A stretch of DNA of 64,000 nucleotides, from positions 7,370,720 through 7,434,719 of the forward strand of contig NZ_KI912266.1 in the NCBI RefSeq assembly GCF_000235425.2. Reading direction: 5' to 3'. How positions within the stretch are numbered: position 1 is the first letter of the stretch; each line of letters begins with the position of its first letter. A program made the translations under genes and the position numbers. The DNA is from Pseudofrankia saprophytica. Lineage in GTDB: Bacteria; Actinomycetota; Actinomycetes; Frankiales; Frankiaceae. The notes under the pieces were generated by a model. The model was not told the origin of the DNA and searched no databases. It saw only the letters and a program-made list of their open reading frames with translations. This document shows, one piece after another, positions 1 to 64,000 of the stretch.

Positions 1-164
1 ATGAGCGCGACGGTGATCAGCGCGTCGAAGTCCGTCGGGACCTGGGGAATCCAGGCGGTGTCCATCCCGGCGCCCTCGGCCCAGCGCACGTCGTCGAGCA
101 TCCGCGCGACCTTGCGCGCGGAGTCCCCGCGCTCGGGCCCGATCATCACGCCGAACCGCGCCAT
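1..164 (-). CDS. LLM-class F420-dependent oxidoreductase, N-terminal part (cut by window edge)
   Basis: Only the first 54 codons lie in the window. The translation begins MARFGVMIGPERGD and continues through an AEGAGMDTAWIPQ stretch, which is the first beta strand and helix of the luciferase-like TIM barrel seen in F420-dependent (LLM) oxidoreductases. The ATG at 164 is preceded by a purine-rich GGAGAAG on the minus strand. It is the last visible gene of a minus-strand run that starts at 4538, 29 bp after the FadD3-like ligase, so it is probably in the same operon. The reaction and substrate cannot be told from this fragment; it could equally be a flavin-dependent member of the family. Confidence 0.75.
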   Translation of the reverse strand, partial: MARFGVMIGPERGDSARKVARMLDDVRWAEGAGMDTAWIPQVPTDFDALITVAL

Positions 165-193
165 CTTCTCCACCTAACTCTTCAGTGCGACGG

Positions 194-1699
194 TCAACGC
201 AGCTGGTCCTTCATGACCTTGCCCGTCGCGTTCAGCGGAAGGGCGTCGAGGAACTCGACGAAACGCGGCGCCTTGAACCCGGCCATCCGCTCCTTGGACC
301 AGGACATGACCTCCTCGGCGGTCACCTCGGCGCCCGCGCGCCGGACGATGAACGCCTTGCACACCTCGCCGAGGCGCGCGTCGGGCACGCCGATGACGGC
401 GGCCTGAGCCACGGCCGGGTGCTCCAGAAGGTATCCCTCGATCTCGGCGGGATAGGCGTTGAAACCGCCGACGATGAACATGTCCTTCTTGCGGCCGACG
501 ATCTTCAGGTAGCCACGCTCGTCGAGCGAGCCGAGGTCGCCGGTGTGCAGCCAGCCGTCGGCATCGACGGTCTCGGCGGTGGCCAACGGGTCGTCGAAGT
601 AGCCCTGCATGACGCTGTAGCCGCGGATGAGCACCTCGCCGTCACCGGCGACCGCGACCTCGATCCCGTCGCAGGGCGCGCCGACGGTCGTCGCGATCGA
701 CTCGAACGAGTCGCCGGGACGCGACGCCGTCGCGGTGCCGGCCTCGGTGAGGCCGTAGCCGGTCATGATGTGCTGGAACGGCAGCTCGGCCTTCATCCGG
801 CGGATGAGCTCCACCGGGATGTCGGCCGAGCCGGTGACCGCGCAGCGCAGGGATGACAGGTCGTGCTTGCCGCCGGCCTCGAGCAGCGAGTGGTAGATGG
901 TCGGCGCGCCGGGGAGCATCGTGATCTTCTCCCGCTCGACCAGCTCGCCGACCTTGTCCACATCGAAGACGGCGAGCGGCAGGATCGTCGCGCCACGAAT
1001 GAGTGACGCGACAAGCCCTGCCTTGTAGCCGAACGTGTGGAAGAACGGGTTGACGATCAGGTACCGGTCACCCTCGCGCAGATCCGCCTGGTAGCACCAC
1101 TCGGAATACAGCCGCAGCGTCTGCCGGTGGTTCATCGTCACGCCCTTGGGGCGCCCGGTCGTGCCGGACGTGAAGATGATGTCGGCGATGTCGCCGCCGT
1201 CGACCTCCCGCTCGAACGGCGAGCCGCTCGCGAGGAAGTCCGACTTCAGGTCGAGGTTCGTGACCCCGTCCGGGACCTCGTAGTCGATACCGAGGAAGCC
1301 GGGCTGGGTGAGCACCGCCTTGGCCCCGCTGCGCACGATGATGTCGGCGGCCTCGGCCGCCTTGTAGCGGGTGTTGACGGGAACCAGGACACCGCCGGCG
1401 GTCAGCAGCCCGAAGGCCGCGATCGCCCACTCGGCCGAGTTCGGCGCCCAGATAGCCACCCGGTCGCCCTTGCCGACGCCCAGCGCGGCGAACGCGCCGG
1501 CGGCCCGGCGGACCCGCTCGACCAGCTCGACGTAGGTCAGGCGCAGGTCACCGTCGACGAGCGCCTCGGCGTCGCCGAACCGCTCCGCGGTACTCGCCAC
1601 CATCCGCGGGATGGTGTCCCACGGCAGCCCCGTGAACGTCGCGCTCTCGGTGCTCCCGGCAATGGTCAAGTCCCCGGCAACCCGGAGGTTCTCTGTCAC
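194..1699 (-). CDS. FadD3-like acyl-CoA synthetase (AMP-forming)
   Basis: A complete 501-residue adenylate-forming enzyme that would activate a carboxylic acid to its acyl-CoA through an acyl-AMP. The P-loop-like motif TSGTTGRPKG is at about residues 177-186, the YGLTE motif near 314, the GWLHTGDL motif near 380 and the C-terminal lysine motif NATGKV at about 493. Length and several signatures (NPFFHTFGYKAG, LPGAPTIYHSLL, GGFNAYPAEIE) match FadD3 of mycobacteria, the ligase for the propionate side chain of steroid C/D rings. That likeness is from remembered family sequences, not an alignment. It lies 62 bp downstream of the amidohydrolase gene on the same strand, so co-transcription is likely. 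The substrate is probably a cyclic or branched alkanoate, but no ring-degradation partners are nearby. Confidence 0.88.
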   Translation of the reverse strand: MTENLRVAGDLTIAGSTESATFTGLPWDTIPRMVASTAERFGDAEALVDGDLRLTYVELVERVRRAAGAFAALGVGKGDRVAIWAPNSAEWAIAAFGLLTAGGVLVPVNTRYKAAEAADIIVRSGAKAVLTQPGFLGIDYEVPDGVTNLDLKSDFLASGSPFEREVDGGDIADIIFTSGTTGRPKGVTMNHRQTLRLYSEWCYQADLREGDRYLIVNPFFHTFGYKAGLVASLIRGATILPLAVFDVDKVGELVEREKITMLPGAPTIYHSLLEAGGKHDLSSLRCAVTGSADIPVELIRRMKAELPFQHIMTGYGLTEAGTATASRPGDSFESIATTVGAPCDGIEVAVAGDGEVLIRGYSVMQGYFDDPLATAETVDADGWLHTGDLGSLDERGYLKIVGRKKDMFIVGGFNAYPAEIEGYLLEHPAVAQAAVIGVPDARLGEVCKAFIVRRAGAEVTAEEVMSWSKERMAGFKAPRFVEFLDALPLNATGKVMKDQLR

Positions 1700-1761
1700 C
1701 TCGACGTCCTCGTCATTCGGTGTCCGAACTGCTCGGTGTCCTGATCCGCCCCGCGCGGCGC

Positions 1762-2937
1762 TCAGCCGTCGATCAGCTTGGCGAGGTTGCCGCCCATGAC
1801 CTTGAACTTGTCATCCTCGCTGAGGTCTCCCAGCTCGCTGACATGGGTCACCGGGTCGCCAAGGCCCTCGGGGTGCGGGTAGTCCGAGCCGAACAGGATC
1901 CGCTCGATGCCGAGCAGCTCGCCGAGGTCCGCGTAGCTCTCCTCCCAGAAGGGAGAGATGTTGATGTTGCGGCGCATGACGTCGATCGGGTGCTCGTCGA
2001 AGCCCTGCGGGTACTTCTTGTAGGCGTCCTTGAGCGACTTCTGCAGCGGGGCGACCCAGGAGGCGCCGTTCTCGATGACGGCGATCTTCAGCTCCGGGAA
2101 CCGGGACAGCGCGCCGTGGCAGATCAGCGCGGCCACCGAGTCCTCGATCGGGCGCCACATGCTGACCATCTTGAAGACGTCGGGCTTGAACGGCAGGTAC
2201 TCGCGCTTGTTGGCGTCCCAGTCGCTCTGGTAGCGGACGTAGCCGCTGTCGGACGAGTGCATGCCGACCAGCACTCCGTGCTCGACGACCTTGGCCCAGA
2301 ACGGGTCGAACTCCGGCAGGCCGAACGAGCGGGAGCCGGCGTGGCCGGGCACCGGCGCGGGCCGGACCAGGATGACGCGGGCGCCACGGGCGACGACCCA
2401 CTCCAGCTCCTCGATCGCCTTCTCGACGATCGGCAGCGTGATGACCGGGGTGGAGTAGATCCGGTTCTGGTAGTTGAACGTCCAGGTCTCGTGCATCCAC
2501 TCGTTGAGGGCGTGGACGACGGCGTGCGTGAGCTCCGGGTCGTCGCGCATCCGCTCCTCGAGCAGGCTGGCGAGCGTCGGGAACATCAGCGTCCGGTCGA
2601 GGCCCTGCTCGTCCATGAGGGCCAGGCGCGACTCGGGCTCCCGGAACGCCGGGATGGCGCGCATCGGCTTGCCGATGATCTCGCGGTAGGACTTGCCCTC
2701 CGGGTTGCCGATCCGGAAGTAGTCCTCCTGGGCGCCGGGCCTGGCGACCACGTCGAACGTGGGGTTCGGGATGTACTCGCTGATCCGGCCCCGGATCGCG
2801 ATCTTGGTGCGACCGTCGATCTCGACGTACCGGATCGCGCCCTCGAACTCCTTCGGCAGGAACTTGGTGAAGGCGTCCTTGGTCTCGTACATGTGGTTGT
2901 CCGCGTCGAAGACCGGATACGGCGAGCGCGTCGACAT
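1762..2937 (-). CDS. COG2159 amidohydrolase-family protein (ACMSD-like)
   Basis: A 391-residue metal-dependent hydrolase/decarboxylase-type TIM barrel. It starts with the characteristic FDADNHMYE motif (residues about 10-18) and has GMHSSDSG in the middle and LFGSDYPHPEG near the C terminus, whose Asp is the usual metal/catalytic residue of this superfamily. The ATG at 2937 is chosen because a perfect AAGGAGG ribosome-binding site lies 6 nt upstream. The open frame runs on upstream inside the ligase gene, but that extension has no homology-like content. Its close paralogue is at 8436-9641, sharing FPTLASLLEERM and ENGASWVAPL. Such proteins accompany CoA-based catabolism of cyclic acids in actinobacteria; the exact reaction (C-C hydrolysis or decarboxylation) is not known. 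Confidence 0.85.
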   Translation of the reverse strand: MSTRSPYPVFDADNHMYETKDAFTKFLPKEFEGAIRYVEIDGRTKIAIRGRISEYIPNPTFDVVARPGAQEDYFRIGNPEGKSYREIIGKPMRAIPAFREPESRLALMDEQGLDRTLMFPTLASLLEERMRDDPELTHAVVHALNEWMHETWTFNYQNRIYSTPVITLPIVEKAIEELEWVVARGARVILVRPAPVPGHAGSRSFGLPEFDPFWAKVVEHGVLVGMHSSDSGYVRYQSDWDANKREYLPFKPDVFKMVSMWRPIEDSVAALICHGALSRFPELKIAVIENGASWVAPLQKSLKDAYKKYPQGFDEHPIDVMRRNINISPFWEESYADLGELLGIERILFGSDYPHPEGLGDPVTHVSELGDLSEDDKFKVMGGNLAKLIDG

Positions 2938-2959
2938 GAGATCCCTCCTTGCTGAATGC

Positions 2960-2974
2960 GAGAATCCTATTCTC
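2960..2974. promoter_or_regulatory. Perfect 6-3-6 inverted repeat GAGAAT-CCT-ATTCTC
   Basis: GAGAAT at 2960-2965 and ATTCTC at 2969-2974 form a perfect inverted repeat in the 29-bp gap before the amidohydrolase gene, overlapping the stop codon of the upstream ligase. It is too short and T-poor for a terminator and may be an internal operator. Its arms resemble the GAGAA/TTCTC ends of motif A at 4572 and 8259, but the centre differs. Confidence 0.35.
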
Positions 2975-4538
2975 CGGCCTGTCCGGCCGCAATGTCCCGC
3001 CGCAGGACCACCTTCTGGACCTTGCCACTGGCCGTGCGCGGGAAGTCGTCGACCACGCGGATCTCCTCCGGCCACTTCTGCCTGGCCAGCCCCACCCGCT
3101 CCAGGTGCGTCCGCGTGTCCCCCAACGTCGGCACCTCGTGCCCCGGCGCGAGCCGCAGCACCGCCACGGCGTGCTCGCCGAGACGCGGGTCCGGGGCGGC
3201 CACGACCGCGGCCTCGGCGACGGCCGGCATCGTCAGCAGTGCCTCCTCCACCTCCAGGGCGCTGATGTTCTCCCCGCCGCGGATGATGAAGTCGGCCAAG
3301 CGGTCGACGATCGTGAGGTAGCCGTCCTCGTCCAGCACGCCGACGTCTCCGGTGTGGTACCAGCCCTCGTCGTCGAACGCCTTCGCCGTCAGCTCGTCGT
3401 CGAGGTAGCCCAGGCACAGGTCCGGGCCGCGGCTGAGGATCTCGCCGTCCTCGGCGAGCTGGATCTCGACGCCCGTCATCGGGTCGCCATCGGTGAAGAT
3501 CCTCTTCTCGAGCGCGGCGGAGTAGCGCGAGCCGGTGATCGACGGATGCTCCGTGCTGCCGTACGACCGGAAGACGGTGACGCCCAGGTCGGTGAGCCGG
3601 GTGGTCACCGCCGCCGGCACCGAGGAACCGCCGAGGCCCGCGTAGCGGATCCCCTCGTGGTGCCTGGCGAGGTCGAAGTCGGGGTGGTCGACGATGCTGG
3701 TCATGAAGTAGGTCGCGCCGCCGCCGACGGTGAGACCGTCGGCGAGCAGCTCCAGCACCCTCGCCGGGTCCCAGACGTCCAGCAGGTTGATCGGCATTCC
3801 GTCCAGCACCGGGATCAGCAGCGCGTTGAGCATCCCGATGAAGTGTCCGACCGGCGCGCCGGTGAGCTGGGCACCCCGGTCTGGCGCCAGCAGCCCGGCC
3901 AGCTGGCGGGTCTCGAAGACCAGCGTCTGGTGGCTGTGCACCACGCCCTTCGGGTCGCGGGTGGTGCCCGAGGTGAACGCGATCACGGCGGGTGAGGCCG
4001 GGTCGACCGGGAGCACGCCCTCCAGCGGCTCGTCGGCGAGCAGGTCGTCGAAGTTCACTGTCTCGCCGCGCCGGTCCGAGTCCCGGTCGACGACGCCGAC
4101 GATCGGCACCTCGGCGCACAGGTCCTCGTGCAGCTCCATCCGGCCGAACCGCTGCGCGGTCACGAACACCTTGGGCCGCGCCGTGCGCAGGATGTAGCCG
4201 AGCTCCTTGCGCCCGTAGAAGTGCACGATCGGCACGACGACCGCGCCGAGGAACGTCGACGCCCAGAAGGTCGCCGCCGCCTCCACCCAGTTGGGAAGCT
4301 GGACGGCGACCACGTCGCCCGGGCCCACCCCGCGTGCCCGCAGTCCCGCGGCGAGCCGGCGGGCGAGCCGTTCGACGTCGCGAAGCGTCCCCTCGTACGG
4401 CCGCACGGCCGAGTGGACCCGGAACTGCGCGTCGGGCGCGGCCTCGAGGCCGGCGGCCAACAGGTCGCCGAGCGTCTCCCGGGTCCACCACCCCTCGGCC
4501 TCGTAGCGTTTCACCAGCTCAGGGGGGATGGTTCGCAT
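2967..4538 (-). CDS. Acyl-CoA synthetase (AMP-forming), cyclohexanecarboxylate/medium-chain ligase type
   Basis: A 523-residue adenylating enzyme. Motif FTSGTTRDPKGV lies at about residue 191, YGSTEH at about 324, GWYHTGDVG near 393, and the C-terminal catalytic lysine motif TASGKVQK near 504. The N-terminal WW.RETLG region and the SSVPAAV segment resemble cyclohexanecarboxylate-CoA ligases and FadD proteins acting on cyclic acids. It is the first gene of the minus-strand run ligase, amidohydrolase, FadD3-like ligase, LLM. It is transcribed divergently from the enoyl-CoA hydratase at 4618, and the 79-bp gap between them carries motif A. Two different ligases in one operon suggest activation of two intermediates of the same pathway (inference). 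Confidence 0.87.
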   Translation of the reverse strand: MRTIPPELVKRYEAEGWWTRETLGDLLAAGLEAAPDAQFRVHSAVRPYEGTLRDVERLARRLAAGLRARGVGPGDVVAVQLPNWVEAAATFWASTFLGAVVVPIVHFYGRKELGYILRTARPKVFVTAQRFGRMELHEDLCAEVPIVGVVDRDSDRRGETVNFDDLLADEPLEGVLPVDPASPAVIAFTSGTTRDPKGVVHSHQTLVFETRQLAGLLAPDRGAQLTGAPVGHFIGMLNALLIPVLDGMPINLLDVWDPARVLELLADGLTVGGGATYFMTSIVDHPDFDLARHHEGIRYAGLGGSSVPAAVTTRLTDLGVTVFRSYGSTEHPSITGSRYSAALEKRIFTDGDPMTGVEIQLAEDGEILSRGPDLCLGYLDDELTAKAFDDEGWYHTGDVGVLDEDGYLTIVDRLADFIIRGGENISALEVEEALLTMPAVAEAAVVAAPDPRLGEHAVAVLRLAPGHEVPTLGDTRTHLERVGLARQKWPEEIRVVDDFPRTASGKVQKVVLRRDIAAGQAGE

Positions 4539-4571
4539 GCTGGGCGCACACTCCGTTTCCTATGGGACGCT

Positions 4572-4590
4572 ACTCTCACCAGACGAGAAC
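4572..4590. promoter_or_regulatory. Motif A operator candidate, copy 1
   Basis: The sequence ACTCTCACCAGACGAGAAC is an imperfect palindrome lying between the divergent starts at 4538 (minus) and 4618 (plus). It matches the element at 8259-8278 at most positions (consensus TTCTCRCCWGACGRGAA, first base C here). Two near-identical palindromes in the promoter regions of neighbouring catabolic operons suggest one regulator; none is encoded in this part of the window. Confidence 0.55.
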
Positions 4591-4617
4591 GTTAGTACCA
4601 ACCGCGGAGAAGGCATA

Positions 4618-5349
4618 GTGATCGATCTCGAAATCGACGGGGGCCTCGCGGTCGTCACGGTCGACCGGCCCGAGGCGCGCAACGCCATCTCGCCGGCCAC
4701 GATGGACGAGCTGGAGAAGGCACTCGACGCCGTCGACGCGTCGGGGGCGCACGCTCTGGCCGTCACCGGCGGTGGCGACCGTGCCTTCATCTCCGGCGGC
4801 GACCTCAAGGAGCTCGCCACGATCCGGACGAAGGAAGGCGCCGTCGGCATGGCACTGCGGATGCGCGGGCTGTGCGACCGGATCGCCGCGTTCCGCGGGC
4901 CCGTCATCGCCGCGGTCAACGGCCACGCCCTGGGCGGCGGCGCCGAGATCGCGGTCGCGGCCGACATCCGGGTCGCCGTGGAGGGCGCCCAGATCGGCTT
5001 CACCCAGGTGATGCTCGCGGTCATGCCGGCCTGGGGCGGCGCCGAGCGCCTGGCCGCCGTCGTCGGGCGCGGCCGTGCCCTCATGCTGGCCGGCTCCGGC
5101 ACCGTCGTCGACGCGGCGGAGGCCGCGCGCCTGGGCCTGGTCGACAAGGTCTTCCCCCGCGCCGAGTTCGACGCCGGCTGGGGGGCGCTGGCCAGATCCC
5201 TGGCCCACCGCCCGGCCGCGGAGACCAAGCGCGTGATGTCCGGCGCCCTCGGCCCTCGGGAGGTCGCCGAGGCCTTCGGCGACCTCTGGGTCGCCGACGA
5301 GCACTGGGTCGAGGTCGACAAGGTGCTGAACCGGATCCGCGGCAAGTAA
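4618..5349 (+). CDS. Enoyl-CoA hydratase/isomerase family protein
   Basis: A 243-residue crotonase-fold protein starting at GTG 4618, which has GGAGAAGG 4 nt upstream. The frame is open to an ATG at 4528, but that start would run back across the divergent promoter and motif A. Crotonase signatures are clear: RPEARNAIS near residue 16, the oxyanion-hole segment GDRAFISGGDLKEL near 51-64, and NGHALGGGAEIAVAADI near 99-115. It probably hydrates or isomerises an enoyl-CoA made downstream of the ligases transcribed in the opposite direction. The usual catalytic Glu pair of enoyl-CoA hydratase 1 is not obvious, so isomerase, hydrolase or decarboxylase activity is also possible. Confidence 0.85.
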   Translation: MIDLEIDGGLAVVTVDRPEARNAISPATMDELEKALDAVDASGAHALAVTGGGDRAFISGGDLKELATIRTKEGAVGMALRMRGLCDRIAAFRGPVIAAVNGHALGGGAEIAVAADIRVAVEGAQIGFTQVMLAVMPAWGGAERLAAVVGRGRALMLAGSGTVVDAAEAARLGLVDKVFPRAEFDAGWGALARSLAHRPAAETKRVMSGALGPREVAEAFGDLWVADEHWVEVDKVLNRIRGK

Positions 5350-5382
5350 CGAGCAAGGACGGCGACGGCACCCTAGATATAA

Positions 5383-5424
5383 GGACGGAAGGGAGGACGC
5401 CGGAACGCGTCCTCCCTTCCGTCC
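5383..5424. terminator. Bidirectional terminator hairpin, 18-bp perfect stem
   Basis: Positions 5383-5400 and 5407-5424 are perfect reverse complements around a 6-nt loop. The hairpin sits between the convergent enoyl-CoA hydratase (plus) and CoA transferase (minus) genes. There is no strong T run, which is common for actinobacterial terminators. Confidence 0.8.
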
Positions 5425-5451
5425 GTCTGTGGCCACCGTCGCCGGCACCGG

Positions 5452-6666
5452 TCAGGTGACGGCGCCGGCTTCCTTGAGCTCGATGATGCGGTCCCAGTCG
5501 TAGCCGAGCTCGAGGAGGACCTCCTCGGTCTGGGCGGCGAAGTCCGGCGCCGGGGCCGCGACGGGCGCGGTGACGTCGAACTGGACCGGGTTGGCGACGA
5601 GCTCCATCTCCCCGGCGTCGATGATGTACTCGTTGGCCCTGACCTGCGGGTCGGCGCTGACCTGCAGCGAGTCCTGCACCGGGGCCCAGGGCCCGGACAG
5701 GGTGGCCAGCCGCTCGGTCCACTCCGCCAGGGTCCTGGTCGCGAACGCCTCCCGCAGCAGCTTGACGCCCTCGGGGGTGTTCTGGCCGATCAGCTCGGCG
5801 GTGGCGAACCGGGGGTCGTCGGCCAGCTCCGGCCGGTCGACGTGGCGGCACACGTCCGCCCAGAACCGGCCCGGCTGCAGCATGACCAGCGAGATGTACC
5901 GGCCGTCGCTGGTCTTGTACAGCCCGGAGAGCGGGTTGGTCGGCGCCCCGTGCTCGCCGGGCACGATGCCCTCGAAGGCCATGTTGGTGTACTTCGACAG
6001 CGCGATCCCGTGGCCCATCGACCAGACCCCGCTGCCCAGCAGCGAGACGTCGACGATGGAGGGCTCGCCGGTCCGCTCCCGGCGGAACAGCGCCGCGGCG
6101 ATGCCGCCGGCGAGGTTCGTGCCGGAGATCGTGTCGCCGTATGCCGGCCCCGGCGGGTTGACGACGCCGTTCGTGCCGGGCGGCGTCAGGCTCGCGGCGG
6201 ACGAGCCGCGTGCCCAGAAGGCGGTCATGTCGAACCCGCCCTTCGTGGACTCCGCGCCGCGCGGGCCGAGCGCGCTGCCGCGCGCATAGATGATCTTCGG
6301 GTTGACGGCGCGGATGTCGTCGACGTCCACCCGCAGCTTCTCGCGCACCTTCGGCAGGTGGTTCGTCAGGTACACGTCGGCCTGCTTCGCCAGCTCCAGC
6401 AGGACCTCCCTGCCGAGCGGGTTGGCGATGTCCAGGCCGACGCTGCGCTTGCCCCGGTTGCTGTGCCAGATGTTCGGGTTCGGCCCGGCGGGGTCGACCT
6501 TCATCTTGCCGATCTGGGTAAGCCCTCGCTGCGGGTCGCCGGTCACGGCGTGCTCGATCTTGATGACCTGAGCGCCCCACTCGCCGAGGACCGCCCCACC
6601 CGACGGCACGAAGCCGTACATGGCGACCTCGAGGACGCGGATGCCCTCCAGGGGCCGGGCGCTCAT
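5452..6666 (-). CDS. CaiB/BaiF family (class III) CoA transferase
   Basis: A 404-residue class III CoA transferase that would move CoA between acids. It begins MSARPLEGIRVLEVAMYGFVPSGG, the family start. The catalytic Asp is probably in GGFDMTAFWARG (about residue 153), and the glycine-rich segment PGPAYGDTISGT follows. The frame is open further upstream, but ATG 6666 gives the expected N terminus. It lies 31 bp after the aldehyde dehydrogenase on the same strand and is likely co-transcribed from the motif A promoter near 8259. A paralogue with the same length is at 38923-40137. The substrate pair is unknown; with an aldehyde dehydrogenase upstream, CoA transfer onto the acid just formed is a reasonable inference. 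Confidence 0.87.
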   Translation of the reverse strand: MSARPLEGIRVLEVAMYGFVPSGGAVLGEWGAQVIKIEHAVTGDPQRGLTQIGKMKVDPAGPNPNIWHSNRGKRSVGLDIANPLGREVLLELAKQADVYLTNHLPKVREKLRVDVDDIRAVNPKIIYARGSALGPRGAESTKGGFDMTAFWARGSSAASLTPPGTNGVVNPPGPAYGDTISGTNLAGGIAAALFRRERTGEPSIVDVSLLGSGVWSMGHGIALSKYTNMAFEGIVPGEHGAPTNPLSGLYKTSDGRYISLVMLQPGRFWADVCRHVDRPELADDPRFATAELIGQNTPEGVKLLREAFATRTLAEWTERLATLSGPWAPVQDSLQVSADPQVRANEYIIDAGEMELVANPVQFDVTAPVAAPAPDFAAQTEEVLLELGYDWDRIIELKEAGAVT

Positions 6667-6697
6667 CGGCCCGGCCCCTGGTTCACCTTGACCACGC

Positions 6698-8137
6698 TCA
6701 CTTGACCGGCACCGCCAGGGTCTTGCGCTCCAGGAACTCCTCCAGCCCGGCGACGCCCATCTCACGACCGATGCCGGACTGCTTGTACCCGCCGAACGGC
6801 GAGTCGGGAGCGAACCAGTTGCCGCCGTTGACGCTCACCGTGCCGGTCCGGATCCGCCGGGCGATCGCGATCGCCCGGTCGTCGTCGGCACCGAAGACGG
6901 AGCCGGACAGGCCGAAGATCGAGTTGTTGGCGATCGCGACGGCGTCGTCGTCGTCCTCATAGGCGATGATCGCCAGGACCGGGCCGAAGACCTCGTCCTG
7001 AGCGATCTCGCTGTCCGGGTCGACGTCGGCCAGCACCGTCGGGGCGTAGAAGAAGCCGGGCCCGTCGAGCCTCTTGCCGCCGGCGACCAGCGTGGCACCG
7101 GCCTCGACGGCCCGCTGGACGATCCCGTCGACCTTCTCGCGCTGCTCGGCACTGATCAGCGGGCCGACGTAGGTCTCCTCCAGCGCCGGGTCACCGACCT
7201 TGATGTTCTCGATCGTGGCCTTGACCTTCTCGACGAACTCGTCCTTGCGCGAGCTGGGCACGAGCAGGCGCGACGTGACGGCGCAGCCCTGCCCCGCGTG
7301 CGAGCAGATCGTCATGGTCGCGATGAGGGCGAGGAAGTCGGCGTCCGCGTCGTCGACCGCGATGAGCGCCGACTTGCCGCCGAGCTCCAGGAAGACCTTC
7401 TTGACGGTCTTGGCGGCGACTTCCATGATCCGGCGACCGACCGGCGTCGAGCCGGTGAAGCTGATCATGTCGACGTCGGGGTGGCTGGTGAGCACCTCGG
7501 CGACCTCGACCGACGGCGAGGTGATCACGTTGACGACGCCGGCCGGGATGTCGGTCTCGTTGGCGATGATCTCGCCGAGCGCCAGGGTGATCAGCGGAGT
7601 CTGCGGCGCGCCCTTGAGGATCACGGTGCAGCCGGCCGCGAGCGCGGGAGCGACCTTCGCGATCGCGATCTGGGTCGGGTAGTTGTAAGGAATGATCGCG
7701 GACACGACGCCCGCGGCCTCCTTCTCCACCCAGCGCCGGTTCTTGATCCCGTGGGACTCGACTTCGGGAAGATCCTCCGTGAACGAGTAGCCCGCGGCCA
7801 GGTCCGCGTAGTACTTCACGATGTCGATCGGGATGTCGAGCGCCGCGCTGTACGTCATCACCCGCGGATGCCCGACCTCGGCGATCGTCAGCTCACGCAG
7901 CTCCTCGCGGTGCTTGACCAGCGCCTGATGCAGCTGGTTCAGGCACCGCACCCGGAACTCGACGTTCGTCGACCAGTCCGTCGTGTCGAACGCCCGGCGG
8001 GCCGCCTTCACCGCGGCCACCGCCTGCTCGACCGTCGCGTCCGGCGCCTCGCCGAGAACCTCGCCCGTCGTCGGGTTGAGCGAGACCGTCGTACTCGGCG
8101 CCTCGACAAGCTGCCCGTCGATGAGTAAGCCCTTCAC
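6698..8137 (-). CDS. NAD(P)-dependent aldehyde dehydrogenase
   Basis: A 479-residue aldehyde dehydrogenase oxidising an aldehyde to the acid. The start is GTG 8137 after GAGGGACC. Signatures are the IPYNYPTQ cofactor-binding entry, FTGSTPVG (Rossmann-like loop), the general-base Glu in FLELGGKS, and the nucleophile in SHAGQGCAVTS (Cys at about residue 285). The C-terminal SPFGGYKQSGIGREMG motif is complete. It is the first gene of a two-gene unit with the CoA transferase. Together they could turn an aldehyde into an acid and then an acyl-CoA. Motif A lies about 120 bp upstream. Confidence 0.92.
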   Translation of the reverse strand: MKGLLIDGQLVEAPSTTVSLNPTTGEVLGEAPDATVEQAVAAVKAARRAFDTTDWSTNVEFRVRCLNQLHQALVKHREELRELTIAEVGHPRVMTYSAALDIPIDIVKYYADLAAGYSFTEDLPEVESHGIKNRRWVEKEAAGVVSAIIPYNYPTQIAIAKVAPALAAGCTVILKGAPQTPLITLALGEIIANETDIPAGVVNVITSPSVEVAEVLTSHPDVDMISFTGSTPVGRRIMEVAAKTVKKVFLELGGKSALIAVDDADADFLALIATMTICSHAGQGCAVTSRLLVPSSRKDEFVEKVKATIENIKVGDPALEETYVGPLISAEQREKVDGIVQRAVEAGATLVAGGKRLDGPGFFYAPTVLADVDPDSEIAQDEVFGPVLAIIAYEDDDDAVAIANNSIFGLSGSVFGADDDRAIAIARRIRTGTVSVNGGNWFAPDSPFGGYKQSGIGREMGVAGLEEFLERKTLAVPVK

Positions 8138-8258
8138 GGCAGGTCCCTCGCCCTCTTCTGGTTCGTTCTCGTGATGCGTCCACGCCGATCCTCGCGCAGG
8201 ACGCACGTCGGGTGGGTCCGGACGCCCGCCACCAGCGCTTCCCTGTGCTGGAAGCTAC

Positions 8259-8278
8259 ATTCTCGCCTGACGGGAATC
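8259..8278. promoter_or_regulatory. Motif A operator candidate, copy 2
   Basis: ATTCTCGCCTGACGGGAATC is a palindrome with arms ATTC(T/C)CG.C, located upstream of the aldehyde dehydrogenase start at 8137. It shares the pattern TTCTCRCCWGACGRGAA with 4572-4590, apart from the first base there. Both copies stand in true intergenic DNA at operon heads. Confidence 0.6.
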
Positions 8279-8354
8279 AAGATTTCATGGACTGCCCGGT
8301 ACAACCGGCCAGCCGGCGCGGGCAGACGGGCGCACACGCCAAGCGCCGGCGCCC

Positions 8355-8383
8355 GGCGGCCCGGGCACGCACCCCGGGCCGCC
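8355..8383 (-). terminator. GC-rich hairpin downstream of amidohydrolase
   Basis: GGCGGCCCGGG at 8355-8365 pairs with CCCGGGCCGCC at 8373-8383 around a 7-nt loop. It follows the minus-strand gene ending at 8436 and precedes the motif A promoter of the next operon, so it probably separates the two transcripts. No T run. Confidence 0.55.
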
Positions 8384-8435
8384 GAACCCTACAGCGCCAC
8401 CGCCGGAGCGGCCACGGTGCGCCCAGCGGCTCCGC

Positions 8436-9641
8436 TCAGACCGTGGCGGGCAGCGCGACCGGGACGTTCATCAGCTTGGCCAGGTTCTCGCCCATGACCT
8501 TGCGGATGAACGGCTCGGGCTGGTCCTTGAGGTCGTCGATGTAGCTGATCGGATTGGCCAGGCCCTCCGGGTGCGGGTAGTCGGAGCCGAAGAGGATGTG
8601 CTCCTCACCGAGCAGCTGAGCCAGCTCGGCGAAGTTCTCCTCCCAGAACGGGCTGATGTAGATGTTGCGCTTCAGGGCCTCGACCGGGTTCTCGATGAAG
8701 TCCTGCGGCATCTTCTTGTAGAGATCCTTGAGGGTCTTGAGTAGCGGCGCCACCCAGGAGGCGCCGTTCTCGACGACGGCGATCTTCAGCCGCGGGAAGC
8801 GGGACACCGCGCCGTGGATCACCAGCGACGCCACCGCGTCCTCGATCGGCCGCCAGGAGTGCAGCATCCGGAAGGCGTTCGGCTGGAACGGCAGGTGCTC
8901 GGTGGCCGCCCCGCTCCACTCACCGGTGAAGCGCGAGTAGCCAGAGTCGGACGAGTGCAGGGCGACCAGGATGTCGGCCTCCTGGACCCGCGCCCAGAAC
9001 GGGTCGAACTCCGGCAGCGCGAACGAGCGCGGCCCCTTGTACCCGGGCACCGGCGCCGGCCGGACCAGGATCACCTTCGCGCCCCGCTCCAGGACCCACT
9101 CGAGCTCCTTGACCGCCTCGTCGACGATCGGGAGCGTGATCACCGGGGTGGTGAAGATGCGGTCGAGGCCGTTGTAGTTGAACTGCCAGGTCTCGTAGAG
9201 CCACTCGTTGAGCGCGTGGATCGCGGCGTGGGTCAGCTCCGGGTCGTCCTTCATCCGCTCCTCGAGCAGGCTCGCGAGCGTCGGGAACAGCAGGGTCCGC
9301 GCGAGGCCCTGTTCCTCGTCCATCAGCTTCAGGCGCGCCGCGGGCTCGCGCCAGGCCGGGATCGCCTTCACCGGCTTGCCGAAGATCTCCCGGCGGGACT
9401 TACCGTCCGGGTTGCCCTTGCGGTAGTACTCCTCCTGCGCGCCCGGCCGGGCGACGACCTCGAAGGTCGGGTTGGGGATGTACTCGCTGATCGTCCCCTG
9501 GACCACGATCTTCGTGCGGCCGTGGACGTCGACGTAGTCGATCGCCTTCTTGTAGCGCGCCGGCAGGTACTTGGTGAACGCGTCGGTCGTCTCGTACAGG
9601 TGGTTGTCGGCGTCGAACACCGGGATGTCAGGACCGGACAT
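8436..9641 (-). CDS. COG2159 amidohydrolase-family protein, paralogue of 1762-2937
   Basis: A 401-residue amidohydrolase-2 barrel starting at ATG 9641 behind GGGGAGG. Motifs parallel the first paralogue along the whole length: FDADNHLYE at residues about 7-15, FPTLASLLEERM, VALHSSDSGYS, ENGASWVAPL and LFGSDYPHPEGL. The two proteins probably do the same or successive reactions on related compounds. The gene stands alone: an AT-rich promoter region lies upstream (TTAATTAA at 9677-9684) and a GC-rich hairpin lies downstream. Metal-binding His residues of the N-terminal HxH type are replaced by DxDNH, as usual for this subgroup. Confidence 0.85.
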   Translation of the reverse strand: MSGPDIPVFDADNHLYETTDAFTKYLPARYKKAIDYVDVHGRTKIVVQGTISEYIPNPTFEVVARPGAQEEYYRKGNPDGKSRREIFGKPVKAIPAWREPAARLKLMDEEQGLARTLLFPTLASLLEERMKDDPELTHAAIHALNEWLYETWQFNYNGLDRIFTTPVITLPIVDEAVKELEWVLERGAKVILVRPAPVPGYKGPRSFALPEFDPFWARVQEADILVALHSSDSGYSRFTGEWSGAATEHLPFQPNAFRMLHSWRPIEDAVASLVIHGAVSRFPRLKIAVVENGASWVAPLLKTLKDLYKKMPQDFIENPVEALKRNIYISPFWEENFAELAQLLGEEHILFGSDYPHPEGLANPISYIDDLKDQPEPFIRKVMGENLAKLMNVPVALPATV

Positions 9642-10151
9642 CGGGCCTCCCCTGTTGGTCAGTCTGCTCGTCAAAGTTAATTAATAATGCACCTGGCTGG
9701 CAGACGCACGGGAGCGGATCCAGGTGGTCACGGTCACGGTCCCCGCGACTAGCCCTACCGGTGGCGAACGGGATCACATTCTGACACGATCGTCGAAACC
9801 TGCACTTTGAGGCAACCGTCACGGCACCGGACCCGTCAGCCGAGGCGGGGTACGAGCCCTGGCGCGTACCGCACAACCGGCCGACGATCGGACTCAGCAT
9901 GATCGGGAATGGCGACCTCTCCGAGGACCCGCCCCCGGCGGACACGACGCCCATGGCGCACCAGGCGGTCGAACCCGGCGGCGACACGCCCCGCGCGGGC
10001 GCGGCTACTGTCTACGGACAGCGACGGGCCCGCAGGCCGACCCACGCCACAAGGGTCAAGATGAGTGAACCCACTATGTGAACACTCACTCAGACGCCCG
10101 CGACCGACCGCTCTCAGGCCACCCCTGACCCCGCCTGAAGCATCGCCGAAG

Positions 10152-10168
10152 TGGACGAAAAGCGTCCA
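10152..10168. promoter_or_regulatory. Inverted repeat TGGACG-AAAAG-CGTCCA
   Basis: A perfect 6-bp inverted repeat with a 5-nt A-rich loop, 15 bp before the -35 box at 10183. It may be an upstream operator or activator site for the promoter of the decayed binding-protein gene. Confidence 0.4.
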
Positions 10169-10178
10169 TTCCAGGCGA

Positions 10179-10211
10179 ACCGTTGACGGAACGGTGTCGA
10201 GCATGTATTCA
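10179..10211 (+). promoter_or_regulatory. Sigma70-type promoter with overlapping inverted repeat
   Basis: TTGACG (10183-10188), a 17-bp spacer and TATTCA (10206-10211) make a good housekeeping promoter reading rightward. A perfect inverted repeat ACCGTT-GACGG-AACGGT (10179-10195) covers the -35 box and looks like a repressor site. The first coding material downstream is the pseudogene at 10326, so this promoter probably served the lost binding protein and may now drive the importer. Confidence 0.55.
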
Positions 10212-10325
10212 CTTAGCGACTGGCAGCCGCTGTGATGCCCGACACACGACGTTACCGCGAGCCCGCGCCCACCGGCGAGCCGTACGCCGCACCCCCGCTG
10301 CCCAAGATCGCCAACCGAGGATGAC

Positions 10326-10747
10326 ATGCCGCATACCAGGGTCGCTCGCCGCACCGTCGCCTCCAGGCGGTCATGGCGACGTCCCGCGCTGGCGCTGGTG
10401 ACGACGTCCTCGGCGCCGCGAAGGCCTCGGTGATCGCGATCGACATCCCGGTCGTCGTGGACATCCACCGGAAGCGGGCCCCCGCGGTTTTCGACGCAGC
10501 CGGTGTCGACGTCGAGCCGGTGACCATCCCGCCGGATCAGGGCGACCTGACGCCGCGGGCACGACGCACGGCGGCCGATGGCACCAGCCACCCATCATTC
10601 ACACTGTTCAAGACCGGCGGGGAGACCTACCGTCTTGACATCGACATTGACATCGACACCGGTAGCGGCGTCGCGATCGGCATGTTCACCTCGATGGCCG
10701 GCTTCCGTGCGGCGCGACCGCCTGGCCAGTCGCCGATCGAGAACTAG
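10326..10747 (+). pseudogene. Decayed ABC-transporter substrate-binding protein (LivK-like) remnant
   Basis: Translated fragments match pieces of the intact lipoprotein at 56063-57373 in the same order. An N-terminal basic stretch (MPHTRVARR, ATG 10326) reads in one frame. DVLGAA and then IDIPVVVDI...AAGVDVEP..IPPDQGDLTP...DGT match the middle, GVAIGMFTSMAGF matches residues about 346-358, and GQSPIE matches the very C terminus. Internal blocks are missing: the N-terminal third, the segment after DGT, and the region between MAGF and GQSPI. The basic N terminus is out of frame with the rest. The gene is therefore a deletion-ridden relic beside the importer it presumably once served. A short functional peptide cannot be excluded but is unlikely. 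Confidence 0.85.
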
Positions 10748-10831
10748 ACGTCGCCGATCAAGAGCTTCACAGGGCCGATGCAAAACTGAACAGGCTGTAG
10801 ACCAAACTCCACCACCACCACCGCCGCTTCC

Positions 10832-10972
10832 GCGGCCCTGACCCTGGACGCCCCACGACAACGGGGCCGTCCCGGGTGAGGGCCATGGAAGCGGTCCTGA
10901 CCCGAGAACCGCCGCTCAACGCGGTCCTGACCTGGGACGCCGGCCGCGGAAGCGGTCCTCCCTGGGACGACG
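10832..10972 (+). repeat. Four degenerate copies of GCGGTCCTGACCTGGGACGCC
   Basis: Copies begin at 10832 (GCGGCCCTGACCCTGGACGCC), 10891, 10921 and 10952; the last three are spaced 30-31 bp apart. They fill the leader of the LivHMG gene. Spacers are short and unlike each other, so this is a tandem-like leader repeat, not a CRISPR. Confidence 0.55.
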
Positions 10973-10987
10973 TCGGGAGATCCCTTC

Positions 10988-13891
10988 ATGTCACACATCG
11001 CCTCGCTCCTGTTGGGGCTCGGCAACGGCGCAGTGTTCGCCGCGCTCGCGCTCGCACTGGTGCTGACCTACCGCAGCTCGGGGGTCATCAACTTCGCGAC
11101 CGGAGCGATCGCTCTCTACGTCGCCTACACCTACGCGGACCTGCGAGAAGGCGAATTACTGGTTCCGATTCCGGGCCTGCCGACGACCGTCGGCCTGGGA
11201 ACGGACAGCATTCCCTTCCTGCCGGCGGCGCTGCTCGCGCTGCTGATCGGCGCATTGCTCGGCGCGCTGCTCTACGGACTGGTGTTCCGCAAGCTGCTGG
11301 ACGCGCCGCCGCTGGCCAAGGCGGTCGCCTCACTGGGCGTCCTGGTCATCATCCAGTCGGTGATGGTGATCCGCGTCGGCGTGGCGCCGGTCAGCGTCGA
11401 GCAGATCTTCCCGGCGGACCGCTGGACGCTCGGCTCGCTGACCGTGCTGTCGGACCGGTTCTACCTGGCCGTCGCCGTGATCGTGCTGACTCTGGTGCTC
11501 ACCGCGGTCTTCCGGTTCACCCGGTTCGGCCTGCTGACCAGGGCCACCGCCTCCTCGCAGACCGGCGCCTACGTCAGTGGCGTGTCCGCGTCGCGGGTGG
11601 CGCTGACGAACTGGATGATCAGCTGCGCGGTGGCCGGTGCGGCCGGCATCCTCATCGCGCCGGTCAGCCCGCTCGCGCCGACGACCTACACGCTGTTCGT
11701 GGTGCCGGCACTCGCCGCGGCCGTCGTCGGCGGCTTCCAGAACCTGGTTCCGAGCGTCATCGCCGGCCTGGTGATCGGTATGGTCCAGGCCGAGGCGCTC
11801 TCGCTCGCCGCGCAGCACTCGTGGCTGCCCAGGACCGGCTCGGCCGAGCTGGTGCCGCTGATCGTCATCGTGATCGCGCTGGTGGCGACCGGCCGGGGGA
11901 TGCCCGTGCGCGGTGGCCTGGTCAGGCAGCCGCTGGGGCTGGCTCCACGGCCGCGGGCGCTGACGCTGCCGACGATCGCTGGCACCGTCGTCGGCGCCCT
12001 GTTCCTGATCTTCCTCCACGGCACCTGGCGCGCCGCCGTCATCGGCACGATCATCGCCGCGGTCATCGGCCTGTCGCTCATCGTCGTGACCGGCTACGCC
12101 GGCCAGGTGTCGCTCGCGCAGCTCGCGCTCGCCGGCGCGGGCGCGTTCCTGCTCTCGAACCTCACCCAGAGCTGGCACATCCCCTTCCCGTTCGCACCGC
12201 TGCTCGCGGCGCTCGGCGCGACCGTCCTGGGCGTCGTCATCGGCCTGCCAGCGCTACGACTACGCGGGCTCACTCTCGGCGTGGTCACGCTCGCGCTCGC
12301 CTACGCCATCGAGGCGGTCTGGTTCCGTAACACCCAGATCGTCAGCACCTCGGGCGCGAAGGTCAGCGATCCGAAGATCTTCGGCCTCAATCTCGGGATC
12401 GGCAGCGGGCACGCCTTCCCCCGCCTGGAGTTCGGCTTCCTGTGCCTGTTCGTACTGGTGGCGGTGTCGTTCGGCGTCGCCAAGCTGCGGATGAGCGCCC
12501 TGGGCTCGGCCATGCTCGCCGTGCGCGCCAATGAGCGTTCGGCCGCCGGCATCGGCATCAACGTGGTGCGGATCAAGGTCATCAGCTTCGCGATCGGGTC
12601 GTTCATCGCCGGCCTCGGCGGGGCGCTGCTGGCCTACCGGCGCGGCGTGGTCACCTTCGACTCGTTCTCCGCGGTCGGCGGCCTGTCGCTGCTGACGGTC
12701 GCCTACCTGGCCGGCATCACGTCGGTCTGGGGCGGCATCAACGCCGGCCTGATCGCCAGCACCGGCATCTTCTTCATCGCGATGGACCGCTGGATCCACC
12801 TCGGTGACTGGTTCTCCGTCATCACCGGCATCGGTCTGCTCGCCGCCCTCGTCGGTCACCCGGAGGGCCTCGCCAGCGACGCGCACAAGCTCGTCCACAA
12901 GGTCAGAGCCCTCCTGGAACGCTGGCGCCCAGCGACACCGGTCGCCCAGCCGGCGCTGGCCGGCGCGGGGGCCGGGGGCTCGGCGACGCCGGCCGCCGCC
13001 GCACCCGCTCAGCCCCTGTTCACGGCCACCGCGTCCGCTCCTCTGTCCACGGCGGGCGCGGCGGACACCCAGGCGACGGCGCCGGCCGGCGGTCACGGCG
13101 AGGTGCTGGAGGTTTCCGGTCTCACTGTCCGTTACGGCGGTGTGACCGCGGTCGACGGCATCGCGCTACGCGTCGAGCCGGGTAAGATCGTCGGTCTCAT
13201 CGGCCCGAACGGAGCCGGCAAGACCAGTGCCCTGGACGCCATCACCGGCTTCGCCCGTGCCTCCGGCAGCGTCACGCTCGGCGGCCAGCGCATCGACAAG
13301 CTCGCCTCGCATGTCCGGGTACACAAGGGCCTCGCGCGCACGTTCCAGTCCATCGAGCTCTACGAGGAGCTCACCGTCGAGGAGAACGTGTCCGCCGCTC
13401 TCAGCGGCGTACGCGGGCACGAACGCCACCAGCGTCTCGCCGCCGCCCTCGCCGTGACCGGCATCGCGGACCGCGTCGACCGCCAGGCCGGCGAGCTCTC
13501 CCAGGGCGAACGCCAACTGGTGTCCATCGCCAGGGCCTGCGCCTCGCGTCCGAAGGTGCTGCTGCTCGACGAGCCGGCGGCCGGCCTCGACAGCACCGAG
13601 TCGACCTGGCTCGGTGAGCGCATCCGCGGCATCGCCGCGAACGGTACCGGTGTGCTGCTCGTCGACCACGACGTCGCGCTCGTGCTCGGCGTCTGCGACT
13701 ACATCTACGTGCTCGAGTTCGGCAAGCTCATCGCCGAGGGCACCCCGGCCGAGATCCGGGCGAACCGCGCCGTGGCCGACGCCTACCTCGGCAACACCCA
13801 CAGCACCTCCGAGCCGGTGGCCGAGAACGAGTCGGCCGCCGCGAACGGCGCCCAGCAGACGGCCAACGAGTCCCCGGCGGTGACGGCATGA
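10988..13891 (+). CDS. Fused branched-chain-amino-acid-type ABC importer: LivH permease - LivM permease - LivG ATPase
   Basis: A single 967-residue protein with three domains normally encoded by separate genes. Residues about 1-310 are a LivH-like permease (GLGNGAVFAALALALVL, YRSSGVINFATGA). Residues about 318-650 are a LivM-like permease (GYAGQVSLAQLAL, ANERSAAGIGI, TSVWGGINAG). A roughly 55-residue Ala/Pro/Gly-rich linker follows. Residues about 705-940 are an ABC ATPase with Walker A GPNGAGKT at 739-746, signature LSQGE at 837-841 and Walker B VLLLDEP at 857-863. A polar tail follows. The stop overlaps the LivF start (ATGA). Only one fused chain need be made for both permeases and one ATPase; LivF supplies the second ATPase. 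Imported substrates in such catabolic neighbourhoods are often aromatic or carboxylic acids, so the leucine-type name describes family only. Confidence 0.93.
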   Translation: MSHIASLLLGLGNGAVFAALALALVLTYRSSGVINFATGAIALYVAYTYADLREGELLVPIPGLPTTVGLGTDSIPFLPAALLALLIGALLGALLYGLVFRKLLDAPPLAKAVASLGVLVIIQSVMVIRVGVAPVSVEQIFPADRWTLGSLTVLSDRFYLAVAVIVLTLVLTAVFRFTRFGLLTRATASSQTGAYVSGVSASRVALTNWMISCAVAGAAGILIAPVSPLAPTTYTLFVVPALAAAVVGGFQNLVPSVIAGLVIGMVQAEALSLAAQHSWLPRTGSAELVPLIVIVIALVATGRGMPVRGGLVRQPLGLAPRPRALTLPTIAGTVVGALFLIFLHGTWRAAVIGTIIAAVIGLSLIVVTGYAGQVSLAQLALAGAGAFLLSNLTQSWHIPFPFAPLLAALGATVLGVVIGLPALRLRGLTLGVVTLALAYAIEAVWFRNTQIVSTSGAKVSDPKIFGLNLGIGSGHAFPRLEFGFLCLFVLVAVSFGVAKLRMSALGSAMLAVRANERSAAGIGINVVRIKVISFAIGSFIAGLGGALLAYRRGVVTFDSFSAVGGLSLLTVAYLAGITSVWGGINAGLIASTGIFFIAMDRWIHLGDWFSVITGIGLLAALVGHPEGLASDAHKLVHKVRALLERWRPATPVAQPALAGAGAGGSATPAAAAPAQPLFTATASAPLSTAGAADTQATAPAGGHGEVLEVSGLTVRYGGVTAVDGIALRVEPGKIVGLIGPNGAGKTSALDAITGFARASGSVTLGGQRIDKLASHVRVHKGLARTFQSIELYEELTVEENVSAALSGVRGHERHQRLAAALAVTGIADRVDRQAGELSQGERQLVSIARACASRPKVLLLDEPAAGLDSTESTWLGERIRGIAANGTGVLLVDHDVALVLGVCDYIYVLEFGKLIAEGTPAEIRANRAVADAYLGNTHSTSEPVAENESAAANGAQQTANESPAVTA

Positions 13892-14652
13892 CCGCGACGG
13901 TCGAAACCTCCTCCCCCTCCCCCGCCGGAGTCACGACCGCCCGGCTCCAGACCGTCAGCCTCACCGGCGGCCGCGGCAGCACGACGGCGTTCCGCGACGT
14001 CGACCTCGCCCTCGCCCCCGGCAAGGTGCTCGCCCTGCTCGGACCGAACGGCGCCGGCAAGACGACGATGCTGCTCACGCTCGCCGGGCTGCTGGCGCCG
14101 CAGAGCGGCAACATCCTGGTCGACGGCGCGAAGCTGCGCGGCGGCCGGCCGGCGGCGGCGAACCGGGCCGGGATCGTGCTCGTCCCCGACAACCGGTCGC
14201 TGTTCGTCAGCCTGTCCGTCGAGGAGAACCTGAAGGTGGCGGCCCGGCGCGGCGGGCCGAAGCCCCGGGACATGCTGGCGACCTTCCCGGCGCTCGAGAA
14301 GCGGTGGAAGCTCGCGGCGGGCGCGCTGTCCGGCGGCGAGCAGCAGATGCTCGCGATGGCCCGCGCGCTCATCCAGCAGCCCCGGGTGCTGCTCGTCGAC
14401 GAGCTCAGCCTCGGCCTCGCACCGCTCATCGTCGAGGGCCTCTTCGAGACGGTGCGCGCGATCGCGGCCGACCACGGCTGCTCGGTCGTGCTGGTCGAGC
14501 AGTACGCGAAGCTCGCCATGGCGGCGGCCGACGAGGTCGTCGTCCTGGCCCGCGGCCGGATCGCGCTCTCCGGCACCTCGAGCGAGCTCGCCGACCAGGT
14601 GGACCGGCTGGAGAACCTCTACTTCGACTCCGCCGACACCACCAGCAAGTAA
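13888..14652 (+). CDS. livF: LivF-type ABC transporter ATP-binding protein
   Basis: A 254-residue ATPase translationally coupled (ATGA) to the fused LivHMG gene. Walker A GPNGAGKT is at about residues 52-59, the signature LSGGEQQ at about 149-155, and Walker B VLLVDELSLGLAP at about 170. The Q-loop/switch region VPDNRSLFVSLSVEENL is typical of LivF rather than LivG. It would pair with the LivG domain of the fusion to power uptake. The transcript ends just downstream at a strong intrinsic terminator. The unusual DELS in place of DEPS after Walker B is a minor variation. Confidence 0.93.
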   Translation: MTATVETSSPSPAGVTTARLQTVSLTGGRGSTTAFRDVDLALAPGKVLALLGPNGAGKTTMLLTLAGLLAPQSGNILVDGAKLRGGRPAAANRAGIVLVPDNRSLFVSLSVEENLKVAARRGGPKPRDMLATFPALEKRWKLAAGALSGGEQQMLAMARALIQQPRVLLVDELSLGLAPLIVEGLFETVRAIAADHGCSVVLVEQYAKLAMAAADEVVVLARGRIALSGTSSELADQVDRLENLYFDSADTTSK

Positions 14653-14689
14653 GTGACCGGGTCCTCCCCTGAGGAGGGCCGAGAATTCG

Positions 14690-14731
14690 GGCGGGCCGCG
14701 CGGAGCAGTGCGCGGCCCGCCTGATCTTTTT
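14690..14731 (+). terminator. Intrinsic terminator of the importer operon
   Basis: A 12-bp perfect stem (14690-14701 with 14710-14721), an 8-nt loop and a following TGATCTTTTT tract (T run 14727-14731) form a canonical rho-independent terminator 38 bp after the LivF stop. Confidence 0.9.
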
Positions 14732-14779
14732 CCCTGAGGTTTTGTCCGCAGCAGCAAGACCCGGACGAGGTGAGAATTC

Positions 14780-15703
14780 ATGAGACTGGGATTCGCCATG
14801 CCGCATCTGCTGCGGCTGAAGGCCACCTGCCAGCCGTGGGAGGCCGGGGTGACGGGCGCGGACCAGACGCGCCTGGCGAAATGGGCCGAGAAACTCGGCT
14901 ACGACATGATCGCCGTTCCCGAGCACCACATCATTCCCAGGGCGCACGTCGACCTGTCCGGCCCGCACTATTTCAGCGCCTACCCGGCGATGGCCTACTG
15001 GGCGGGGGCCACCGAGAAGATCCGGGTGAACTCCTGCATCGCCATCCTGCCGTTACAGCACCCGATCGTGACGGCGAAGGCGCTCTCGACCATCGACTGG
15101 CTGTCCAGCGGGCGGGTGACCGTCACGTTCGCCGTCGGCTGGCTGGAGGAGGAGTTCAGAATCCTCGGCGTCCCCTTCCACGAACGCGGCGCGCGCGCCG
15201 AGGAGTACATCCAGGCGATCCTCGAGCTCTGGACCAAGGAGGAGCCCGAGTTCGAGGGGAAATACGTCTCGTTCAAGGACGTCGCGTTCGAGCCCAAGCC
15301 GGTCCAGAAGCCGCACCCACCGGTCTGGTTCGGCGGTGACGCCGACCCGGTGCTGCGGCGCGTCGCCCGATACGCGACGGGCTGGTGGCCGTTTCTCACC
15401 AAGCCCGAGGACATTCCCGCCAGGCTCGACCTCATCAGGTCCCAGCCCGACTACAACGGCAGACTGACCGAGGTCTTCTACGGCCTGGGCACCGCGCGCG
15501 TCGGCGAGGGCCACGCGGTGAACGAGGACCCGAACGCCCGGCCGGGCATGCCCAAACAGGAGATCATCGACCGTCTCGGCTGGTTCGAGGAACTCGGGGT
15601 CACGATGAGCTCCGTTCCCATCCCCGCCCTGACCCACATCGACGAGTACTACGACTACACCCAGTGGATAGCCGAGGAGATCATGCCCGCAGTCGGGCAC
15701 TGA
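14780..15703 (+). CDS. LLM-class F420-dependent oxidoreductase
   Basis: A 307-residue luciferase-like TIM-barrel enzyme. It begins MRLGFAMPHLL and has PEHHIIP near residue 48, an LPLQHPIVTAKALSTIDWLSSGR segment near 92-114, GWLEEEFRILGVPF, and HPPVWFGGDADPVLRRVARYATGWWP near 180-205. This is the standard succession for F420-dependent LLM enzymes. The gene has its own GAGGTGAGA ribosome-binding site and stands alone between the importer terminator and a convergent SDR. The substrate is unknown; members reduce enones or oxidise alcohols, and some are flavin monooxygenases. Confidence 0.88.
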   Translation: MRLGFAMPHLLRLKATCQPWEAGVTGADQTRLAKWAEKLGYDMIAVPEHHIIPRAHVDLSGPHYFSAYPAMAYWAGATEKIRVNSCIAILPLQHPIVTAKALSTIDWLSSGRVTVTFAVGWLEEEFRILGVPFHERGARAEEYIQAILELWTKEEPEFEGKYVSFKDVAFEPKPVQKPHPPVWFGGDADPVLRRVARYATGWWPFLTKPEDIPARLDLIRSQPDYNGRLTEVFYGLGTARVGEGHAVNEDPNARPGMPKQEIIDRLGWFEELGVTMSSVPIPALTHIDEYYDYTQWIAEEIMPAVGH

Positions 15704-15739
15704 ACGCCCACTCCCGACCGCCTGGGCGTCCCACCCTCG

Positions 15740-16447
15740 TCACGGGAGCGGCGCCAGGACGTACCGAGCCGGGGCACGACCTGGGCTGACGACCAGTTCG
15801 GTTCCGGGTTCACCGGTGCGGAGGGTCTCCACGGCGGCGGCCGCGACCTCGTCGGCGGAGAGCATGGGGATGCCCGCGGCCTGGAAGCGGTCGCGGGTCG
15901 GCGAGGTCAGAGGTGTGTCGACAAGACCGGGGCAGACGGCGCTCAGGCGGATGCCCTCGCGGGACAGCTTCCCGGACAGGGCCCGGACCAGGCCGATGAC
16001 GGCGTGCTTGGTCATCGTGTAGATCGGGTCCTGCTCGACGCCCATCAGCGCGGCGTACGAGGCAGTGACCACGATCGAGCCGGCCCCGTGCCGGCGCATC
16101 ACCGGTAGCGCGGCCCGCAGCCCGTACACGACGGAATGCTGGTTGACTCCGACGACCGCCTGGTACCGGTCGAGGTCGAGCGTCGCCGGGTCCTTGTCGA
16201 CCGAGTTGATCCCCGCGTTCAGGACGAGCAGGTCCAGCCGCTCGCCGGCGGCCGCCACCATCCGGACAGACAGCTCGGGGTCGGTCAGGTCGCCGACCAC
16301 CGCGACACCACCGAGCGACGCGGCGACGTCCTCGACCGCCGGCTTTCTGTCCACCAGCACGCAGCGCACTCCCTCGGCCGCCAGCCGCCGCGCGACCGCC
16401 TCCCCGATCCCGCCCGCCGCCCCGGTGATGACCGCGACCTCGCCCAT
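15740..16447 (-). CDS. Short-chain dehydrogenase/reductase (SDR)
   Basis: A 235-residue classical SDR. The cofactor motif TGAAGGIG is at about residues 8-15, the NAG motif near 79, and the catalytic Tyr and Lys lie in PIYTMTKHAV (YxxxK). The ATG at 16447 is used because GAGAGGTGGG stands just upstream and the Rossmann strand follows directly; a longer in-frame start exists. It is convergent with the LLM gene at 14780-15703. Downstream of the acyl-CoA dehydrogenase fusion on the same strand, it is separated from that gene by a 12-bp stem hairpin, so it may be only partly co-transcribed. Substrate not predictable, likely a hydroxyacyl or alcohol group. Confidence 0.88.
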   Translation of the reverse strand: MGEVAVITGAAGGIGEAVARRLAAEGVRCVLVDRKPAVEDVAASLGGVAVVGDLTDPELSVRMVAAAGERLDLLVLNAGINSVDKDPATLDLDRYQAVVGVNQHSVVYGLRAALPVMRRHGAGSIVVTASYAALMGVEQDPIYTMTKHAVIGLVRALSGKLSREGIRLSAVCPGLVDTPLTSPTRDRFQAAGIPMLSADEVAAAAVETLRTGEPGTELVVSPGRAPARYVLAPLP

Positions 16448-16491
16448 CCGCCCACCTCTCGTCACCGTCGTGTCGTGCACCATCGTGGCAC

Positions 16492-16524
16492 CTCGGTCCG
16501 GCGCCGCGACGACGCCGGACCGAG
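16492..16524 (-). terminator. Hairpin after the acyl-CoA dehydrogenase fusion gene
   Basis: CTCGGTCCGGCG (16492-16503) pairs with CGCCGGACCGAG (16513-16524), a perfect 12-bp stem with a 9-nt loop, 8 bp beyond the stop of the minus-strand gene. No T run. Confidence 0.6.
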
Positions 16525-16531
16525 CTCGGCC

Positions 16532-19024
16532 TCAGGACCGGGTGCGACCGCCGCGGGGGACGTTGCGGAAGGGGATGCCGTGGTCGGGGGCCGCCTCGCG
16601 CGGCATGCCGAGCACGCGCTCGCTGATGACGTTGCGGGCGATCTCGGTGGACCCGCCGGCCACGGTGCTGATCGTGCGGACCAGGTAGTCCAGGCCGCAG
16701 CCGGCGGCCGGGTCGTCGTCGGTCCACGCCGCGCCGATGCCGCCGGCGATCTCGAAGGTGATCGTGTCCCGGCGCGTGCCGAAGTGGCCGGCGAACAGCC
16801 GGCCGATCGCCGACGACTGCGAGTGCATCCGGCCCGTGGTCATACCGGCGGCGAGCCTCCGGTTGAGCTGCTCACGCACCACGGACAGCAGCCGCGCCTC
16901 GCCGATCAGCTCCCGCGTCCGCGGGTCGTCGAGCCGGCCGAGCCGGGCGGCGATCGGGACGAGCGGCGCGTCGATGCCGGCGCTGCCCCGCCGGGTGTGG
17001 CTCGGCCTGGTCGTGAACGGCGAGTTGTTCGCCTGCCGCTCGTACATCATCCAGCTGGTACCGACGGTCCAGCCGCCGTCGACGTCACCGAGACGCTCGC
17101 TGTCGGGCACCCGGACGTCGGTGAGGTACTCCTGGCAGAACTCCATCGAGCCGTTGAGCATCTCGATACGGCTGATCTCGATGCCCGGCTGGTGGATCGG
17201 CAGCATGAACACCGACAGGCCGCGGTGCTTGGGCACGTCCCAGTTCGTGCGGGCCAGGCACAGCGCCCAGTCGGACCACCAGGCGCCGGTGCTCCAGATC
17301 TTCGACCCGTTGAGCACCCACTCGTCGCCCTCGCGGACCGCGGACATGAGCGCCCCGGCGACGTCGGACCCGCCACTGGGCTCGGAGAGGAACTGGATCC
17401 AGATCTCATCGCCGCGCAGGATCGCCGGCAGGTGGCGCAGCTTCTGCTCCTCGGTGCCGAACTCGAGGATGACGGCGGCACACGGCGACAACGTCGGCAC
17501 CTGCAGGTGGCGCGGGAACTCGTAGCCGGCGAGTTCCTCGTTGAGGACCTCCTGGTGCGCCGCGGTGAGGCCCTGGCCGCCGTACTCGCGCGGGAAGGTG
17601 ATGCCGGCGAGGCCCGCGTCGAACAGCATCCGCTGCAGCTTGCGGGCGCGGGCGACCTCGGCGAGCTCCTGCTCGTCGGTCAGCGTCCGCCGCAGCGTAC
17701 GGACCGTCTCGTCCTGCTTGAGGTTGCCCTGGATGAACCGGCGGGCCCGCTCCCGGAAACTGTCGAGATCCTCGAGGTCACCCGCCGCGTTCGCCCGCGC
17801 CGCCACCGGGCCCGCGCCCTGGGCCGCGGGCGCCTCCTGCGGCTGGGTGTCATCGCTCGGGGCGGCGGCCTGAGCGATGGCGACGGCGGCCAGCCGGCCC
17901 AGGTGCTCGTCCGGGGTACCGAACAGGGCGCGGTTGACGGCGCCCCGGCGCAGGAACAGGTGCAGGTCGTGCTCGAAGGTGATGCCGATGCCGCCGTGCA
18001 GCTGAACACAGTCCTGCAGCAGCTCGACACCCGGCTCGCCGAGAGCCTTGGCGACGCTGACCAGCTCGTCGGCCTGCGGCGAGCCCGCGTCGACGGCGGC
18101 GGCCGCGGCGTCGACGGCGGCGTGCGTCGCCTCCAGCCACATCTTCATGTCGGCGAACCGGTGCTTGAGCGCCTGGTAGGACGCGAGCGGGCGGCCGAAC
18201 GAGTACCGGTCGAAGGCCCAGTCGACGGTCATGTCGAACGCGCGCTGCAGCGCGCCGACCATCTCGGCGGTGACCAGGACCAGGGCGAGCTGGAGCTGGC
18301 GGCGCACGTCCTCGTCGCTGCCGGCGAACTCGCCGACGACGGCCGCACGCGGCAGCCGCACCCCGTCGAAGGTGACCGCGGCGAACCGGCGGGTCAGGTC
18401 GAGGGAATGCATCGGCGTGACGGTGACGCCGGCCGCGTCGGCGGGCACGAGCACCTGGGTGAGCCCGTCGCCGGTACGGCCGGTCACCAGCAGGTGGCTC
18501 GCCCAGGCGGCCGCCTCGACCGGGCGCTTGACCCCGTCGAGCACGACCTCGTCCCCGTCGGCCCGCACGGTGAGGGTCACGGTGCCGAGGCGGTCGTGCG
18601 GGGCCGGCTCGGCCAGGCACCACGCGCCGACCGCCTCGCCGGCCAGGAGGGCGTCGAGGACCTCGGCGTGCCCGGAGGCCGCGTCGGACCGACCGGCGGC
18701 CGCGGCCGCCGTCAGCGCGCGAGACAGCGCCGCGGCGACGACGTTCGTCGCGACCAGCGGGCCCGGGGCCGCGTGGGTGCCGAACTCGTAGGCGATCAGG
18801 CTCAGGTCGACGACCGGCGAGCCACTGACGCTGCCGCCGCCGAACTCGTCGTCGACGACCAGAGCGGTCCAGCCGAGCTCGGCGCCGGCCCGCCAGTAGT
18901 CACGGCCGAACCCCTCCGGGTCGTCGCGCAGCCGGCGCAGCGCGTCCGGCGCGGCCTCCCGCTCCAGGTAGCGCGCCGTGGTGTCACGCAGGATCTCCTG
19001 CTCCGAGCTCAGCTCGATCAGCAT
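16532..19024 (-). CDS. Two-domain acyl-CoA dehydrogenase fusion (FadE34-like layout)
   Basis: An 830-residue protein made of two complete acyl-CoA dehydrogenase (ACAD) folds joined by an Ala/Pro-rich linker at about residues 385-420. The N-terminal half has DRYSFGRPLASYQALKHRFADM (272-293) and GGIGITFEHDLHLFLRR (344-360). Its FAD-phosphate motif is degenerate (AEPAPHDRLG at 138-147 instead of EPxAGSD). The C-terminal half keeps FLSEPSGGSD (545-554), ARTNW.VPKHRG and the C-terminal AGGSTEIARNVI. This resembles actinobacterial alpha2beta2 ACADs such as FadE26/27 and FadE28/29, which bind only two FADs per tetramer, and the natural fusion FadE34. Those enzymes act on CoA thioesters of steroid side chains. 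It probably dehydrogenates a bulky acyl-CoA. It is divergent from the GntR gene at 19301. Confidence 0.88.
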   Translation of the reverse strand: MLIELSSEQEILRDTTARYLEREAAPDALRRLRDDPEGFGRDYWRAGAELGWTALVVDDEFGGGSVSGSPVVDLSLIAYEFGTHAAPGPLVATNVVAAALSRALTAAAAAGRSDAASGHAEVLDALLAGEAVGAWCLAEPAPHDRLGTVTLTVRADGDEVVLDGVKRPVEAAAWASHLLVTGRTGDGLTQVLVPADAAGVTVTPMHSLDLTRRFAAVTFDGVRLPRAAVVGEFAGSDEDVRRQLQLALVLVTAEMVGALQRAFDMTVDWAFDRYSFGRPLASYQALKHRFADMKMWLEATHAAVDAAAAAVDAGSPQADELVSVAKALGEPGVELLQDCVQLHGGIGITFEHDLHLFLRRGAVNRALFGTPDEHLGRLAAVAIAQAAAPSDDTQPQEAPAAQGAGPVAARANAAGDLEDLDSFRERARRFIQGNLKQDETVRTLRRTLTDEQELAEVARARKLQRMLFDAGLAGITFPREYGGQGLTAAHQEVLNEELAGYEFPRHLQVPTLSPCAAVILEFGTEEQKLRHLPAILRGDEIWIQFLSEPSGGSDVAGALMSAVREGDEWVLNGSKIWSTGAWWSDWALCLARTNWDVPKHRGLSVFMLPIHQPGIEISRIEMLNGSMEFCQEYLTDVRVPDSERLGDVDGGWTVGTSWMMYERQANNSPFTTRPSHTRRGSAGIDAPLVPIAARLGRLDDPRTRELIGEARLLSVVREQLNRRLAAGMTTGRMHSQSSAIGRLFAGHFGTRRDTITFEIAGGIGAAWTDDDPAAGCGLDYLVRTISTVAGGSTEIARNVISERVLGMPREAAPDHGIPFRNVPRGGRTRS

Positions 19025-19071
19025 GGACTCGACACTCCCAGGACGGCTCGTGGGCGGTGGCCCGGGCGGAT

Positions 19072-19085
19072 TGATTCATAATTCA
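19072..19085. promoter_or_regulatory. AT-rich palindrome in the ACAD/GntR divergent promoter region
   Basis: TGATTCATAATTCA fits the palindrome TGAnTnATnAnTCA and is the only AT-rich patch in the 276-bp gap 19025-19300. It is a candidate operator for the GntR regulator at 19301, close to the divergent acyl-CoA dehydrogenase start. The rest of the gap shows no gene. Confidence 0.4.
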
Positions 19086-19300
19086 CTAAGGCAATCTACG
19101 GTCGACGGGGCGGAACGCGCCATGCGCTGTGGGACGGAGGACACGCTCACGCCCGTCCCGCCGGCCGGCGGCCGTATACAGGGAGGCCCCGGCCGGGCGC
19201 CACGGCGTCCGGACGCGCCACGGCCAAAGATCGCATACTGTCGATGCCGCCCGACCCACGCCGCCGAACACCATCCGTCACCACCGCGAGGACCAGCACC

Positions 19301-19957
19301 GTGCCGCCCAGCCGAACCGTCAAACTCACGAAGGCGAGCAACGCCGTCGTCGACTACCTTCTCGAGGAGATCTTCGAAGGGCGGCTGCGCTCCGGGCAGC
19401 GCGTCGACCTCGTCGAGGTGGGCGACGCGCTCGGCCTGTCCCGCAGCCCGGTCCGGGAGGGCCTCGTCATGCTGGAGCGGGACGGGATCGTCTCGATCCG
19501 GCCGCACCGCGGGGTGTTCGTCGAGCCGTTCGACGCCGAGTCGGTGCTCGACGACTTCGAGGTGATGGGCCTGCTGTCCGGGGTGGCCGTCTCTCGGCTG
19601 GCGAACCAGCGTGACCCGGCGGTCATCGCCGAGCTGGAACAGCTGATCGCCGAGCTGAAGGTCACCGAGCCGCTCGATCGCATCGGCGAGATCGTCCAGC
19701 AGATCCTGCGCGCCCAGCATCGCGCCGGCGGCTCACGGCGGCTGCGCGCCGAGCTGCGCGCCTTCGCCGGCTTCCTTCCGTGGGTGTTCCGCGTCGAGAG
19801 CGGCCTGACGCACGCCGACGTCGTGGCGGAGATGGAGCGGGTCATGAACGCCATCGTCGCGGGCGACGGCGACGGCGCCGCCCGCCAGCGCGTCGCGGAC
19901 TTCCGCGCCGCGGGCGAACGCGTCGTCTCGGCCCTCACCGCCCGAGGCATCCTCTGA
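19301..19957 (+). CDS. GntR-family transcriptional regulator (FCD-type)
   Basis: A 218-residue regulator. The start is taken as GTG 19301 after GAGGAC; an in-frame ATG lies 57 bp upstream. Residues about 10-80 form the GntR winged helix (DLVEVGDALGLSRSPVREGLVMLERDGIVSIRPHRGVFV). The C-terminal helical domain (EVMGLLSGVAVSRLA...DGDGAARQRVADFRAAGERV) is FCD-like but shortened. Divergent placement from the acyl-CoA dehydrogenase fusion suggests it controls that gene, probably releasing DNA on binding an acyl or CoA ligand (inference from family). It also lies convergent to the SDR at 20016. Confidence 0.87.
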   Translation: MPPSRTVKLTKASNAVVDYLLEEIFEGRLRSGQRVDLVEVGDALGLSRSPVREGLVMLERDGIVSIRPHRGVFVEPFDAESVLDDFEVMGLLSGVAVSRLANQRDPAVIAELEQLIAELKVTEPLDRIGEIVQQILRAQHRAGGSRRLRAELRAFAGFLPWVFRVESGLTHADVVAEMERVMNAIVAGDGDGAARQRVADFRAAGERVVSALTARGIL

Positions 19958-20015
19958 CCTGGAGCCCCCGGCCGCGCGGCCACCCCGTCCCGGCCACCCG
20001 CCCAACGGCGACGTC

Positions 20016-20798
20016 CTAGGTTTCCTGGATGCCGCCCATGTGGTGGCCGCCGTCGACGGAGAGGACCTGGCCGGTGATGTAGGAGGCCGCGTCGCTCGCG
20101 AAGAAGGCGATCGCCTGGGCCACCTCGTCGGGCCGGCCGACCCGGCCGAGGGGGGTGCCCGCGGCGATGTCGCCCGGGTCGATGCCGGCGACGTCCCAGG
20201 CCGCGGCCGCCCGCTCGGAGGCGATCCCGCCCACGGCGACGCAGTTGGCGCGGATGCCGTAGTGCCCCCACTCGGCGGCGGTGACCTTGGTGAACATCTG
20301 CAGCGCCGCCTTCGCGGCCGCGTAGTGCGCCCCGCCCCTGACGCCGTAGACGCCGGCGTCCGAGGAGACGTTGATGATCGCTCCGGAGCGCTGCGCGACG
20401 AGGTGCCGGCCGGCCTCCCGAGTGCAGAAGTAGGCCGCGCGGACGTTGAGGTCGAAGCTCGCGTCCCAGCCCTTGGTCGGCAGGGTCCGCAGCGGGCCCA
20501 TCCGGGTGCCGCCGGCGTTGTTGACGAGGATGTCGACCCGCCCGAGCTCCGCGACGGTGCGCTCGACGAGGGCGACGACCTGCTCCTCGTCCTTGATGTT
20601 CGTCGGCACCGGCAGGCAGCGCCGGCCGGTGGCGTCGCGCACCGCCGCCGACGTGCGTTCCAGGTCCGCGACGGTGCGGGCGGCGATGGCGACGTCGGCG
20701 CCGTGGGCGGCCAGCAGCCTGGCGGTCGCGGCGCCGATGCCGGTGCCGCCACCCGTCACGATCGCCACGCGCCCCGTCAGGTCGTAGGGAGCATCCAT
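20016..20798 (-). CDS. Short-chain dehydrogenase/reductase
   Basis: A 260-residue classical SDR: TGGGTGIG at about residues 15-22, NNAGG near 92, SSDAGVYGVRGGAHYAAAKAALQMF with the catalytic Ser-Tyr-Lys set near 144-163, and a C-terminal ITGQVLSVDGGHHMGG. It is the last gene of a minus-strand operon: P450 (22514), SDR (21636), isomerase-like protein (20857), this SDR. Such SDRs are often 2,4-dienoyl-CoA reductase or 3-oxoacyl reductase-like. The P450 upstream suggests oxidation of the alcohol it produces (inference). Confidence 0.9.
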   Translation of the reverse strand: MDAPYDLTGRVAIVTGGGTGIGAATARLLAAHGADVAIAARTVADLERTSAAVRDATGRRCLPVPTNIKDEEQVVALVERTVAELGRVDILVNNAGGTRMGPLRTLPTKGWDASFDLNVRAAYFCTREAGRHLVAQRSGAIINVSSDAGVYGVRGGAHYAAAKAALQMFTKVTAAEWGHYGIRANCVAVGGIASERAAAAWDVAGIDPGDIAAGTPLGRVGRPDEVAQAIAFFASDAASYITGQVLSVDGGHHMGGIQET

Positions 20799-20856
20799 AA
20801 GGCGAGAACCTCTGCCTTCCTCGACGGTCTGGGGCTGCCGGTCGGGCGGTGGCCGG

Positions 20857-21615
20857 TCAGCGCCAGAAGCGGGCGGTGGACTCGTAGGCGCGCCGGCAGA
20901 ACTCGGGGACCGGCAGCTGGCGCAGCTCGGCGGACAGCACCTCGACGCTCACCAGGCCGTCGAAGCCGCGCTCGAGCAGGGTCGAGGCGAACCTGTCCAG
21001 GTCCAGCTCGCCGTCGCCCGGCATGGCGCGGCGGTGCAACGTCTCGGACGTGGCGCTGCCGATCGGCGCCGGGGCATCGTCGAACTGCAGGTAGGCGATC
21101 TCTGCCAGTGGGATCGTCGCCAGCTCCTCCCAGGTGCTCCGCCCCCGGAAGAAGTGCCAGGTGTCGATCAGCACCCCCGCGCGCTCGACACCGGCGGCGG
21201 CCACCACGTCCCTGGCCTCGGAGATCGTCCCGACGAAGCCCATCGGGCTGAACTCGACGGCGAGCCCCGCCCCGGCCTCGGCGAGCACCTCGGCGCAGCG
21301 CCGGATCAGCGGCGCGGTCTGGGCGGTCAGCTTCGTCCGGAACCCGGCGAGCACCCAGCGGGCGCTGAGCACGGACGCCGCCTCGGCAAGCCTCTCCGCC
21401 TGTGCCAGCGTCTCCTCGGCGTCGTCGCCGATCAGCAGCGCGAGCACCTCGTGGCAGCGCAGCCCGGCGGCGTCCAACGTCTTCGCGGCGGCCGGGGTCG
21501 CGTTGCCCGCGGCCATGCCGACGGCGGTGAAGCCCGCCGCCGCGGTGGCCGCGGCAAGGCCCGGGACGTCGATCTCCCATCGCGAGTCGGGAGTCAGCGC
21601 GATCTCGACCGTCAT
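20857..21615 (-). CDS. Sugar phosphate isomerase/epimerase-like TIM-barrel protein
   Basis: A 252-residue AP-endonuclease-2 (xylose isomerase-like) barrel. It starts at ATG 21615 with GAGGAG 5 nt upstream. Family-type segments are VEFSPMGF near residue 124 (metal-binding Glu), GVLIDTWHFFRG near 150 (Asp-x-x-His metal pair), AYLQFDDAP near 177 and GLVSVEVLSAEL near 228 (final Glu). These give the usual Glu-Asp-His-Glu divalent metal site. The position between two SDRs in a P450 operon suggests isomerisation or dehydration of a polar catabolic intermediate rather than sugar metabolism. No closer assignment is possible. Confidence 0.82.
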   Translation of the reverse strand: MTVEIALTPDSRWEIDVPGLAAATAAAGFTAVGMAAGNATPAAAKTLDAAGLRCHEVLALLIGDDAEETLAQAERLAEAASVLSARWVLAGFRTKLTAQTAPLIRRCAEVLAEAGAGLAVEFSPMGFVGTISEARDVVAAAGVERAGVLIDTWHFFRGRSTWEELATIPLAEIAYLQFDDAPAPIGSATSETLHRRAMPGDGELDLDRFASTLLERGFDGLVSVEVLSAELRQLPVPEFCRRAYESTARFWR

Positions 21616-21635
21616 GAGTTCTCCTCGACGCGAAG

Positions 21636-22376
21636 TCAGGCCGGCTGGCGGGGCATGACGGTGACCGACGGGATGGAGCCGCGGCAGCGCAGGACGCCGT
21701 CGAGGACGCGCAGCAGCTCGTCGACGTCGAGCAGGGCGCCGGTCTGGTACCCGCGGCTGACCCACAGCGGCCGGACCTTCGCCATGTAGTCCCAGTCCCA
21801 GTCGGCGGGGAACTCGCTCTGGTTGGGGCCCTCGCCGCCGGCACAGTCGCCGACGACGACGCGGGTGAAGCCGACGTCGGGGTGCTCGGTGCGGTAGGCC
21901 TCGACGAGCTTGTCGAGGGCCGCCTTGCTGACCGCGTAGGCGGCGAACCCGGGCCAGACGGGCGTGAGCGACGCGCTGATCGACGACAGGTAGGCCGCGA
22001 CGCCGCCGGAGGCCTTCAGATGCGGCAGCGCGGCGGCGGTGATGAGAGCCGCCCCGGTCACGTTCGTGTCGAACGCGCGCCGCCAGGTCTGGGCGTCGAC
22101 CCGCTCGACCGGGGAGAGCGGGCCGATGCCGGCGCTGTAGACGACGGCGTCGATGCCGCCGAGGCCGGCCGCGGCCTCCTCGATCGCGGCCTGGCAACTC
22201 GCCTCGTCGGTGACGTCGCAGGCGACGGCGAGCGTCCCGGGGCCCGCCTCCTTCGCCGCGTCCACCAGCCGCTCACGGCGGCGCGCCAGCAGCGCGACCT
22301 GGTCGCCGCGGCGGCCCAGGTCCACGCCGATGCATCTGCCGAGCCCGCTCGACGCTCCGACGACGACAGCCTTCAC
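21636..22376 (-). CDS. Short-chain dehydrogenase/reductase, paralogue of 28159-28938
   Basis: A 246-residue SDR from GTG 22376 with AAAGGGAGT upstream. The nucleotide motif is VVGASSGLGR (residues about 5-14) in place of TGxxxGxG. Catalytic residues lie in YLSSISAS...YAVSKAALDK. The C-terminal half has GFTRVVVGDCAGGEGPNQSEFP. It is plainly paralogous to the SDR at 28159, which shares VALLARR, FDTNV.GAA.ITAAA and YAVSKAALDKL. Both copies stand near P450 genes that are also paralogous (22514 and 33313), suggesting duplicated catabolic modules. It follows the P450 by 137 bp, which includes a GC-rich inverted repeat. Confidence 0.88.
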   Translation of the reverse strand: MKAVVVGASSGLGRCIGVDLGRRGDQVALLARRRERLVDAAKEAGPGTLAVACDVTDEASCQAAIEEAAAGLGGIDAVVYSAGIGPLSPVERVDAQTWRRAFDTNVTGAALITAAALPHLKASGGVAAYLSSISASLTPVWPGFAAYAVSKAALDKLVEAYRTEHPDVGFTRVVVGDCAGGEGPNQSEFPADWDWDYMAKVRPLWVSRGYQTGALLDVDELLRVLDGVLRCRGSIPSVTVMPRQPA

Positions 22377-22513
22377 CAGGGACTCCCTTTCTCGGCCGCC
22401 GGCCGCGCGCGGCGGCCGGGCGCGCCCGACTGGGTCCCCAGGTACCCCGAGGGGCGGTCGCCGCGGCCCGGGACCCGGCGGCCGCGCCGCTGCCGACGGC
22501 AGACTGCCGGCGG

Positions 22514-23713
22514 TCAGAGGACGAACGGCAGCTTCTCGTAGCCGCGGACGGTGCTGGTGTGCAGCCGGACGGCGCGGTCCCGGTCGACGTCCCACCTGGG
22601 GAAGCGGCGCAGCGTCTCCTCGATCGCGACGCGCGCCTCCAGCCGGGCGAGACCGGCGCCGAGGCAGAAGTGGATGCCGTGGCCGAAGGACATGTGGCTG
22701 TCGGACGTCCGGTGGATGTCGAAGCGGTCGGGGTCCGGGTACCTGCGGTCGTCGCGGCCGGCGGAGCCGGTGAGCAGCAGCACCTTCGACATCGCGGGGA
22801 TCGTCACGCCGTGCAGCTCGACCTCGCGGGTGGTCATGCGGCCCTGGACCGGCGACGGCGGCTCGTAGCGCATCAGCTCCTCGACCGCGTTCGGGACGAG
22901 CGCGAAGTTGGCGGCGAGCTCGGCCCGCTGGTCGGGATGGTCGGCGAGCACCGAGCCGAACCAGCCGAGGAGGCGGGCGACGGTCTCCGTGCCGGCGCTG
23001 ACGATCTCCTGGGCGACGGTCGCGGCCTGCTCGGTGGAGAGGCGGCGGGGGCCGTCCTCGGAGGCGATCTCGGCCTCGGCGAGGCCGGTGATCATGTCGT
23101 CGCGGGGTACCTTGCGGCGCGCCTCGATCTGCTCGTGCCAGTACGCCTTGAGCTTCACCGTGGCCGCGCGCGAGATGTCGTTGCTCATCCCGGCGGTCTC
23201 GTCGTGGTGAAACGTCAGGTCGATCGTCCTGCGGATCTCCTCGCGGTCCGCCGGGTCGACGCCGATGAGCTCGGAGATCACCTTCGACGGGAGCTGCGCG
23301 GCGAAGTCCTGGACGTAGTCGAAGCCGCCCCCGCCGACGTGCGGGTCGAGCATCTCGGCGCACAGGCCGCGGATGGCGCCCTCCAGCCGGGCGACCCGGC
23401 GCGGGGTGAACGCCCGGGAGACGAGCGCGCGCAGCATGTTGTGGACCGGGGGGTCGGAGAAGATCAGGAACACGGGCGGCATCGGCTCCGGGCTCATGAT
23501 CTCCAGGACGGTACCGTGCGCGGAGCTGAACGTCGCCGCGTCGCGGTGGGCCTCGTCGACGTCGGCGTAGCGGGAGAGCGCGTAGAAACCGAACCGCTCG
23601 TTGCGGTAGAGCGGTGACTCGGCGCGCATCCGCTCCCACACCGGGTACGGGTCGGTGTCGATCGTCTTGTCGAACGGGTCCCAGTACAGGTCAGCCACGG
23701 CCGTCGGCGTCAT
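22514..23713 (-). CDS. Cytochrome P450 (bacterial class I type)
   Basis: A 399-residue soluble P450, first gene of the minus-strand operon. The I-helix oxygen-activation motif is SAGTETVARLLG (about 239-250), the ExxR is EELMRYEPPSPVQGR (about 279), and the heme loop is FGHGIHFCLG with the axial Cys at residue 350. It hydroxylates an unknown substrate with electrons from a ferredoxin encoded elsewhere; no ferredoxin is next to it. The closest relative in the window is the P450 at 33313, with the same length, the same N-terminal ADLYWDPFD/TELYWDPYD start and the same C-terminal LHTSTVRGYEKLP. Confidence 0.93.
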   Translation of the reverse strand: MTPTAVADLYWDPFDKTIDTDPYPVWERMRAESPLYRNERFGFYALSRYADVDEAHRDAATFSSAHGTVLEIMSPEPMPPVFLIFSDPPVHNMLRALVSRAFTPRRVARLEGAIRGLCAEMLDPHVGGGGFDYVQDFAAQLPSKVISELIGVDPADREEIRRTIDLTFHHDETAGMSNDISRAATVKLKAYWHEQIEARRKVPRDDMITGLAEAEIASEDGPRRLSTEQAATVAQEIVSAGTETVARLLGWFGSVLADHPDQRAELAANFALVPNAVEELMRYEPPSPVQGRMTTREVELHGVTIPAMSKVLLLTGSAGRDDRRYPDPDRFDIHRTSDSHMSFGHGIHFCLGAGLARLEARVAIEETLRRFPRWDVDRDRAVRLHTSTVRGYEKLPFVL

Positions 23714-24023
23714 CTATCAGTCCTTGGGTTTGTCGCGTCCAGCGCGGATGGTCGCGGTCCGTGCGCCGCCCGGTGCGGCCGGCGCGTCGAGCGGCGGCCC
23801 GGGCGGGCGGCATGCCCAGCATCGCGCATTTGAACAGTGTCTGACGAGCGAACGCACCCTCCCCCGCATTCGGCGGGGTTGTCAAGGCCCGTCCGGTTTC
23901 GCCGGGTCACGAGAGCACGCGTCCGGCCCATCAGGCCTTCCTGGCCGCGGGAGCGCGCTTCGAGCCCGTCGGGCCGGCCGTGCGGGTGCGCGGCCGGCCC
24001 GACGGGTGCGGGCAGCTGGTTGG
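23714..24023. other. Intergenic region, no gene; GC-rich inverted repeat at 23862-23878
   Basis: No convincing coding frame. CCCCGC-ATTCG-GCGGGG (23862-23878) is a small hairpin. It lies downstream of the minus-strand gene 24024-25097 and could end that transcript. The P450 promoter should lie in 23714-23800 but no clear -35/-10 pair was found. Confidence 0.5.
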
Positions 24024-25097
24024 TCAGCGCAGCGCGGTGCCGATGATCTGGGGCAGGTCCAGCGTCGTGCGGATACCCGGAAGCGCCGCGACGACGGCGG
24101 GGATCGCGTTGACCGGGCGATGGGCTGTGTAGCCGGGCGTCATCGCGCCCATCTCGTCGAGGGTGAGGGGGAAGCGCAGGGTGATGTCGAGGGGGGCGTC
24201 GCCCTCGACGGTCACCCGCCAGCCGGCGTCGAGCGCCAGCTCCCAGGCCGGGTCCAGCTCGGTGGAGCAGAACCAGTGCGCCTTGAACTCCAGCAACGGC
24301 GTGCCGCCGCGCAGGCCCGTCACCGTGATGCGCTGCGCGGCCACCGTCCCGGCGGCGATGCGGCCGGCGGCGATGTCGATGTCGCGCGTCGCGACGGCGA
24401 CCTCGCCCGAGGCGGTGATCTCCTCGAGCGGGACGCCCAACGCATCGGCGGTCAGCGACAGCGACGGGCCGAAGGCCTCGGCCAGGTACGCCGCGCGCCG
24501 GTCGTCGAACGCCGCCGGCGGCTGCCCGTAGCCCATCAGGTTGAAGATCATGTCGGGCGAGTCGCGCCGCGACATGTTGGCGTACTCGTTGATGACGATC
24601 CGGTCGAGCCGGCGCTGGAGGGAGGAGACCACCAGCGGGATCGCCTCGGAGATGAACCCGGGGCTGGAGCCGGTGCTGTGGATCGAGGCCCCGCCCGCCG
24701 CGCAGGCCTTCTCCACCTGCGCACGCAGGGCCGGGTCCATGCTGGCCGGGCGGTGGAACTCGCCGCGAGTGGTGACGATGTTCGCGCCGGACTCGAGCAG
24801 CCGGCACACCTCGTCAGCGTCCAGCCGGGCCGGCATGTAGAGGACGCAGTCGGCGCCGAGAGCCACGATGTCGTCGATGCTCGTCGTCGCCGCGACGCCG
24901 GTGGTGATGCCCAGTCCCGCGAGCTCGCCGGCGTCCTTGCCCGCCTTGGCGTCGCTGTAGACGTAGAGCCCGACCAGCTCCAGGTTCGGGTGTTCGATGA
25001 CCGTCCGCAGCGCGCGGGTGCCGATGTTGCCGGTCGCCCACTGGACGACCCGGAGCGGAGCCTGCGGTAACGCGGTGTCGCTGGACGTCGTTGTCAT
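24024..25097 (-). CDS. Dihydrodipicolinate-reductase-like NAD(P)-binding protein
   Basis: A 357-residue two-domain dehydrogenase of the DapB-like/2,4-diaminopentanoate-dehydrogenase-like group common in mycobacteria and related genera. The Rossmann segment VVQWATGNIGTRALR is at about residues 17-31, and GADCVLYMPARLDADEV and STGSSPGFISEAIPL follow. The C-terminal part is the long DapB-like insert and not a lysine-pathway DapB. The start overlaps the stop of the upstream DUF35-thiolase gene by 4 bp (ATGA), so the two are translationally coupled. Proteins of this family are linked to lipid or steroid catabolism but mostly uncharacterised; the reaction is unknown. Confidence 0.8.
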   Translation of the reverse strand: MTTTSSDTALPQAPLRVVQWATGNIGTRALRTVIEHPNLELVGLYVYSDAKAGKDAGELAGLGITTGVAATTSIDDIVALGADCVLYMPARLDADEVCRLLESGANIVTTRGEFHRPASMDPALRAQVEKACAAGGASIHSTGSSPGFISEAIPLVVSSLQRRLDRIVINEYANMSRRDSPDMIFNLMGYGQPPAAFDDRRAAYLAEAFGPSLSLTADALGVPLEEITASGEVAVATRDIDIAAGRIAAGTVAAQRITVTGLRGGTPLLEFKAHWFCSTELDPAWELALDAGWRVTVEGDAPLDITLRFPLTLDEMGAMTPGYTAHRPVNAIPAVVAALPGIRTTLDLPQIIGTALR

Positions 25098-26722
25098 GAG
25101 TCTGCCCTCCTGAGAAGGAACGCGCCGCCGGGCGCGCCGCCGCCGGTGGAGACGACCGCGGTGCGGGCGTCGGCGACCTGGCGGGGGCCGGCCTCATGGC
25201 GCAGTTGGGTGATCGCCTCGTACAGGAATCCGAAGCCGTGCAGCCGCCCCTCGGAGAGCTGGCCGCCGTGCGGGTTGAGCGGCAGGTCGCCGTCCAGGGC
25301 GATCCGCTGGCCCTTGTCCAGCCAGTCCTGCGCCTCGCCGAAGCCGCAGAAGCCCAGCCCCTCGAGCCAGGAGATCGCGTTGAAGGTGAAGCCGTCGTAC
25401 AGGCAGGCGAGGTCGACGTCGGCGGGGGTCAGGTCGGTACGGGTCCACAGGTGCGCGGCCGGGCCGAGCACCACTGGTTCGTGCGTCATCGTGCCCTGGT
25501 CCCAGGAGACGCGTTCGTTGATCTGCGTGCCGACGGCCTCGACCTTGATGGCCGTCTTGGGCAGGTCCGAAGCGGCGTCGGCGGCCGAGACGATGACGGC
25601 GACGGAACCGTCGCATGGGATGTCGCAGTCGTACAGGCCGAACGGCGTCGAGACGAGGCGGGCCGACATGTAGTCGTCCATGGTCATCGGGGCCCGGTAG
25701 ATCGCGTCCGGGTTGCGGGCGGCGTTCGCCCGGCCGTTGAGCGCGATCGCGGCGAGCATCTCCCGGGAGGCGCCGTAGCGGTGCATGTACTGGCTCGCCT
25801 GCATGGCGATCCAGCTGGCCGCCGAGATGGCGCCGAAGGGGTGGCGCCACTCGGTGTTCAGGCCGGTGGCCCGGCCGGGCATCCCGCCGAGGCGCAGCTC
25901 GCGGTAGGTGGACTCCCATACGGTCCGGAAGCACAGCACGTGCCGGCACAGGCCAGCCGACACCGCGAGCATCGCCTGTACGACCGCGCCCGTCTGACCG
26001 GGCAGGTCGCCGCCGCCGTTGAACCAGGTCGGGCGCAGGCGCAGCGCCTCCTCCACGGAGGTGACACCGCCCTCGCTCATGCCCATGCCGACCGTGCCGG
26101 GATAGGTCGACAGGCCGTCGATGTCCTCGGGGGTGAGCCCCGCGTCCGCGATCGCCTTCAGGCACGCGTCGGTCGTCAGCGACAGCGGGTCGACCATGAG
26201 CCGGCGCCCGATCCTCGAGCGGCCGATGCCGGAGAGGACCACGTCGTGCTCGAAGCGCCGGGGCGACAACGGCGCGCGCGGGGCGGGCAGGTTCGGCTCA
26301 CCGACGCGGTCCCGGGTCTCGTCGGGCTCGCCGGTCGGCTCGAACAGCGGCAGCCAGACGTCCTCACGCTGCTCGAAGGTGACCTGGACCCGCTGGCCGA
26401 CGTGCACCTCGGCCGGCTCGCAGCCGACGATGTTGGTCGTCAGGCGGACGTCGTCGCTCTCCTCGATCGCGACCACGGCGACCACGTACGGCGGCTTCAT
26501 GTCGGGCAGCCACTGCTGGACGTTGACGGTGTAGCCGACGACGCTGGCCCGGCCCGACACCTCCTTCGGCGAGACGGCGCTGCCGCGGCAGGTGGGGCAG
26601 ACCGGGACCGGGGGGTGCACGAGCGTGCCGCAGTCGTCGCAGCCCTGGATGCGCAGGATGCCATCGGCGCCGGACTTCCAGAACCACTCGCTCGCCGGGA
26701 TCAGCGCGGGGAGAGGCGGCAT
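25094..26722 (-). CDS. DUF35 (zinc ribbon/OB-fold) - thiolase-like (Ltp2-type) fusion protein
   Basis: A 542-residue fusion. Residues about 1-150 are a DUF35 unit: zinc-ribbon cysteines in CDDCGTLVHPPVPVCPTCRG (28-47), then an OB fold. Residues about 160-542 are a thiolase-superfamily domain of the lipid-transfer-protein type (GIGRSRIGRR, LCFRTVWEST, CLYDGFTFNAISWLEGLGFCG, HGGQLSEGRLHG). The canonical thiolase Cys, His and Cys triad is not evident. In steroid side-chain catabolism Ltp2 is a retro-aldolase that works only with the DUF35 domain of ChsH2, so this fused chain is a plausible self-contained aldolase. The ATG 26722 follows AAGGAG. Separate homologous genes occur at 58370 and 59560. 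Confidence 0.87.
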   Translation of the reverse strand: MPPLPALIPASEWFWKSGADGILRIQGCDDCGTLVHPPVPVCPTCRGSAVSPKEVSGRASVVGYTVNVQQWLPDMKPPYVVAVVAIEESDDVRLTTNIVGCEPAEVHVGQRVQVTFEQREDVWLPLFEPTGEPDETRDRVGEPNLPAPRAPLSPRRFEHDVVLSGIGRSRIGRRLMVDPLSLTTDACLKAIADAGLTPEDIDGLSTYPGTVGMGMSEGGVTSVEEALRLRPTWFNGGGDLPGQTGAVVQAMLAVSAGLCRHVLCFRTVWESTYRELRLGGMPGRATGLNTEWRHPFGAISAASWIAMQASQYMHRYGASREMLAAIALNGRANAARNPDAIYRAPMTMDDYMSARLVSTPFGLYDCDIPCDGSVAVIVSAADAASDLPKTAIKVEAVGTQINERVSWDQGTMTHEPVVLGPAAHLWTRTDLTPADVDLACLYDGFTFNAISWLEGLGFCGFGEAQDWLDKGQRIALDGDLPLNPHGGQLSEGRLHGFGFLYEAITQLRHEAGPRQVADARTAVVSTGGGAPGGAFLLRRADS

Positions 26723-26827
26723 CGCAGCTCCTTGTCGACCATGGGACCGCCGGCAGCGGGCGCCGGCAGGCCACCGCGTCGTGGCGTGGGGGTGACGGGC
26801 GTACAGGATGACAGGCCTGCACCGTGG

Positions 26828-26852
26828 GTGGTACCACGTGGTTGTTACCACG
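26828..26852. promoter_or_regulatory. Array of GTGGT/ACCAC half-sites
   Basis: GTGGTACCAC (26828-26837) and CGTGGT-TGTT-ACCACG (26837-26852) place four alternating half-sites in 25 bp, about 105 bp upstream of the minus-strand fusion gene and next to a motif B copy. It looks like a second operator in the same promoter region. Confidence 0.5.
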
Positions 26853-26855
26853 TTT

Positions 26856-26871
26856 TCAACATCGACGTCGA
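26856..26871. promoter_or_regulatory. Motif B operator candidate, copy 1
   Basis: Read on the minus strand this is TCGACGTCGATGTTGA, agreeing with TTGACGTCGAYGTCAA at 13 of 16 positions. It lies in the gap between the divergent DUF35-thiolase gene (26722) and TetR gene (27110), the expected place for an autoregulated TetR operator. Otherwise the 387-bp gap holds only the GTGGT array. Confidence 0.6.
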
Positions 26872-27109
26872 AACAAGAGGCTGGGCCTACGGCGCTGACC
26901 TGGGCACCACCAGGCGCGACAACATCGCCAGCTCCGATGACCACACGTAGACTGCAACCGGTTCTCGTTGACCGCCGATGCCGACAGCTGGTGTTGATCC
27001 CCGACCGCCGACCTCGACCGCTGGCATGGCGGCCGACGGGAGGCGCCACTACCACCGGCCGTGCCGGCCGACCCGCCGGTCGACGCGGTGGGAGAATGAG
27101 GAGCGGGCA

Positions 27110-27778
27110 TTGACGTCGGCAACGCCGGTTGACCGCGACAAGGCGACCGGGCCGCGCTCACGCAAGGGCGCCGCCACCAGGGCCAGGCTTCTCGGGGCGG
27201 CCAAGGAGGTGTTCGAGGAGGACGGCTTCCTCGAGGCGCGAATCTCCGACATCGCCGAGCGCGCCGGCCTGTCGCACGGCTCCTTCTACCACTACTTCGA
27301 CTCCAAGGAGCAGATCTTCCGCGAGGTCGCCATGGCCCTCTCCGACCTGCTGAACGCCCCGCTCAGCACGGTGATCTTCGATCCGTCCTCCACCGCGTCC
27401 CCGCAGGACCGCATCCGCGCCGGCAACCGCCGGTTCCTGGAGTACTACCGGCAGGAAGCCAGGATCATCGGCGTCATCGAGCAGGTCTGCCGGCACGACA
27501 CGCACCTCAACATGATGCGTTTCGAGCACCAGCAGCGCGACCGGGAGCGCATCTCGAGCTCCATCGCGCAACTGCAGCGAAAAGGCTGGGTCGACCCCAC
27601 CATCAATCCGAAGATCGCCGCCTCGGCGCTCGGCGCGATGGTTACCCGATTCGCCGAGATGTGGCTCGTCCAGGGGCTTTTCAAGCCCGATTTCGACGAC
27701 GGCGTCGAGCAGTTGACGCAGCTTTTCCTGAACGCGCTGGACCTGCGCGGCGGGCCGACGGACGCGGACGACGCCTAA
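27110..27778 (+). CDS. TetR-family transcriptional regulator
   Basis: A 222-residue TetR protein. The start is taken as TTG 27110 because GAGGAG lies 8 nt upstream; an in-frame ATG at 26978 would add an unlikely basic tail. The helix-turn-helix is ARISDIAERAGLSHGSFYHYFDSKEQIF at about residues 43-70, and the C-terminal ligand domain has FARMW-like FAEMWLVQGLFKPDF near 184. It is divergent from the DUF35-thiolase/DapB-like operon and sits within the motif B cluster (26856 to 40199). It is therefore the best candidate for the motif B regulator, with acyl-CoA as a probable inducer (inference). Confidence 0.9.
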   Translation: MTSATPVDRDKATGPRSRKGAATRARLLGAAKEVFEEDGFLEARISDIAERAGLSHGSFYHYFDSKEQIFREVAMALSDLLNAPLSTVIFDPSSTASPQDRIRAGNRRFLEYYRQEARIIGVIEQVCRHDTHLNMMRFEHQQRDRERISSSIAQLQRKGWVDPTINPKIAASALGAMVTRFAEMWLVQGLFKPDFDDGVEQLTQLFLNALDLRGGPTDADDA

Positions 27779-28158
27779 TAGCCTCGGCGGCTGACGCTGA
27801 CGCTGACGGACGGCGGCCGACCGATGACGGCGGGCAGTCAGTAGCCGGTAGCCGGCGCCCGGCGGCCCCCATCGCCGCTGGACACGGTCACCACCTGGCG
27901 TCGCCGAGAGGTCTCTCCCCGTGGTCCGGCCGATCCGCGGACCCGCCGCCTCGCCGGCTCGCGGACCCGACGACCACTGGACCTGGCGCGCGGACCGACG
28001 CCGTCGGCTCGGAACATCGCGCGGCGGCCCGCCGAACAATTCCGACTCTGACGTCAACGTCGTACAATTACGCTGCTCCGCCAACGTCCCGCAAAGTCAG
28101 GTCTTGAGCGACGAGGCGGGGCGAAACTGGCGACCTCGACATCGAAGGTGGGCACACA
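27779..28158. other. Intergenic region holding motif B copy 2, no gene
   Basis: A CTGACG triplet repeat (27791-27808) and a doubled TAGCCGG stand near the TetR stop. No frame looks coding. The only clear signal is the motif B copy at 28048-28063, about 96 bp before the SDR start. Confidence 0.5.
28048..28063. promoter_or_regulatory. Motif B operator candidate, copy 2
   Basis: CTGACGTCAACGTCGT agrees with TTGACGTCGAYGTCAA at 12 of 16 positions. It is followed by the AT-rich ACAATTA, which may be part of the promoter for the SDR at 28159. Confidence 0.5.
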
Positions 28159-28938
28159 ATGCGAACGGTTGTGGTCGGCGCCTCCAGTGGGTTAGGACGT
28201 GCCATCGGCGTCGCCCTCGCCCAGCGCGGCCAGCAGGTCGCGCTGCTCGCCCGGCGCAAGGACCGGCTGGACGATGCGGTCGCGGAGGCCGGGCCCGGAG
28301 CGGTCGCGGTCTCCTGTGACGTCACGGACCAGACGTCCGTCAAGGCGGCGATCGAGGAGGCCGCGGCCGCGCTCGGCGGCATCGACTCGGTCGTCTACGC
28401 CACCGGCATCGGCGTCCTGCGGCGGCTGGTCGACCACGACACCGCCGACTGGCACCACGTGTTCGACACCAACGTCATCGGCGCGGCCCACATCACCGCC
28501 GCGGCGATCCCGTACCTGACGGAGACGAAGGGCGTCGTCGCCTACCTGTCGTCCATCGCCGGCTCGATCACCGAGCCGTGGCCAGGGCTCGGCTCGTACG
28601 CGGTCAGCAAGGCCGCGCTGGACAAGCTGATCGAGGCCTACCGGGTCGAGTACCCGACCATCGGCTTCACCCGGGTCACGGTCGGCAACTGCGTCGGCGG
28701 CGAGGGCGGCTCCAGCACCGAGTTCCCGTTCAGCTGGGACCCGCAGCTCGCCGGCGCGGTGCACCCGCTCTGGTTCCAGCGGGACTACGTGAACGCGGAC
28801 TTCGTCCAGATCGAGGACCTGATCAACGTGGTGCACACCGTCGTCAGCAGCGGCGCCGCGCTCAAGTCGGTCGTCGTCGACGCGCGCCGCTCGCAGCCGC
28901 TCCCGATACACGTGCCCGCCCAGCCCGAGAGCTCCTGA
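28159..28938 (+). CDS. Short-chain dehydrogenase/reductase, paralogue of 21636-22376
   Basis: A 259-residue SDR with VVGASSGLGRAIG at residues 4-16, the YLSSIAGSI strand, and catalytic YAVSKAALDKL. It shares long stretches with the SDR at 21636, including VALLARR, CDVTD, AAIEEAAA.LGGID and GFTRV.VG.C.GGEG. It is a single-gene unit: motif B in its upstream region and a 19-bp stem terminator after its stop. The closest P450 paralogue lies at 33313. The substrate is probably a hydroxylated or acyl-CoA intermediate, not identifiable from sequence. Confidence 0.9.
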   Translation: MRTVVVGASSGLGRAIGVALAQRGQQVALLARRKDRLDDAVAEAGPGAVAVSCDVTDQTSVKAAIEEAAAALGGIDSVVYATGIGVLRRLVDHDTADWHHVFDTNVIGAAHITAAAIPYLTETKGVVAYLSSIAGSITEPWPGLGSYAVSKAALDKLIEAYRVEYPTIGFTRVTVGNCVGGEGGSSTEFPFSWDPQLAGAVHPLWFQRDYVNADFVQIEDLINVVHTVVSSGAALKSVVVDARRSQPLPIHVPAQPESS

Positions 28939-28960
28939 GTCCCCGGCGCTCAGAACACCG

Positions 28961-29003
28961 CACGCGAACGGCCGCCAGGTTGAACCTGGCGGCCGTTCGC
29001 GTG
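28961..29003. terminator. Bidirectional terminator hairpin, 19-bp perfect stem
   Basis: 28961-28979 and 28985-29003 are perfect complements around TTGAA. It separates the convergent SDR (plus) and thiolase (minus) genes. Confidence 0.85.
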
Positions 29004-29028
29004 TCCTGGCCCACGGGGGCGGCCAGGG

Positions 29029-30207
<1,179 letters not shown>

Positions 30208-30300
30208 GTCAACAGCGCTCCTTCTCAGGCATGGCGGAACGGGGGCCCACAGCGTCGGGTCAGGTTGGCGTGCGGCGGTGTGGGCCCATGCTTAGAAATT

Positions 30301-30316
30301 TTGACGTCGATGTCAA
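30301..30316. promoter_or_regulatory. Motif B operator candidate, copy 3 (best match)
   Basis: TTGACGTCGATGTCAA is a near-perfect palindrome and was used to define the motif. It lies 94 bp upstream of the thiolase start at 30207, in the only gap that separates the thiolase from the thioesterase gene. Confidence 0.7.
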
Positions 30317-30323
30317 GACTTGC

Positions 30324-31187
30324 TCAGAGGCGGTGGCCGCCGCCCGGCGACGGCGCCATCGGACGGATCATGCTGTCCTGTACGAACGAGGCCACCAGCC
30401 CGCCGTCCGCCCGGAAGACGTCGCCACGGCCGTAGCCACGGCCCCGCCCGGCGTAGGGGCTGCGCTGCGCGAGCAGCAGCCAGTCGTCGGCGGGTACCGG
30501 CTCGTGGAACGTGATCGTGTGCGACAGCACGCTGGTCGAGATCGTGCGATGCGACTGCGCCTGCCCGACGCCGGGGTGCGGCCGCATGGCCGTCCCGATG
30601 AGAAAGCCGTCCGTGACGAACGCGAGCAGCGCCTGGCTGGACAGCGCGTCGCCCGGGGCGCCCGGCCAGCGCGTCCAGACGTCCAGCTCCGCCGGGCCGA
30701 CAGCCTCCGGGTCGCTGATGTCGACGTCGCCGACGACCCGCACCTGCCAGGCGCCCGGCTCGCCGGACGAGACTTCCCCGTGGCCGGCGCCGACGGCCTC
30801 CCCCGGTTTCGGCGGCTCGTGCGCCGGCGCGGCGTCGGCGTGCCGGATGAAGTCGGGGTCGTCCGCCGAGAGCAGGACCAACGACTGGGCGATGACCTTG
30901 CCACCCTGGCTGATGCTCACCCCGCTGCTGGCCATGCTGCGCCCGGAGTGCAGGCGCGTCACGGCGACGTCGAGCGGGGTGTCCGGCCGGCCGGCGCGGG
31001 CGAAGACCGTGTGCAGGGTCTTGACCGTCTTTCCGTCCTGGCCGGCGAGCGCGGCCGCGATCGACTGGGCGAGCAGCTGCCCGCCGAAGACGACCGGGTT
31101 GGGTGAGGCGATGCTGCTCGCGGTGTAGCGGTCCTCGCCCGCCGGCTCTAACGCCAGCGAGCCGAGGACCGCGTCGACGGTGAACAC
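30324..31187 (-). CDS. Acyl-CoA thioesterase II (TesB-like, double hotdog)
   Basis: A 287-residue TesB-type thioesterase from GTG 31187. The first hotdog contains VFGGQLLAQSIAAAL (residues about 33-47) and TLHTVFARAGRPDTPL. The second contains RTISTSVLSHTITFHEPVPADDWLLLAQRSPYAGRGRGYGRGDVFRADGGLVAS near 221-275. It hydrolyses acyl-CoA to free acid and CoA, perhaps to prevent CoA trapping during catabolism. It starts 7 bp after the stop of the SDR gene at 31195-31971, clearly the same operon. Confidence 0.92.
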   Translation of the reverse strand: MFTVDAVLGSLALEPAGEDRYTASSIASPNPVVFGGQLLAQSIAAALAGQDGKTVKTLHTVFARAGRPDTPLDVAVTRLHSGRSMASSGVSISQGGKVIAQSLVLLSADDPDFIRHADAAPAHEPPKPGEAVGAGHGEVSSGEPGAWQVRVVGDVDISDPEAVGPAELDVWTRWPGAPGDALSSQALLAFVTDGFLIGTAMRPHPGVGQAQSHRTISTSVLSHTITFHEPVPADDWLLLAQRSPYAGRGRGYGRGDVFRADGGLVASFVQDSMIRPMAPSPGGGHRL

Positions 31188-31194
31188 GTACCGC

Positions 31195-31971
31195 CTACTT
31201 GGGTGGGAAGCGCAGCGCGCCGTCGAGCCGGATGTTCTCGCCGTTGAGGTACGGGTTGCGGGCGATGGACTCGACCAGCAGCGCGAACTCCTCCGGGCGG
31301 CCGAGCCGCTTCGGGAACTGGATGTCCTTGGTCAGCGCCTCCAGCATCTCCGGACGCACGCCCAGCATCTTCGGGGTGCCCATGGTGCCGGGGGCGATGG
31401 CGCACACCCGGACGCCGATCGGCGCGAGGTCGCGTGCCATCGGCAGCGTCATGCCGAGGATGGCGGCCTTGGCCGAGCCGTAGGAGATCTGGCCGGTCTG
31501 GCCCTCCAGGCCGGCGAGCGAGCCGACGTTGACGATCACGCCGCGCTGGCCCGACTCGTCCGGCTCGTTGTCGGCGAAGGCGCCCGCGGTGACCAGACGG
31601 CTCATGTTGAAGGTGCCGGTCGCGTTCATCGCCAGCGTCTCGATGAACGCCGCCTTGTCGTGGGGCTTGTTGCCCCGGCCGACGGTGCGCCCGCCGCCGA
31701 CGCCGCCGCCGGCGACGTTCACGAGCAGCGACACGACGCCGAGCGCCTTGCCGGCCTCGATCGCGGCCTGCACGTCCTCGTCGACCGTCGTGTCGCCGCC
31801 GACGGCGGTGGCCTGTCCCTCGTCGAACTCCTTGGCGACCGCCTCCGCGGCGTCACCGAACTTGTCGAAGATCACGACCTTCATGCCAAGGCCGACGAGG
31901 TGGCGCACCGTCGCCGCGCCGAGACCGCCGCCACCGCCGGTCACGATCGCCACGCGTCCGTTCAGGTCCAC
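31195..31971 (-). CDS. 3-hydroxyacyl-CoA dehydrogenase type-2-like SDR
   Basis: A 258-residue SDR from GTG 31971 behind GAAGGG. TGGGGGLG is at about residues 11-18, the NVAGGG motif near 89, and the catalytic SYGSAKAAI near 160-168. The tail RNPYLNGENIRLDGALRFPPK is characteristic of the HSD17B10/type-2 3-hydroxyacyl-CoA dehydrogenase group. It would oxidise a 3-hydroxyacyl-CoA for the thiolase downstream. It is divergent from the LLM gene at 32163; a motif B copy lies in the shared gap. Confidence 0.9.
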   Translation of the reverse strand: MDLNGRVAIVTGGGGGLGAATVRHLVGLGMKVVIFDKFGDAAEAVAKEFDEGQATAVGGDTTVDEDVQAAIEAGKALGVVSLLVNVAGGGVGGGRTVGRGNKPHDKAAFIETLAMNATGTFNMSRLVTAGAFADNEPDESGQRGVIVNVGSLAGLEGQTGQISYGSAKAAILGMTLPMARDLAPIGVRVCAIAPGTMGTPKMLGVRPEMLEALTKDIQFPKRLGRPEEFALLVESIARNPYLNGENIRLDGALRFPPK

Positions 31972-32079
31972 GTTTCCAACCCTTCTAGGGAGCCAAGGGA
32001 TGCCCGAAGAGGATCTTCCTTCGCGCACCCTGCGGCCACTGTCTCCGGAATTTGTTCTTTGCTCGACCCACAGACATTA

Positions 32080-32095
32080 CTGACGCCGACGTCAA
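32080..32095. promoter_or_regulatory. Motif B operator candidate, copy 4, overlapping a promoter
   Basis: CTGACGCCGACGTCAA agrees with the motif at 14 of 16 positions. It sits in the divergent gap between the SDR (31971) and LLM (32163) genes. A TACACT -10 box (32102-32107) reading rightward lies so that motif B covers its -35 position, as expected of a repressor site. Confidence 0.65.
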
Positions 32096-32162
32096 TGTTG
32101 GTACACTCACGCCCCGTGACGGCCGGCGGATGTGACGTCCGCCACAGATGGGGAGCAACCAC

Positions 32163-33149
32163 ATGGCGATCTTCACAATGCGGTTCGACTTCCGCAACCC
32201 GGCCATCGCCGGGACATCCATGGCCGAGCGCTATGAGGCCGCGTTAGAGATGGCGGCGTGGGCCGACCGGCTGGGCTTCCACAGCGTAGGCCTCTCCGAG
32301 CATCATGGCGCCGACGACGGGTACCTGCCCAGCCCACTGACCATGGCGGCCGCCGTCGCCGCCAGGACCAGCAGGTTGAAGATCATGATCGCGGCGCTGA
32401 TCGCGCCGTTCCACGACCCGCTGCGCCTCGCCGAGGACACCGCCGTCCTCGACCACCTCTCCAGGGGGCGGCTCGAGCTGGTGCTCGGCGGCGGCTACGT
32501 GCCCGCCGAGTTCGAGATGTTCGACGTCTCGCCCAAGGAGCGCGCCAGGCGGGTCACCGAGGTCATCCACACCCTGCGCCAGGCCTGGACCGGTGAGCCG
32601 TTCGAGTACCGCGGCCGCACGGTGCGGGTCACGCCGGCCGCCCTCTCTCCCGGCGGACCGACGATCACCATGGGCGGCAGTTCCGAGGGCGCGGCCCGGC
32701 GCGCGGCGCGCCTCGACATCGGCTTCACCCCGACCGACGCCGCCACCTGGGACCACTACCGCGACGAGCTGGTCACGCTCGGCCGCCCCGACCCGGGCCC
32801 CCGCCTCGGCGGCCGCACCGGCGCCTTCTTCCACCTGGCGCGGGACGTCGACGCCGGCTGGGAGCGGATCGCGCCGCACGCGCTGCACGAGTCGAACGCC
32901 TATGGCGCCTGGCTCACGTCCGGCGGCAGCGGCACCGCGACCGGCGTCTACGCCTCGGCCGAGTCGACCGAGGCGCTGCGGGCGACCGGCCAGTACCGGG
33001 TACTCACCCCGGCCCAGCTCGCCGAGGACCTGCGCGCGCAGGGCCCGTTCGCACTGTGCGTCGTCAATCCACTGATGGGCGGCATCCCGCCGGAGGTCGC
33101 CTGGGAGAGCTTGCGGCTGTTGGAGACCGAGGTCATCCCTAAGCTCTGA
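32163..33149 (+). CDS. LLM-class F420-dependent oxidoreductase
   Basis: A 328-residue luciferase-like enzyme starting MAIFTMRFDFRNPA at ATG 32163 after GGGGAGC. Family landmarks: GLSEHHGADDGYLPSP at about residues 43-58, FHDPLRLAEDTAVLDHLSRGRLELVLGGGYVPAEFEMF near 82-119, and GPTITMGGSSEGAARRAARLDIGFTPT near 165-190. It heads a plus-strand run with the P450 at 33313 (164 bp further on). Motif B overlaps its promoter, placing it in the same putative regulon as the thiolase genes. Substrate unknown. Confidence 0.9.
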   Translation: MAIFTMRFDFRNPAIAGTSMAERYEAALEMAAWADRLGFHSVGLSEHHGADDGYLPSPLTMAAAVAARTSRLKIMIAALIAPFHDPLRLAEDTAVLDHLSRGRLELVLGGGYVPAEFEMFDVSPKERARRVTEVIHTLRQAWTGEPFEYRGRTVRVTPAALSPGGPTITMGGSSEGAARRAARLDIGFTPTDAATWDHYRDELVTLGRPDPGPRLGGRTGAFFHLARDVDAGWERIAPHALHESNAYGAWLTSGGSGTATGVYASAESTEALRATGQYRVLTPAQLAEDLRAQGPFALCVVNPLMGGIPPEVAWESLRLLETEVIPKL

Positions 33150-33312
33150 GGATGCGGCACTCTGTGCCATAGTGGTGTGGAGGGCGCTCCTCAGGGCAGT
33201 TCCGGCGCGCACCGGCCTGCCCTGGCCGATGGCCACTCGCCGACACCTGCCGGACGGCGGCCGCGTCGCCACGGGGCGCGCCGCCGTCAGCCGAATCCGG
33301 TTTGTCTCCCGA

Positions 33313-34512
33313 ATGAAGGTCGCGGACGTGACGGAACTGTACTGGGACCCGTACGACACGGTGATCGACACCAACCCGTATCCGGTGTGGCACCGGATGC
33401 GCGACGAGGTGCCGGTGTACCACAACGAGAAGTTCGGTTTCTACGCCCTGTCCCGGTTCAAGGACGTCGACGACGCGAGCCTCGACCCGGCGACCTTCAG
33501 CTCCGCCTACGGCACGGTGCTCGAGATCATGGGCGACCAGCCCTACGACAACGGCATGATCATCTTCACGGACCCGCCGTCGCACACGATGATGCGCGTG
33601 CTGGTGTCCCGCGGCTTCACCCCGCGCCGGATCGCCGCGCTGGAGAGCCACATCCGCACGCTGTGCGCCCAGCTGCTCGACGAGCGGGTCGGCAGCGGCG
33701 GCTTCGACTTCGTCCAGGACTTCTCCGCGATCCTGCCCTCGATGGTCATCTCCGAGCTGATCGGCGTCGACCCGGCGGACCGCGAGGACGTCCGGAAGCT
33801 GATCGACACCACCTTCTACATCGACCCGGAGAAGGGGATGGTCAACGACATCTCCTTCGGGGCCCAGATCAAGCTGCACGAGATCTTCAGCGAGACGATC
33901 GAGGCCCGCCGCAAGGCGCCGCGCGATGACGTCATGACGGCGCTGACCGAGGCCGAGATCAAGACCGCCGACGGCACCCGCAAGCTGACCACCAAAGAGG
34001 CGACCGACTTCACCAACCTGCTCGTCTCCGCCGGCACCGAGACCGTCGCCCGCCTCCTCGGCTGGGCCTGCGCGCTGCTCGCCGAGCACCCCGACCAGCG
34101 CGCCGCGCTCGTCGCGGACCCGACGCTGCTCTCCGGCGCCGTCGAGGAGACGCTGCGGTACGAGGCCCCCTCCCCCGTGCAGGGCCGCACGACCACCCGC
34201 GAGCTGGAGATGCACGGGGTCACGATCCCGACGCATTCCAAGGTGCTGCTGCTGACCGCCGCGGCCAACCGGGACGAGCGCAAGTACCCCGACGCCGACA
34301 CCTACGACATCCGGCGCAAGTTCGACAGCCACGTGAGCTTCGGGCACGGCCCGCACTTCTGCCTCGGCGCCTCGCTCGCGCGGATGGAGGGCCGGGTCGC
34401 GCTGGAGGAGGTCCTGAAGCGGTTCCCGACCTGGGAGATCGACCACGACAACGTGCACCGGCTGCACACCAGCACCGTGCGCGGCTACGAGAAGCTGCCG
34501 ATCCTGCTCTGA
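33313..34512 (+). CDS. Cytochrome P450, paralogue of 22514-23713
   Basis: A 399-residue P450. The start at ATG 33313 gives the same N terminus as its paralogue (VADVTELYWDPYDTVIDT); a GTG 15 bp on, preceded by GAAGG, is possible. The I-helix is SAGTETVARLLG, the ExxR is EETLRYEAPSPVQGR, and the heme loop is FGHGPHFCLG with Cys350. Like its paralogue it has no ferredoxin neighbour. Linked to the LLM gene upstream and convergent to a cupin gene. It may hydroxylate the same class of molecule as the enzyme at 22514. Confidence 0.92.
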   Translation: MKVADVTELYWDPYDTVIDTNPYPVWHRMRDEVPVYHNEKFGFYALSRFKDVDDASLDPATFSSAYGTVLEIMGDQPYDNGMIIFTDPPSHTMMRVLVSRGFTPRRIAALESHIRTLCAQLLDERVGSGGFDFVQDFSAILPSMVISELIGVDPADREDVRKLIDTTFYIDPEKGMVNDISFGAQIKLHEIFSETIEARRKAPRDDVMTALTEAEIKTADGTRKLTTKEATDFTNLLVSAGTETVARLLGWACALLAEHPDQRAALVADPTLLSGAVEETLRYEAPSPVQGRTTTRELEMHGVTIPTHSKVLLLTAAANRDERKYPDADTYDIRRKFDSHVSFGHGPHFCLGASLARMEGRVALEEVLKRFPTWEIDHDNVHRLHTSTVRGYEKLPILL

Positions 34513-34530
34513 GCCCCGCCAGGCGCGGCT

Positions 34531-34560
34531 GGTGGGCGGACCGTCTCGGGCTCGCCCACC
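34531..34560. terminator. Possible bidirectional terminator
   Basis: GGTGGGCG (34531-34538) and CGCCCACC (34553-34560) form an 8-bp stem with a 14-nt loop between the convergent P450 and cupin genes. Weak on its own; location is its main support. Confidence 0.4.
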
Positions 34561-34618
34561 GGCACCGCCGCCCCCCGACCCCGCCGCTCGTCAGCGTTGC
34601 CGAGCGGCGGCCCGGGGA

Positions 34619-35005
34619 TCAGTCGGTTCCCGCGGGCTCCTCGCCCCGCGACGGTGGCGGCGCGGTGGCCACGCGGTCGGCACGGGTGCTGGGCGCGCTG
34701 ATCACGAGAAACCGGACGTCGCCCGGCCCGCGGTTGAAGATCTGGTGAGGCATTCCGGGAGGTATCTCGACACCCCTGCCCGGGGCCAGCGCCACCTCGC
34801 CGTCGGCCGTTCGCATGACCGCCTCGCCTTCGAGCACGTAGAAGAACTGGCGCGCCTCGGCGTGGACATGCCATTCCTCCCCCGCGCCCGCCGGGACGCG
34901 CTCCTCCACGACGGACAGGCCAGGCTGGTCGACGAGGCGCCACCCGTCCGACACCTCGCCCCATACGTGGTGCGGGGCGCTGAGACGATCGACTGGCTCG
35001 GGCAT
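34619..35005 (-). CDS. Small cupin-domain protein
   Basis: A 128-residue single-domain cupin from ATG 35005 (a longer frame exists upstream without support). The first cupin motif is EEWHVHAEARQFFYVLEGEAVM at about residues 43-64 (His, His, Glu metal ligands) and the second is PPGMPHQIFNRGPGDVRFLVI at about 82-102. Such proteins bind a divalent metal and serve as isomerases, dioxygenases or sensors. It is divergent from the DUF35 gene at 35133, which has motif B in its promoter region, but there is no further hint of function. Confidence 0.82.
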   Translation of the reverse strand: MPEPVDRLSAPHHVWGEVSDGWRLVDQPGLSVVEERVPAGAGEEWHVHAEARQFFYVLEGEAVMRTADGEVALAPGRGVEIPPGMPHQIFNRGPGDVRFLVISAPSTRADRVATAPPPSRGEEPAGTD

Positions 35006-35095
35006 GGCGACATTGTCCCAGCGGGCGATTGGGTCGGGCCTCCCAGCTGGAGATGATCTCCACAACGGTGGTGAGTGCCCGATGGCCTCCTTATA

Positions 35096-35111
35096 CTGAC
35101 GCCGATATCAA
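35096..35111. promoter_or_regulatory. Motif B operator candidate, copy 5
   Basis: CTGACGCCGATATCAA agrees with the motif at 13 of 16 positions. It lies only 22 bp before the TTG start of the DUF35 gene, upstream of its GGAGA ribosome-binding site, so it would overlap the transcription start. Confidence 0.6.
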
Positions 35112-35132
35112 ATTTGGAGAAAGGGGGCGGTC

Positions 35133-35588
35133 TTGACGCAACGCGTCGTCGCGGAAGGCCTGTTCGACTGGCCGTCGGACGAGCCCCGGCTCATCGGGTC
35201 GAAGTGTCAGGTCTGTGGCCTGATCGCGTTCCCCGCCTACCCGAACTGCCCGAAGTGTGGCTCCCTGGACGTCGCCGAGACCCGGCTGTCGACGCGGGGC
35301 ACGCTGTGGACGTGGACCCGGCAGCGGTTCCAGCCGAAGAACCCGCCCTACCTCGGCACCGAGCCGGCGAAGGACTTCGTGGGCTACGGCGTCGGCTACA
35401 TCGAGCTTCCGGAGGCCCGGGTCGAGGCCCGGCTCGCGGTGGGTGTCGACGAGCCGCTTCAGATCGGCCAGGAGATGGAGCTGACCGTCATCCCCTTCGC
35501 CGCGGACGCCGACGGCACCGAGGTGCTGACGTACGCCTTCCGTCCCGTCACCGGGTCCGTCGAGACCCAGTCCGTCGAGAAGAGCTGA
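35133..35588 (+). CDS. DUF35 zinc-ribbon/OB-fold protein
   Basis: A 151-residue DUF35 protein starting at TTG 35133, with GGAGAAAGGGGG upstream. Zinc-ribbon cysteines are in CQVCGLIAFPAYPNCPKCG (about residues 25-43) and the OB-fold follows (TRGTLWTWTRQRF...VGYGVGYIELPEARVEARL). These proteins are obligate partners of thiolase-like enzymes. The thiolase-like gene begins 10 bp after its stop. Motif B stands directly upstream, so the pair appears to be under the same control as the fused DUF35-thiolase gene at 25094. Confidence 0.9.
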   Translation: MTQRVVAEGLFDWPSDEPRLIGSKCQVCGLIAFPAYPNCPKCGSLDVAETRLSTRGTLWTWTRQRFQPKNPPYLGTEPAKDFVGYGVGYIELPEARVEARLAVGVDEPLQIGQEMELTVIPFAADADGTEVLTYAFRPVTGSVETQSVEKS

Positions 35589-35598
35589 GGCGGCCGCC

Positions 35599-36744
35599 AT
35601 GGACGACGTCGCGATCATCGGTGTCGGCAGGACCCCGTTCGGCCGGTTCCCCGGCCAGTCCGCTATTCACCTCGGTGCGGCGGCGGTGCGCGCGGCGCTC
35701 GCCGACGCCGGTCTGGAATGGAAGCAGATCCAGTTCGGCTTCGCGGGCAGTTTCGAGGTCGACAACCCCGATGCGGTCGTCAACTTCCTCGGCCTGACCG
35801 GGATCCCGATCACGGACGTCTACAACGGCTGCGCGACGGCGGCGAGCGCGCTGACCCAGGCGGCGAACACGATCCGCCTCGGCGAGTACGACCTCGGTAT
35901 CGCGATCGGCATGGACAAGCACCCGACCGGCGCCTTCGCCTCCTACTCGGAGGAGTACGGCCTGCCGGCCTGGTACGGCGAGACCGGCCTGTTCCTCACG
36001 CCCAAGTTCTTCGCCATGAAGATCCAGCGGTACATGTACGACCATGGCATCAGCCCGGCGACGCTGGCGAAGGTCGCGGCCAAGAACTACCGCAACGGCG
36101 CGATCAGCCCGGAGGCGTTCCGGCGCACCCCCATGAGCGAGGAGCAGATCCTCGGCGCGCGGATGGTGAACGACCCGCTGACGCAGTACATGTTCTGCTC
36201 GCCGGACGAGGGCGCGGCCGCCGTCATCCTGTGCAAGGCCAGCGTCGCGCACAAGTACACCAGCAACCCGATCTACCTGAAGGCCTCCGTCGTGCGGACC
36301 CGCAGGCTCGGCGCCTTCGAGGTCCACAGCCCGTGGCTACCGCTGGAACGGGACGAGGCACCCACCGTCTACGCCTCCCGGGCCGCCTACGAGATGGCCG
36401 GCATCGGGCCCGAGGACGTCGACGTCGCGCAGCTGCAGGACACCGACGCGGGCGCCGAGGTGATCCACCTCGCCGAGAACGGCCTGTGCAAGGACGGCGA
36501 GCAGGAACGCCTGTACGCCGAGGGCGCCACCGAGATCGGCGGCAGCCTCCCGGTCAACACCGACGGCGGCCTCATCGCCAACGGCGAGCCGATCGGCGCC
36601 TCCGGCCTCCGCCAGGTCTACGAACTGACCAGGCAGCTGCGCGGCACCGCGGGTGACCGACAGATCCCCGGCACCCCGCGCGTCGGCTACGGCCAGCTCT
36701 ACGGCGCCCCCGGCACCGCCGGCGTCGCCATCCTCTCCCTTTGA
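35599..36744 (+). CDS. Thiolase-like (lipid-transfer-protein type) acyltransferase/aldolase
   Basis: A 381-residue thiolase-superfamily protein paired with the DUF35 gene upstream. It retains a Cys in YNGCATAASA (about residue 78). The usual GHP histidine is replaced (GEPIGASGLR, about 334-343), and the C-terminal CxG cysteine is absent (QLYGAPGTAG). It is therefore not a canonical thiolase; it may be a thiolase-fold acyltransferase or a DUF35-dependent aldolase. IGVGRTPFGRFPGQS at the N terminus is the family start. The transcript ends near a strong hairpin at 36791. Confidence 0.87.
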   Translation: MDDVAIIGVGRTPFGRFPGQSAIHLGAAAVRAALADAGLEWKQIQFGFAGSFEVDNPDAVVNFLGLTGIPITDVYNGCATAASALTQAANTIRLGEYDLGIAIGMDKHPTGAFASYSEEYGLPAWYGETGLFLTPKFFAMKIQRYMYDHGISPATLAKVAAKNYRNGAISPEAFRRTPMSEEQILGARMVNDPLTQYMFCSPDEGAAAVILCKASVAHKYTSNPIYLKASVVRTRRLGAFEVHSPWLPLERDEAPTVYASRAAYEMAGIGPEDVDVAQLQDTDAGAEVIHLAENGLCKDGEQERLYAEGATEIGGSLPVNTDGGLIANGEPIGASGLRQVYELTRQLRGTAGDRQIPGTPRVGYGQLYGAPGTAGVAILSL

Positions 36745-36817
36745 TCTCCCGCTGATCCGCTGATCTGTCGCTGATCTCTCGCTGAGCCGTCCCGGCCCGG
36801 GGTCCTCCCGGGCCGGG
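36741..36817. repeat. CTGATC tandem repeats followed by an 11-bp stem hairpin
   Basis: Five imperfect units (TTGATCTCCCG, CTGATCCG, CTGATCTGTCG, CTGATCTCTCG, CTGAGCCG) run from the thiolase-like stop to 36789. They are followed by the perfect hairpin CCCGGCCCGGG-GTCCT-CCCGGGCCGGG (36791-36817), a probable terminator. The repeats are not coding. Confidence 0.65.
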
Positions 36818-36867
36818 CAATCCCCGTCGCAGGGTCCGATCCGTTCGCACACACCAGTGGAGAGGTA

Positions 36868-37344
36868 ATGGCGCCCGCCTTACGTGACGTCGACGAGGTC
36901 ATCGGTGACTACACCGGCCGATCACGCGTCGTCCTGGAGTACTCGCGACTCATGAAGACGATGGTCGACGCGGCCAAGCAGCCCGGGTTCACCGTCGAGC
37001 GCTGGGCACCCGTCGCCGCACTGGTCGACGTGGCGGAGTTCGAGCGGGTCGGCAACTTCAAAGAGGTCATGAGTTGGCCCGAGTACGCCGCCTTCCTGAC
37101 GACCTGGGCCAGCACCTCCGAGTGGGAGTGCTCGTTCCGGCGGATCACCGAGGCCGGTGGGGTCGTGCTCCTGGAGCTGGAGGAACGCAGCCGGGTCGGC
37201 GACCACACCAGCGTCGTCAACTCGGCCACGGTCTATGACTTCGACGAGGCCGGCAAGATCACTCACCTCTCCGTCTACCTCCAGATGGCCCTGCCGGACC
37301 CGGAGATGCTGGGAAGCTACGAGGGCATCGAGATCTCGGGATAG
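36868..37344 (+). CDS. SnoaL/NTF2-like hypothetical protein
   Basis: A 158-residue protein from ATG 36868 after GGAGAGG. The pattern of a long N-terminal helix, then WPEYAAFLTTWAST.EWECSFRRITEAGGVVLLELEERSRVGDHTSVVNSATVYDFDEAGKITHLSVYLQ, looks like the curved sheet of the SnoaL/ketosteroid-isomerase superfamily. That fold includes isomerases, dehydratases and non-catalytic partners. It follows the DUF35/thiolase-like pair but behind a hairpin, so it may be separately transcribed. No catalytic residue can be assigned with confidence. Confidence 0.7.
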   Translation: MAPALRDVDEVIGDYTGRSRVVLEYSRLMKTMVDAAKQPGFTVERWAPVAALVDVAEFERVGNFKEVMSWPEYAAFLTTWASTSEWECSFRRITEAGGVVLLELEERSRVGDHTSVVNSATVYDFDEAGKITHLSVYLQMALPDPEMLGSYEGIEISG

Positions 37345-37375
37345 CCAGCCGCACCCGTGTCACGCTGCCGGCCGG

Positions 37376-37405
37376 CCGGCAGGTCCCGCCGGCGGGACCT
37401 GCCGG
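37376..37405. terminator. 30-bp perfect palindrome, bidirectional terminator
   Basis: CCGGCAGGTCCCGCC is followed directly by its exact reverse complement (37376-37390 and 37391-37405). It lies between the convergent SnoaL-like (plus) and acyl-CoA synthetase (minus) genes. Confidence 0.75.
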
Positions 37406-37438
37406 GCCTGCGGGCCTGCGGGACGTCGTCGGCTCGGC

Positions 37439-38926
37439 TCAGCCGCCGCGGGCGGAGACGAGAGCGCCTCGGTTGACCTTCATCGCCTCGCTGCGCGGGA
37501 TGGCGTCGAGGAACTCGATCGTCTTGGGGACCTTGTACGCGGCCAGGCGGCTCTTCGCGTAGGCGATGATCTCGGCCTCGGTCGGCGGCGCCGCCCGGTC
37601 GGCGGGCTCGACGAGGGCGTGTACCCGCCGGCCCCACTCCTCGTCGCGCAGACCGATGACGACGACGTCGGCTATGGCCGGGTGGTCGACGAGCGCCGCC
37701 TCGACCTCGGCGGGGAACACGTTCGCACCCCCGGTGATGATCATGTCGACGCGCCGGTCGGCGAGGTAGAGGTAGCCGTCCTCGTCGAGGTGGCCCATGT
37801 CGCCGGCGGTGGCGAAGCCGTCCTCGGTGGTGCGCATCCGGGGAGCGGTGCCGAGGTAGTGGTAACCGCCGACGCTGTTGATGCCAGCGCCGCTACGCAG
37901 GTAGACGTCGCCGATCTCCCCGGTCGGCAGCTCGTTGCCGTCGGGGTCGAGGATCCGGACCTCGGTGCCGCGGATGCCGCGCCCGACGCTGCCCTGGTGA
38001 CCCATCCACTCGTCGCCGAACAGCGCCGTGAAGCCGAGCCCCTCGGTCATCCCGTAGATCATGAAGATCTTCTCCGGGCCGATCAGCTTCGCCCACCGGT
38101 GCACCAGCGAAGGCGGCATCGGCGCCGCACCCTGCGTGATCCACTCGATGCTGGAGAAGTCGCGGGCGTCGACGCCGGGAAGGTCGGCGATCCGCTGAAG
38201 CATGGTGGGCGCCGCGGTGAACTGCGAGATCCGGTGGCGCTCGATCGCGTCGACGGCCGTGGCCGCGTCGAACTTCGTCAACACGATCAGCCGGTCGCCG
38301 GCGAGCAGGTTGTACAGCGTGGTGAACCCGTTGGCGTGGTACATCGGCGCCATCACCAGGACCGACTGGGTCGGGGCCACGGTCCGCCAGGTGGCGACCA
38401 CCGGGATCGCCATCCGGGCGTCGTAGATCGCCGGTCGCTCGTTGACGATCACCTTCGGCAGGCCCGTCGACCCGCTGCTGCAGATGCCCTGCAGATGCGG
38501 AGCCGTGACCTCGGGCAGGTCCGGTACCGGGTCGCCCGCGGTGGCGTCGATCCAGTCGAGGTCCGCCGCGCTCAGGTGGACCTTGGGAGCGATGACCTTC
38601 AGGACGCGGGCGAGCTCCCAGTCCGGTACGTCCCAGCGCACCGGCACCGGCACGGCCCCGATCTTCCACGCCGCGAACGCCGCCACCACCATCTGCGGCG
38701 AGTTGCGCAGCCCGAGGCCGATGCGGTCCCCCACGCCGACGCCGCGCGCCGCGAACGCCCCGGCGATCTGGCTCGACCGCCGGTCCAGCCACTCCCAGGT
38801 GAACGACGACTCGGCGCCGTCGAGCGCGATGCACCACAGCGCCTCGTCCCGCGGCCGCTCGGCGCCGAGCTGGCGAATCCGGCCGCCGATGCTGACCGGG
38901 ATGACCTCAGCGGCGGCCGTGGTCAT
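37439..38926 (-). CDS. Acyl-CoA synthetase (AMP-forming), bile-acid-ligase-like
   Basis: A 495-residue adenylating enzyme. The P-loop motif is CSSGSTGLPKV (about 148-158), YGMTEG lies near 289, and GFATAGDMGHLDEDGYLYLADRRVDMIITGG near 363-393. The C-terminal lysine motif reads PRSEAMKVNRG, where most relatives have GK; the Lys is kept but the preceding Gly is Met. PVRWDVPDWELARVL resembles bile-acid-CoA ligases. It is coupled to the upstream CoA transferase by a 4-bp ATGA overlap, so two different ways of making a CoA thioester are encoded in one operon. Confidence 0.87.
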   Translation of the reverse strand: MTTAAAEVIPVSIGGRIRQLGAERPRDEALWCIALDGAESSFTWEWLDRRSSQIAGAFAARGVGVGDRIGLGLRNSPQMVVAAFAAWKIGAVPVPVRWDVPDWELARVLKVIAPKVHLSAADLDWIDATAGDPVPDLPEVTAPHLQGICSSGSTGLPKVIVNERPAIYDARMAIPVVATWRTVAPTQSVLVMAPMYHANGFTTLYNLLAGDRLIVLTKFDAATAVDAIERHRISQFTAAPTMLQRIADLPGVDARDFSSIEWITQGAAPMPPSLVHRWAKLIGPEKIFMIYGMTEGLGFTALFGDEWMGHQGSVGRGIRGTEVRILDPDGNELPTGEIGDVYLRSGAGINSVGGYHYLGTAPRMRTTEDGFATAGDMGHLDEDGYLYLADRRVDMIITGGANVFPAEVEAALVDHPAIADVVVIGLRDEEWGRRVHALVEPADRAAPPTEAEIIAYAKSRLAAYKVPKTIEFLDAIPRSEAMKVNRGALVSARGG

Positions 38927-40137
38927 GCGACGATGCCGCGCAGCTTGAGGTCCAGCACCGCCTCGAAGTCCAGGCCGAGCTCACCGAGGACCTCGTCGGC
39001 GTGCTCGTTGAAGTCGGGTGCTCGCCGCGTCGGCGCCGGCGCGCCGCCGAACTGCACCGGGACGGCGGTCATCTGGAACGGGGTGCCGGCCGCGTTCTCA
39101 AGGTCCTGGACGTAGCCGTTCGCCACGCTCTGCGGGTCGGTCGCGGCCTCCAGCGTGCTCTGGACGACCGTCCACTGCCCGGAGAAGTCCGCGAACCGCT
39201 CCCGCCATTCCTCGACCGGGCGGGTCGCGAACTCCGCGGCGAGGATCTCGCTCGCCTCCACCTTGTTCGCCATCAGGGACGCGTGGTCGGCGAAGCGCGG
39301 GTCGGTCGCGAGCTCGGGCCGTCCGAGCACGGCGCACGCCTCCGCCCAGTAGTGCCCCGCCTGCAGGCAGGAGAAGCCGAGCCAGCGCCCGTCCTTGGTC
39401 CGGTAGCTGCCGACCAGCGGGTTGCTGCGGTGTCCCGACGGCGGGCCCTGCCACGGCGTCTTCATGAGCAGCGACAGCGACAGCGCCTGGCCCATCGCCC
39501 ACAGGCCGGAGCTCAGCAGCGAGACGTCCACGGTGGTCGCCTCGCCGGTGCGCTCCCGGTGGAACAGGGCGCCCATGATGCCGCCGGCGATGGTCATCGC
39601 CCCGATCGAGTCGCCGAAGCCGGGGCCGGGTGGGCCGACCAGGACGTCCGAGTCGGACGGGGTGGCGCCCATGGCGACGCCGGCACGCTGCCAGAAGGCG
39701 AGGAAGTCGTACGCGCCGCGGTCGGCCTCCGGACCGCGCTCGCCCTGGCCCGTGCCACTCGTGTAGATGATGTTCGGGTTCTGCGCGCGGATGTCGTCGA
39801 GCTCAATCTTCAGCTTCTTGCGGACCCGCGGCAGCTTGTTGGTGAGGAAGACGTCCGAGGTGGCGGCCAGCTTGTAGACGATGTCGAGGCCCTCGGGCGA
39901 GGTCAGGTCGAGCGCGAGGCTGCGCTTCCCCCGGTTCGAGTGCTCGAACAGCACGTGGACGTTCATGGGGATGCTGACCGTCCCCGAGGTGGCGAGGCCG
40001 CGCATCGCGTCGCCGCGCTCGACATGCTCGATCTTGATGACGTCGGCGCCCAGGTCCGCTAACAGCGCGGACGCCGCGGGAACGAACGTGTGCTCCGCGA
40101 CCTCGAGGATCCGCACGCCCTGCATCACCGCGGTCAT
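38923..40137 (-). CDS. CaiB/BaiF family CoA transferase, paralogue of 5452-6666
   Basis: A 404-residue class III CoA transferase from ATG 40137 with GGAGGCAC upstream. It opens MQGVRILEVAEHTFVPAASALLADLGADVIKIEH, keeps the catalytic-type Asp in GAYDFLAFWQR, and has GPPGPGFGDSIGAM and VDVSLLSSGLWAMGQAL. The same length and motif spacing as the enzyme at 5452 indicate a recent or functionally conserved paralogue. First gene of a two-gene operon with the ligase at 37439. A motif B-like element lies 47 bp upstream. Confidence 0.9.
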   Translation of the reverse strand: MTAVMQGVRILEVAEHTFVPAASALLADLGADVIKIEHVERGDAMRGLATSGTVSIPMNVHVLFEHSNRGKRSLALDLTSPEGLDIVYKLAATSDVFLTNKLPRVRKKLKIELDDIRAQNPNIIYTSGTGQGERGPEADRGAYDFLAFWQRAGVAMGATPSDSDVLVGPPGPGFGDSIGAMTIAGGIMGALFHRERTGEATTVDVSLLSSGLWAMGQALSLSLLMKTPWQGPPSGHRSNPLVGSYRTKDGRWLGFSCLQAGHYWAEACAVLGRPELATDPRFADHASLMANKVEASEILAAEFATRPVEEWRERFADFSGQWTVVQSTLEAATDPQSVANGYVQDLENAAGTPFQMTAVPVQFGGAPAPTRRAPDFNEHADEVLGELGLDFEAVLDLKLRGIVA

Positions 40138-40183
40138 CCAGTGCCTCCAGTCGCACACGGCCGGCATCGCGCCGGCCGGAGTT

Positions 40184-40199
40184 CTAACATTTGCGTCAA
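40184..40199. promoter_or_regulatory. Motif B-like element, copy 6 (weak)
   Basis: On the minus strand TTGACGCAAATGTTAG agrees with motif B at 11 of 16 positions, keeping TTGACG and ATGT. It stands at the head of the CoA transferase/ligase operon. Weakest of the six and listed because of its position. Confidence 0.35.
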
Positions 40200-40323
40200 C
40201 TCATACTCCCGGGCCCGACCTGTGCCGCGCAAGCACAGCACCCGTCGCCCTTCAATTACTTACCGTGACGAACTCGACGTCACAGGGCCATCATCGGTCA
40301 CGGAGGCGGGCTTGGAGGCCGGT

Positions 40324-41337
40324 TCAGGAAGCCGGCCCAGGAGCCGCCGACGGCGGGAAGGACTGGCCGGACATGGCCGCGAGCGCGTGGACGAGGGACT
40401 GGGTGCCGTCGCGGCCGCGGCCCTGACCCTGCAGGGCGACGTAGAGCTGGTTCGCGAGGGCGAGGCCCGGCAGGGCGAGGCGGGCACGCCGGGCCTCGGC
40501 GAGCGCGATGCCGAGGTCCTTGACGAAGTGATCGACGAAGAACCCGGGGGCGAAGTTGCCGGCGACGATCCTGGGCGCCAGGTTCGACAGCGACCAGCTG
40601 CCGGCCGCCCCGCCCGAGACGGACTCGAGTACCCGCTCCACGTCCAGGCCCGACCGGTAGGCGTAGAGCAGCGCCTCGGTCACGCCGACCATCGTGGACG
40701 CGATCAGGATCTGGTTGACCATCTTGGTGTGCTGCCCGGCGCCAGGCCCGCCCTGCCGGATGATCGACTTCCCCATCGCGTCCAGGCACGGGCGAACCGC
40801 GTCGACGACCTCCGCCGGACCGCCAATCATGATCGACAGGGTGGCGTTGCGGGCGCCGACGTCGCCACCGGAGACCGGCGCGTCCAGCGCGTGCACGCCG
40901 CGCGCCGCGGCCGCCTCGGCGACCTCGATGGCGAGCGCCGGCTCACTGGTCGTCATGTCCACCAGGACCGCGCCGGGCCGAGCGCCGGACAGCGCCCCGT
41001 CCGGCCCGAGCAGCACCTCGCGCACGTCCTCGGGGAAGCCGACCATCGAGAACACCACGTCGCTGGCCGCGGCGACCCCGGCCGGGGTGTCGGCCCAGCT
41101 GGCGCCCTCGTCCAGCAGCGCCTTGGCGCGGTCCCGCGTCCTGGTGGTCACCGTGAGCGGGTAGCCGGCACGCAGCAGGTGGCCGGCCATGGCGGCGCCC
41201 ATGACGCCGGCGCCGATCCACCCGACGCGGGTCGACGACGGTGCGGCCGCCGCGGGCGGCGCGATGGCCGGCGCCTCGGCGGAGGACAGCGCCCCGGAGG
41301 AGGGTGCGGCGGAAGAGGACGAGGCGGAGGCAGACAC
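40324..41337 (-). CDS. 3-hydroxyisobutyrate dehydrogenase-family NAD(P)-dependent oxidoreductase
   Basis: A 337-residue beta-hydroxyacid dehydrogenase. After a 35-residue Ser/Ala/Pro-rich N-terminal extension (GTG start 41337) comes the dinucleotide motif [18 protein letters not shown]. The substrate-binding [22 protein letters not shown] and the catalytic Lys in [14 protein letters not shown] follow. This is the family of 3-hydroxyisobutyrate and tartronate-semialdehyde dehydrogenases. The low-complexity N terminus suggests that a later start may be used, but no internal Met or Val with a good ribosome-binding site is evident before the Rossmann strand. It follows no obvious operon partner. 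Confidence 0.88.
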
Positions 41338-41376
41338 GTCTCACCACCCTAATAGTCCGTGGCCAGAGAACCGCCG

Positions 41377-41420
41377 GACCGGAACCGCCCCCGACCGGAA
41401 CCGCCTCGCGACCGGAACCG
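41377..41420. repeat. Three tandem copies of GACCGGAACCG
   Basis: Exact copies at 41377-41387, 41393-41403 and 41410-41420 (16- and 17-bp period), with a partial fourth near 41446. They lie in the divergent gap before the dehydrogenase and thiolase genes. Confidence 0.6.
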
Positions 41421-41474
41421 TCCCGCGGCGCGGGCGAGTCACCCATCCGGAACCGGACGTCGCCGACCTTAAAT

Positions 41475-41490
41475 GAGTGTACGTTTACTT
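41475..41490. promoter_or_regulatory. Motif C operator candidate, copy 1
   Basis: GAGTGTACGTTTACTT, a palindrome-like AGTG...ACT element in the 324-bp gap 41338-41661, agrees with the element at 60079-60094 at 14 of 16 positions. It is 172 bp upstream of the thiolase start and 138 bp from the divergent dehydrogenase. The rest of the gap shows only the GACCGGAACCG repeats. Confidence 0.5.
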
Positions 41491-41661
41491 ATCGGCTGCC
41501 GGGCGGGGGCGCCAGGCGCGCCTACCCGCCGGCACCGCGCCGGTATGCGACCAATCGGGGTGATCTGCCCAGCCCCATCGGCGGATCAGGCGACCGCGGT
41601 GGCGACTGTCACTACGGTGTTACAAGAGACAACTCCCAGTACTGCTACAGGAGCGGCTGGC

Positions 41662-42816
41662 ATGCGTGACGCAGTGATCGTGGAGGCCGTCCGTACCCCG
41701 GTCGGCAAGCGCAACGGCGGACTCTCGAGCGTGCACCCGACCGACCTGTCGGCGCTCGTGCTCGCCGCCCTGGTGGAGCGGGCGGGCGTGGACCCGGCGC
41801 TGGTCGAGGACGTCGTGTGGGGCTGCGTCGGCCAGGTCGGCGAGCAGACCTTCGACATCGGCCGCAACGCGGCGCTGGCCGCCGGCTTCCCGGAGACCGT
41901 CACCGGCGTCACCGTCGACCGGCAGTGCGGCTCGTCCCAACAGGCCGTGCACTTCGCCGCCGCCGGGGTCGTCGCCGGCCACTACGACGTCGTCATCGCG
42001 GGCGGCGTCGAATCGATGTCCCGGGTGCCGATGGGCACCTCGCTGCTCGACAAGTCGCCCTTCGGGGAGCGCTACATGGCTCGCTACGACGGCGTCTTCC
42101 CGAACCAGGGCGTCGGCGCGGAGATGATCGCCGAACGCTGGGGCCTGTCGCGCGCCCAGTGCGACGAGTTCTCGATCGCCTCGCACGAGAAGGCGGCCGC
42201 CGCGCAGGACGACGGCCGTTTCGACGCGCAGATAGTGCCGGTGACGCTCGCGGACGGCACCGTCATCAGCCGGGACGAGGGCATCCGCCGCGGCGGCACC
42301 GTCGAGGGCCTGGCCAAGCTGAAGACCGTGTTCAAGCCGGCCGAGGAGGGCGGCGTGATCACCGCCGCCAACTCCTCGCAGATCTCCGACGGCTCGGCCG
42401 CCCTGTTGATCATGACCGGCGAGAAGGCCGCCGAGCTGGGGCTCACCCCCATCGCCCGGATCCACAGCGTCGCGCTCGCCGGCTCGGACCCGGTCATCAT
42501 GCTGACCGCGCCGATCCCGGCGACCCAGAAGATCCTGGCGCGCTCGGGCCTGGGCCTCGGCGACATCGGCGCGTTCGAGGTGAACGAGGCGTTCGCCTCG
42601 GTCCCGCTCGCGTGGCTGGCCGACATCGGCGCCGACGCGAAGGCGCTGAACCCGAACGGCGGCGCGATCGCGCTCGGCCACCCGCTCGGCGGCTCCGGCG
42701 CCCGGATCATGACGACGCTGGTCAACCACATGCGGGACAACGGGATCCGCTACGGCCTGCAGACCATGTGCGAGGGCGGCGGCCAGGCCAACGCCACCAT
42801 CCTCGAGCTGCTCTGA
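41662..42816 (+). CDS. Thiolase (acetyl-CoA acyltransferase)
   Basis: A 384-residue canonical thiolase from ATG 41662, 8 nt after AGGAG; an open frame extends upstream into noncoding DNA. The catalytic set is complete: Cys89 in VDRQCGSSQQA, NEAFASVPLAW near 309, the His in GHPLGGSGAR near 340, and the second Cys in MCEGGGQANA near 371. It catalyses thiolytic cleavage of a 3-oxoacyl-CoA or the reverse Claisen condensation. It differs from the thiolase at 29029 in the HNRHCASG/VDRQCGSS region, so the two probably serve different substrates. Followed by a repeat-rich gap. Confidence 0.93.
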   Translation: MRDAVIVEAVRTPVGKRNGGLSSVHPTDLSALVLAALVERAGVDPALVEDVVWGCVGQVGEQTFDIGRNAALAAGFPETVTGVTVDRQCGSSQQAVHFAAAGVVAGHYDVVIAGGVESMSRVPMGTSLLDKSPFGERYMARYDGVFPNQGVGAEMIAERWGLSRAQCDEFSIASHEKAAAAQDDGRFDAQIVPVTLADGTVISRDEGIRRGGTVEGLAKLKTVFKPAEEGGVITAANSSQISDGSAALLIMTGEKAAELGLTPIARIHSVALAGSDPVIMLTAPIPATQKILARSGLGLGDIGAFEVNEAFASVPLAWLADIGADAKALNPNGGAIALGHPLGGSGARIMTTLVNHMRDNGIRYGLQTMCEGGGQANATILELL

Positions 42817-43327
42817 CATTGGTTCGCTCCGTGCGGGCGGCGCGCTCCGGCCCCTTCCTTGCTTCGCTGCGGAAGGGACCTCCGCGCGCCGTCCTCCTCC
42901 GCTCACGGGCGCTCCGGCGACCTCCGCTGCGGCCCAACCCACTTCGCTGCGCTCATGGGCGGGGCCTCCGCGGAGGCGCGCCTCCGCGCCGCGTGGTCAC
43001 CCGCCGCTGAACGTCAGCGAACCACAAGCAGCCCGATCCAGCCGACCCAGCGGGGGCACCTCGCTTCGCTCGCGAGCCGAACGATCCAGCAGGCCGGGGC
43101 AGAAGGGTGTCTCTGGTTCGCTCCGTGCGGGCGGCGTGCGGCGGAGGCGCGCCTCCGCGCCAGCCCGGTTGCGGCGCGCTTGAACGTTAGGAACTGGCCG
43201 CTGGTCGCTGGCCCGCCGGTCGATGGACCGATGGCTGAAGTCGCCTAGCGCTGTCGTCCGGGCGACTGCCGGCAAACCGGCCCCGCCGAGGCTTGACGAG
43301 GAAGTGATTGGGCACTAACTTCGAGCC
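42817..43327. repeat. Repeat-rich intergenic block with two copies of a 22-mer and an 18-bp palindrome
   Basis: GGTTCGCTCCGTGCGGGCGGCG occurs at 42821-42842 and identically at 43115-43136. The perfect palindrome GCGGAGGCGCGCCTCCGC occurs at 42970-42987 and 43141-43158, followed both times by GCC. Another stem, CCCTTCC...GGAAGGG, lies near 42855-42880. No frame looks coding. The pattern suggests a mobile or REP-like extragenic element rather than a gene. Confidence 0.7.
43293..43322 (+). promoter_or_regulatory. Promoter and AGTG-N6-CACT operator of the TetR gene
   Basis: TTGACG (43293-43298), 17 bp, and TAACTT (43316-43321) form a promoter whose start point would be at or near the ATG at 43328, so the mRNA may be leaderless. 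AGTG-ATTGGG-CACT (43303-43316), inside a longer palindrome GAAGT...ACTTC (43301-43322), covers the spacer and -10 box. This is the classic layout of TetR autorepression. Confidence 0.7.
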
Positions 43328-43960
43328 ATGGCTACGACGGGCACAAGGCAGACCGCGGACGAGCGCCGCACGTCGGTGCTCGCGGCGGCCGTGGCGGAGT
43401 TCGCCCGGGGCGGGCTGGAGGGAACGTCGACCGAAACGATCGCCGCGGCGGTCGGGATCTCCCAGCCGTACCTGTTCCGGTTGTTCGGCTCGAAGAAGGG
43501 CCTGTTCCTGGCGGCGGTGAAGGAGACATTCGCCCGGACGGTCGCCACATTCGAGAACGCGGTGGGCGAGCGGACCGGAGACGAGGCCCTGACCGCCATG
43601 GCCGAGGCCTACAACGGCCTGTTGGCCGAGCCCAGCTATCTGCTGATGCAGATGCAGGCCTACGCGGCCTGCGGCGACCCCGACATCCGGGCCGCGACCC
43701 GGCGAGGGTTCCGTGACCTGTGGTACACCGTCGAGCGCCTTGCCGGCATGGACGTCAACGTGCTGCGCGCGTTCTTCGCCATGGGGATGCTCTGCAACGT
43801 CTCCGCGGCCATGGACCTGCCGGCCGTCGACGAGCGCTGGGCTCAGATCATCTGTCCTCCCGACGGGCCAGGCCCGGGCATGAAGGCCACCAAGGAAGCC
43901 CTCGGCAAGGGCTTCATGGGCGCGACCACCGAGCCGGATGCCGATGTCGATGCGAACTGA
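43328..43960 (+). CDS. TetR/AcrR-family regulator of the adjacent MFS exporter
   Basis: A 210-residue TetR protein: helix-turn-helix TSTETIAAAVGISQPYLFRLFGSKKGLF at about residues 33-60, and a ligand domain with EALTAMAEAYNGLL...LMQMQAYAACGD...RRGFRDLWYTVERLAG. It lacks a visible ribosome-binding site, matching the leaderless promoter prediction. The MFS gene begins 180 bp downstream with the same AGTG-N6-CACT palindrome before it, so this protein probably represses both itself and the exporter until the pump substrate binds (inference from family and operator layout). Confidence 0.9.
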   Translation: MATTGTRQTADERRTSVLAAAVAEFARGGLEGTSTETIAAAVGISQPYLFRLFGSKKGLFLAAVKETFARTVATFENAVGERTGDEALTAMAEAYNGLLAEPSYLLMQMQAYAACGDPDIRAATRRGFRDLWYTVERLAGMDVNVLRAFFAMGMLCNVSAAMDLPAVDERWAQIICPPDGPGPGMKATKEALGKGFMGATTEPDADVDAN

Positions 43961-44108
43961 ACATCTGGATCATTCCCCGCCGGAGTAGGAAGCGGCCGGT
44001 CGCTTCCGGGCATGGACCGACAGCCACCACCCGGGCCCACTCTCGTCCGGGCTCTGTCGCCACCCGCACCTTCGCTGAACAGCCTGCGCTTTTTGTACCC
44101 GCACAAGC

Positions 44109-44124
44109 TAGTGGTCAGTCACTA
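44109..44124. promoter_or_regulatory. Second AGTG-N6-CACT operator, before the MFS gene
   Basis: TAGTG-GTCAGT-CACTA has perfect 5-bp arms and lies 17 bp before the MFS start codon. It shares the AGTG-N6-CACT skeleton with the TetR promoter at 43303-43316. Confidence 0.65.
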
Positions 44125-44140
44125 CCTCGAAGGGAAACCG

Positions 44141-45610
44141 ATGACCACCGACCGGAGCCGCCTCACCTGGACCTTCGTGGTCACGTGCATCGCGGCGTTC
44201 ATGACCTCCCTGGACAACCTGGTGGTCACGATGGCGCTGCCGTCGATCCGTGAGGGCCTGCACGCCAGCCTGGCTGAACTGGAATGGACGGTGAACGCCT
44301 ACACCCTGACGTTCGCCGTCCTGCTGCTGCCCGCGGCGGCGCTGGGCGACCGCCTCGGCCGGCGCCGCGTCTTCGCCGCCGGCCTGGCCATCTTCACGGT
44401 GGCCAGCGCGGGCGCCGCGTTGGCGCCCAGCGTCGGTGCGCTCATCGCGGCCAGGGCCGTGCAGGGCGTGGGCGGGGCGATCGTGCTGCCCCTGTCGATG
44501 ACCCTGCTGTCGGCCGCGGTCCCCCCGGCACGCCGGGGCGCCGCGCTCGGCGTCTGGGGCGCCGTGTCCGGCCTGGCCATCGCGTTGGGACCGCTCGTCG
44601 GCGGGGCCATCACGCAGGGCGCCGCCTGGCAGTGGATCTTCTGGCTGAACGTCCCGCTCGGCCTCGCCGCGATCCCGCTGGCGTTCGCTCGCCTCACCGA
44701 GAGCCGCGAGGCCTCCAGCCGGCTGGACATCGTCGGCACCGTCCTGGTCAGCCTGGGGCTGTTCGGGATCGTCCTCGGCCTGGTCCGCGGCCAGGACCAC
44801 GGCTGGACCAGCACCGGCGTCCTCGGCGCCATCATCGCCGGCGCGGCGGGGCTCGCCGCCTTCGTCGCCTGGGAGCTGCGGTCCGAGCGGGCCGGACGCG
44901 CCCCGATGCTGCCGCTGAGCCTGTTCCGCCGGCGCGGGTTCGCCGCGGTCAACGCCGTCTCGGTCTTCTTCTCCTTCGGGATGTTCGGCTCGATCTTCCT
45001 GATCTCCCAGTACCTGCAGAACGTCATGGGCTACTCGCCCCTGGGCGCCGGGCTGCGTACCCTGCCCTGGACCGCGATGCCACTGATCGTGGCGCCGATC
45101 GCCGGCCCGCTGTCCGACCGCATCGGCGGGCGCCCGCTGATGATCGCCGGACTGACCATGATGACCGGCGGGCTGCTCTGGATGCGCGCCGACCTGGCCC
45201 CCGACGCGACGTTCCTGGCCCTGGTGCCCGCCTTCGTCATCGCCGGCATCGGCATGGCCCTGTTCTTCGTCCCGGTCGCCAACGTGGTCATGGGGTCCGT
45301 GCCGCCCGAGTACGAGGGGGTCGCGTCCGGGACCAACAACGCGGTCCGCGAGGTCGGCGGGGTGTTCGGCATCGGGGTCCTGGCCTCGGTGTTCGCCGCG
45401 GCCGGGGGCTACACCAGCGCCATCGACTTCACCCACGGGCTGCACCTCGCCCTCCTCGTCGGCGCGGCCGTGACGGGCGCCGGAGCGCTCGGTTCCCTGC
45501 TCGTGCCCCGGCGCCGAGCGGACACCGTCACCGAGCTCACCGACGACTACGCCGTCGAGCCCGCGTCGGCCCTCGGCCTCGGCCTCGACCTCGAGCCCGC
45601 CAAGTCCTGA
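44141..45610 (+). CDS. MFS drug exporter, DHA2/EmrB type (14 membrane segments)
   Basis: A 489-residue transporter from ATG 44141. It has the DHA2 motif C region (LVGGAITQGAAWQWIFWLNVPLG), motif A GDRLGRRRVFAAG near residue 69, and the N-terminal DNLVVTMALPSIREGLHASLAELEWTVNAYTL. Hydrophobic segments fit 14 membrane spans, as for EmrB/QacA proton antiporters, with an acidic C-terminal tail. It probably exports a toxic compound or a pathway product. The operator before it and the TetR gene upstream give a regulated efflux cassette. A bidirectional terminator follows at 45708. Confidence 0.92.
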   Translation: MTTDRSRLTWTFVVTCIAAFMTSLDNLVVTMALPSIREGLHASLAELEWTVNAYTLTFAVLLLPAAALGDRLGRRRVFAAGLAIFTVASAGAALAPSVGALIAARAVQGVGGAIVLPLSMTLLSAAVPPARRGAALGVWGAVSGLAIALGPLVGGAITQGAAWQWIFWLNVPLGLAAIPLAFARLTESREASSRLDIVGTVLVSLGLFGIVLGLVRGQDHGWTSTGVLGAIIAGAAGLAAFVAWELRSERAGRAPMLPLSLFRRRGFAAVNAVSVFFSFGMFGSIFLISQYLQNVMGYSPLGAGLRTLPWTAMPLIVAPIAGPLSDRIGGRPLMIAGLTMMTGGLLWMRADLAPDATFLALVPAFVIAGIGMALFFVPVANVVMGSVPPEYEGVASGTNNAVREVGGVFGIGVLASVFAAAGGYTSAIDFTHGLHLALLVGAAVTGAGALGSLLVPRRRADTVTELTDDYAVEPASALGLGLDLEPAKS

Positions 45611-45707
45611 CCGTCCCGCCGCGGAGGTGCTTCGGCCCCTTCGAAGAGCGGCCGGGCGACGGACGGCGAGAGCCGATCGTTCCCACGTCCGGTACAGATC
45701 CCGAGAA

Positions 45708-45755
45708 GGTCAGAGCCCCGTACCCGGCAAGCAGATCCGGGACGGGGCTCTGACC
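45708..45755. terminator. Bidirectional terminator between MFS and GntR genes
   Basis: GGTCAGAGCCCCGTACCCGG pairs with CCGGGACGGGGCTCTGACC with one bulged base, around an 8-9-nt loop. It lies between convergent genes. Confidence 0.8.
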
Positions 45756-45861
45756 TGTCTCACCAGGCGCGCCCCGGGGCACGCGACAGCCAGTCGGGAA
45801 TGGCGCGCGGGTGGCGGGCCGTGGGCCGACTCGACGACGTGGTCGTCGACGCTCACCATGA

Positions 45862-47469
45862 CTAGGTCTGCGACGTCCACGGGACACCTTCCTTCTCACC
45901 GATGAGGTCGATCACAAGCCGCCGGCCGAGCTCGGAGGACTCGATGTCCGGCGAGTTGGCGTCTAGGGACTGGGCCCAGACACTCGCGGCGCGGGCGCTG
46001 TCCTCGGCCTCGAACGCGGCGACCAGTTCCGGGAAGAGCGCGACCAGGCGATGCGTCTCCGCGAGCCACGCAGGGTCGGTCGCGGCGCCGGCCGTGGGGT
46101 TCGCCTGGGCGTCCAGGCGGACCCACTGCAGGACCTCGCCGATGACGGCGAGCGCCGGATTCTGGGTGGCCCCGAAGATGATCTGGCGCGCCGTCGTCCA
46201 GGCCTCCGACAGGTCGGAGGCGTCCCTCGGCGGTGCCGTCAGGCCCGCGGCGAGCGACCGCAGCGTGGCCAGCGACGCTGGATCCATCCTCGCCGCCGCC
46301 AGCTCGATCATGGAAGGCTCGATCATCGCGACGGCGCGGAAGAAGTCTCCCATCGTGGCGTGCCGGGCCTGCATGACAGTGCTGGCCAGCTGCACCGCCA
46401 CCCGCGGCGACGGATGCCGGACCTGGGGCCCGTTGCGGTCGCCGGCACGCAGGTCGACGAGGAACTCCATTTCCAGGATCCGTAGCGCCTCCCGCAACGT
46501 CGGCCGCGAGACCCCGAACTGCGCGGCCAGGTCCGGCAGGCCCGGCAGCCTGTCCCCGTCTCCCAGACGCCCCTCGGCGATGCGGGCCCTGATCTCGTCC
46601 GCGACCGTCGCGGCCAACCGGTTCGGCTGCCCCGGTGGGGGATACTGCCCCGGCGCGGCGGGGGCGTTCCGCGGCCGCCACAGTGGCACGACGTCGATCG
46701 GCTGGCGGCTGCGCCCCCGGTCGACGAGGAGCGGGCTGGTGACGGCCAGGTAGCCGGCCCATGCCCTTCTCGCCTTCGACCCGTCGCGCCGCAGGGCGGC
46801 GTCCAGGAACGCGCTGTGGCACTCGGCGACCGTCCGAGCGATCTGCTCCGCCGACGCCGGGCCAGAGGGGGCGACGGCCGCGTACACCTGTCCCGCGTAG
46901 ACATCGCGGAAGATTCCGGCGACGAGCCCGACCGACCGGTTGCCAGACCGCTCGGTGACCGCGGTGTCGAACCCCGCCGCGGCCATGACGAACGTCAGCG
47001 GATCATCCTCGGCCGCCCGTTCCTGGTCGTGAAGCCGCCCGAGAACGTGCAGGTCCGCGGCGGAGCAGCGAACCGCGAACCGCTCGGCGAGTGGCGGCTC
47101 GAGGACCGCCCGGGCATCCTCCAGATCCGCCAGCGTCGTTCCCCGCAGCTGCAGAAGAAGCGCGAGGTAGCGGCCGATCGAGGCGACTCCGGGACGGCGG
47201 ACGACGGCACCGCCACCGCGACCGCGCCGGACCTCGACCAGCGACTGCGACTCGAGAACCCGCAGCGCCTCACGCACGGTTTCCCGCGACACGTCGAAGG
47301 TGGCGGTGAGCTCCGCCTCGGTCGCCAGTTGTTGGTCGGCGACGAGCTCACCGGACAGGATCTGCCGCCGCAGCTCCATCGCGACGAGGTGCGAGACCTT
47401 CGCCTCGCGCGGCGCCCGTGCCGACCTGTCCGCGCCTGCCGAGCCGACGTCGGCCGGTTGGGCGATCAT
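45862..47469 (-). CDS. Double GntR-FCD regulator (two complete repressor units in one chain)
   Basis: A 535-residue protein containing two successive GntR modules. Winged helix 1 (LATEAELTATFDVSRETVREALRVLESQSLVEVRRGRGGGAVV, about 49-90) precedes an FCD-like helical domain (about 112-245). A Pro-rich linker (about 260-282) leads to winged helix 2 (DRLPGLPDLAAQFGVSRPTLREALRILEMEFLVDLR, about 306-341) and FCD 2 (about 370-515). Ordinary FCD regulators are 220-250 residues and act as dimers, so this chain could be an intramolecular pseudo-dimer. ATG 47469 is preferred; a GTG at 47637 is possible. It is divergent from the P450-ferredoxin operon, which it probably controls. The usual FCD metal-binding motif is not clear in either half. 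Confidence 0.85.
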   Translation of the reverse strand: MIAQPADVGSAGADRSARAPREAKVSHLVAMELRRQILSGELVADQQLATEAELTATFDVSRETVREALRVLESQSLVEVRRGRGGGAVVRRPGVASIGRYLALLLQLRGTTLADLEDARAVLEPPLAERFAVRCSAADLHVLGRLHDQERAAEDDPLTFVMAAAGFDTAVTERSGNRSVGLVAGIFRDVYAGQVYAAVAPSGPASAEQIARTVAECHSAFLDAALRRDGSKARRAWAGYLAVTSPLLVDRGRSRQPIDVVPLWRPRNAPAAPGQYPPPGQPNRLAATVADEIRARIAEGRLGDGDRLPGLPDLAAQFGVSRPTLREALRILEMEFLVDLRAGDRNGPQVRHPSPRVAVQLASTVMQARHATMGDFFRAVAMIEPSMIELAAARMDPASLATLRSLAAGLTAPPRDASDLSEAWTTARQIIFGATQNPALAVIGEVLQWVRLDAQANPTAGAATDPAWLAETHRLVALFPELVAAFEAEDSARAASVWAQSLDANSPDIESSELGRRLVIDLIGEKEGVPWTSQT

Positions 47470-48042
47470 GCGATCAGTACCATCGCGCCGCACCGCCGCC
47501 GCGCCGCGGCACCGTCCCAGTAGAGGCGTGAGATGTCGTCCGGCCACGGCCACGGCCGCTGGTCTGTCACCGCGAGGCCTCCACGCCTGTCCGCCCATCT
47601 GTCCGCCGACGGCAGCAGACAACCGCAGACGAGACACCTCGTCAACTGTTTACCGCTCGCGGAGCGACCCAGGTCGTCAGCGCGAACGGGAAGTTGACGC
47701 TTGACGGCCAGCCTCGTCAGATGTTTATGTATGCCATCCGAGATCGACACCGAGAGCACACGGTGGTCGAGATGACGTTCGGCAAGATCCGAAACGTCCG
47801 GCGAGGCCGCCCTGCTTCCGGTCTGACTCGGCCGGTCAGGGCAGCCGGGCCCTGCCCCGACCCACGCCTGGGTATCCGCCGCGCCGCCTGGCATTGACGC
47901 GTTCACCGCGGGCGCCCTGAGGCGCGAAGGAGGAGCATTTTCGCATCTCCTTTGGCCTTCTGGGCGCTGCTCGAACCCGCCGTTCCCACCCGCCTGGTGA
48001 GACACAAACGCCGCACCCTTCGATCACCTGTGGAAGGTCGAT
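47470..48042. other. Divergent regulatory region between the double GntR gene and the P450 operon
   Basis: No gene recognised in 573 bp. It contains the GntR-type sites at 47641-47653 and 47716-47728, two TTGACG boxes (47694, 47701), and an inverted AAGGAG...CTCCTT pair (47927-47932, 47947-47952). The latter could fold near a ribosome-binding-site-like AAGGAGGAG that has no clear start codon behind it. Confidence 0.5.
47641..47728. promoter_or_regulatory. Two repeated GntR operator candidates with an overlapping promoter
   Basis: GTCAACTGTTTAC (47641-47653) fits the palindrome GTnAACnGTTnAC. A second, related site GTCAGATGTTTAT lies at 47716-47728, and both are preceded by CTC. TTGACG at 47701 with TATGTA at 47726 (19-bp spacer) may be the rightward promoter, with site 2 over its -10 box. 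Two sites would suit a regulator with two DNA-binding domains per chain. Confidence 0.5.
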
Positions 48043-49254
48043 ATGTCGTACAGCGATCGGGCGCCCGCCGACGAGGAGCGCCGTCGGCTCATGCACCAGC
48101 GATCAGCGTGCCCTCGGGATTACTTCGCCGAGCTGCGGGCCCACGGGCCGACGGCGCCGCTGCTCGAGAACGACACCATCACCTGTTTACTCAATCGTCG
48201 CGACGTCGAGGACGCGCTGAAGAACTGGCAGGACTTCACGTCCGACTTCGGCGGGGTCATGGGGAGCGAGGAGCCGCTCATCCCCCTCAATGTCGACCCG
48301 CCGCTGCACGCGAAGTACCGCCGACTGCTCGACCCCTACTTCGGCCCGCGCAGGATGAAGGCTCTGCAGCCCGCGGTCGAGAAGCACACGAACGACCTGA
48401 TCGACGCCTTCATCGGCCACGGCGGCTGCGACTTCTCCCAGCAGGTCGCGGTACCGCTGCCGTGCTCGACGTTCCTGAGCCTCTTCGGCCTGCCGCTGGA
48501 AGAGCGCGACGCGCTGGTGCGGTGGAAGGACATCATGATCCGCCCGGACGTCGTCGCCGAGGATCCGAGCCAGGCGCAGCAGCTCCAGCTCGAAACGGCC
48601 ATGGAGATCTACGGCCGGTTCACCGAGGAGATGGCCGACCGTCGCGGGAACCCGCGTGACGACCTGATCACCTATCTCACGCAGGTGGAGGTCGAGGGGC
48701 AGAGACTCACCGACAGCGAGATAGTGCGCATCTGCTTCCTGCAACTGTCCGCCGGGCTGGACACCGTGACCATCTCCCTCGAGTGCATCTTCGCCTTCCT
48801 CGCCGCCCACGACGACGCGCGCAGGATGCTGGTCGAACAGCCAGGCTCGGAGGTCGACCTCATCGAGGAGCTCCTGCGCTGGGAGACGCCGGTGCAGGCG
48901 GTCGGGCGCCAGGCCACCCGGGACATCACGCTCCGGGACGGCACCGTGATCCCCAAGGGGACGGACGTCAACCTCATGCTCGCCTCCGCCAACGTCGACC
49001 CGGACGGCCTGGCGGGCGCCGACGAGGTGGACGTGCGGCGCGGCGAGATGCGCAGCTTCGCGTTCGGTGGCGGACCGCACCGCTGCCTCGGATCGAACCT
49101 GGCGCGCATGGAGCTGCGCACCGTGGTGCGGGTCTGGCACGACCGAATCCCTGAATACTCCTTGCAGCCGGGCACGGACGTGGAATGGAACAGCTCGCTC
49201 TTACGCGGCGTCGACCACCTGCGGCTCGCCTGGCCGGCCGGAGCGGCCGCATGA
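48043..49254 (+). CDS. Cytochrome P450, first gene of the two-P450 operon
   Basis: A 403-residue P450 from ATG 48043 with GGAAGG upstream. The I-helix is LSAGLDTVTISLE (about 237-249), the ExxR lies in EELLRWETPVQAVGRQATRD near 283, and the heme loop is FGGGPHRCLGSNLARME with Cys348. The stop overlaps the start of a ferredoxin gene (ATGA), a usual sign that this ferredoxin is its redox partner. It would hydroxylate or demethylate an unknown substrate. CYP family not assignable by eye. Confidence 0.94.
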   Translation: MSYSDRAPADEERRRLMHQRSACPRDYFAELRAHGPTAPLLENDTITCLLNRRDVEDALKNWQDFTSDFGGVMGSEEPLIPLNVDPPLHAKYRRLLDPYFGPRRMKALQPAVEKHTNDLIDAFIGHGGCDFSQQVAVPLPCSTFLSLFGLPLEERDALVRWKDIMIRPDVVAEDPSQAQQLQLETAMEIYGRFTEEMADRRGNPRDDLITYLTQVEVEGQRLTDSEIVRICFLQLSAGLDTVTISLECIFAFLAAHDDARRMLVEQPGSEVDLIEELLRWETPVQAVGRQATRDITLRDGTVIPKGTDVNLMLASANVDPDGLAGADEVDVRRGEMRSFAFGGGPHRCLGSNLARMELRTVVRVWHDRIPEYSLQPGTDVEWNSSLLRGVDHLRLAWPAGAAA

Positions 49255-49448
49255 AGATCTGCATCGACTCCGACCTCTGCGCCGGGCACGCCCGCTGCTG
49301 GGAGACCGCGCCCGATCTTGTCGTCGACGACGAGGACGGACGCGGCGTCGTGCGCGCCCCCGGCGCCGACATTCCACCGGAACTCGAGGCGCAGGCCCGC
49401 AAGGCAGCCAGCGTGTGCCCGGAAGGCGCGGTCGTCCTCTCGGACTGA
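49251..49448 (+). CDS. [3Fe-4S]-type ferredoxin, P450 partner
   Basis: A 65-residue ferredoxin starting MKICIDSDLCAGHARC, overlapping the P450 stop by 4 bp. The cluster motif is Cys10-x-x-His13-x-x-Cys16 with the distant Cys56-Pro (VCPEGAV). His in place of the second Cys is typical of mycobacterial and streptomycete P450 ferredoxins that carry a [3Fe-4S] or modified cluster. The middle is strongly acidic. It should pass electrons from a ferredoxin reductase, not encoded here, to the upstream P450. Confidence 0.92.
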   Translation: MKICIDSDLCAGHARCWETAPDLVVDDEDGRGVVRAPGADIPPELEAQARKAASVCPEGAVVLSD

Positions 49449-49511
49449 GAACTGGGACATCAATAGCCGGCTACCTCGCGCGGGTGCGGGAAATGCCCTG
49501 TGGAGCGATTG

Positions 49512-50828
49512 ATGCCGAAGAACGAGAAGGAGACGACCGAAACAATGCCCGACTACAGCACGACCGACTTCTTCCTGGGCCCGGATCTCGTCGAGAACCC
49601 GTATCCGTACTTCGAGTACCTGCGCGGCCAGTGCCCGGTGCACCGCGAGAGCCAGCACGGCGTCGTCATGGTCACCGGTTTCGAGGAGGCCGTCGAGATC
49701 CAGAACGACGCGGAGCGTTACTCATCGTGCAACTCGGTGGCCGGCCCGTTGTTCCCGTTCCCGGTGCCGCTCGAGGGCGACGACATCAGCGCGCTGATCG
49801 AGGCGCATCGCTACGAGCTGCCGTTCAGCGACATGTTGCTGTGCCTCGACCCACCGGAGCACACGGCGCATCGCGGGCTGCTGATGCGGCTGATCACGCC
49901 GAAGCGCCTGCGGGAGAACGAGGCGTACATGCGTCAGGTCACCCAGCGCCAGATCGACACGTTCATCGACAAGGGCGGGTGTGATTTCATCCGTGATTTC
50001 GCCACTCCGTTCACCCTGCTCATCATCGCGGATCTGATCGGCGTTCCCCCACAGGACCGGGACGGGTTCCTGGAGGGTATGTCCCAGCCCACGGGCGGTG
50101 GCGTCGGCAGCACGACGGGCGAGGCGATGGGCGCCAACCCGCTCGCCTGGCTCTACGAGAAGTTCGCCACGTACGTCGAGGACCGCCGTCGCGACCCGCG
50201 GGACGACGTGCTCACCGGGCTGGCGACCGCCACGTTCAAGGACGGCTCCCTGCCCGAGGTCATGGACGTCGTGCGCATCGCCGCGATCATCTTCGCGGCC
50301 GGCCACGAGTCCAGCACGCGCTTCCTCTCCAGCGCGTTCAGGATCCTCGCCGAGGAGCCGGCGGTCCAGGCCAGGCTGCGCGCCGAGCCAGGGCTCATCC
50401 CGAACTTCATCGAGGAGACCCTGCGCATGGAGAGCGTGGTCAAGGGCGACTTCAGGCTCGCCAGGGTCCCGACAGAGGTCGGCGGGACGGAGATCCCCGC
50501 CGGCAGCCACGTGTTCCTGCTGCATGGAGCGGCCAACCGGGACCCCAGGAAGTTCGAGAACCCGTCGGAGTTCCAGCTGGAACGCCCCAACGCGCGCCAG
50601 CACCTCGCCTTCGGGCGGGGCGTGCACACCTGCCCAGGCGCCCCGCTCGTGCGCAGCGAGGCGGCCGTCGCCATCGAGCAGTTCCTCGCCCGTACCAGCG
50701 ACATCCGCTTCTCGGAGGAGGTCCACGGCTCCGCCGGGGCGCGCCGGTTCGACTACGTTCCCTCGTTCGTGCTGCGCGGCCTCACCGGCCTCACGCTCGA
50801 GTTCGACCCGCGGGGCGCCGCCGCATGA
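49512..50828 (+). CDS. Cytochrome P450, second P450 of the operon
   Basis: A 438-residue P450 from ATG 49512 (GTG at 49500 also possible), with an N-terminal extension MPKNEKETTETMPDYSTTDFFLGPDLVENPYPYF. The I-helix motif is FAAGHESSTRFL (about 263-274), with Glu-Ser rather than Asp/Glu-Thr at the acid-alcohol position. The ExxR is EETLRMESVVKGDFR and the heme loop is FGRGVHTCPGAPLVRSE with Cys374, where the canonical CxG is CPG. It is clearly a different family from the first P450. The stop overlaps the LLM gene (ATGA). Confidence 0.93.
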   Translation: MPKNEKETTETMPDYSTTDFFLGPDLVENPYPYFEYLRGQCPVHRESQHGVVMVTGFEEAVEIQNDAERYSSCNSVAGPLFPFPVPLEGDDISALIEAHRYELPFSDMLLCLDPPEHTAHRGLLMRLITPKRLRENEAYMRQVTQRQIDTFIDKGGCDFIRDFATPFTLLIIADLIGVPPQDRDGFLEGMSQPTGGGVGSTTGEAMGANPLAWLYEKFATYVEDRRRDPRDDVLTGLATATFKDGSLPEVMDVVRIAAIIFAAGHESSTRFLSSAFRILAEEPAVQARLRAEPGLIPNFIEETLRMESVVKGDFRLARVPTEVGGTEIPAGSHVFLLHGAANRDPRKFENPSEFQLERPNARQHLAFGRGVHTCPGAPLVRSEAAVAIEQFLARTSDIRFSEEVHGSAGARRFDYVPSFVLRGLTGLTLEFDPRGAAA

Positions 50829-51715
50829 CGGACCCTGCCCGTCCGCCGCGGGTCGGGCTTCTCTACCGGCAGACCGACGCGTCGATGCCGCTGGTCGACC
50901 TCGCCCACGCCGCCGAGGAACGCGGCTTCGACTGCGTCGTCGTCGGCGAGCACACCCACATCCCGGTCAGCCGCCTGTCCCCGTTCCCCGGCACCGTCGA
51001 CGGCGAGCTGCCCGACGCATACCCCCATTTCCCCGACCCGTACGTCGCGCTCGCGTTCATCGCCGCGCGGACCTCGCTGCGGATCGCCGCGGGCATCGCC
51101 CTCGTCGCCCAGCACGACCCGATCGCGCTCGCGAAGACCATCGCGACGCTCGACCACCTGTCCGGCGGGCGGTTCACCCTTGGCGTGGGGTTCGGCTGGA
51201 ACCAGGAGGAGCTCGCCAACCACGGGAAGGACTTCGCCGACCGCCGGGAGATCGTCCACGAGCACATCGAGCTGATGCGGGCGCTGTGGACGCAGGAGGA
51301 GGCCGAATACCACGGCCAGCACGCCAACCTGGAGCGCAGCTGGTCCTGGCCGAAGCCCGCGCAGGGCTCGGTGCCCGTGCTGCTCGGTGTCCAGGGCGGC
51401 GACCGCGGCTTCGAGGCGATCATTGGTTGGGCCGACGGCTGGCTTCCGGGCGGGAGCCACGGGAGGTGGCTGGCCGCGAAGCTCGCCGAGCTGCGCAGCA
51501 GGTGGGTCGACGCCGGCCGCCCCGCGTCCGGCCCCATCGTGTGGCCCATGCAGGACGTGGTCGACGACGACCGGCTGCGCGTCCAGCTCGACCGCTTCCA
51601 CGAGCTCGCGGTCGACCAGGTGGTTCTCGACATCCCGACCACCACCCGCGAGGAGATCCTGCCGCTGCTCGACCGCTACGCGAAGGTCGTCACGGCCGAG
51701 TGGGGCCACCGGTGA
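50825..51715 (+). CDS. LLM-class F420-dependent oxidoreductase
   Basis: A 296-residue luciferase-like enzyme, coupled to the P450 (ATGA) and to the next ferredoxin (GTGA). It begins with RVGLLYRQTD, has GEHTHIPVSR near residue 39, and FTLGVGFGWNQEELANHGKDFADRR near 118-142. WSWPKPAQGSVPVLLGVQGG and IIGWADGWLPGG follow. The paralogue at 53676 shares nearly the same architecture and several long identical stretches (YRQTD/YRATD, SWSWPKPAQ), so the operon contains two copies of this enzyme type. The substrate may be the product of one of the P450s. Confidence 0.92.
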   Translation: MTDPARPPRVGLLYRQTDASMPLVDLAHAAEERGFDCVVVGEHTHIPVSRLSPFPGTVDGELPDAYPHFPDPYVALAFIAARTSLRIAAGIALVAQHDPIALAKTIATLDHLSGGRFTLGVGFGWNQEELANHGKDFADRREIVHEHIELMRALWTQEEAEYHGQHANLERSWSWPKPAQGSVPVLLGVQGGDRGFEAIIGWADGWLPGGSHGRWLAAKLAELRSRWVDAGRPASGPIVWPMQDVVDDDRLRVQLDRFHELAVDQVVLDIPTTTREEILPLLDRYAKVVTAEWGHR

Positions 51716-51921
51716 GGGCCGAGGTCGACGACACCGCCTGCGCCGGCCACGGCATCTGCGTCGGCCACGCTCCCGAGGTGTTCGAGCTGACCGGCGAGGG
51801 CTACTCCGTCGTGCGGGTCGACGAGGTCCCGGCCGCGTACGAGGCCGCTGTCCGCCTGGCGGCCAGACAGTGCCCGACGTACTCCATCACGATCACGGAA
51901 GGCATGGGCAACGATGGCTGA
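51712..51921 (+). CDS. Second [3Fe-4S]-type ferredoxin
   Basis: A 69-residue ferredoxin from GTG 51712 overlapping the LLM stop. It begins VRAEVDDTACAGHGICVGHAPEVF: Cys10-x-x-His13-x-x-Cys16, with a later Cys-Pro (QCPTYSI, about residue 54). The same cluster type as the ferredoxin at 49251, but a divergent sequence. It probably serves the second P450. Its end overlaps the SDR start by 8 bp. Two separate ferredoxins for two P450s in one operon argue for dedicated electron routes. Confidence 0.9.
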   Translation: MRAEVDDTACAGHGICVGHAPEVFELTGEGYSVVRVDEVPAAYEAAVRLAARQCPTYSITITEGMGNDG

Positions 51922-52750
51922 TCAACCAGCGGGCACGTTGAGCGGCAAGGTCGTCATCATCACGGGCGCCGCGTCGGGGATGGGGCGGGCGGCCGCGGTG
52001 CGGTGCGCCGAGCTGGGCGCGGCGGTGGTCGCCGCCGACCTGAACGCCGACGGCGCGGCCGCCGTCGCCGGGGCGATCGAGGCGTCCGGCGGTCGCGCGC
52101 TCGGCTTCGGCGTCGACCTGACCGTGGAGGACGAGGTGACCGCGCTCGTCGACGCCGCGGTCGCCCGGTTCGGCACGGTGCACGGGCTGCACAACAACGC
52201 CTACGCGGTTCATCCGGGAGCGGCGGTCGACCTGGTCAACACGACCCTTCAGGCGTGGGACTGGACGATTCGGACGTGCCTGACCAGCCAGTTCCTGTGC
52301 TGCCGCGCCGTGCTCCCCCACATGCTGCGCAATGGAGACGGATCGATCATCAACGTGTCGTCCGGCAACGGGCTGGCCGGCTCGGCGACGTCCGCGGCCT
52401 ACGGCGCGGCGAAGGCCGGCAGCATCATGCTGACCAAGTACATCGCGACCCAGTACGGCAAGTCCGGCGTCCGGTGCAACACGCTGGTGCCCGGCTGGAC
52501 CATCGGGACGGGATGGACGGGCGAGGACGACTACACCGACAGCCAGCGGAAGCTGTTCGACCGCGCGCTGGACGACGTGTGCATGCCCCGCCTCGCGCTG
52601 CCCGAGGACATCGCCCCCGTCGTGGCGTTCCTCTTCTCCGACGAGGCGAGGTACCTGCAGGCCGCCACCATCGACGTCAACGGCGGCCTGCTGGCCCACA
52701 TGCCCGGCGCGGCCGGCAGGCCGACCCGGCCCACTCCGGCCACCACATGA
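51914..52750 (+). CDS. Short-chain dehydrogenase/reductase
   Basis: A 278-residue SDR. TGAASGMGR lies at about residues 17-25, and LHNNAYAVHPG replaces the common NNAG at about 92-102. Catalytic residues lie in NVSSGNGLAGSATSAAYGAAKAGSIMLTKY. The tail carries a Pro/Thr-rich end (RPTRPTPATT). It is embedded in the operon, overlapping the ferredoxin by 8 bp and the hydrolase by 4 bp. It may oxidise an alcohol made by one of the P450s. Confidence 0.9.
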   Translation: MADQPAGTLSGKVVIITGAASGMGRAAAVRCAELGAAVVAADLNADGAAAVAGAIEASGGRALGFGVDLTVEDEVTALVDAAVARFGTVHGLHNNAYAVHPGAAVDLVNTTLQAWDWTIRTCLTSQFLCCRAVLPHMLRNGDGSIINVSSGNGLAGSATSAAYGAAKAGSIMLTKYIATQYGKSGVRCNTLVPGWTIGTGWTGEDDYTDSQRKLFDRALDDVCMPRLALPEDIAPVVAFLFSDEARYLQAATIDVNGGLLAHMPGAAGRPTRPTPATT

Positions 52751-53679
52751 GCTCGACGCCGACGCCGATGACGACGGCGAGCGAGCAGGCCCAGGCGATA
52801 CACCAGCTGCTGCGCGACCAGCGAAGCGCCGCCCGGGCGTCGGCCCCGCCGTCCCGCGCCCAGCAGCTCGCCCTGGCCGACGAGATCGGCGCCAGCACGT
52901 CCGAGCCGGACGGGGTGACGTTCGAGGACGTCGACGCGGGCGGGGTGCCCGCGCAGTGGGCGCGGCCCGACGGCGCGCCGACGAGCAGGGCGCTGCTCTA
53001 CTTCCACGGTGGCGGCTACTGCTTCTGCTCCGTCCGCTCCCACCGCAGGCTCGTCGGGCACCTCGCCAGGGCAGCGGGCCGCCCGGCGCTGAGCGTGGAC
53101 TACCGCCTGGCGCCCGAGCACCCCCATCCCGCCGCCGTCACGGACGCGCTGACCACCTACCGGTGGCTGCTCGGCCAGGGCTTCGACCCCGCCCACCTGG
53201 CCGTCGCCGGCGACTCGGCCGGCGGCGGGCTCGCCATCGCGCTCCTGCTGAGGGCGAGGGACGAGGGCGTGTCGCTCCCGTCGGCCGTCGTGCTCCTGTC
53301 GCCCTGGGTCGACCTCGCGATGACGGCCGACAGCCTGACCAGCCGAGTCGACGTCGACGTGCGCCAGAGCCCCGCCGAGACGCGGTGGTGCGCGGGCCAG
53401 TACCTCGCCGGTCAGGACCCACGTGACCCCTACGCGTCGCCGCTGCACGCCGACCTCACCGGGCTGCCGCCTCTGTACATCCAGGCCAGCGACTGGGACA
53501 CGCTCGTCGACGACGCGCACCGCCTGGCCGAGAAGGCCCGGCGCCTCGGCGTCGACGTCCGCCTCGATCTCTTCCCCGAGATGCCGCACGCGCATCAGCT
53601 GTGGGCGGGCACCATGCCCGAGGCCGACGACGCCGTCGCCCGCGTCGGCGCGTATCTGCGAGAAAGGGAAACCCCATGA
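52747..53679 (+). CDS. Alpha/beta hydrolase, HSL-type esterase/lipase
   Basis: A 310-residue hormone-sensitive-lipase-family esterase. The oxyanion-hole motif HGGGYCFCS is at about residues 85-93, the nucleophile elbow GDSAGGG at about 155-161, the acid in SDWDTLVDDAH (about 248-258), and the His in MPHAHQLWAG (about 278-287). The triad is thus complete. Hydrolyses an ester or lactone, for example one formed after oxygenation. Coupled on both sides by ATGA overlaps. No signal peptide, so cytoplasmic. Confidence 0.92.
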   Translation: MSSTPTPMTTASEQAQAIHQLLRDQRSAARASAPPSRAQQLALADEIGASTSEPDGVTFEDVDAGGVPAQWARPDGAPTSRALLYFHGGGYCFCSVRSHRRLVGHLARAAGRPALSVDYRLAPEHPHPAAVTDALTTYRWLLGQGFDPAHLAVAGDSAGGGLAIALLLRARDEGVSLPSAVVLLSPWVDLAMTADSLTSRVDVDVRQSPAETRWCAGQYLAGQDPRDPYASPLHADLTGLPPLYIQASDWDTLVDDAHRLAEKARRLGVDVRLDLFPEMPHAHQLWAGTMPEADDAVARVGAYLRERETP

Positions 53680-54554
53680 CAGGCGCGGCCGCGTTCCCGG
53701 GCGTCGGCGTGCTCTATCGCGCGACGGACCAGATGCCTTTTCTCGAGCTCGCGTACGCCGCCGCCGACCGGGGCTTCACCTCACTCGTCCTCGGCGAGCA
53801 CACCCACATTCCCGTCAGTTCCGACCCCGCCTGCTTTCCCGGCGCCGGGGACACCATTCCCCCGACCTACCCGCGGCTGCTCGACCCGTACATCGCGCTT
53901 TCGTTCGTCGCCGCGCGGACCCCCATGAAGATCGCCACCTGTACGTCCCTTCCCGCCCAGCACGACCCGATTGCCCTGGCCAAGGCCCTCGCGACGCTCG
54001 ACCACCTGTCCGGGGGGCGCCTCACGCTCGGCGTGGGATACGGCTGGAACGCCGACGAACTGGTCAGCCACGGACACGCGTGGAAGAACCGGCGGGCGGT
54101 CGTGCGGGAACACGTCGAGCTCATGCGGGCGCTGTGGACCGAGACCGAGGCCGAGTACCACGGCCAGTACGCCAACCTCGAGCGCAGCTGGTCCTGGCCG
54201 AAGCCGGCGCAGCCCTCGATCCCGGTGCTCCTGGGCGCGGCCGGACGCGGCCTCGCCATGGAGGCGATCGTCGGGTGGGCCGACGGATGGATGCCGGGCG
54301 GAAGCATCAGCTGGATCGCGGACCGGCTCGTGGAGCTTCGACGCCGGTGGGCCGAGGCCGGACGCCCCGCATCCGGCCCGGTCATCTGGGTGGTCCAGGA
54401 CCCCGTCGACGACGACAGATTCCAAGCCCGGCTGGAACGCCTTGCGTCCCTCGGTGTCGCCGAGGTTGTGGTCGCCTTCGACACGGTGGACAAGGACGAG
54501 ATCCTGCCGGTTCTCGATCGCTACGCGAAGCTGATCGCGGCGAACGCCGGCTGA
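53676..54554 (+). CDS. LLM-class F420-dependent oxidoreductase, paralogue of 50825-51715
   Basis: A 292-residue luciferase-like enzyme and last gene of the tightly packed operon. GEHTHIPVSSDPACFPGAGD lies at about residues 44-63, LTLGVGYGWNADELVSHGHAWKNRR near 120-144, and SWSWPKPAQPSIPVLLGAAGRG and VGWADGWMPGG follow. Start ATG 53676 overlaps the hydrolase stop. The duplication within one operon suggests successive or alternative oxidations by F420-type enzymes. Confidence 0.92.
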   Translation: MTGAAAFPGVGVLYRATDQMPFLELAYAAADRGFTSLVLGEHTHIPVSSDPACFPGAGDTIPPTYPRLLDPYIALSFVAARTPMKIATCTSLPAQHDPIALAKALATLDHLSGGRLTLGVGYGWNADELVSHGHAWKNRRAVVREHVELMRALWTETEAEYHGQYANLERSWSWPKPAQPSIPVLLGAAGRGLAMEAIVGWADGWMPGGSISWIADRLVELRRRWAEAGRPASGPVIWVVQDPVDDDRFQARLERLASLGVAEVVVAFDTVDKDEILPVLDRYAKLIAANAG

Positions 54555-54676
54555 CCCCGCGACGAACCAAGGCAAAGGCACGGGGCCTGGCGGCACACAG
54601 GGCTCGAATCAACAAAGGTTGGGTCCAACAGGGTTGGAATCACACAGACCTGGGGCCAAACAAGAAGGGACCGCTC

Positions 54677-55924
54677 ATGGTCGAGCACGCCATCATCTCG
54701 GCGGACGGGCATTTCGTCGAGCCCACGGACCTGTTCACCAGCCGTCTTCCGAAACACCTGCGGGAACTCGCGGTCTGGGAGGAGGACTTCGAGATAGAAC
54801 CGCTCGGGGACGACGGAAACCACCATTTCCGGAAGCTGCACACGCCGGGCTTCGAAGGCTGGGCATACGCCCGTTACCGTCACCATGACGGAACGCCGCA
54901 ATGCGGCGACCCCGCCCGGATCATCGAGGACCTCGACCACGAGGGCGTCCGGGCGACGCTGATGCATCCCAACCACGCACTCTTCGGGTTGTTCACTCAC
55001 GACCATCATGAGCTGTCGATGGCGCACGCCCGGGTCTACAACGACTACGCGACGGAGATCTTCACGCCGTACCGCGACCGGGTGATCGCCACCATGCCCA
55101 TCCCGATGAGCGATGTCGACGACGCCGTCGCCGAGATCGAGCGGGTGGCCGCCCTGGGAGCGCGGGCGCTCATCCTTCCGGCGACGTCGCCGGTCCCGTA
55201 CTCCTCACGGCAGTGCGATCGGGTGTGGGCGGCGGCGCAGGCCCACGGGATGATCATCGCCTTCCACGTGGCGACCGGTGGCGTGAAGGTCCGCAAGGAC
55301 GCGGCGCCGACCCTCCAGGCGATGATCGCCACCGCCCAGGCCCAGAACCACGAGGTGCTGGACGACGAGGTGATCGTCGAACGGTTGATGGGCGCGGCCG
55401 TGTTCGGTCCCATGGCCGCGCAGCGGATCGTCGTGTCGCTGGTCGGCGCCGGGGTGCTCGAACGGTTCCCGGACCTGCATTTCCTGCTGGTGGAGTTCAA
55501 CGCCAACTGGCTCGTCTCGACGATGGCCGCGATGGACAAGGCCTGGACGCTCGGGCTCGGGCAGAACCGCGACTTCTGGGCCGGCACCTGGGACGACGCC
55601 CGCGCCGCCGACGACCAGCCGGGCATGGCCCAGCTCTTCCGGCTCAACGAGCGCTGGCCGTACCCCCTCATGCCGAGCGAGTACGTCCAGCGCCAGATCC
55701 ACGTCTCCTTCCAGGAGGACCCGATGGCGATCGCCTGCCGGCACGTCACCGGCGTCTCGACGCTGCTGTGGGGCATGGACTATCCGCACGCCGAAGGGAC
55801 CTTCGGGCGCAGCCGCCAGGTCATCGACCACCTGTTCAAGGACGTCGAGCCCGAGGAGCGCCGGGCGATCCTCGGCGGCACGCTGGGCGGCCTGCTGGGC
55901 CTGCGGGCCCCAAGCCCGGCCTGA
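54677..55924 (+). CDS. COG2159 amidohydrolase-family protein (third, divergent copy)
   Basis: A 415-residue amidohydrolase-2 barrel from ATG 54677. It starts HAIISADGHFVEPTDLF, where SADGH replaces the FDADNH of the other two copies. IAFHVATGG is mid-protein and LLWGMDYPHAEGTFG near the C terminus; the Asp is kept as in the other copies. It may hydrolyse or decarboxylate a ring-opened product. The 122 bp after the P450 operon contain odd TTGG/CCAA repeats (54610-54660) but no terminator, so read-through from the operon is possible. More distant from the two paralogues at 1762 and 8436 than they are from each other. Confidence 0.86.
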   Translation: MVEHAIISADGHFVEPTDLFTSRLPKHLRELAVWEEDFEIEPLGDDGNHHFRKLHTPGFEGWAYARYRHHDGTPQCGDPARIIEDLDHEGVRATLMHPNHALFGLFTHDHHELSMAHARVYNDYATEIFTPYRDRVIATMPIPMSDVDDAVAEIERVAALGARALILPATSPVPYSSRQCDRVWAAAQAHGMIIAFHVATGGVKVRKDAAPTLQAMIATAQAQNHEVLDDEVIVERLMGAAVFGPMAAQRIVVSLVGAGVLERFPDLHFLLVEFNANWLVSTMAAMDKAWTLGLGQNRDFWAGTWDDARAADDQPGMAQLFRLNERWPYPLMPSEYVQRQIHVSFQEDPMAIACRHVTGVSTLLWGMDYPHAEGTFGRSRQVIDHLFKDVEPEERRAILGGTLGGLLGLRAPSPA

Positions 55925-56062
55925 GTCCCGGATCGGGCCTCCGGGCGCGCCCGCGGCTTCGCCACTTCCCCTGTCGGCCTCCGGCGCTTTTCCCGGCGCC
56001 CCCTCAGACCGAAGCCGCGCACCCGCTTCGCGCACCGAGACAACCCGCGAGATAGGACGACC

Positions 56063-57373
56063 ATGCAGCGCCTCGGCACCTCCCGTATCGGCATGCCCCG
56101 TAGACGACTCCGACACCGTCCGGTGGCGGCGCTCTTAGCCCTGCCCCTGGCCGCGGTCACCTTCCTGGCCGCCGGCTGCGGCGGCGGCGACAGGACCGAC
56201 ACCGCCACCCCCCAGGCCACGGCGTCGACCGCCACCGACGTTCTCGGGGCAGCGAACCCCGCGAAGGGCCAGCCGATCAAGATCGGCATGATCTCGGACG
56301 GCAAGTACGCCGCCAGCGACGCCACCGTCGAGGGCCGGGTAGCCGACGCGGTCGTGAAGTGGGTCAACGAGCGCCGCGGCGGCCTCGGCGGCCGGCCGAT
56401 CCAGCTGGTCACGTGCGAGACCCTCGGCGACCCGGCCAAGGCCACCGACTGCGGCAACAGGATGGTCGAGCAGAATGTGGCCGCCGTCGTCCTCGGCGGC
56501 CCGGCGTTCCCGCAGCCCTCCTGGAAGCCGCTGCACGACGCCCACATCCCGACGACCTACTACGCCGCGAGTCTCGACGACATGCTCGCCGACCCCGACA
56601 GCACCTTCATCTTCAGTGACCCGGTCTTCAGCGTCGTGCGGCTGCCGCTCGACCTGGCCAAGGAGAAGAAGGCCAAGAAGATCAGCGCCATCGTGATCGA
56701 CATCCCGGCGGCGGTGAGCATCTACCAGAACCAGGCCAGGTCCCTGTACGCGGCGGCCGGCATCGACTTCGAGCTGGTGCCCGTCCCGCCGGACCAGGCC
56801 GACATGACGCCGCAGGCGCAGCGGATCGCGACCGACGGGACCGGCGTCGTCTTCGTCATCGGCGGCGAGCCGTTCTGCACCGCCGCGTTCAGGGCGCTCA
56901 GCCAGGTCGGCTACGCCGGCACGACCGCCAGCATCCCCCAGTGCCTGGGCGAGAACACCAGCAAGGCGGTGCCGGGCAGCTTCCTGAAGGGCATGACCAT
57001 CTCGGCCCAGGCGCCGGCCGACAAGAACGACAGGAGCTACCAGTTGTTCACCGCCGTCGCGGCGACCTACGGCCACGACATCGACATCACCAACGGCGTC
57101 GCGATCGGCATGTTCACGTCGATGGCCGGCTTCCGCGAGGCCCTCGAGGGGATCGCGCCCACCGACCTGACCCCGGCGGGCATCATCGCGGCGCTGCGGA
57201 AGATGCCCGAGAAGCCCCTGCCGGGCGCCGACGGGGTGAAGTTCCGCTGCAACGGCAAGGCCAACCCGTCGACACCGGCCGTGTGCGTGCGCGGCGGGCT
57301 GATCACCGTCCTGGACGACAAGGGCCAACCCACCACCTACAAGCCCATCGGCCAGTCCCCGATCGAGGGCTGA
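56063..57373 (+). CDS. ABC-transporter substrate-binding lipoprotein (LivK/periplasmic-binding-protein type)
   Basis: A 436-residue secreted binding protein. The signal is a basic stretch (MPRRRLRHRP), a hydrophobic helix and the lipobox LAAGC, with lipidated Cys39. The mature part begins with a Thr/Ala-rich linker, then PIKIGMISDGKY and a Leu/Ile/Val-binding-type fold (DAVVKWVNERRGGLGGRPIQLVTCETLGDPAKATDCGNRM). The protein matches the decayed relic at 10326 piece by piece. No permease lies next to it, so the LivHMG/LivF importer 42-45 kb upstream is the obvious partner within this window (inference). Ligand unknown. Confidence 0.9.
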   Translation: MQRLGTSRIGMPRRRLRHRPVAALLALPLAAVTFLAAGCGGGDRTDTATPQATASTATDVLGAANPAKGQPIKIGMISDGKYAASDATVEGRVADAVVKWVNERRGGLGGRPIQLVTCETLGDPAKATDCGNRMVEQNVAAVVLGGPAFPQPSWKPLHDAHIPTTYYAASLDDMLADPDSTFIFSDPVFSVVRLPLDLAKEKKAKKISAIVIDIPAAVSIYQNQARSLYAAAGIDFELVPVPPDQADMTPQAQRIATDGTGVVFVIGGEPFCTAAFRALSQVGYAGTTASIPQCLGENTSKAVPGSFLKGMTISAQAPADKNDRSYQLFTAVAATYGHDIDITNGVAIGMFTSMAGFREALEGIAPTDLTPAGIIAALRKMPEKPLPGADGVKFRCNGKANPSTPAVCVRGGLITVLDDKGQPTTYKPIGQSPIEG

Positions 57374-57389
57374 CCGGACCGGAAAGGCT

Positions 57390-57419
57390 CCCGACGGCCC
57401 ACTGACGCGGCTCGTCGGG
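57390..57419. terminator. Weak hairpin between convergent genes
   Basis: CCCGACG (57390-57396) and CGTCGGG (57413-57419) form a 7-bp stem with a 16-nt loop between the binding-protein gene and the SDR. Supported mainly by location. Confidence 0.3.
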
Positions 57420-57461
57420 GGCCGCCGTGTCCCGCCCCGGCCGCAAGCACCCTGCTGGAAC

Positions 57462-58280
57462 CTAGTCGGGGATGGCGCGCAGGTGCCTGGCCATGGCCAG
57501 CGGAGTGACGGTCAGGACGCCGGAGTCGACGGGCAGGGTGACGCCGGTGACCCAGCGGGCGTCGTCGCTGGCGAGGAAGCCGACCGCCGCGGCGACGTCC
57601 CAGCCGGTGCCCTCGGTACCGAGCAGTCCGGCCTCCTTGCGCAGCGTGTCGACGTAGGTGGAGGACTGGCCGGGGATCGACAGCACCATCGGCGTGACGA
57701 TGTGGCCGGGGGCGATGGCGTTGACCCGGATGCCCTGCCGGCCGTGCGCGTACGCCATCTCGACGGTCATGGCGAGCATGGCACCCTTGGCGGCCGAGTA
57801 GGCGATCGTGCCGTCGCCGCGCAGCCCGGAGATCGACGCGATGTTGACGACCGAGCCCGAGCCCTGCGCCGCCATCACCGGGAGCGTGTACTTGCAGGCC
57901 AGGAACATCGTGCGCAGGTTGATGTCCAGCGCCTTGTCCCAGGCCTCCTCGGTGATGTCGATGACCGTGCCGACCGAGGCCATGCCGATGTTGTTGACGA
58001 GGATGTCGATGGTCCCGAACGCGTCGACGGCGGCCTTCGCCATCGCCTCGCAGGTGGCGGCCTTGGTGCAGTCGCCGGCGAAGACCTCCGCCTTGCCGCC
58101 CTCGGACTCGATCAGCTTCTTCGTCTCCTCGGCCCGGTCGGCGAACAGGTCGACGAGCAGCACGCTCGCCCCCTCGCGCGCGAGCACCACCGCGCTGGCC
58201 TTGCCCGTGCCGACGCCCGGGCCGGGCGTCGAGCCGGCCCCCGTCACGATCGCGACCTTGCCCTCGACCCGACCGGCCAT
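57462..58280 (-). CDS. Short-chain dehydrogenase/reductase
   Basis: A 272-residue SDR from ATG 58280 behind GAGAGGGG. The motif TGAGSTPGPGVGTG at about residues 12-25 is an expanded Rossmann loop with an insertion relative to TGxxxGxG. The NNIGMA motif follows near 93. Catalytic residues lie in NIASISGLRGDGTIAYSAAKGAML. The C terminus (WVTGVTLPVDSGVLTV) is standard. The extended glycine loop is unusual and may alter cofactor binding. It is downstream of the thiolase-like/DUF35 pair on the same strand (89-bp gap), so possibly in one operon with them. Confidence 0.88.
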   Translation of the reverse strand: MAGRVEGKVAIVTGAGSTPGPGVGTGKASAVVLAREGASVLLVDLFADRAEETKKLIESEGGKAEVFAGDCTKAATCEAMAKAAVDAFGTIDILVNNIGMASVGTVIDITEEAWDKALDINLRTMFLACKYTLPVMAAQGSGSVVNIASISGLRGDGTIAYSAAKGAMLAMTVEMAYAHGRQGIRVNAIAPGHIVTPMVLSIPGQSSTYVDTLRKEAGLLGTEGTGWDVAAAVGFLASDDARWVTGVTLPVDSGVLTVTPLAMARHLRAIPD

Positions 58281-58369
58281 CTGTCGCACCCCTCTCTCGA
58301 TATCTCGAAACTGGCGATACCTGATCACCGCCCGCCGGCTGGGTCACCGGCCCGCGTGCGCCGTCCGCC

Positions 58370-59554
58370 CTACGGCATCCGGGTGAGCAGCGCCGCGCCG
58401 GCCTCGTAGCCGCCGACGCTGGTGACCGCGGCGACCCGCGCGCCCGCGACCTGCCGCTCGCCGCACTCGCCGCGCAGCTGGCGGACCGCCTCGGCGGTGT
58501 GACCGAACGCGGCGTGCAGCCGGCCGCCGGAGAGCTGGCCACCCCAGGTGTTCAGCGGCAGCTCCCCCTCGATGCCGATCCGCTTGCCGCCCTCGACGAA
58601 CGCACCGGCCTCCCCCGGCCCGCAGAAGCCCATCGCCTCCAGCCACCAGACGGCCTCGATGGCGAAGCCGTCGTAGATCTCGGCCACGTCGACGTCGGCC
58701 GGCCGCAGGTCGGTGCGCGCCCACATCGCCGCCGCGGTGGCGTAGCCGACCCGGCCCATGTCCTCCCACTGCTCCCAGCTCGGCCGCCCGTCGACCACGC
58801 CGGCCATCGCCTCGATGGCGACCGGCGCCCGCAGGTCGCCGGCCGTCTCGGCGGCGGACACCACGATCGCGGTGGCGCCGTCGGCGGGGACGTCGCAGTC
58901 GTACAGGCAGATCGGCGTCGAGATCATCCGGGCCGCCAGGTAGTCGTCGACGGTGAGCGGCGAGCGGTAGACCGCGTCCGGATTGAGCGCGGCGTGCGCG
59001 CGCTGGGTCACCGGGATCCAGGCCAGCTGCTCGCGGGTGACGCCGTACTCGTGCATGTACCGGGTGGCGTACGGGGCGATCTGGCAGACGGGCGAGAGCG
59101 CGCCGACCGGCAGCAGCCAGGCCAGCGGCCCCGCGGCCGTCGGGTTCGTCGAGCCGTACGCCGGGCGGCCGCCGGCGTTCCGCGCCGCGCTGCCCTCCTT
59201 GACCGTGCGCCAGATGACGACGTGGCGGGCCTGGCCGGTGGCGACCGCCATGGCCGGACCGTAGAACGGCAGGCACATCCCCTCGACGATGCCCTGCCGC
59301 CAGGACGTGGTGACCCGCAGCGCGTCCTGGATCTCGTAGAGATCGCCGTTGGCGTAGCCCGGGACGTTGGCCTTGCCCCCGCCGGGGAACATCGCGAGCC
59401 CGTCGACGTCGTCGAGGGTCAGCCCCGCGTCCGCGACCGCCGCGAGGATCGCGTCGATCGTCAGCTGGAACCCGGAGCGGTCGATCTGGCGCCCGATCGC
59501 CGACTGGCCGACGCCGGAGATGACCGCCCGCCGCTCGAACAGCTCGCCGCCCAT
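58370..59554 (-). CDS. Thiolase-like protein (Ltp2-type), partner of DUF35 at 59560
   Basis: A 394-residue thiolase-superfamily protein of the lipid-transfer-protein type. It shares AVISGVGQSAIGRQ, EIYDGFAIEAVWWLEAMGFCGPGEA and LNTWGGQLSGGRLHAAFGH with the C-terminal part of the fusion at 25094 (LYDGFTFNAISWLEGLGFCGFGEA, HGGQLSEGRLHGFGF). No canonical thiolase Cys/His/Cys triad is evident. ATG 59554 is preferred, with GGGGAG upstream and a position just after the DUF35 stop; a GTG 9 bp earlier is possible. Together with the DUF35 gene it is the two-gene form of the fused enzyme, a possible retro-aldolase. Confidence 0.87.
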   Translation of the reverse strand: MGGELFERRAVISGVGQSAIGRQIDRSGFQLTIDAILAAVADAGLTLDDVDGLAMFPGGGKANVPGYANGDLYEIQDALRVTTSWRQGIVEGMCLPFYGPAMAVATGQARHVVIWRTVKEGSAARNAGGRPAYGSTNPTAAGPLAWLLPVGALSPVCQIAPYATRYMHEYGVTREQLAWIPVTQRAHAALNPDAVYRSPLTVDDYLAARMISTPICLYDCDVPADGATAIVVSAAETAGDLRAPVAIEAMAGVVDGRPSWEQWEDMGRVGYATAAAMWARTDLRPADVDVAEIYDGFAIEAVWWLEAMGFCGPGEAGAFVEGGKRIGIEGELPLNTWGGQLSGGRLHAAFGHTAEAVRQLRGECGERQVAGARVAAVTSVGGYEAGAALLTRMP

Positions 59555-59559
59555 CCCGC

Positions 59560-60006
59560 TCACTCCCCACCCTCGGCGCCCTCGGCGCCCTCGGCGCCGG
59601 TGACCGCGACGAAGCTGGGAACGGCGTAGCCTCCGGGCCCCGGCTCGAAGCCGACCTCGACGGCCATCCCCACCGCGGCCTCCTCCGGCGGACAGCCACG
59701 CAGCCGGCCGAAGACCCGCACGCCCGGGTGGCCGGCGAACTCGACCAGCACCAACGCGTACGGCACCTCCAGCCCGGGCATCCAACGCTGGTAGTTGACG
59801 GTGAAGCTGTAGACGCGGCCGCGCCCGGTGATCTCGACGAACCCGACGGCGCGACTCCGGCAGGCGCGGCATATCCCATACGGCGGGAACGACTCGGCCG
59901 CGCAGTCGGCGCAGCGCTCCACGAGCAGGCGGCCCTCGGCCGCCGCGGCCCAGAAGGCGGCGGTCTCCTCGGTGACGGCGGGCGGTATGCCTACGGTCGC
60001 GCTCAC
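59560..60006 (-). CDS. DUF35 zinc-ribbon/OB-fold protein
   Basis: A 148-residue DUF35 protein from GTG 60006. Zinc-ribbon cysteines are in CADCAAESFPPYGICRACRS (about residues 32-51), followed by an OB fold (GRGRVYSFTVNYQRWMPGLEVPYALVLVEFAGHPGVRVFGRL). A Gly/Ala/Glu-rich tail (GAEGAEGAEGGE) ends the chain 5 bp before the thiolase-like gene, so the two proteins are made together. Compare the single-chain version at 25094. Motif C lies upstream (60079). Confidence 0.9.
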   Translation of the reverse strand: MSATVGIPPAVTEETAAFWAAAAEGRLLVERCADCAAESFPPYGICRACRSRAVGFVEITGRGRVYSFTVNYQRWMPGLEVPYALVLVEFAGHPGVRVFGRLRGCPPEEAAVGMAVEVGFEPGPGGYAVPSFVAVTGAEGAEGAEGGE

Positions 60007-60078
60007 GAATCCCCTCGGGTCGGTGCTGATCCGCCCTGGTCGTCCCGCCTGTCGGAGCGGTGGCGAGGACGACTTGCG

Positions 60079-60094
60079 GAGTGTACGCTCACTT
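60079..60094. promoter_or_regulatory. Motif C operator candidate, copy 2
   Basis: GAGTGTACGCTCACTT has palindromic AGTG...CACT arms and agrees with 41475-41490 at 14 of 16 positions. It is 73 bp upstream of the DUF35 start, and on the minus strand it contains a TACACT -10-like box. Confidence 0.5.
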
Positions 60095-60190
60095 CGCAAT
60101 CTAGCGCCACGCCGTCGGTACACGCGCGGGATTCCCGCCCGACCGGCGCACCGGGGCACGGTCTCGCCCGGGCGTGCCCACCCGGCGGCG

Positions 60191-60235
60191 CTTCACCACA
60201 GAGCCGCTTCACACAGAGCCGCTTCATACAGAGCA
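60191..60235. repeat. Three tandem 15-16-bp units, CTTCACACAGAGCCG
   Basis: Units at 60191-60206, 60207-60221 and 60222-60234 lie in the leader of the LLM gene at 60292. Otherwise the 285-bp gap shows only motif C. Confidence 0.6.
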
Positions 60236-60291
60236 CCGCTGGGCCGGCGGCCCGCGAGCCGCCGCGCCGGCATGTCGCGAAGGAGCCCCGG

Positions 60292-61317
60292 TTGCCTGAC
60301 CGCATCGTCTTCGGCGCAGCCGCCCTACCAGAGCCCGAGCGAGGCTGGCTCGAGGCCGTGGAGCGCCTGCCGATCGAGTCCGTCTGGCAGGGCGGCCACA
60401 TCCTCCCGCCCACCGGGACCGGCGAGGCCATCACCCGGCTGGCGCTGATGACGGCCTGGACCGAGCGGGTCCGGGTGGGCACCGCGATCCTGGTGCTGCC
60501 GCTCTACCAGCCGGTGGTGCTGGCCAAGCAGCTCGTCGATCTGGACGCCCGCTCGGGCGGGCGGGTGTCGGTCGGCGTGGGCGTCGGCGGAGAGTTCCCG
60601 CTCGAGTTCTCGTCGGTCGGGGTGCCGGTCGCCGAGCGGGGCCCGCGCACCGACGAGGCGATGACGCTGCTGCGCTCCCTCTGGCGTGGCGGCGAGGTCA
60701 GCCACCACGGGAAGTTCTTCGACGTCGACAATGTGACGCTGCGCCCGGTCGCCCCACCGCCCGGGGACCGGATGGCGACCTCCGGCCAGCTTGGCGGCCC
60801 GCCTTTCCTGGTCTCGGGCCGCAAGGCCCCGGCGATGCGCCGCGCGGCCCGGCTCGGCGACGGCTGGATGCCGTACCTCATGTCACCGAGCGCGTACGCC
60901 CGGTCGGTGGAGACGATCCAGGCCGAGGCGGCGGACATCGGCCGCGACCTCGGTGGCTTCGAGTGGATGATGTACGTCTACTGCTCGGTCCGCCACGACG
61001 GCGACCGGGCCCGCGCCGACGTCGCCTCGTTCCTCGGCGGGGCCTATGGCGACAAGCCGTCGGCGATGCTCGACCGGATCGCCCCCGCCGGCACACCGGA
61101 GGAGGTCGCCGCCCGGTTGCAGCAGTATGTCGACGTCGGCGTGCGCCACTTCATCATCTCGCCGGCGGCGCACGAGAACACCCTCGAGGTCGTCCGGCTC
61201 GCCGCCGAGGAGGTCCTCCCCCGCCTGACCCTGCCCGCCACGGCGCCGGCCGGCTCGGCCAGTCCGGCCGGCTCGGCCAGTCCGGCCACCGCGCCTTCCG
61301 GGGCGGTGGCGCCGTGA
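60292..61317 (+). CDS. LLM-class F420-dependent oxidoreductase
   Basis: A 341-residue luciferase-like enzyme. The TTG at 60292 is used because AAGGAG stands 6 nt upstream and the protein then starts LPDRIVFGAAALPEP. Landmarks: SVWQGGHILPPTGTGEAITRLALMTAWTERVRVGTAILVLPLYQPVVLAKQLVDLDARSGGRVSVGVGVGGEFPLEF near residues 30-106. A Gly/Ser/Ala/Pro-rich repeat tail (AGSASPAGSASPATAP) follows. The stop overlaps the GTG of the CoA transferase (GTGA), so the two are co-expressed. Confidence 0.87.
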   Translation: MPDRIVFGAAALPEPERGWLEAVERLPIESVWQGGHILPPTGTGEAITRLALMTAWTERVRVGTAILVLPLYQPVVLAKQLVDLDARSGGRVSVGVGVGGEFPLEFSSVGVPVAERGPRTDEAMTLLRSLWRGGEVSHHGKFFDVDNVTLRPVAPPPGDRMATSGQLGGPPFLVSGRKAPAMRRAARLGDGWMPYLMSPSAYARSVETIQAEAADIGRDLGGFEWMMYVYCSVRHDGDRARADVASFLGGAYGDKPSAMLDRIAPAGTPEEVAARLQQYVDVGVRHFIISPAAHENTLEVVRLAAEEVLPRLTLPATAPAGSASPAGSASPATAPSGAVAP

Positions 61318-63770
61318 CGGCGGCCGGTACCCGGCCATCGGCCGATACCCGGCCGTTGCCCGGTACCCGGCCGTTGGCCGGGCTGCGGGTCGTCGAGGTC
61401 GCGGTCGGGACCAGCGAGCTCGGCCTCGGCCTCGCCGGCGGCGTGCCGGGCATGCTGCTCGCGGACCTCGGCGCGCAGGTCGTCCGGGTCGTCGGCCGGA
61501 CGCGCCCGGCGATCGACGCGGGGGTGCCCTGGGGCGAGGCCTGGCACCGTGACAAGCGGGTCGTCCAGACCGATGACGCCGAGCCGGTACGAGCGCTGCT
61601 CGCCGAGGCCGACGCCGCGCTCGTCTACGGGCCCGAGACGCTGGTGGAGGGCCGCGGGCTCGGCCACCTGGACCTGCGCTCCACCAACCCCGGTCTGGTC
61701 TACGCCCGCTGCCGCCCCAGCAGGACCTCGACGGGAACCATCGAGGACTACGGCCTGCTCGTCGAGGCCCGCTCCGGCCTTTGCGCCCAGCTCGCCGGCC
61801 ACCGGCCAGGGCCGATCTTCGTCGACGTCCGAGCGCCGGGCATCGGAACCGCCGGCCTGCTGACCGCCTCGGTCCTCGCGCTGCTACGCCGCCGGGCCGT
61901 GACGGGCGTCGGCGGCTGGGCGGAGACGTCGCTCTACGACGGCCTGCTCGCGACGCTCGGCTGCATGATCGGGCGCTCCGAGCGGGCACGGCCCGAGATC
62001 GAGGGCTACTGGGAGCTGGGCTCGACCTTCCCGAACTTCCTCTACCGCTGCGCGGACGGCGAGCTGATCCAGGTCTGGTTCGGGGGCAAGGGCATGTACG
62101 CCAAGCTCATCGAGGTCCTCGGCGACGAGCCGAGCGTCGAGGGCTACTACACCGACCAGTCCACCGGGAAGCTGCAGGAACGCGCGAAGCGCTGGCGCGC
62201 CCCGTTCGCCCTGCGGCCCCGAGACGTCTGGATCGAGCGGCTGCGCGACGCCGGCGTCGCCTGCGAACCGGTCCTCGGCCCCGGCGAGGCGTTACGGGAC
62301 CCGCACCTGGCCGAGATCGGCCTGGCCGTCACGCGCGACCAGCACGGCCACCGCGAGGTCATGCTGGGCTCCCCGATCGCGGTCGGCCCGCTGCCCGGTT
62401 CCGAGCCCCCGGCCGAGACGCCGACCGAGACGCGGGCGCAGGAGCGGCCCGAGGCCCAGGCGGCGAACGTCCAGCCCACGAACGTCCAGGCCACGAACGA
62501 GGCGACGACCGAAGGCGCTACCACCCGTACGGGTGCCGCGGCCGCGGGTGCCGCCGGAAACGCGGCGCCGCTGCGCGGGGTGCGGGTGGTCGACTTCTCC
62601 GCGTTCGTCGCCGGACCGCTCGCCGCCCAGGTGCTCGCCGACCTTGGTGCCGAGGTCATCAAGGTCGAGCCGCCCGACGGCGAGGCGATGCGGGCCGCCG
62701 CCTACGCGGTCGCCGCCTGCCAACGCGGCAAGCGCAGCATCGCGATCGACATCACCGCCCCCGACGCCCGCCCCGTCGTAGAGCGGTTGATCCGGTGGGC
62801 CGACGTCGTGCTGCACAACTTCCGGGTCGGCGTCGCCGAGCGGCTCGGCATCGGCGCCGCCGACGTCGCCCGGCTCAACCCGCGCGCGGTCTACTGCCAT
62901 GCCAGCGCCTTCGGGCCCAGGGGGCCGCGAGCGAGGCAGCCGGGCAACGACGCGCTGATGCAGGCCGTCACCGGCCTGGAGCAGGCCATCGGCGGCGAGG
63001 GCAACGAGCCGATCGCCGCGACCTGGATTCCCATCGACGTGACCGGTGGCTGGGTGGCGGCGGGCGGGATCCTCGCCGGCCTGTACGCCCAGGCCGTCGC
63101 CGAGGAGGGGCAGCAGGTCGCGACCAGCCTGCTCGGCGCCGGGATGCTGCTGCAGAGCGGCTCCTTCCTGCGCGACGACGCGCTCGTCGCCGGGCCCGCC
63201 CTGGACCAGGCGCAGACGGGCTACGGCCCCGGCTACCGCCTCTACCAGGCCGGCGACGGGGAATGGTTCGCGCTGGTGCTGCCGGACGAGCAGGCCTGGA
63301 CCCGCCTGCGCGCGCTGCTGGGCGGGGGCCAGCCTCCGCCGACCGGGGGGCGGCTCGCGACGTACGCCCCGCTGCGCGGCGGCGCCCACGACGCGGTGGC
63401 CCGCGAGGTCGAGAGGCTGCTGGAGAAGGCGTTCGCGAGTGACCCAGCCGCTGACTGGGTGGCCCGGCTGCGCGCCGAGGGGCTGCTGGCCGAGGTGGTC
63501 CGGCCGCGCAGCCGTGACGAGTTCCGCCGCGGCATCCTCGACGACCCGCTCAACCGGCAGCTTGGCCGCGTCGCCGCCTACGAGGTCGCGGAGTGGGGTC
63601 ACTTCGAACAGATCGGCCCGCTCCTCCGCCTCGGCCAGCCGCCGTCGGACGGTCCCACCCTGGCGCTGCCCGGCATCGGCGAGCACAGCGTCGCTGTCCT
63701 GTCCGACCTCGGCTTCCGCGCCGAGGACGTCGACGCCCTGCTGGCCGCCAAGATCGTCCGCCAGCTCTAG
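61314..63770 (+). CDS. Tandem CaiB/BaiF CoA transferase (two units in one chain)
   Basis: An 818-residue chain with two class III CoA transferase units: residues about 20-360 and about 418-818, joined by a Glu/Thr/Ala-rich linker. Unit 2 keeps the family start (LRGVRVVDFSAFVAGPLAAQVLADLGAEVIKVEPPDGEAMR) and the catalytic-type Asp546 in PGNDALMQAVTG. In unit 1 the equivalent stretch is EDYGLLVEARSG with Gly147, so the catalytic Asp appears lost. Class III enzymes are normally interlaced dimers of one 400-residue chain. This looks like a pseudo-homodimer with one live and one structural half. GTG 61314 is coupled to the LLM gene. Confidence 0.85.
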   Translation: MTAAGTRPSADTRPLPGTRPLAGLRVVEVAVGTSELGLGLAGGVPGMLLADLGAQVVRVVGRTRPAIDAGVPWGEAWHRDKRVVQTDDAEPVRALLAEADAALVYGPETLVEGRGLGHLDLRSTNPGLVYARCRPSRTSTGTIEDYGLLVEARSGLCAQLAGHRPGPIFVDVRAPGIGTAGLLTASVLALLRRRAVTGVGGWAETSLYDGLLATLGCMIGRSERARPEIEGYWELGSTFPNFLYRCADGELIQVWFGGKGMYAKLIEVLGDEPSVEGYYTDQSTGKLQERAKRWRAPFALRPRDVWIERLRDAGVACEPVLGPGEALRDPHLAEIGLAVTRDQHGHREVMLGSPIAVGPLPGSEPPAETPTETRAQERPEAQAANVQPTNVQATNEATTEGATTRTGAAAAGAAGNAAPLRGVRVVDFSAFVAGPLAAQVLADLGAEVIKVEPPDGEAMRAAAYAVAACQRGKRSIAIDITAPDARPVVERLIRWADVVLHNFRVGVAERLGIGAADVARLNPRAVYCHASAFGPRGPRARQPGNDALMQAVTGLEQAIGGEGNEPIAATWIPIDVTGGWVAAGGILAGLYAQAVAEEGQQVATSLLGAGMLLQSGSFLRDDALVAGPALDQAQTGYGPGYRLYQAGDGEWFALVLPDEQAWTRLRALLGGGQPPPTGGRLATYAPLRGGAHDAVAREVERLLEKAFASDPAADWVARLRAEGLLAEVVRPRSRDEFRRGILDDPLNRQLGRVAAYEVAEWGHFEQIGPLLRLGQPPSDGPTLALPGIGEHSVAVLSDLGFRAEDVDALLAAKIVRQL

Positions 63771-63943
63771 CCGATCACGGCAGCGGACCTCCGCCCCACC
63801 CAAAAGAACTCATGATCGCCGCGGACGTGTTGTCGCGGTTGCGATCTGGCCGGATTCGCGACCGCGGCGACACGGTGGCAGTGATCTACCAATCGCGCGA
63901 GTCTTACGGCAGCCTCAGCCTCAGGGCGGCGCGAGTCGGGCGA
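63771..63943. other. Short intergenic stretch, no gene recognised
   Basis: Contains interrupted inverted segments (CGCCGCGG and CCGCGGCG, TGTCGC and GCGACA) that could form a terminator for the tandem CoA transferase gene, but no clear stem with a T run. Confidence 0.35.
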
Positions 63944-64000
63944 TCACCAGGTCGCGTTGATCTCCTGGATTCCGCCGATCAGTCGGCCGCTCCACCGGAC
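63944..64000 (-). CDS. Possible C-terminal end of a minus-strand gene
   Basis: The last 18 codons read VRWSGRLIGGIQEINATW and stop at 63944-63946, open to the window edge. The high third-position GC and the plausible peptide suggest a real gene entering from the right, convergent with the CoA transferase. Too little is visible to name it. Confidence 0.35.
   Translation of the reverse strand, partial: VRWSGRLIGGIQEINATW

Follow-up and report, generated by a model that had tools for sequence, protein, structure and literature searches.

Camphor-type routes run through a P450, an alcohol dehydrogenase, a luciferase-like Baeyer-Villiger monooxygenase and lactone opening (PMC5395668, in part). 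A motif definition, CXX?XXC(X)nCP, for ferredoxins associated with P450s is given in part of PMC6237146, which also describes CYP150A5 of Mycobacterium marinum, a P450 accompanied by the CxxHxxC ferredoxin Fdx8 that hydroxylates beta-ionone when a suitable reductase is supplied, and CYP188, which has a 65-residue CxxHxxC partner ferredoxin. In the FdxE-CYP143 pair of Mycobacterium tuberculosis the P450 likewise has its own adjoining CxxHxxC ferredoxin (PMC9868604, in part), and pyrene-degrading mycobacteria without nid genes have cyp150, proposed there as a possible cause of this ability (PMC10301208, in part). Among non-heme enzymes, the metal-ligand positions of the PtmU3/AibH2 group, together with an acidic residue reported as conserved in binuclear members only, are given in portions of PMC7782822 and PMC10401708, and a Rieske protein is a marker of related oxygenases (PMC10811679).

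The operon analyzed here is located in a window of 64,000 nucleotides from the genome of Pseudofrankia strain CN3, an actinobacterium of soil and plant roots. Its enzyme classes could perform the step order of the camphor-type route, a likeness drawn at the level of enzyme class, with the difference that its LLM proteins belong to a subfamily that carries an F420 label. As in CYP150A5/Fdx8, a CYP150-type gene is accompanied by a CxxHxxC ferredoxin, but in the operon an LLM gene stands between both and a second P450-ferredoxin pair is present. Each part belongs to a known family, and the combination is found, among the genomes searched, in one other closely related strain only. No published account of this operon was found in open-licence PMC.

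Gene organization and limits of the island

The eight genes at positions 48043-54554 were re-derived in the order proposed by the initial annotation, with overlaps of 4 or 8 bp at six of the seven junctions, and all eight assignments are backed by Pfam. The features of the locus are the following:

45790..45824, no strand: left copy of an imperfect 35-nt direct repeat, island edge (29/35 identity with the right copy)
45862..47469, minus strand: GntR2, double GntR-FCD regulator (Pfam, two GntR and two FCD stretches; alternative start 47637)
47470..48042, no strand: intergenic region between GntR2 and the operon, presumed promoter region from its position
48043..49254, plus strand: P450a, cytochrome P450 (Pfam; nearest solved structure CYP143, 36% identity)
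49251..49448, plus strand: FdA, CxxHxxC...CP ferredoxin, partner of P450a (Pfam Fer4_15 and motif; 4-bp overlap with P450a)
49545..50828, plus strand: P450b, CYP150 family by its CYP150A6 match (96-nt gap after FdA; alternative starts 49500 GTG and 49512 ATG)
50825..51715, plus strand: LLM1, TIGR03619 luciferase-like oxidoreductase (236.2 bits; 4-bp overlap with P450b)
51712..51921, plus strand: FdB, CxxHxxC...CP ferredoxin, presumed CYP150-type partner (Fer4_15; GTG start; 4-bp overlap with LLM1)
51914..52750, plus strand: SDR, short-chain dehydrogenase (Pfam; 8-bp overlap with FdB)
52747..53679, plus strand: esterase, HSL-type, Abhydrolase_3 (Pfam E 2.2e-60; 4-bp overlap with SDR)
53676..54554, plus strand: LLM2, tandem paralogue of LLM1 (215.3 bits to TIGR03619; 4-bp overlap with the esterase)
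54677..55924, plus strand: ninth gene, PtmU3-like PF04909 protein, probable dinuclear non-heme oxygenase (PtmU3 match; 122 nt past LLM2)
56063..57373, plus strand: SBP, Peripla_BP_6 importer-type binding protein (Pfam; broken in BMG5.36)
57462..57496, no strand: right copy of the 35-nt repeat, within the 3' end of a flanking SDR gene (29/35 identity with the left copy)

The P450b start at 49545 is supported because it places the first residue of the protein opposite that of CYP150A6 in the alignment. Concerning the extent of the unit, the eight genes initially described stand, but the ninth gene, the regulator, the SBP gene and the island nature of the locus had been missed. The ninth gene, separated by 122 nt, could have its own transcript. 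No sigma-70 site was found in the intergenic region 47470-48042, and a promoter and terminator scan gave no signal exceeding that of shuffled sequences.

In another member of the genus (G028) the site is empty and the flanks meet, the MFS and SDR genes being about 115 nt apart; therefore, the locus was considered an 11.6-kb island. Both copies of the 35-nt repeat map to a single stretch of this empty site. The term island refers to position only, because no integrase or transposase was found among the island genes scanned. A ferredoxin reductase was also not found in the island. A DHA2-type MFS efflux gene lies just beyond the island, in a flank that is present also without it. GntR2 is divergent from the operon and aligns without gaps with its counterpart in strain BMG5.36 (dN/dS 0.272), and all five Pseudofrankia loci inspected, of eight listed, that carry a relative of this regulator (53-60% identity) have P450, ECH and SDR genes no more than about 6 kb away. 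The SBP of BMG5.36 aligns only through residues 1-48 of 436, and about 1 kb is absent there.

The full gene set and its order were found elsewhere, among the genomes searched, only in Pseudofrankia sp. BMG5.36, so that the synteny on which the initial proposal depended is conserved, in that one relative. The nine operon genes of both strains show dN/dS values of 0.05-0.54, the highest being those of FdB (0.54) and the esterase (0.40), with no gaps or stops in the alignment, and they are under purifying selection. A scan of named genomes with short exact peptide patterns, which distant versions could escape, kept 80 of 99 confirmed loci; BMG5.36 was close (95%) and the remaining 79 loci reached at most 47%, the gene set being absent from these in the DNA covered, with many loci ending at contig ends. 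The next best were two Rhodococcus loci (L047 and L049), in which six query types were matched over about 11 kb with 26-47% identity. Plasmid matches, in 602 records, were all below 60%. With a limit of E 1e-75, LLM1 was detected in 3 of the 393 genomes of the class (best six candidates scored per genome), and at 60% identity or more just in CN3 and BMG5.36; CYP150 was detected at E 1e-110 in 50 of the 393 (best four candidates per genome).

P450-ferredoxin pairs and accompanying enzymes

P450a and P450b share 30% identity over 333 residues. Assignment to the same CYP family usually calls for an identity of 40% or more with one of its named P450s. By this measure P450b belongs to CYP150, with 51.7% identity to CYP150A6 of M. 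marinum over 424 columns (E 3.8e-148), and the assignment of P450a to CYP143 was rejected, the identity to this nearest solved P450 being only 36% over 332 columns. CYP188 may be a candidate family for P450a, owing to its 65-residue CxxHxxC partner. The two operon ferredoxins have the motifs CAGHARC...CP and CAGHGIC...CP, with His at the variable place; FdA and FdB thus show the CXX?XXC(X)nCP motif and a nearby P450 gene, and as members of this ferredoxin group they would carry a [3Fe-4S] cluster.

The view that the two P450s are of different families, each with its own CxxHxxC ferredoxin, is supported, and the pairing recurs in relatives. A ferredoxin gene is found directly 3' of the P450a relative in 11/11 closer relatives and beside it in 0/11 weaker relatives (40-44% identity). 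A gene related to FdB is directly downstream of 21 of 28 CYP150 relatives, and the other seven have no such gene beside them. On contig 1, 12 of the 16 Fer4_15 ferredoxins have a P450 no more than 4 kb away, against an expectation of 0.91 (2000 random draws), and the operon is the only 7-kb stretch of this contig with two P450s and two Fer4_15 ferredoxins; contig 2 has one Fer4_15 ferredoxin. The genome contains 67 P450 loci (77 rows minus 10 merged fragment rows), 59 of them on contig 1. In a second genus of the family, presumably Frankia, ABC importer permease and ATPase genes directly precede the P450a-ferredoxin pair in all five loci whose sequence extends far enough, and in five of six the pair is followed by a binding-protein gene; importer genes flanking P450a on both sides were found in 0/5 loci of a third genus.

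Both LLM proteins, which share about 61-62% identity, exceed the curated TIGR03619 cut-off (166.9 bits), and are assigned to an F420-labelled subfamily by family label only. The predicted LLM1 model has a pLDDT of 91. An LLM fold search gave, among the best 50 neighbours listed, identities of 15-22% in all cases, with luciferase-like monooxygenases, mostly FMN users, at ranks 1-19 and the F420-dependent enzymes Mer, from rank 20, and glucose-6-phosphate dehydrogenase, at rank 46, a ranking that does not separate the cofactors. An F420 ligase gene is present in the genome. PtmO4 is a luciferase-like enzyme, and PtmO8 is the best solved match of the operon SDR (E 1.6e-49), which has the TGxxxGxG and YxxxK motifs. 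The esterase, a member of the Abhydrolase_3 family with HGGG and GDSAG motifs, has EstD11 as best solved match; its assignment as GESAG motif hormone-sensitive lipase (NCBIfam NF058651) was rejected, with 280.8 bits against a curated cut-off of 430.

The PtmU3-like ninth gene and its sister clusters

The nearest solved relative of the ninth gene product, a PF04909 member (66.1 bits, cut-off 26.4), is PtmU3 (6omp, E 9.1e-38). The VIA-align comparison with PtmU3 gave Z 38.1 and rmsd 3.0 over 342 aligned residues with 30% identity, the next row having Z 31.9. SfbO (30.4), AibH2 (30.1) and the top same-fold decarboxylases (29.6) followed, and fold alone is no proof of an oxygenase because these decarboxylases score level with SfbO and AibH2. 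The six metal ligands (D, H, H, E, D, H) and the acidic residue located two places past the last His are all kept, D10, H12, H197, E273, D368, H371 and E373 being unchanged across 14 aligned proteins; they were matched by order and spacing and not by superposed side chains. Two sequences were left out of the structure-prediction alignments, L094 (stop codons) and L217 (unknown residue).

In view of the similarity to PtmU3 and of the retained ligand positions, a plain amidohydrolase reading was dropped, with the score of the same-fold decarboxylases as a caveat, and the ninth protein is probably a dinuclear non-heme oxygenase, which would be the third oxygenase of the operon. It resembles PtmU3 and AibH2/SfbO in fold, ligand residues and binuclear-type acidic residue, but it is only 30% identical to PtmU3, and its gene differs from this group in lying among P450 genes in what is probably a catabolic operon without a Rieske protein, none being found among the island genes. 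The genome contains 69 PF04909 genes, with a usable frame in 64 and none in five. The six ligands were read in 59 of these 64, with the acidic residue in 52 and without it in seven, and sites were missing or different in five, in a count whose profile was built from ligand-bearing genes, and thus leans toward finding them, with no negative control family.

Five PtmU3-like relatives have 65-67% identity to the ninth protein, nearer than its 52-56% paralogues, and CYP150 was found beside these five in 0/4 annotated loci (L206, L207, L209 and L210). A 52-56% paralogue is present in six of the eight genus genomes, located 3.7-5.2 kb from a CYP150 in all six. These sister clusters include an acyl-CoA dehydrogenase gene (6/6), a 3-carboxyethylcatechol 2,3-dioxygenase-type gene (5/6) and KstD-like and FMO-like genes (3/6), a related ferredoxin being detected in just two. 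The ring-cleavage dioxygenase near the paralogue and CYP150 supports catabolism, in line with the degradative rather than biosynthetic setting initially suggested for the operon. The CN3 cluster (L290, contig 1, 7278000-7297000) shares with the operon a CYP150 (50%), a ferredoxin, SDRs and a PtmU3-like gene (52%), but it has ECH, acyl-CoA dehydrogenase, KstD-like, FMO and ring-cleavage dioxygenase genes, and LLM and esterase genes were not detected in its 19-kb stretch.

Proposed catabolic route and alternative explanations

The preferred reading, with a probability of about 0.58, is that the unit is an inducible catabolic 11.6-kb island attacking a cyclic and poorly reactive organic compound, a cyclic terpenoid or other alicyclic compound from plant or soil being the best guess for the substrate. 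A ferredoxin reductase encoded elsewhere would supply electrons to FdA and FdB, and P450a and P450b, respectively served by them, would hydroxylate unactivated carbons. The SDR could oxidize the resulting alcohol to a ketone, on which, or on its unsaturated product, LLM1 and/or LLM2 may act, either inserting oxygen in the Baeyer-Villiger manner or transferring hydride with F420. The esterase would open the ester or lactone formed, or remove an acyl group, and the PtmU3-like enzyme could catalyze a further C-H hydroxylation, possibly of a CoA thioester, before the products pass to CoA and beta-oxidation enzymes whose genes lie outside the island. The signal sensed by the double GntR protein is probably the substrate or one of the intermediates. 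In support of this reading are the gene overlaps with the divergent regulator, the recurrent P450-ferredoxin pairs, the beta-ionone and pyrene associations of mycobacterial CYP150s, the importer genes next to the pair in the second genus, the sister clusters, the PtmU3 match with its ligand residues, the dN/dS values and the F420 ligase gene. Evidence against it includes the neighbourhoods lacking CYP150 of the nearer PtmU3-like relatives, the decarboxylase fold scores, the 122-nt separation of the ninth gene, the Rieske protein and ferredoxin reductase not found in the island, the relatives of P450a and CYP150 with no such ferredoxin beside them, the third-genus loci, the detection of a ferredoxin in only two of six sister clusters, the higher dN/dS of FdB and the esterase, and the broken SBP gene of BMG5.36.

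Counting against catabolism, PtmO8 and PtmU3, the nearest solved relatives of the SDR and the ninth protein, come from platensimycin-type antibiotic biosynthesis. These matches, together with the very narrow distribution of the operon and the use of CxxHxxC-type ferredoxins also by natural-product P450s (PMC6237146, in part), point to a secondary-metabolite tailoring cassette, probably for a terpenoid, in which the P450s, SDR, LLM proteins and PtmU3-like oxygenase would decorate a scaffold made elsewhere. This explanation is unlikely. No PKS, NRPS or terpene synthase families were found among the 50 window proteins scanned with the E-value limits applied, which agrees with the initial annotation as regards polyketide and peptide synthases; in addition, the sister cluster includes ring-cleavage dioxygenase and acyl-CoA dehydrogenase genes, and importer genes pair with the closer P450a relatives.

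The esterase, the P450s, the control of GntR type and the efflux gene just past the island edge would also fit a detoxification unit, inactivating a toxic plant or microbial compound that is not used as carbon source; however, the efflux gene is part of a flank found also where the island is missing, the CN3 island also has an importer-type binding protein, and simple inactivation needs fewer than three probable oxygenases, which makes this proposal improbable. A further improbable explanation is that oxidoreductases, each useful by itself, were assembled as a mosaic behind a shared promoter and do not make up one linear pathway, which agrees with the tandem LLM copies and with the differing settings of relatives of the parts (P450a with importer genes, CYP150 in 50/393 class genomes, the ninth gene with other neighbours), but not with the complete order preserved under purifying selection, without gaps or stops, in BMG5.36, or with the translational coupling, which favours a joint function.

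Substrates are difficult to assign to P450-ferredoxin pairs, and the operon provides two natural pairs with likely downstream enzymes as a compact expressible unit, in a genome of 67 P450 loci. The ninth gene, in turn, ties a young oxygenase family to P450 catabolism and suggests that many amidohydrolase-named proteins in such genomes may be oxygenases. Within the catabolic reading, it is suggested only tentatively that the island is an undescribed pathway in which a single cyclic substrate is attacked by the two P450s and by the dinuclear oxygenase of PtmU3 type; if true, this type of oxygenase would extend from antibiotic biosynthesis to the catabolism of a cyclic carbon source of larger size. 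Judged by the residue test, such oxygenases could be encoded by up to 52 of the 69 PF04909 genes of the genome and, if true, many non-heme oxygenases of the genus would be concealed under amidohydrolase annotations.

Operon structure and P450-ferredoxin pairing

The Pseudofrankia CN3 genome consists of 2 contigs with 9,978,592 bases. The eight genes of the operon proposed in the initial annotation were all re-derived and their families confirmed with Pfam, and coupling by overlap was found almost throughout, with overlaps of 4 or 8 bp at six of the seven junctions. A gap of 96 nt separates FdA and P450b, assuming that P450b starts at 49545, a start preferred because it matches CYP150A6 residue for residue. 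The operon is real; a ninth gene had been overlooked, together with a divergent regulator and a downstream binding-protein gene. The genes of the island are the following:

45862-47469, minus strand: GntR2, two GntR-FCD units in one frame, divergent from the operon
48043-49254, plus strand: P450a
49251-49448, plus strand: ferredoxin FdA
49545-50828, plus strand: P450b
50825-51715, plus strand: LLM1
51712-51921, plus strand: ferredoxin FdB
51914-52750, plus strand: SDR
52747-53679, plus strand: esterase
53676-54554, plus strand: LLM2
54677-55924, plus strand: PtmU3-like ninth gene (Pfam Amidohydro_2), 122 nt 3' of LLM2
56063-57373, plus strand: importer-type binding protein (Pfam), downstream of the ninth gene

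A motif check revealed heme-Cys, I-helix and ExxR motifs in both P450s, HGGG and GDSAG in the esterase, and TGxxxGxG and YxxxK in the SDR. Both ferredoxins carry CxxHxxC...CP and, as annotated, the P450s belong to differing families, with 51.7% identity between P450b and CYP150A6 and 36% between P450a and CYP143. A related ferredoxin gene was located directly 3' of the CYP150 gene in 21 of 28 relatives from other genomes (L127-L154) and directly 3' of all 11 P450a relatives with E 1e-95 or better, which come from g2 (second genus of the family, presumably Frankia) and a third genus; none of 11 weaker P450a relatives (L017-L027) had such a ferredoxin alongside. Because ferredoxins adjoin these relatives, FdA is most likely the partner of P450a and FdB that of P450b, with LLM1 most likely inserted between P450b and FdB. 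PMC6237146 describes the conversion of beta-ionone to 4-hydroxy-beta-ionone by M. marinum CYP150A5 and its CxxHxxC partner Fdx8.

The two LLM genes are paralogues in tandem (62%), and both products exceed the TIGR03619 cut-off; the LLM1 model (pLDDT 91) is similar in fold both to luciferase-like monooxygenases and to F420-dependent enzymes. Coenzyme F420 is probably available in CN3, since the genome encodes an F420 ligase. A proposal for other bacteria has luciferase-like proteins perform a Baeyer-Villiger step before an esterase or lactonase brings about opening (PMC5395668), and such a route by an LLM, with subsequent ester or lactone opening, would be compatible with the enzymes of the island.

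The PtmU3-like ninth gene

PtmU3 is the top solved relative of the ninth protein by sequence (E 9.1e-38), followed by DitZ (6.7e-19). In the fold comparison, its predicted model (mean pLDDT 72) matched PtmU3 with Z 38.1, rmsd 3.0, 342 residues aligned and 30% identity, and the second-ranked match with Z 31.9, rmsd 3.1 and 331 residues aligned; SfbO (Z 30.4) and AibH2 (Z 30.1) followed, equalled by decarboxylases (Z 29.6 and lower). PtmU3 and AibH2 are described as dinuclear oxygenases of this family in PMC10811679 and PMC7782822. AibH2 has six metal ligands (D25, H27, H211, E265, D337 and H340; PMC7782822 and PMC10401708) and an acidic residue, two positions past the last ligand His, that according to PMC7782822 is conserved only in binuclear members. 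By order and spacing, their apparent counterparts in the ninth protein are D10, H12, H197, E273, D368, H371 and E373, which are invariant in all 14 aligned proteins. The CN3 genome contains 69 PF04909 genes, 64 of them readable, and 52 of these 64 have the six dinuclear-oxygenase ligands and the acidic residue.

Island edges, distribution and selection

In G028, a genome of the same genus, the flanking MFS (left) and SDR (right) genes are about 115 nt apart, and in CN3 they enclose 11.8 kb. An imperfect direct repeat of 35 nt (29/35 identical) is located at the island edges (45790-45824 and 57462-57496), and the two edges match, over 35 nt, a single stretch of the G028 empty site. No integrase or transposase was reported among the island genes scanned. 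In BMG5.36, the second carrier, the left repeat copy terminates a longer gene-like remnant. G028 may have lost the island, or CN3 and BMG5.36 may have gained it; in G029 (one contig), the matches of the flanking genes lie far apart.

The gene set is kept in BMG5.36, but only there among the named genomes searched. Of 35 family genomes, the same two, one of them CN3, carry P450a at >=94% and LLM1 at E 1e-80 or better. At E 1e-75, LLM1 occurs in three genomes out of 393 of the class, with 51% identity in the additional carrier. All nine genes lack gaps and stops across the portion aligned between CN3 and BMG5.36, and their dN/dS values range from 0.049 to 0.544 (FdA lowest, FdB and the esterase highest); this selection indicates that the operon is functional. 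The island was probably present in the common ancestor of both strains, because the dS of its genes (0.09-0.28) resembles that of the flanks (0.10-0.20). The binding protein aligns with BMG5.36 over residues 1-48 of 436 and no more.

Gene neighbourhoods and the probable catabolic setting

The two halves of GntR2 share 37% identity across 123 residues. In each of five Pseudofrankia loci examined, out of eight listed, a relative of this double GntR (53-60%) has ECH, SDR and P450 genes no more than about 6 kb away. One 16-kb contig (L296, G034 contig 401) contains ferredoxin, double GntR, ECH, P450a-like, SDR and CYP150 genes, thus many island parts in a different order.

In g2, ABC importer permease and ATPase genes are directly 5' of the P450a-ferredoxin pair in all five loci that extend far enough, and in 5 of 6 the pair has a binding-protein gene 3' of it; this importer arrangement was absent from the five loci of the third genus. 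The g2 locus L037 (5272-13978; also L036, L038, L043 and L044) has the appearance of an import-and-oxidise unit, with a binding protein, ABC importer permease and ATPase, P450, CxxHxxC ferredoxin, second binding protein and TetR.

Six of the eight Pseudofrankia genomes searched, CN3 among them, have a PtmU3-like gene with 52-56% identity to the ninth gene at a distance of 3.7-5.2 kb from a CYP150 gene (50-51% to P450b). These six clusters all include an acyl-CoA dehydrogenase gene, five a 3-carboxyethylcatechol 2,3-dioxygenase-like gene (the sixth contig stops early), three KstD-like and FMO-like genes, and a related ferredoxin next to CYP150 was detected in two. The CN3 member is the following:

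L290, sister cluster, contig 1, 7278000-7297000: CYP150, ferredoxin, ECH, two SDRs, acyl-CoA dehydrogenase, PtmU3-like, LigB-type ring-cleavage dioxygenase, KstD-like and FMO-like genes

Five closer PtmU3-like relatives (65-67%) count against a catabolic setting, with CYP150 nearby in none of the four annotated. Taken together, the importer genes in g2, the CYP150/PtmU3-like clusters and the double GntR neighbours favour ring-compound catabolism over biosynthesis, in agreement with the degradative route initially suggested.

The window contains further P450 genes at 22517-23713 and 33172-34509, the latter with an LLM gene immediately 5', and OB_ChsH2 and Thiolase_C_1 genes in the vicinity, an ensemble reminiscent of steroid side-chain degradation sets.

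The operon is a compact variant of already known P450-rich actinobacterial catabolic operons, and its unusual feature is the presence of two P450-ferredoxin pairs together with a PtmU3-like oxygenase.
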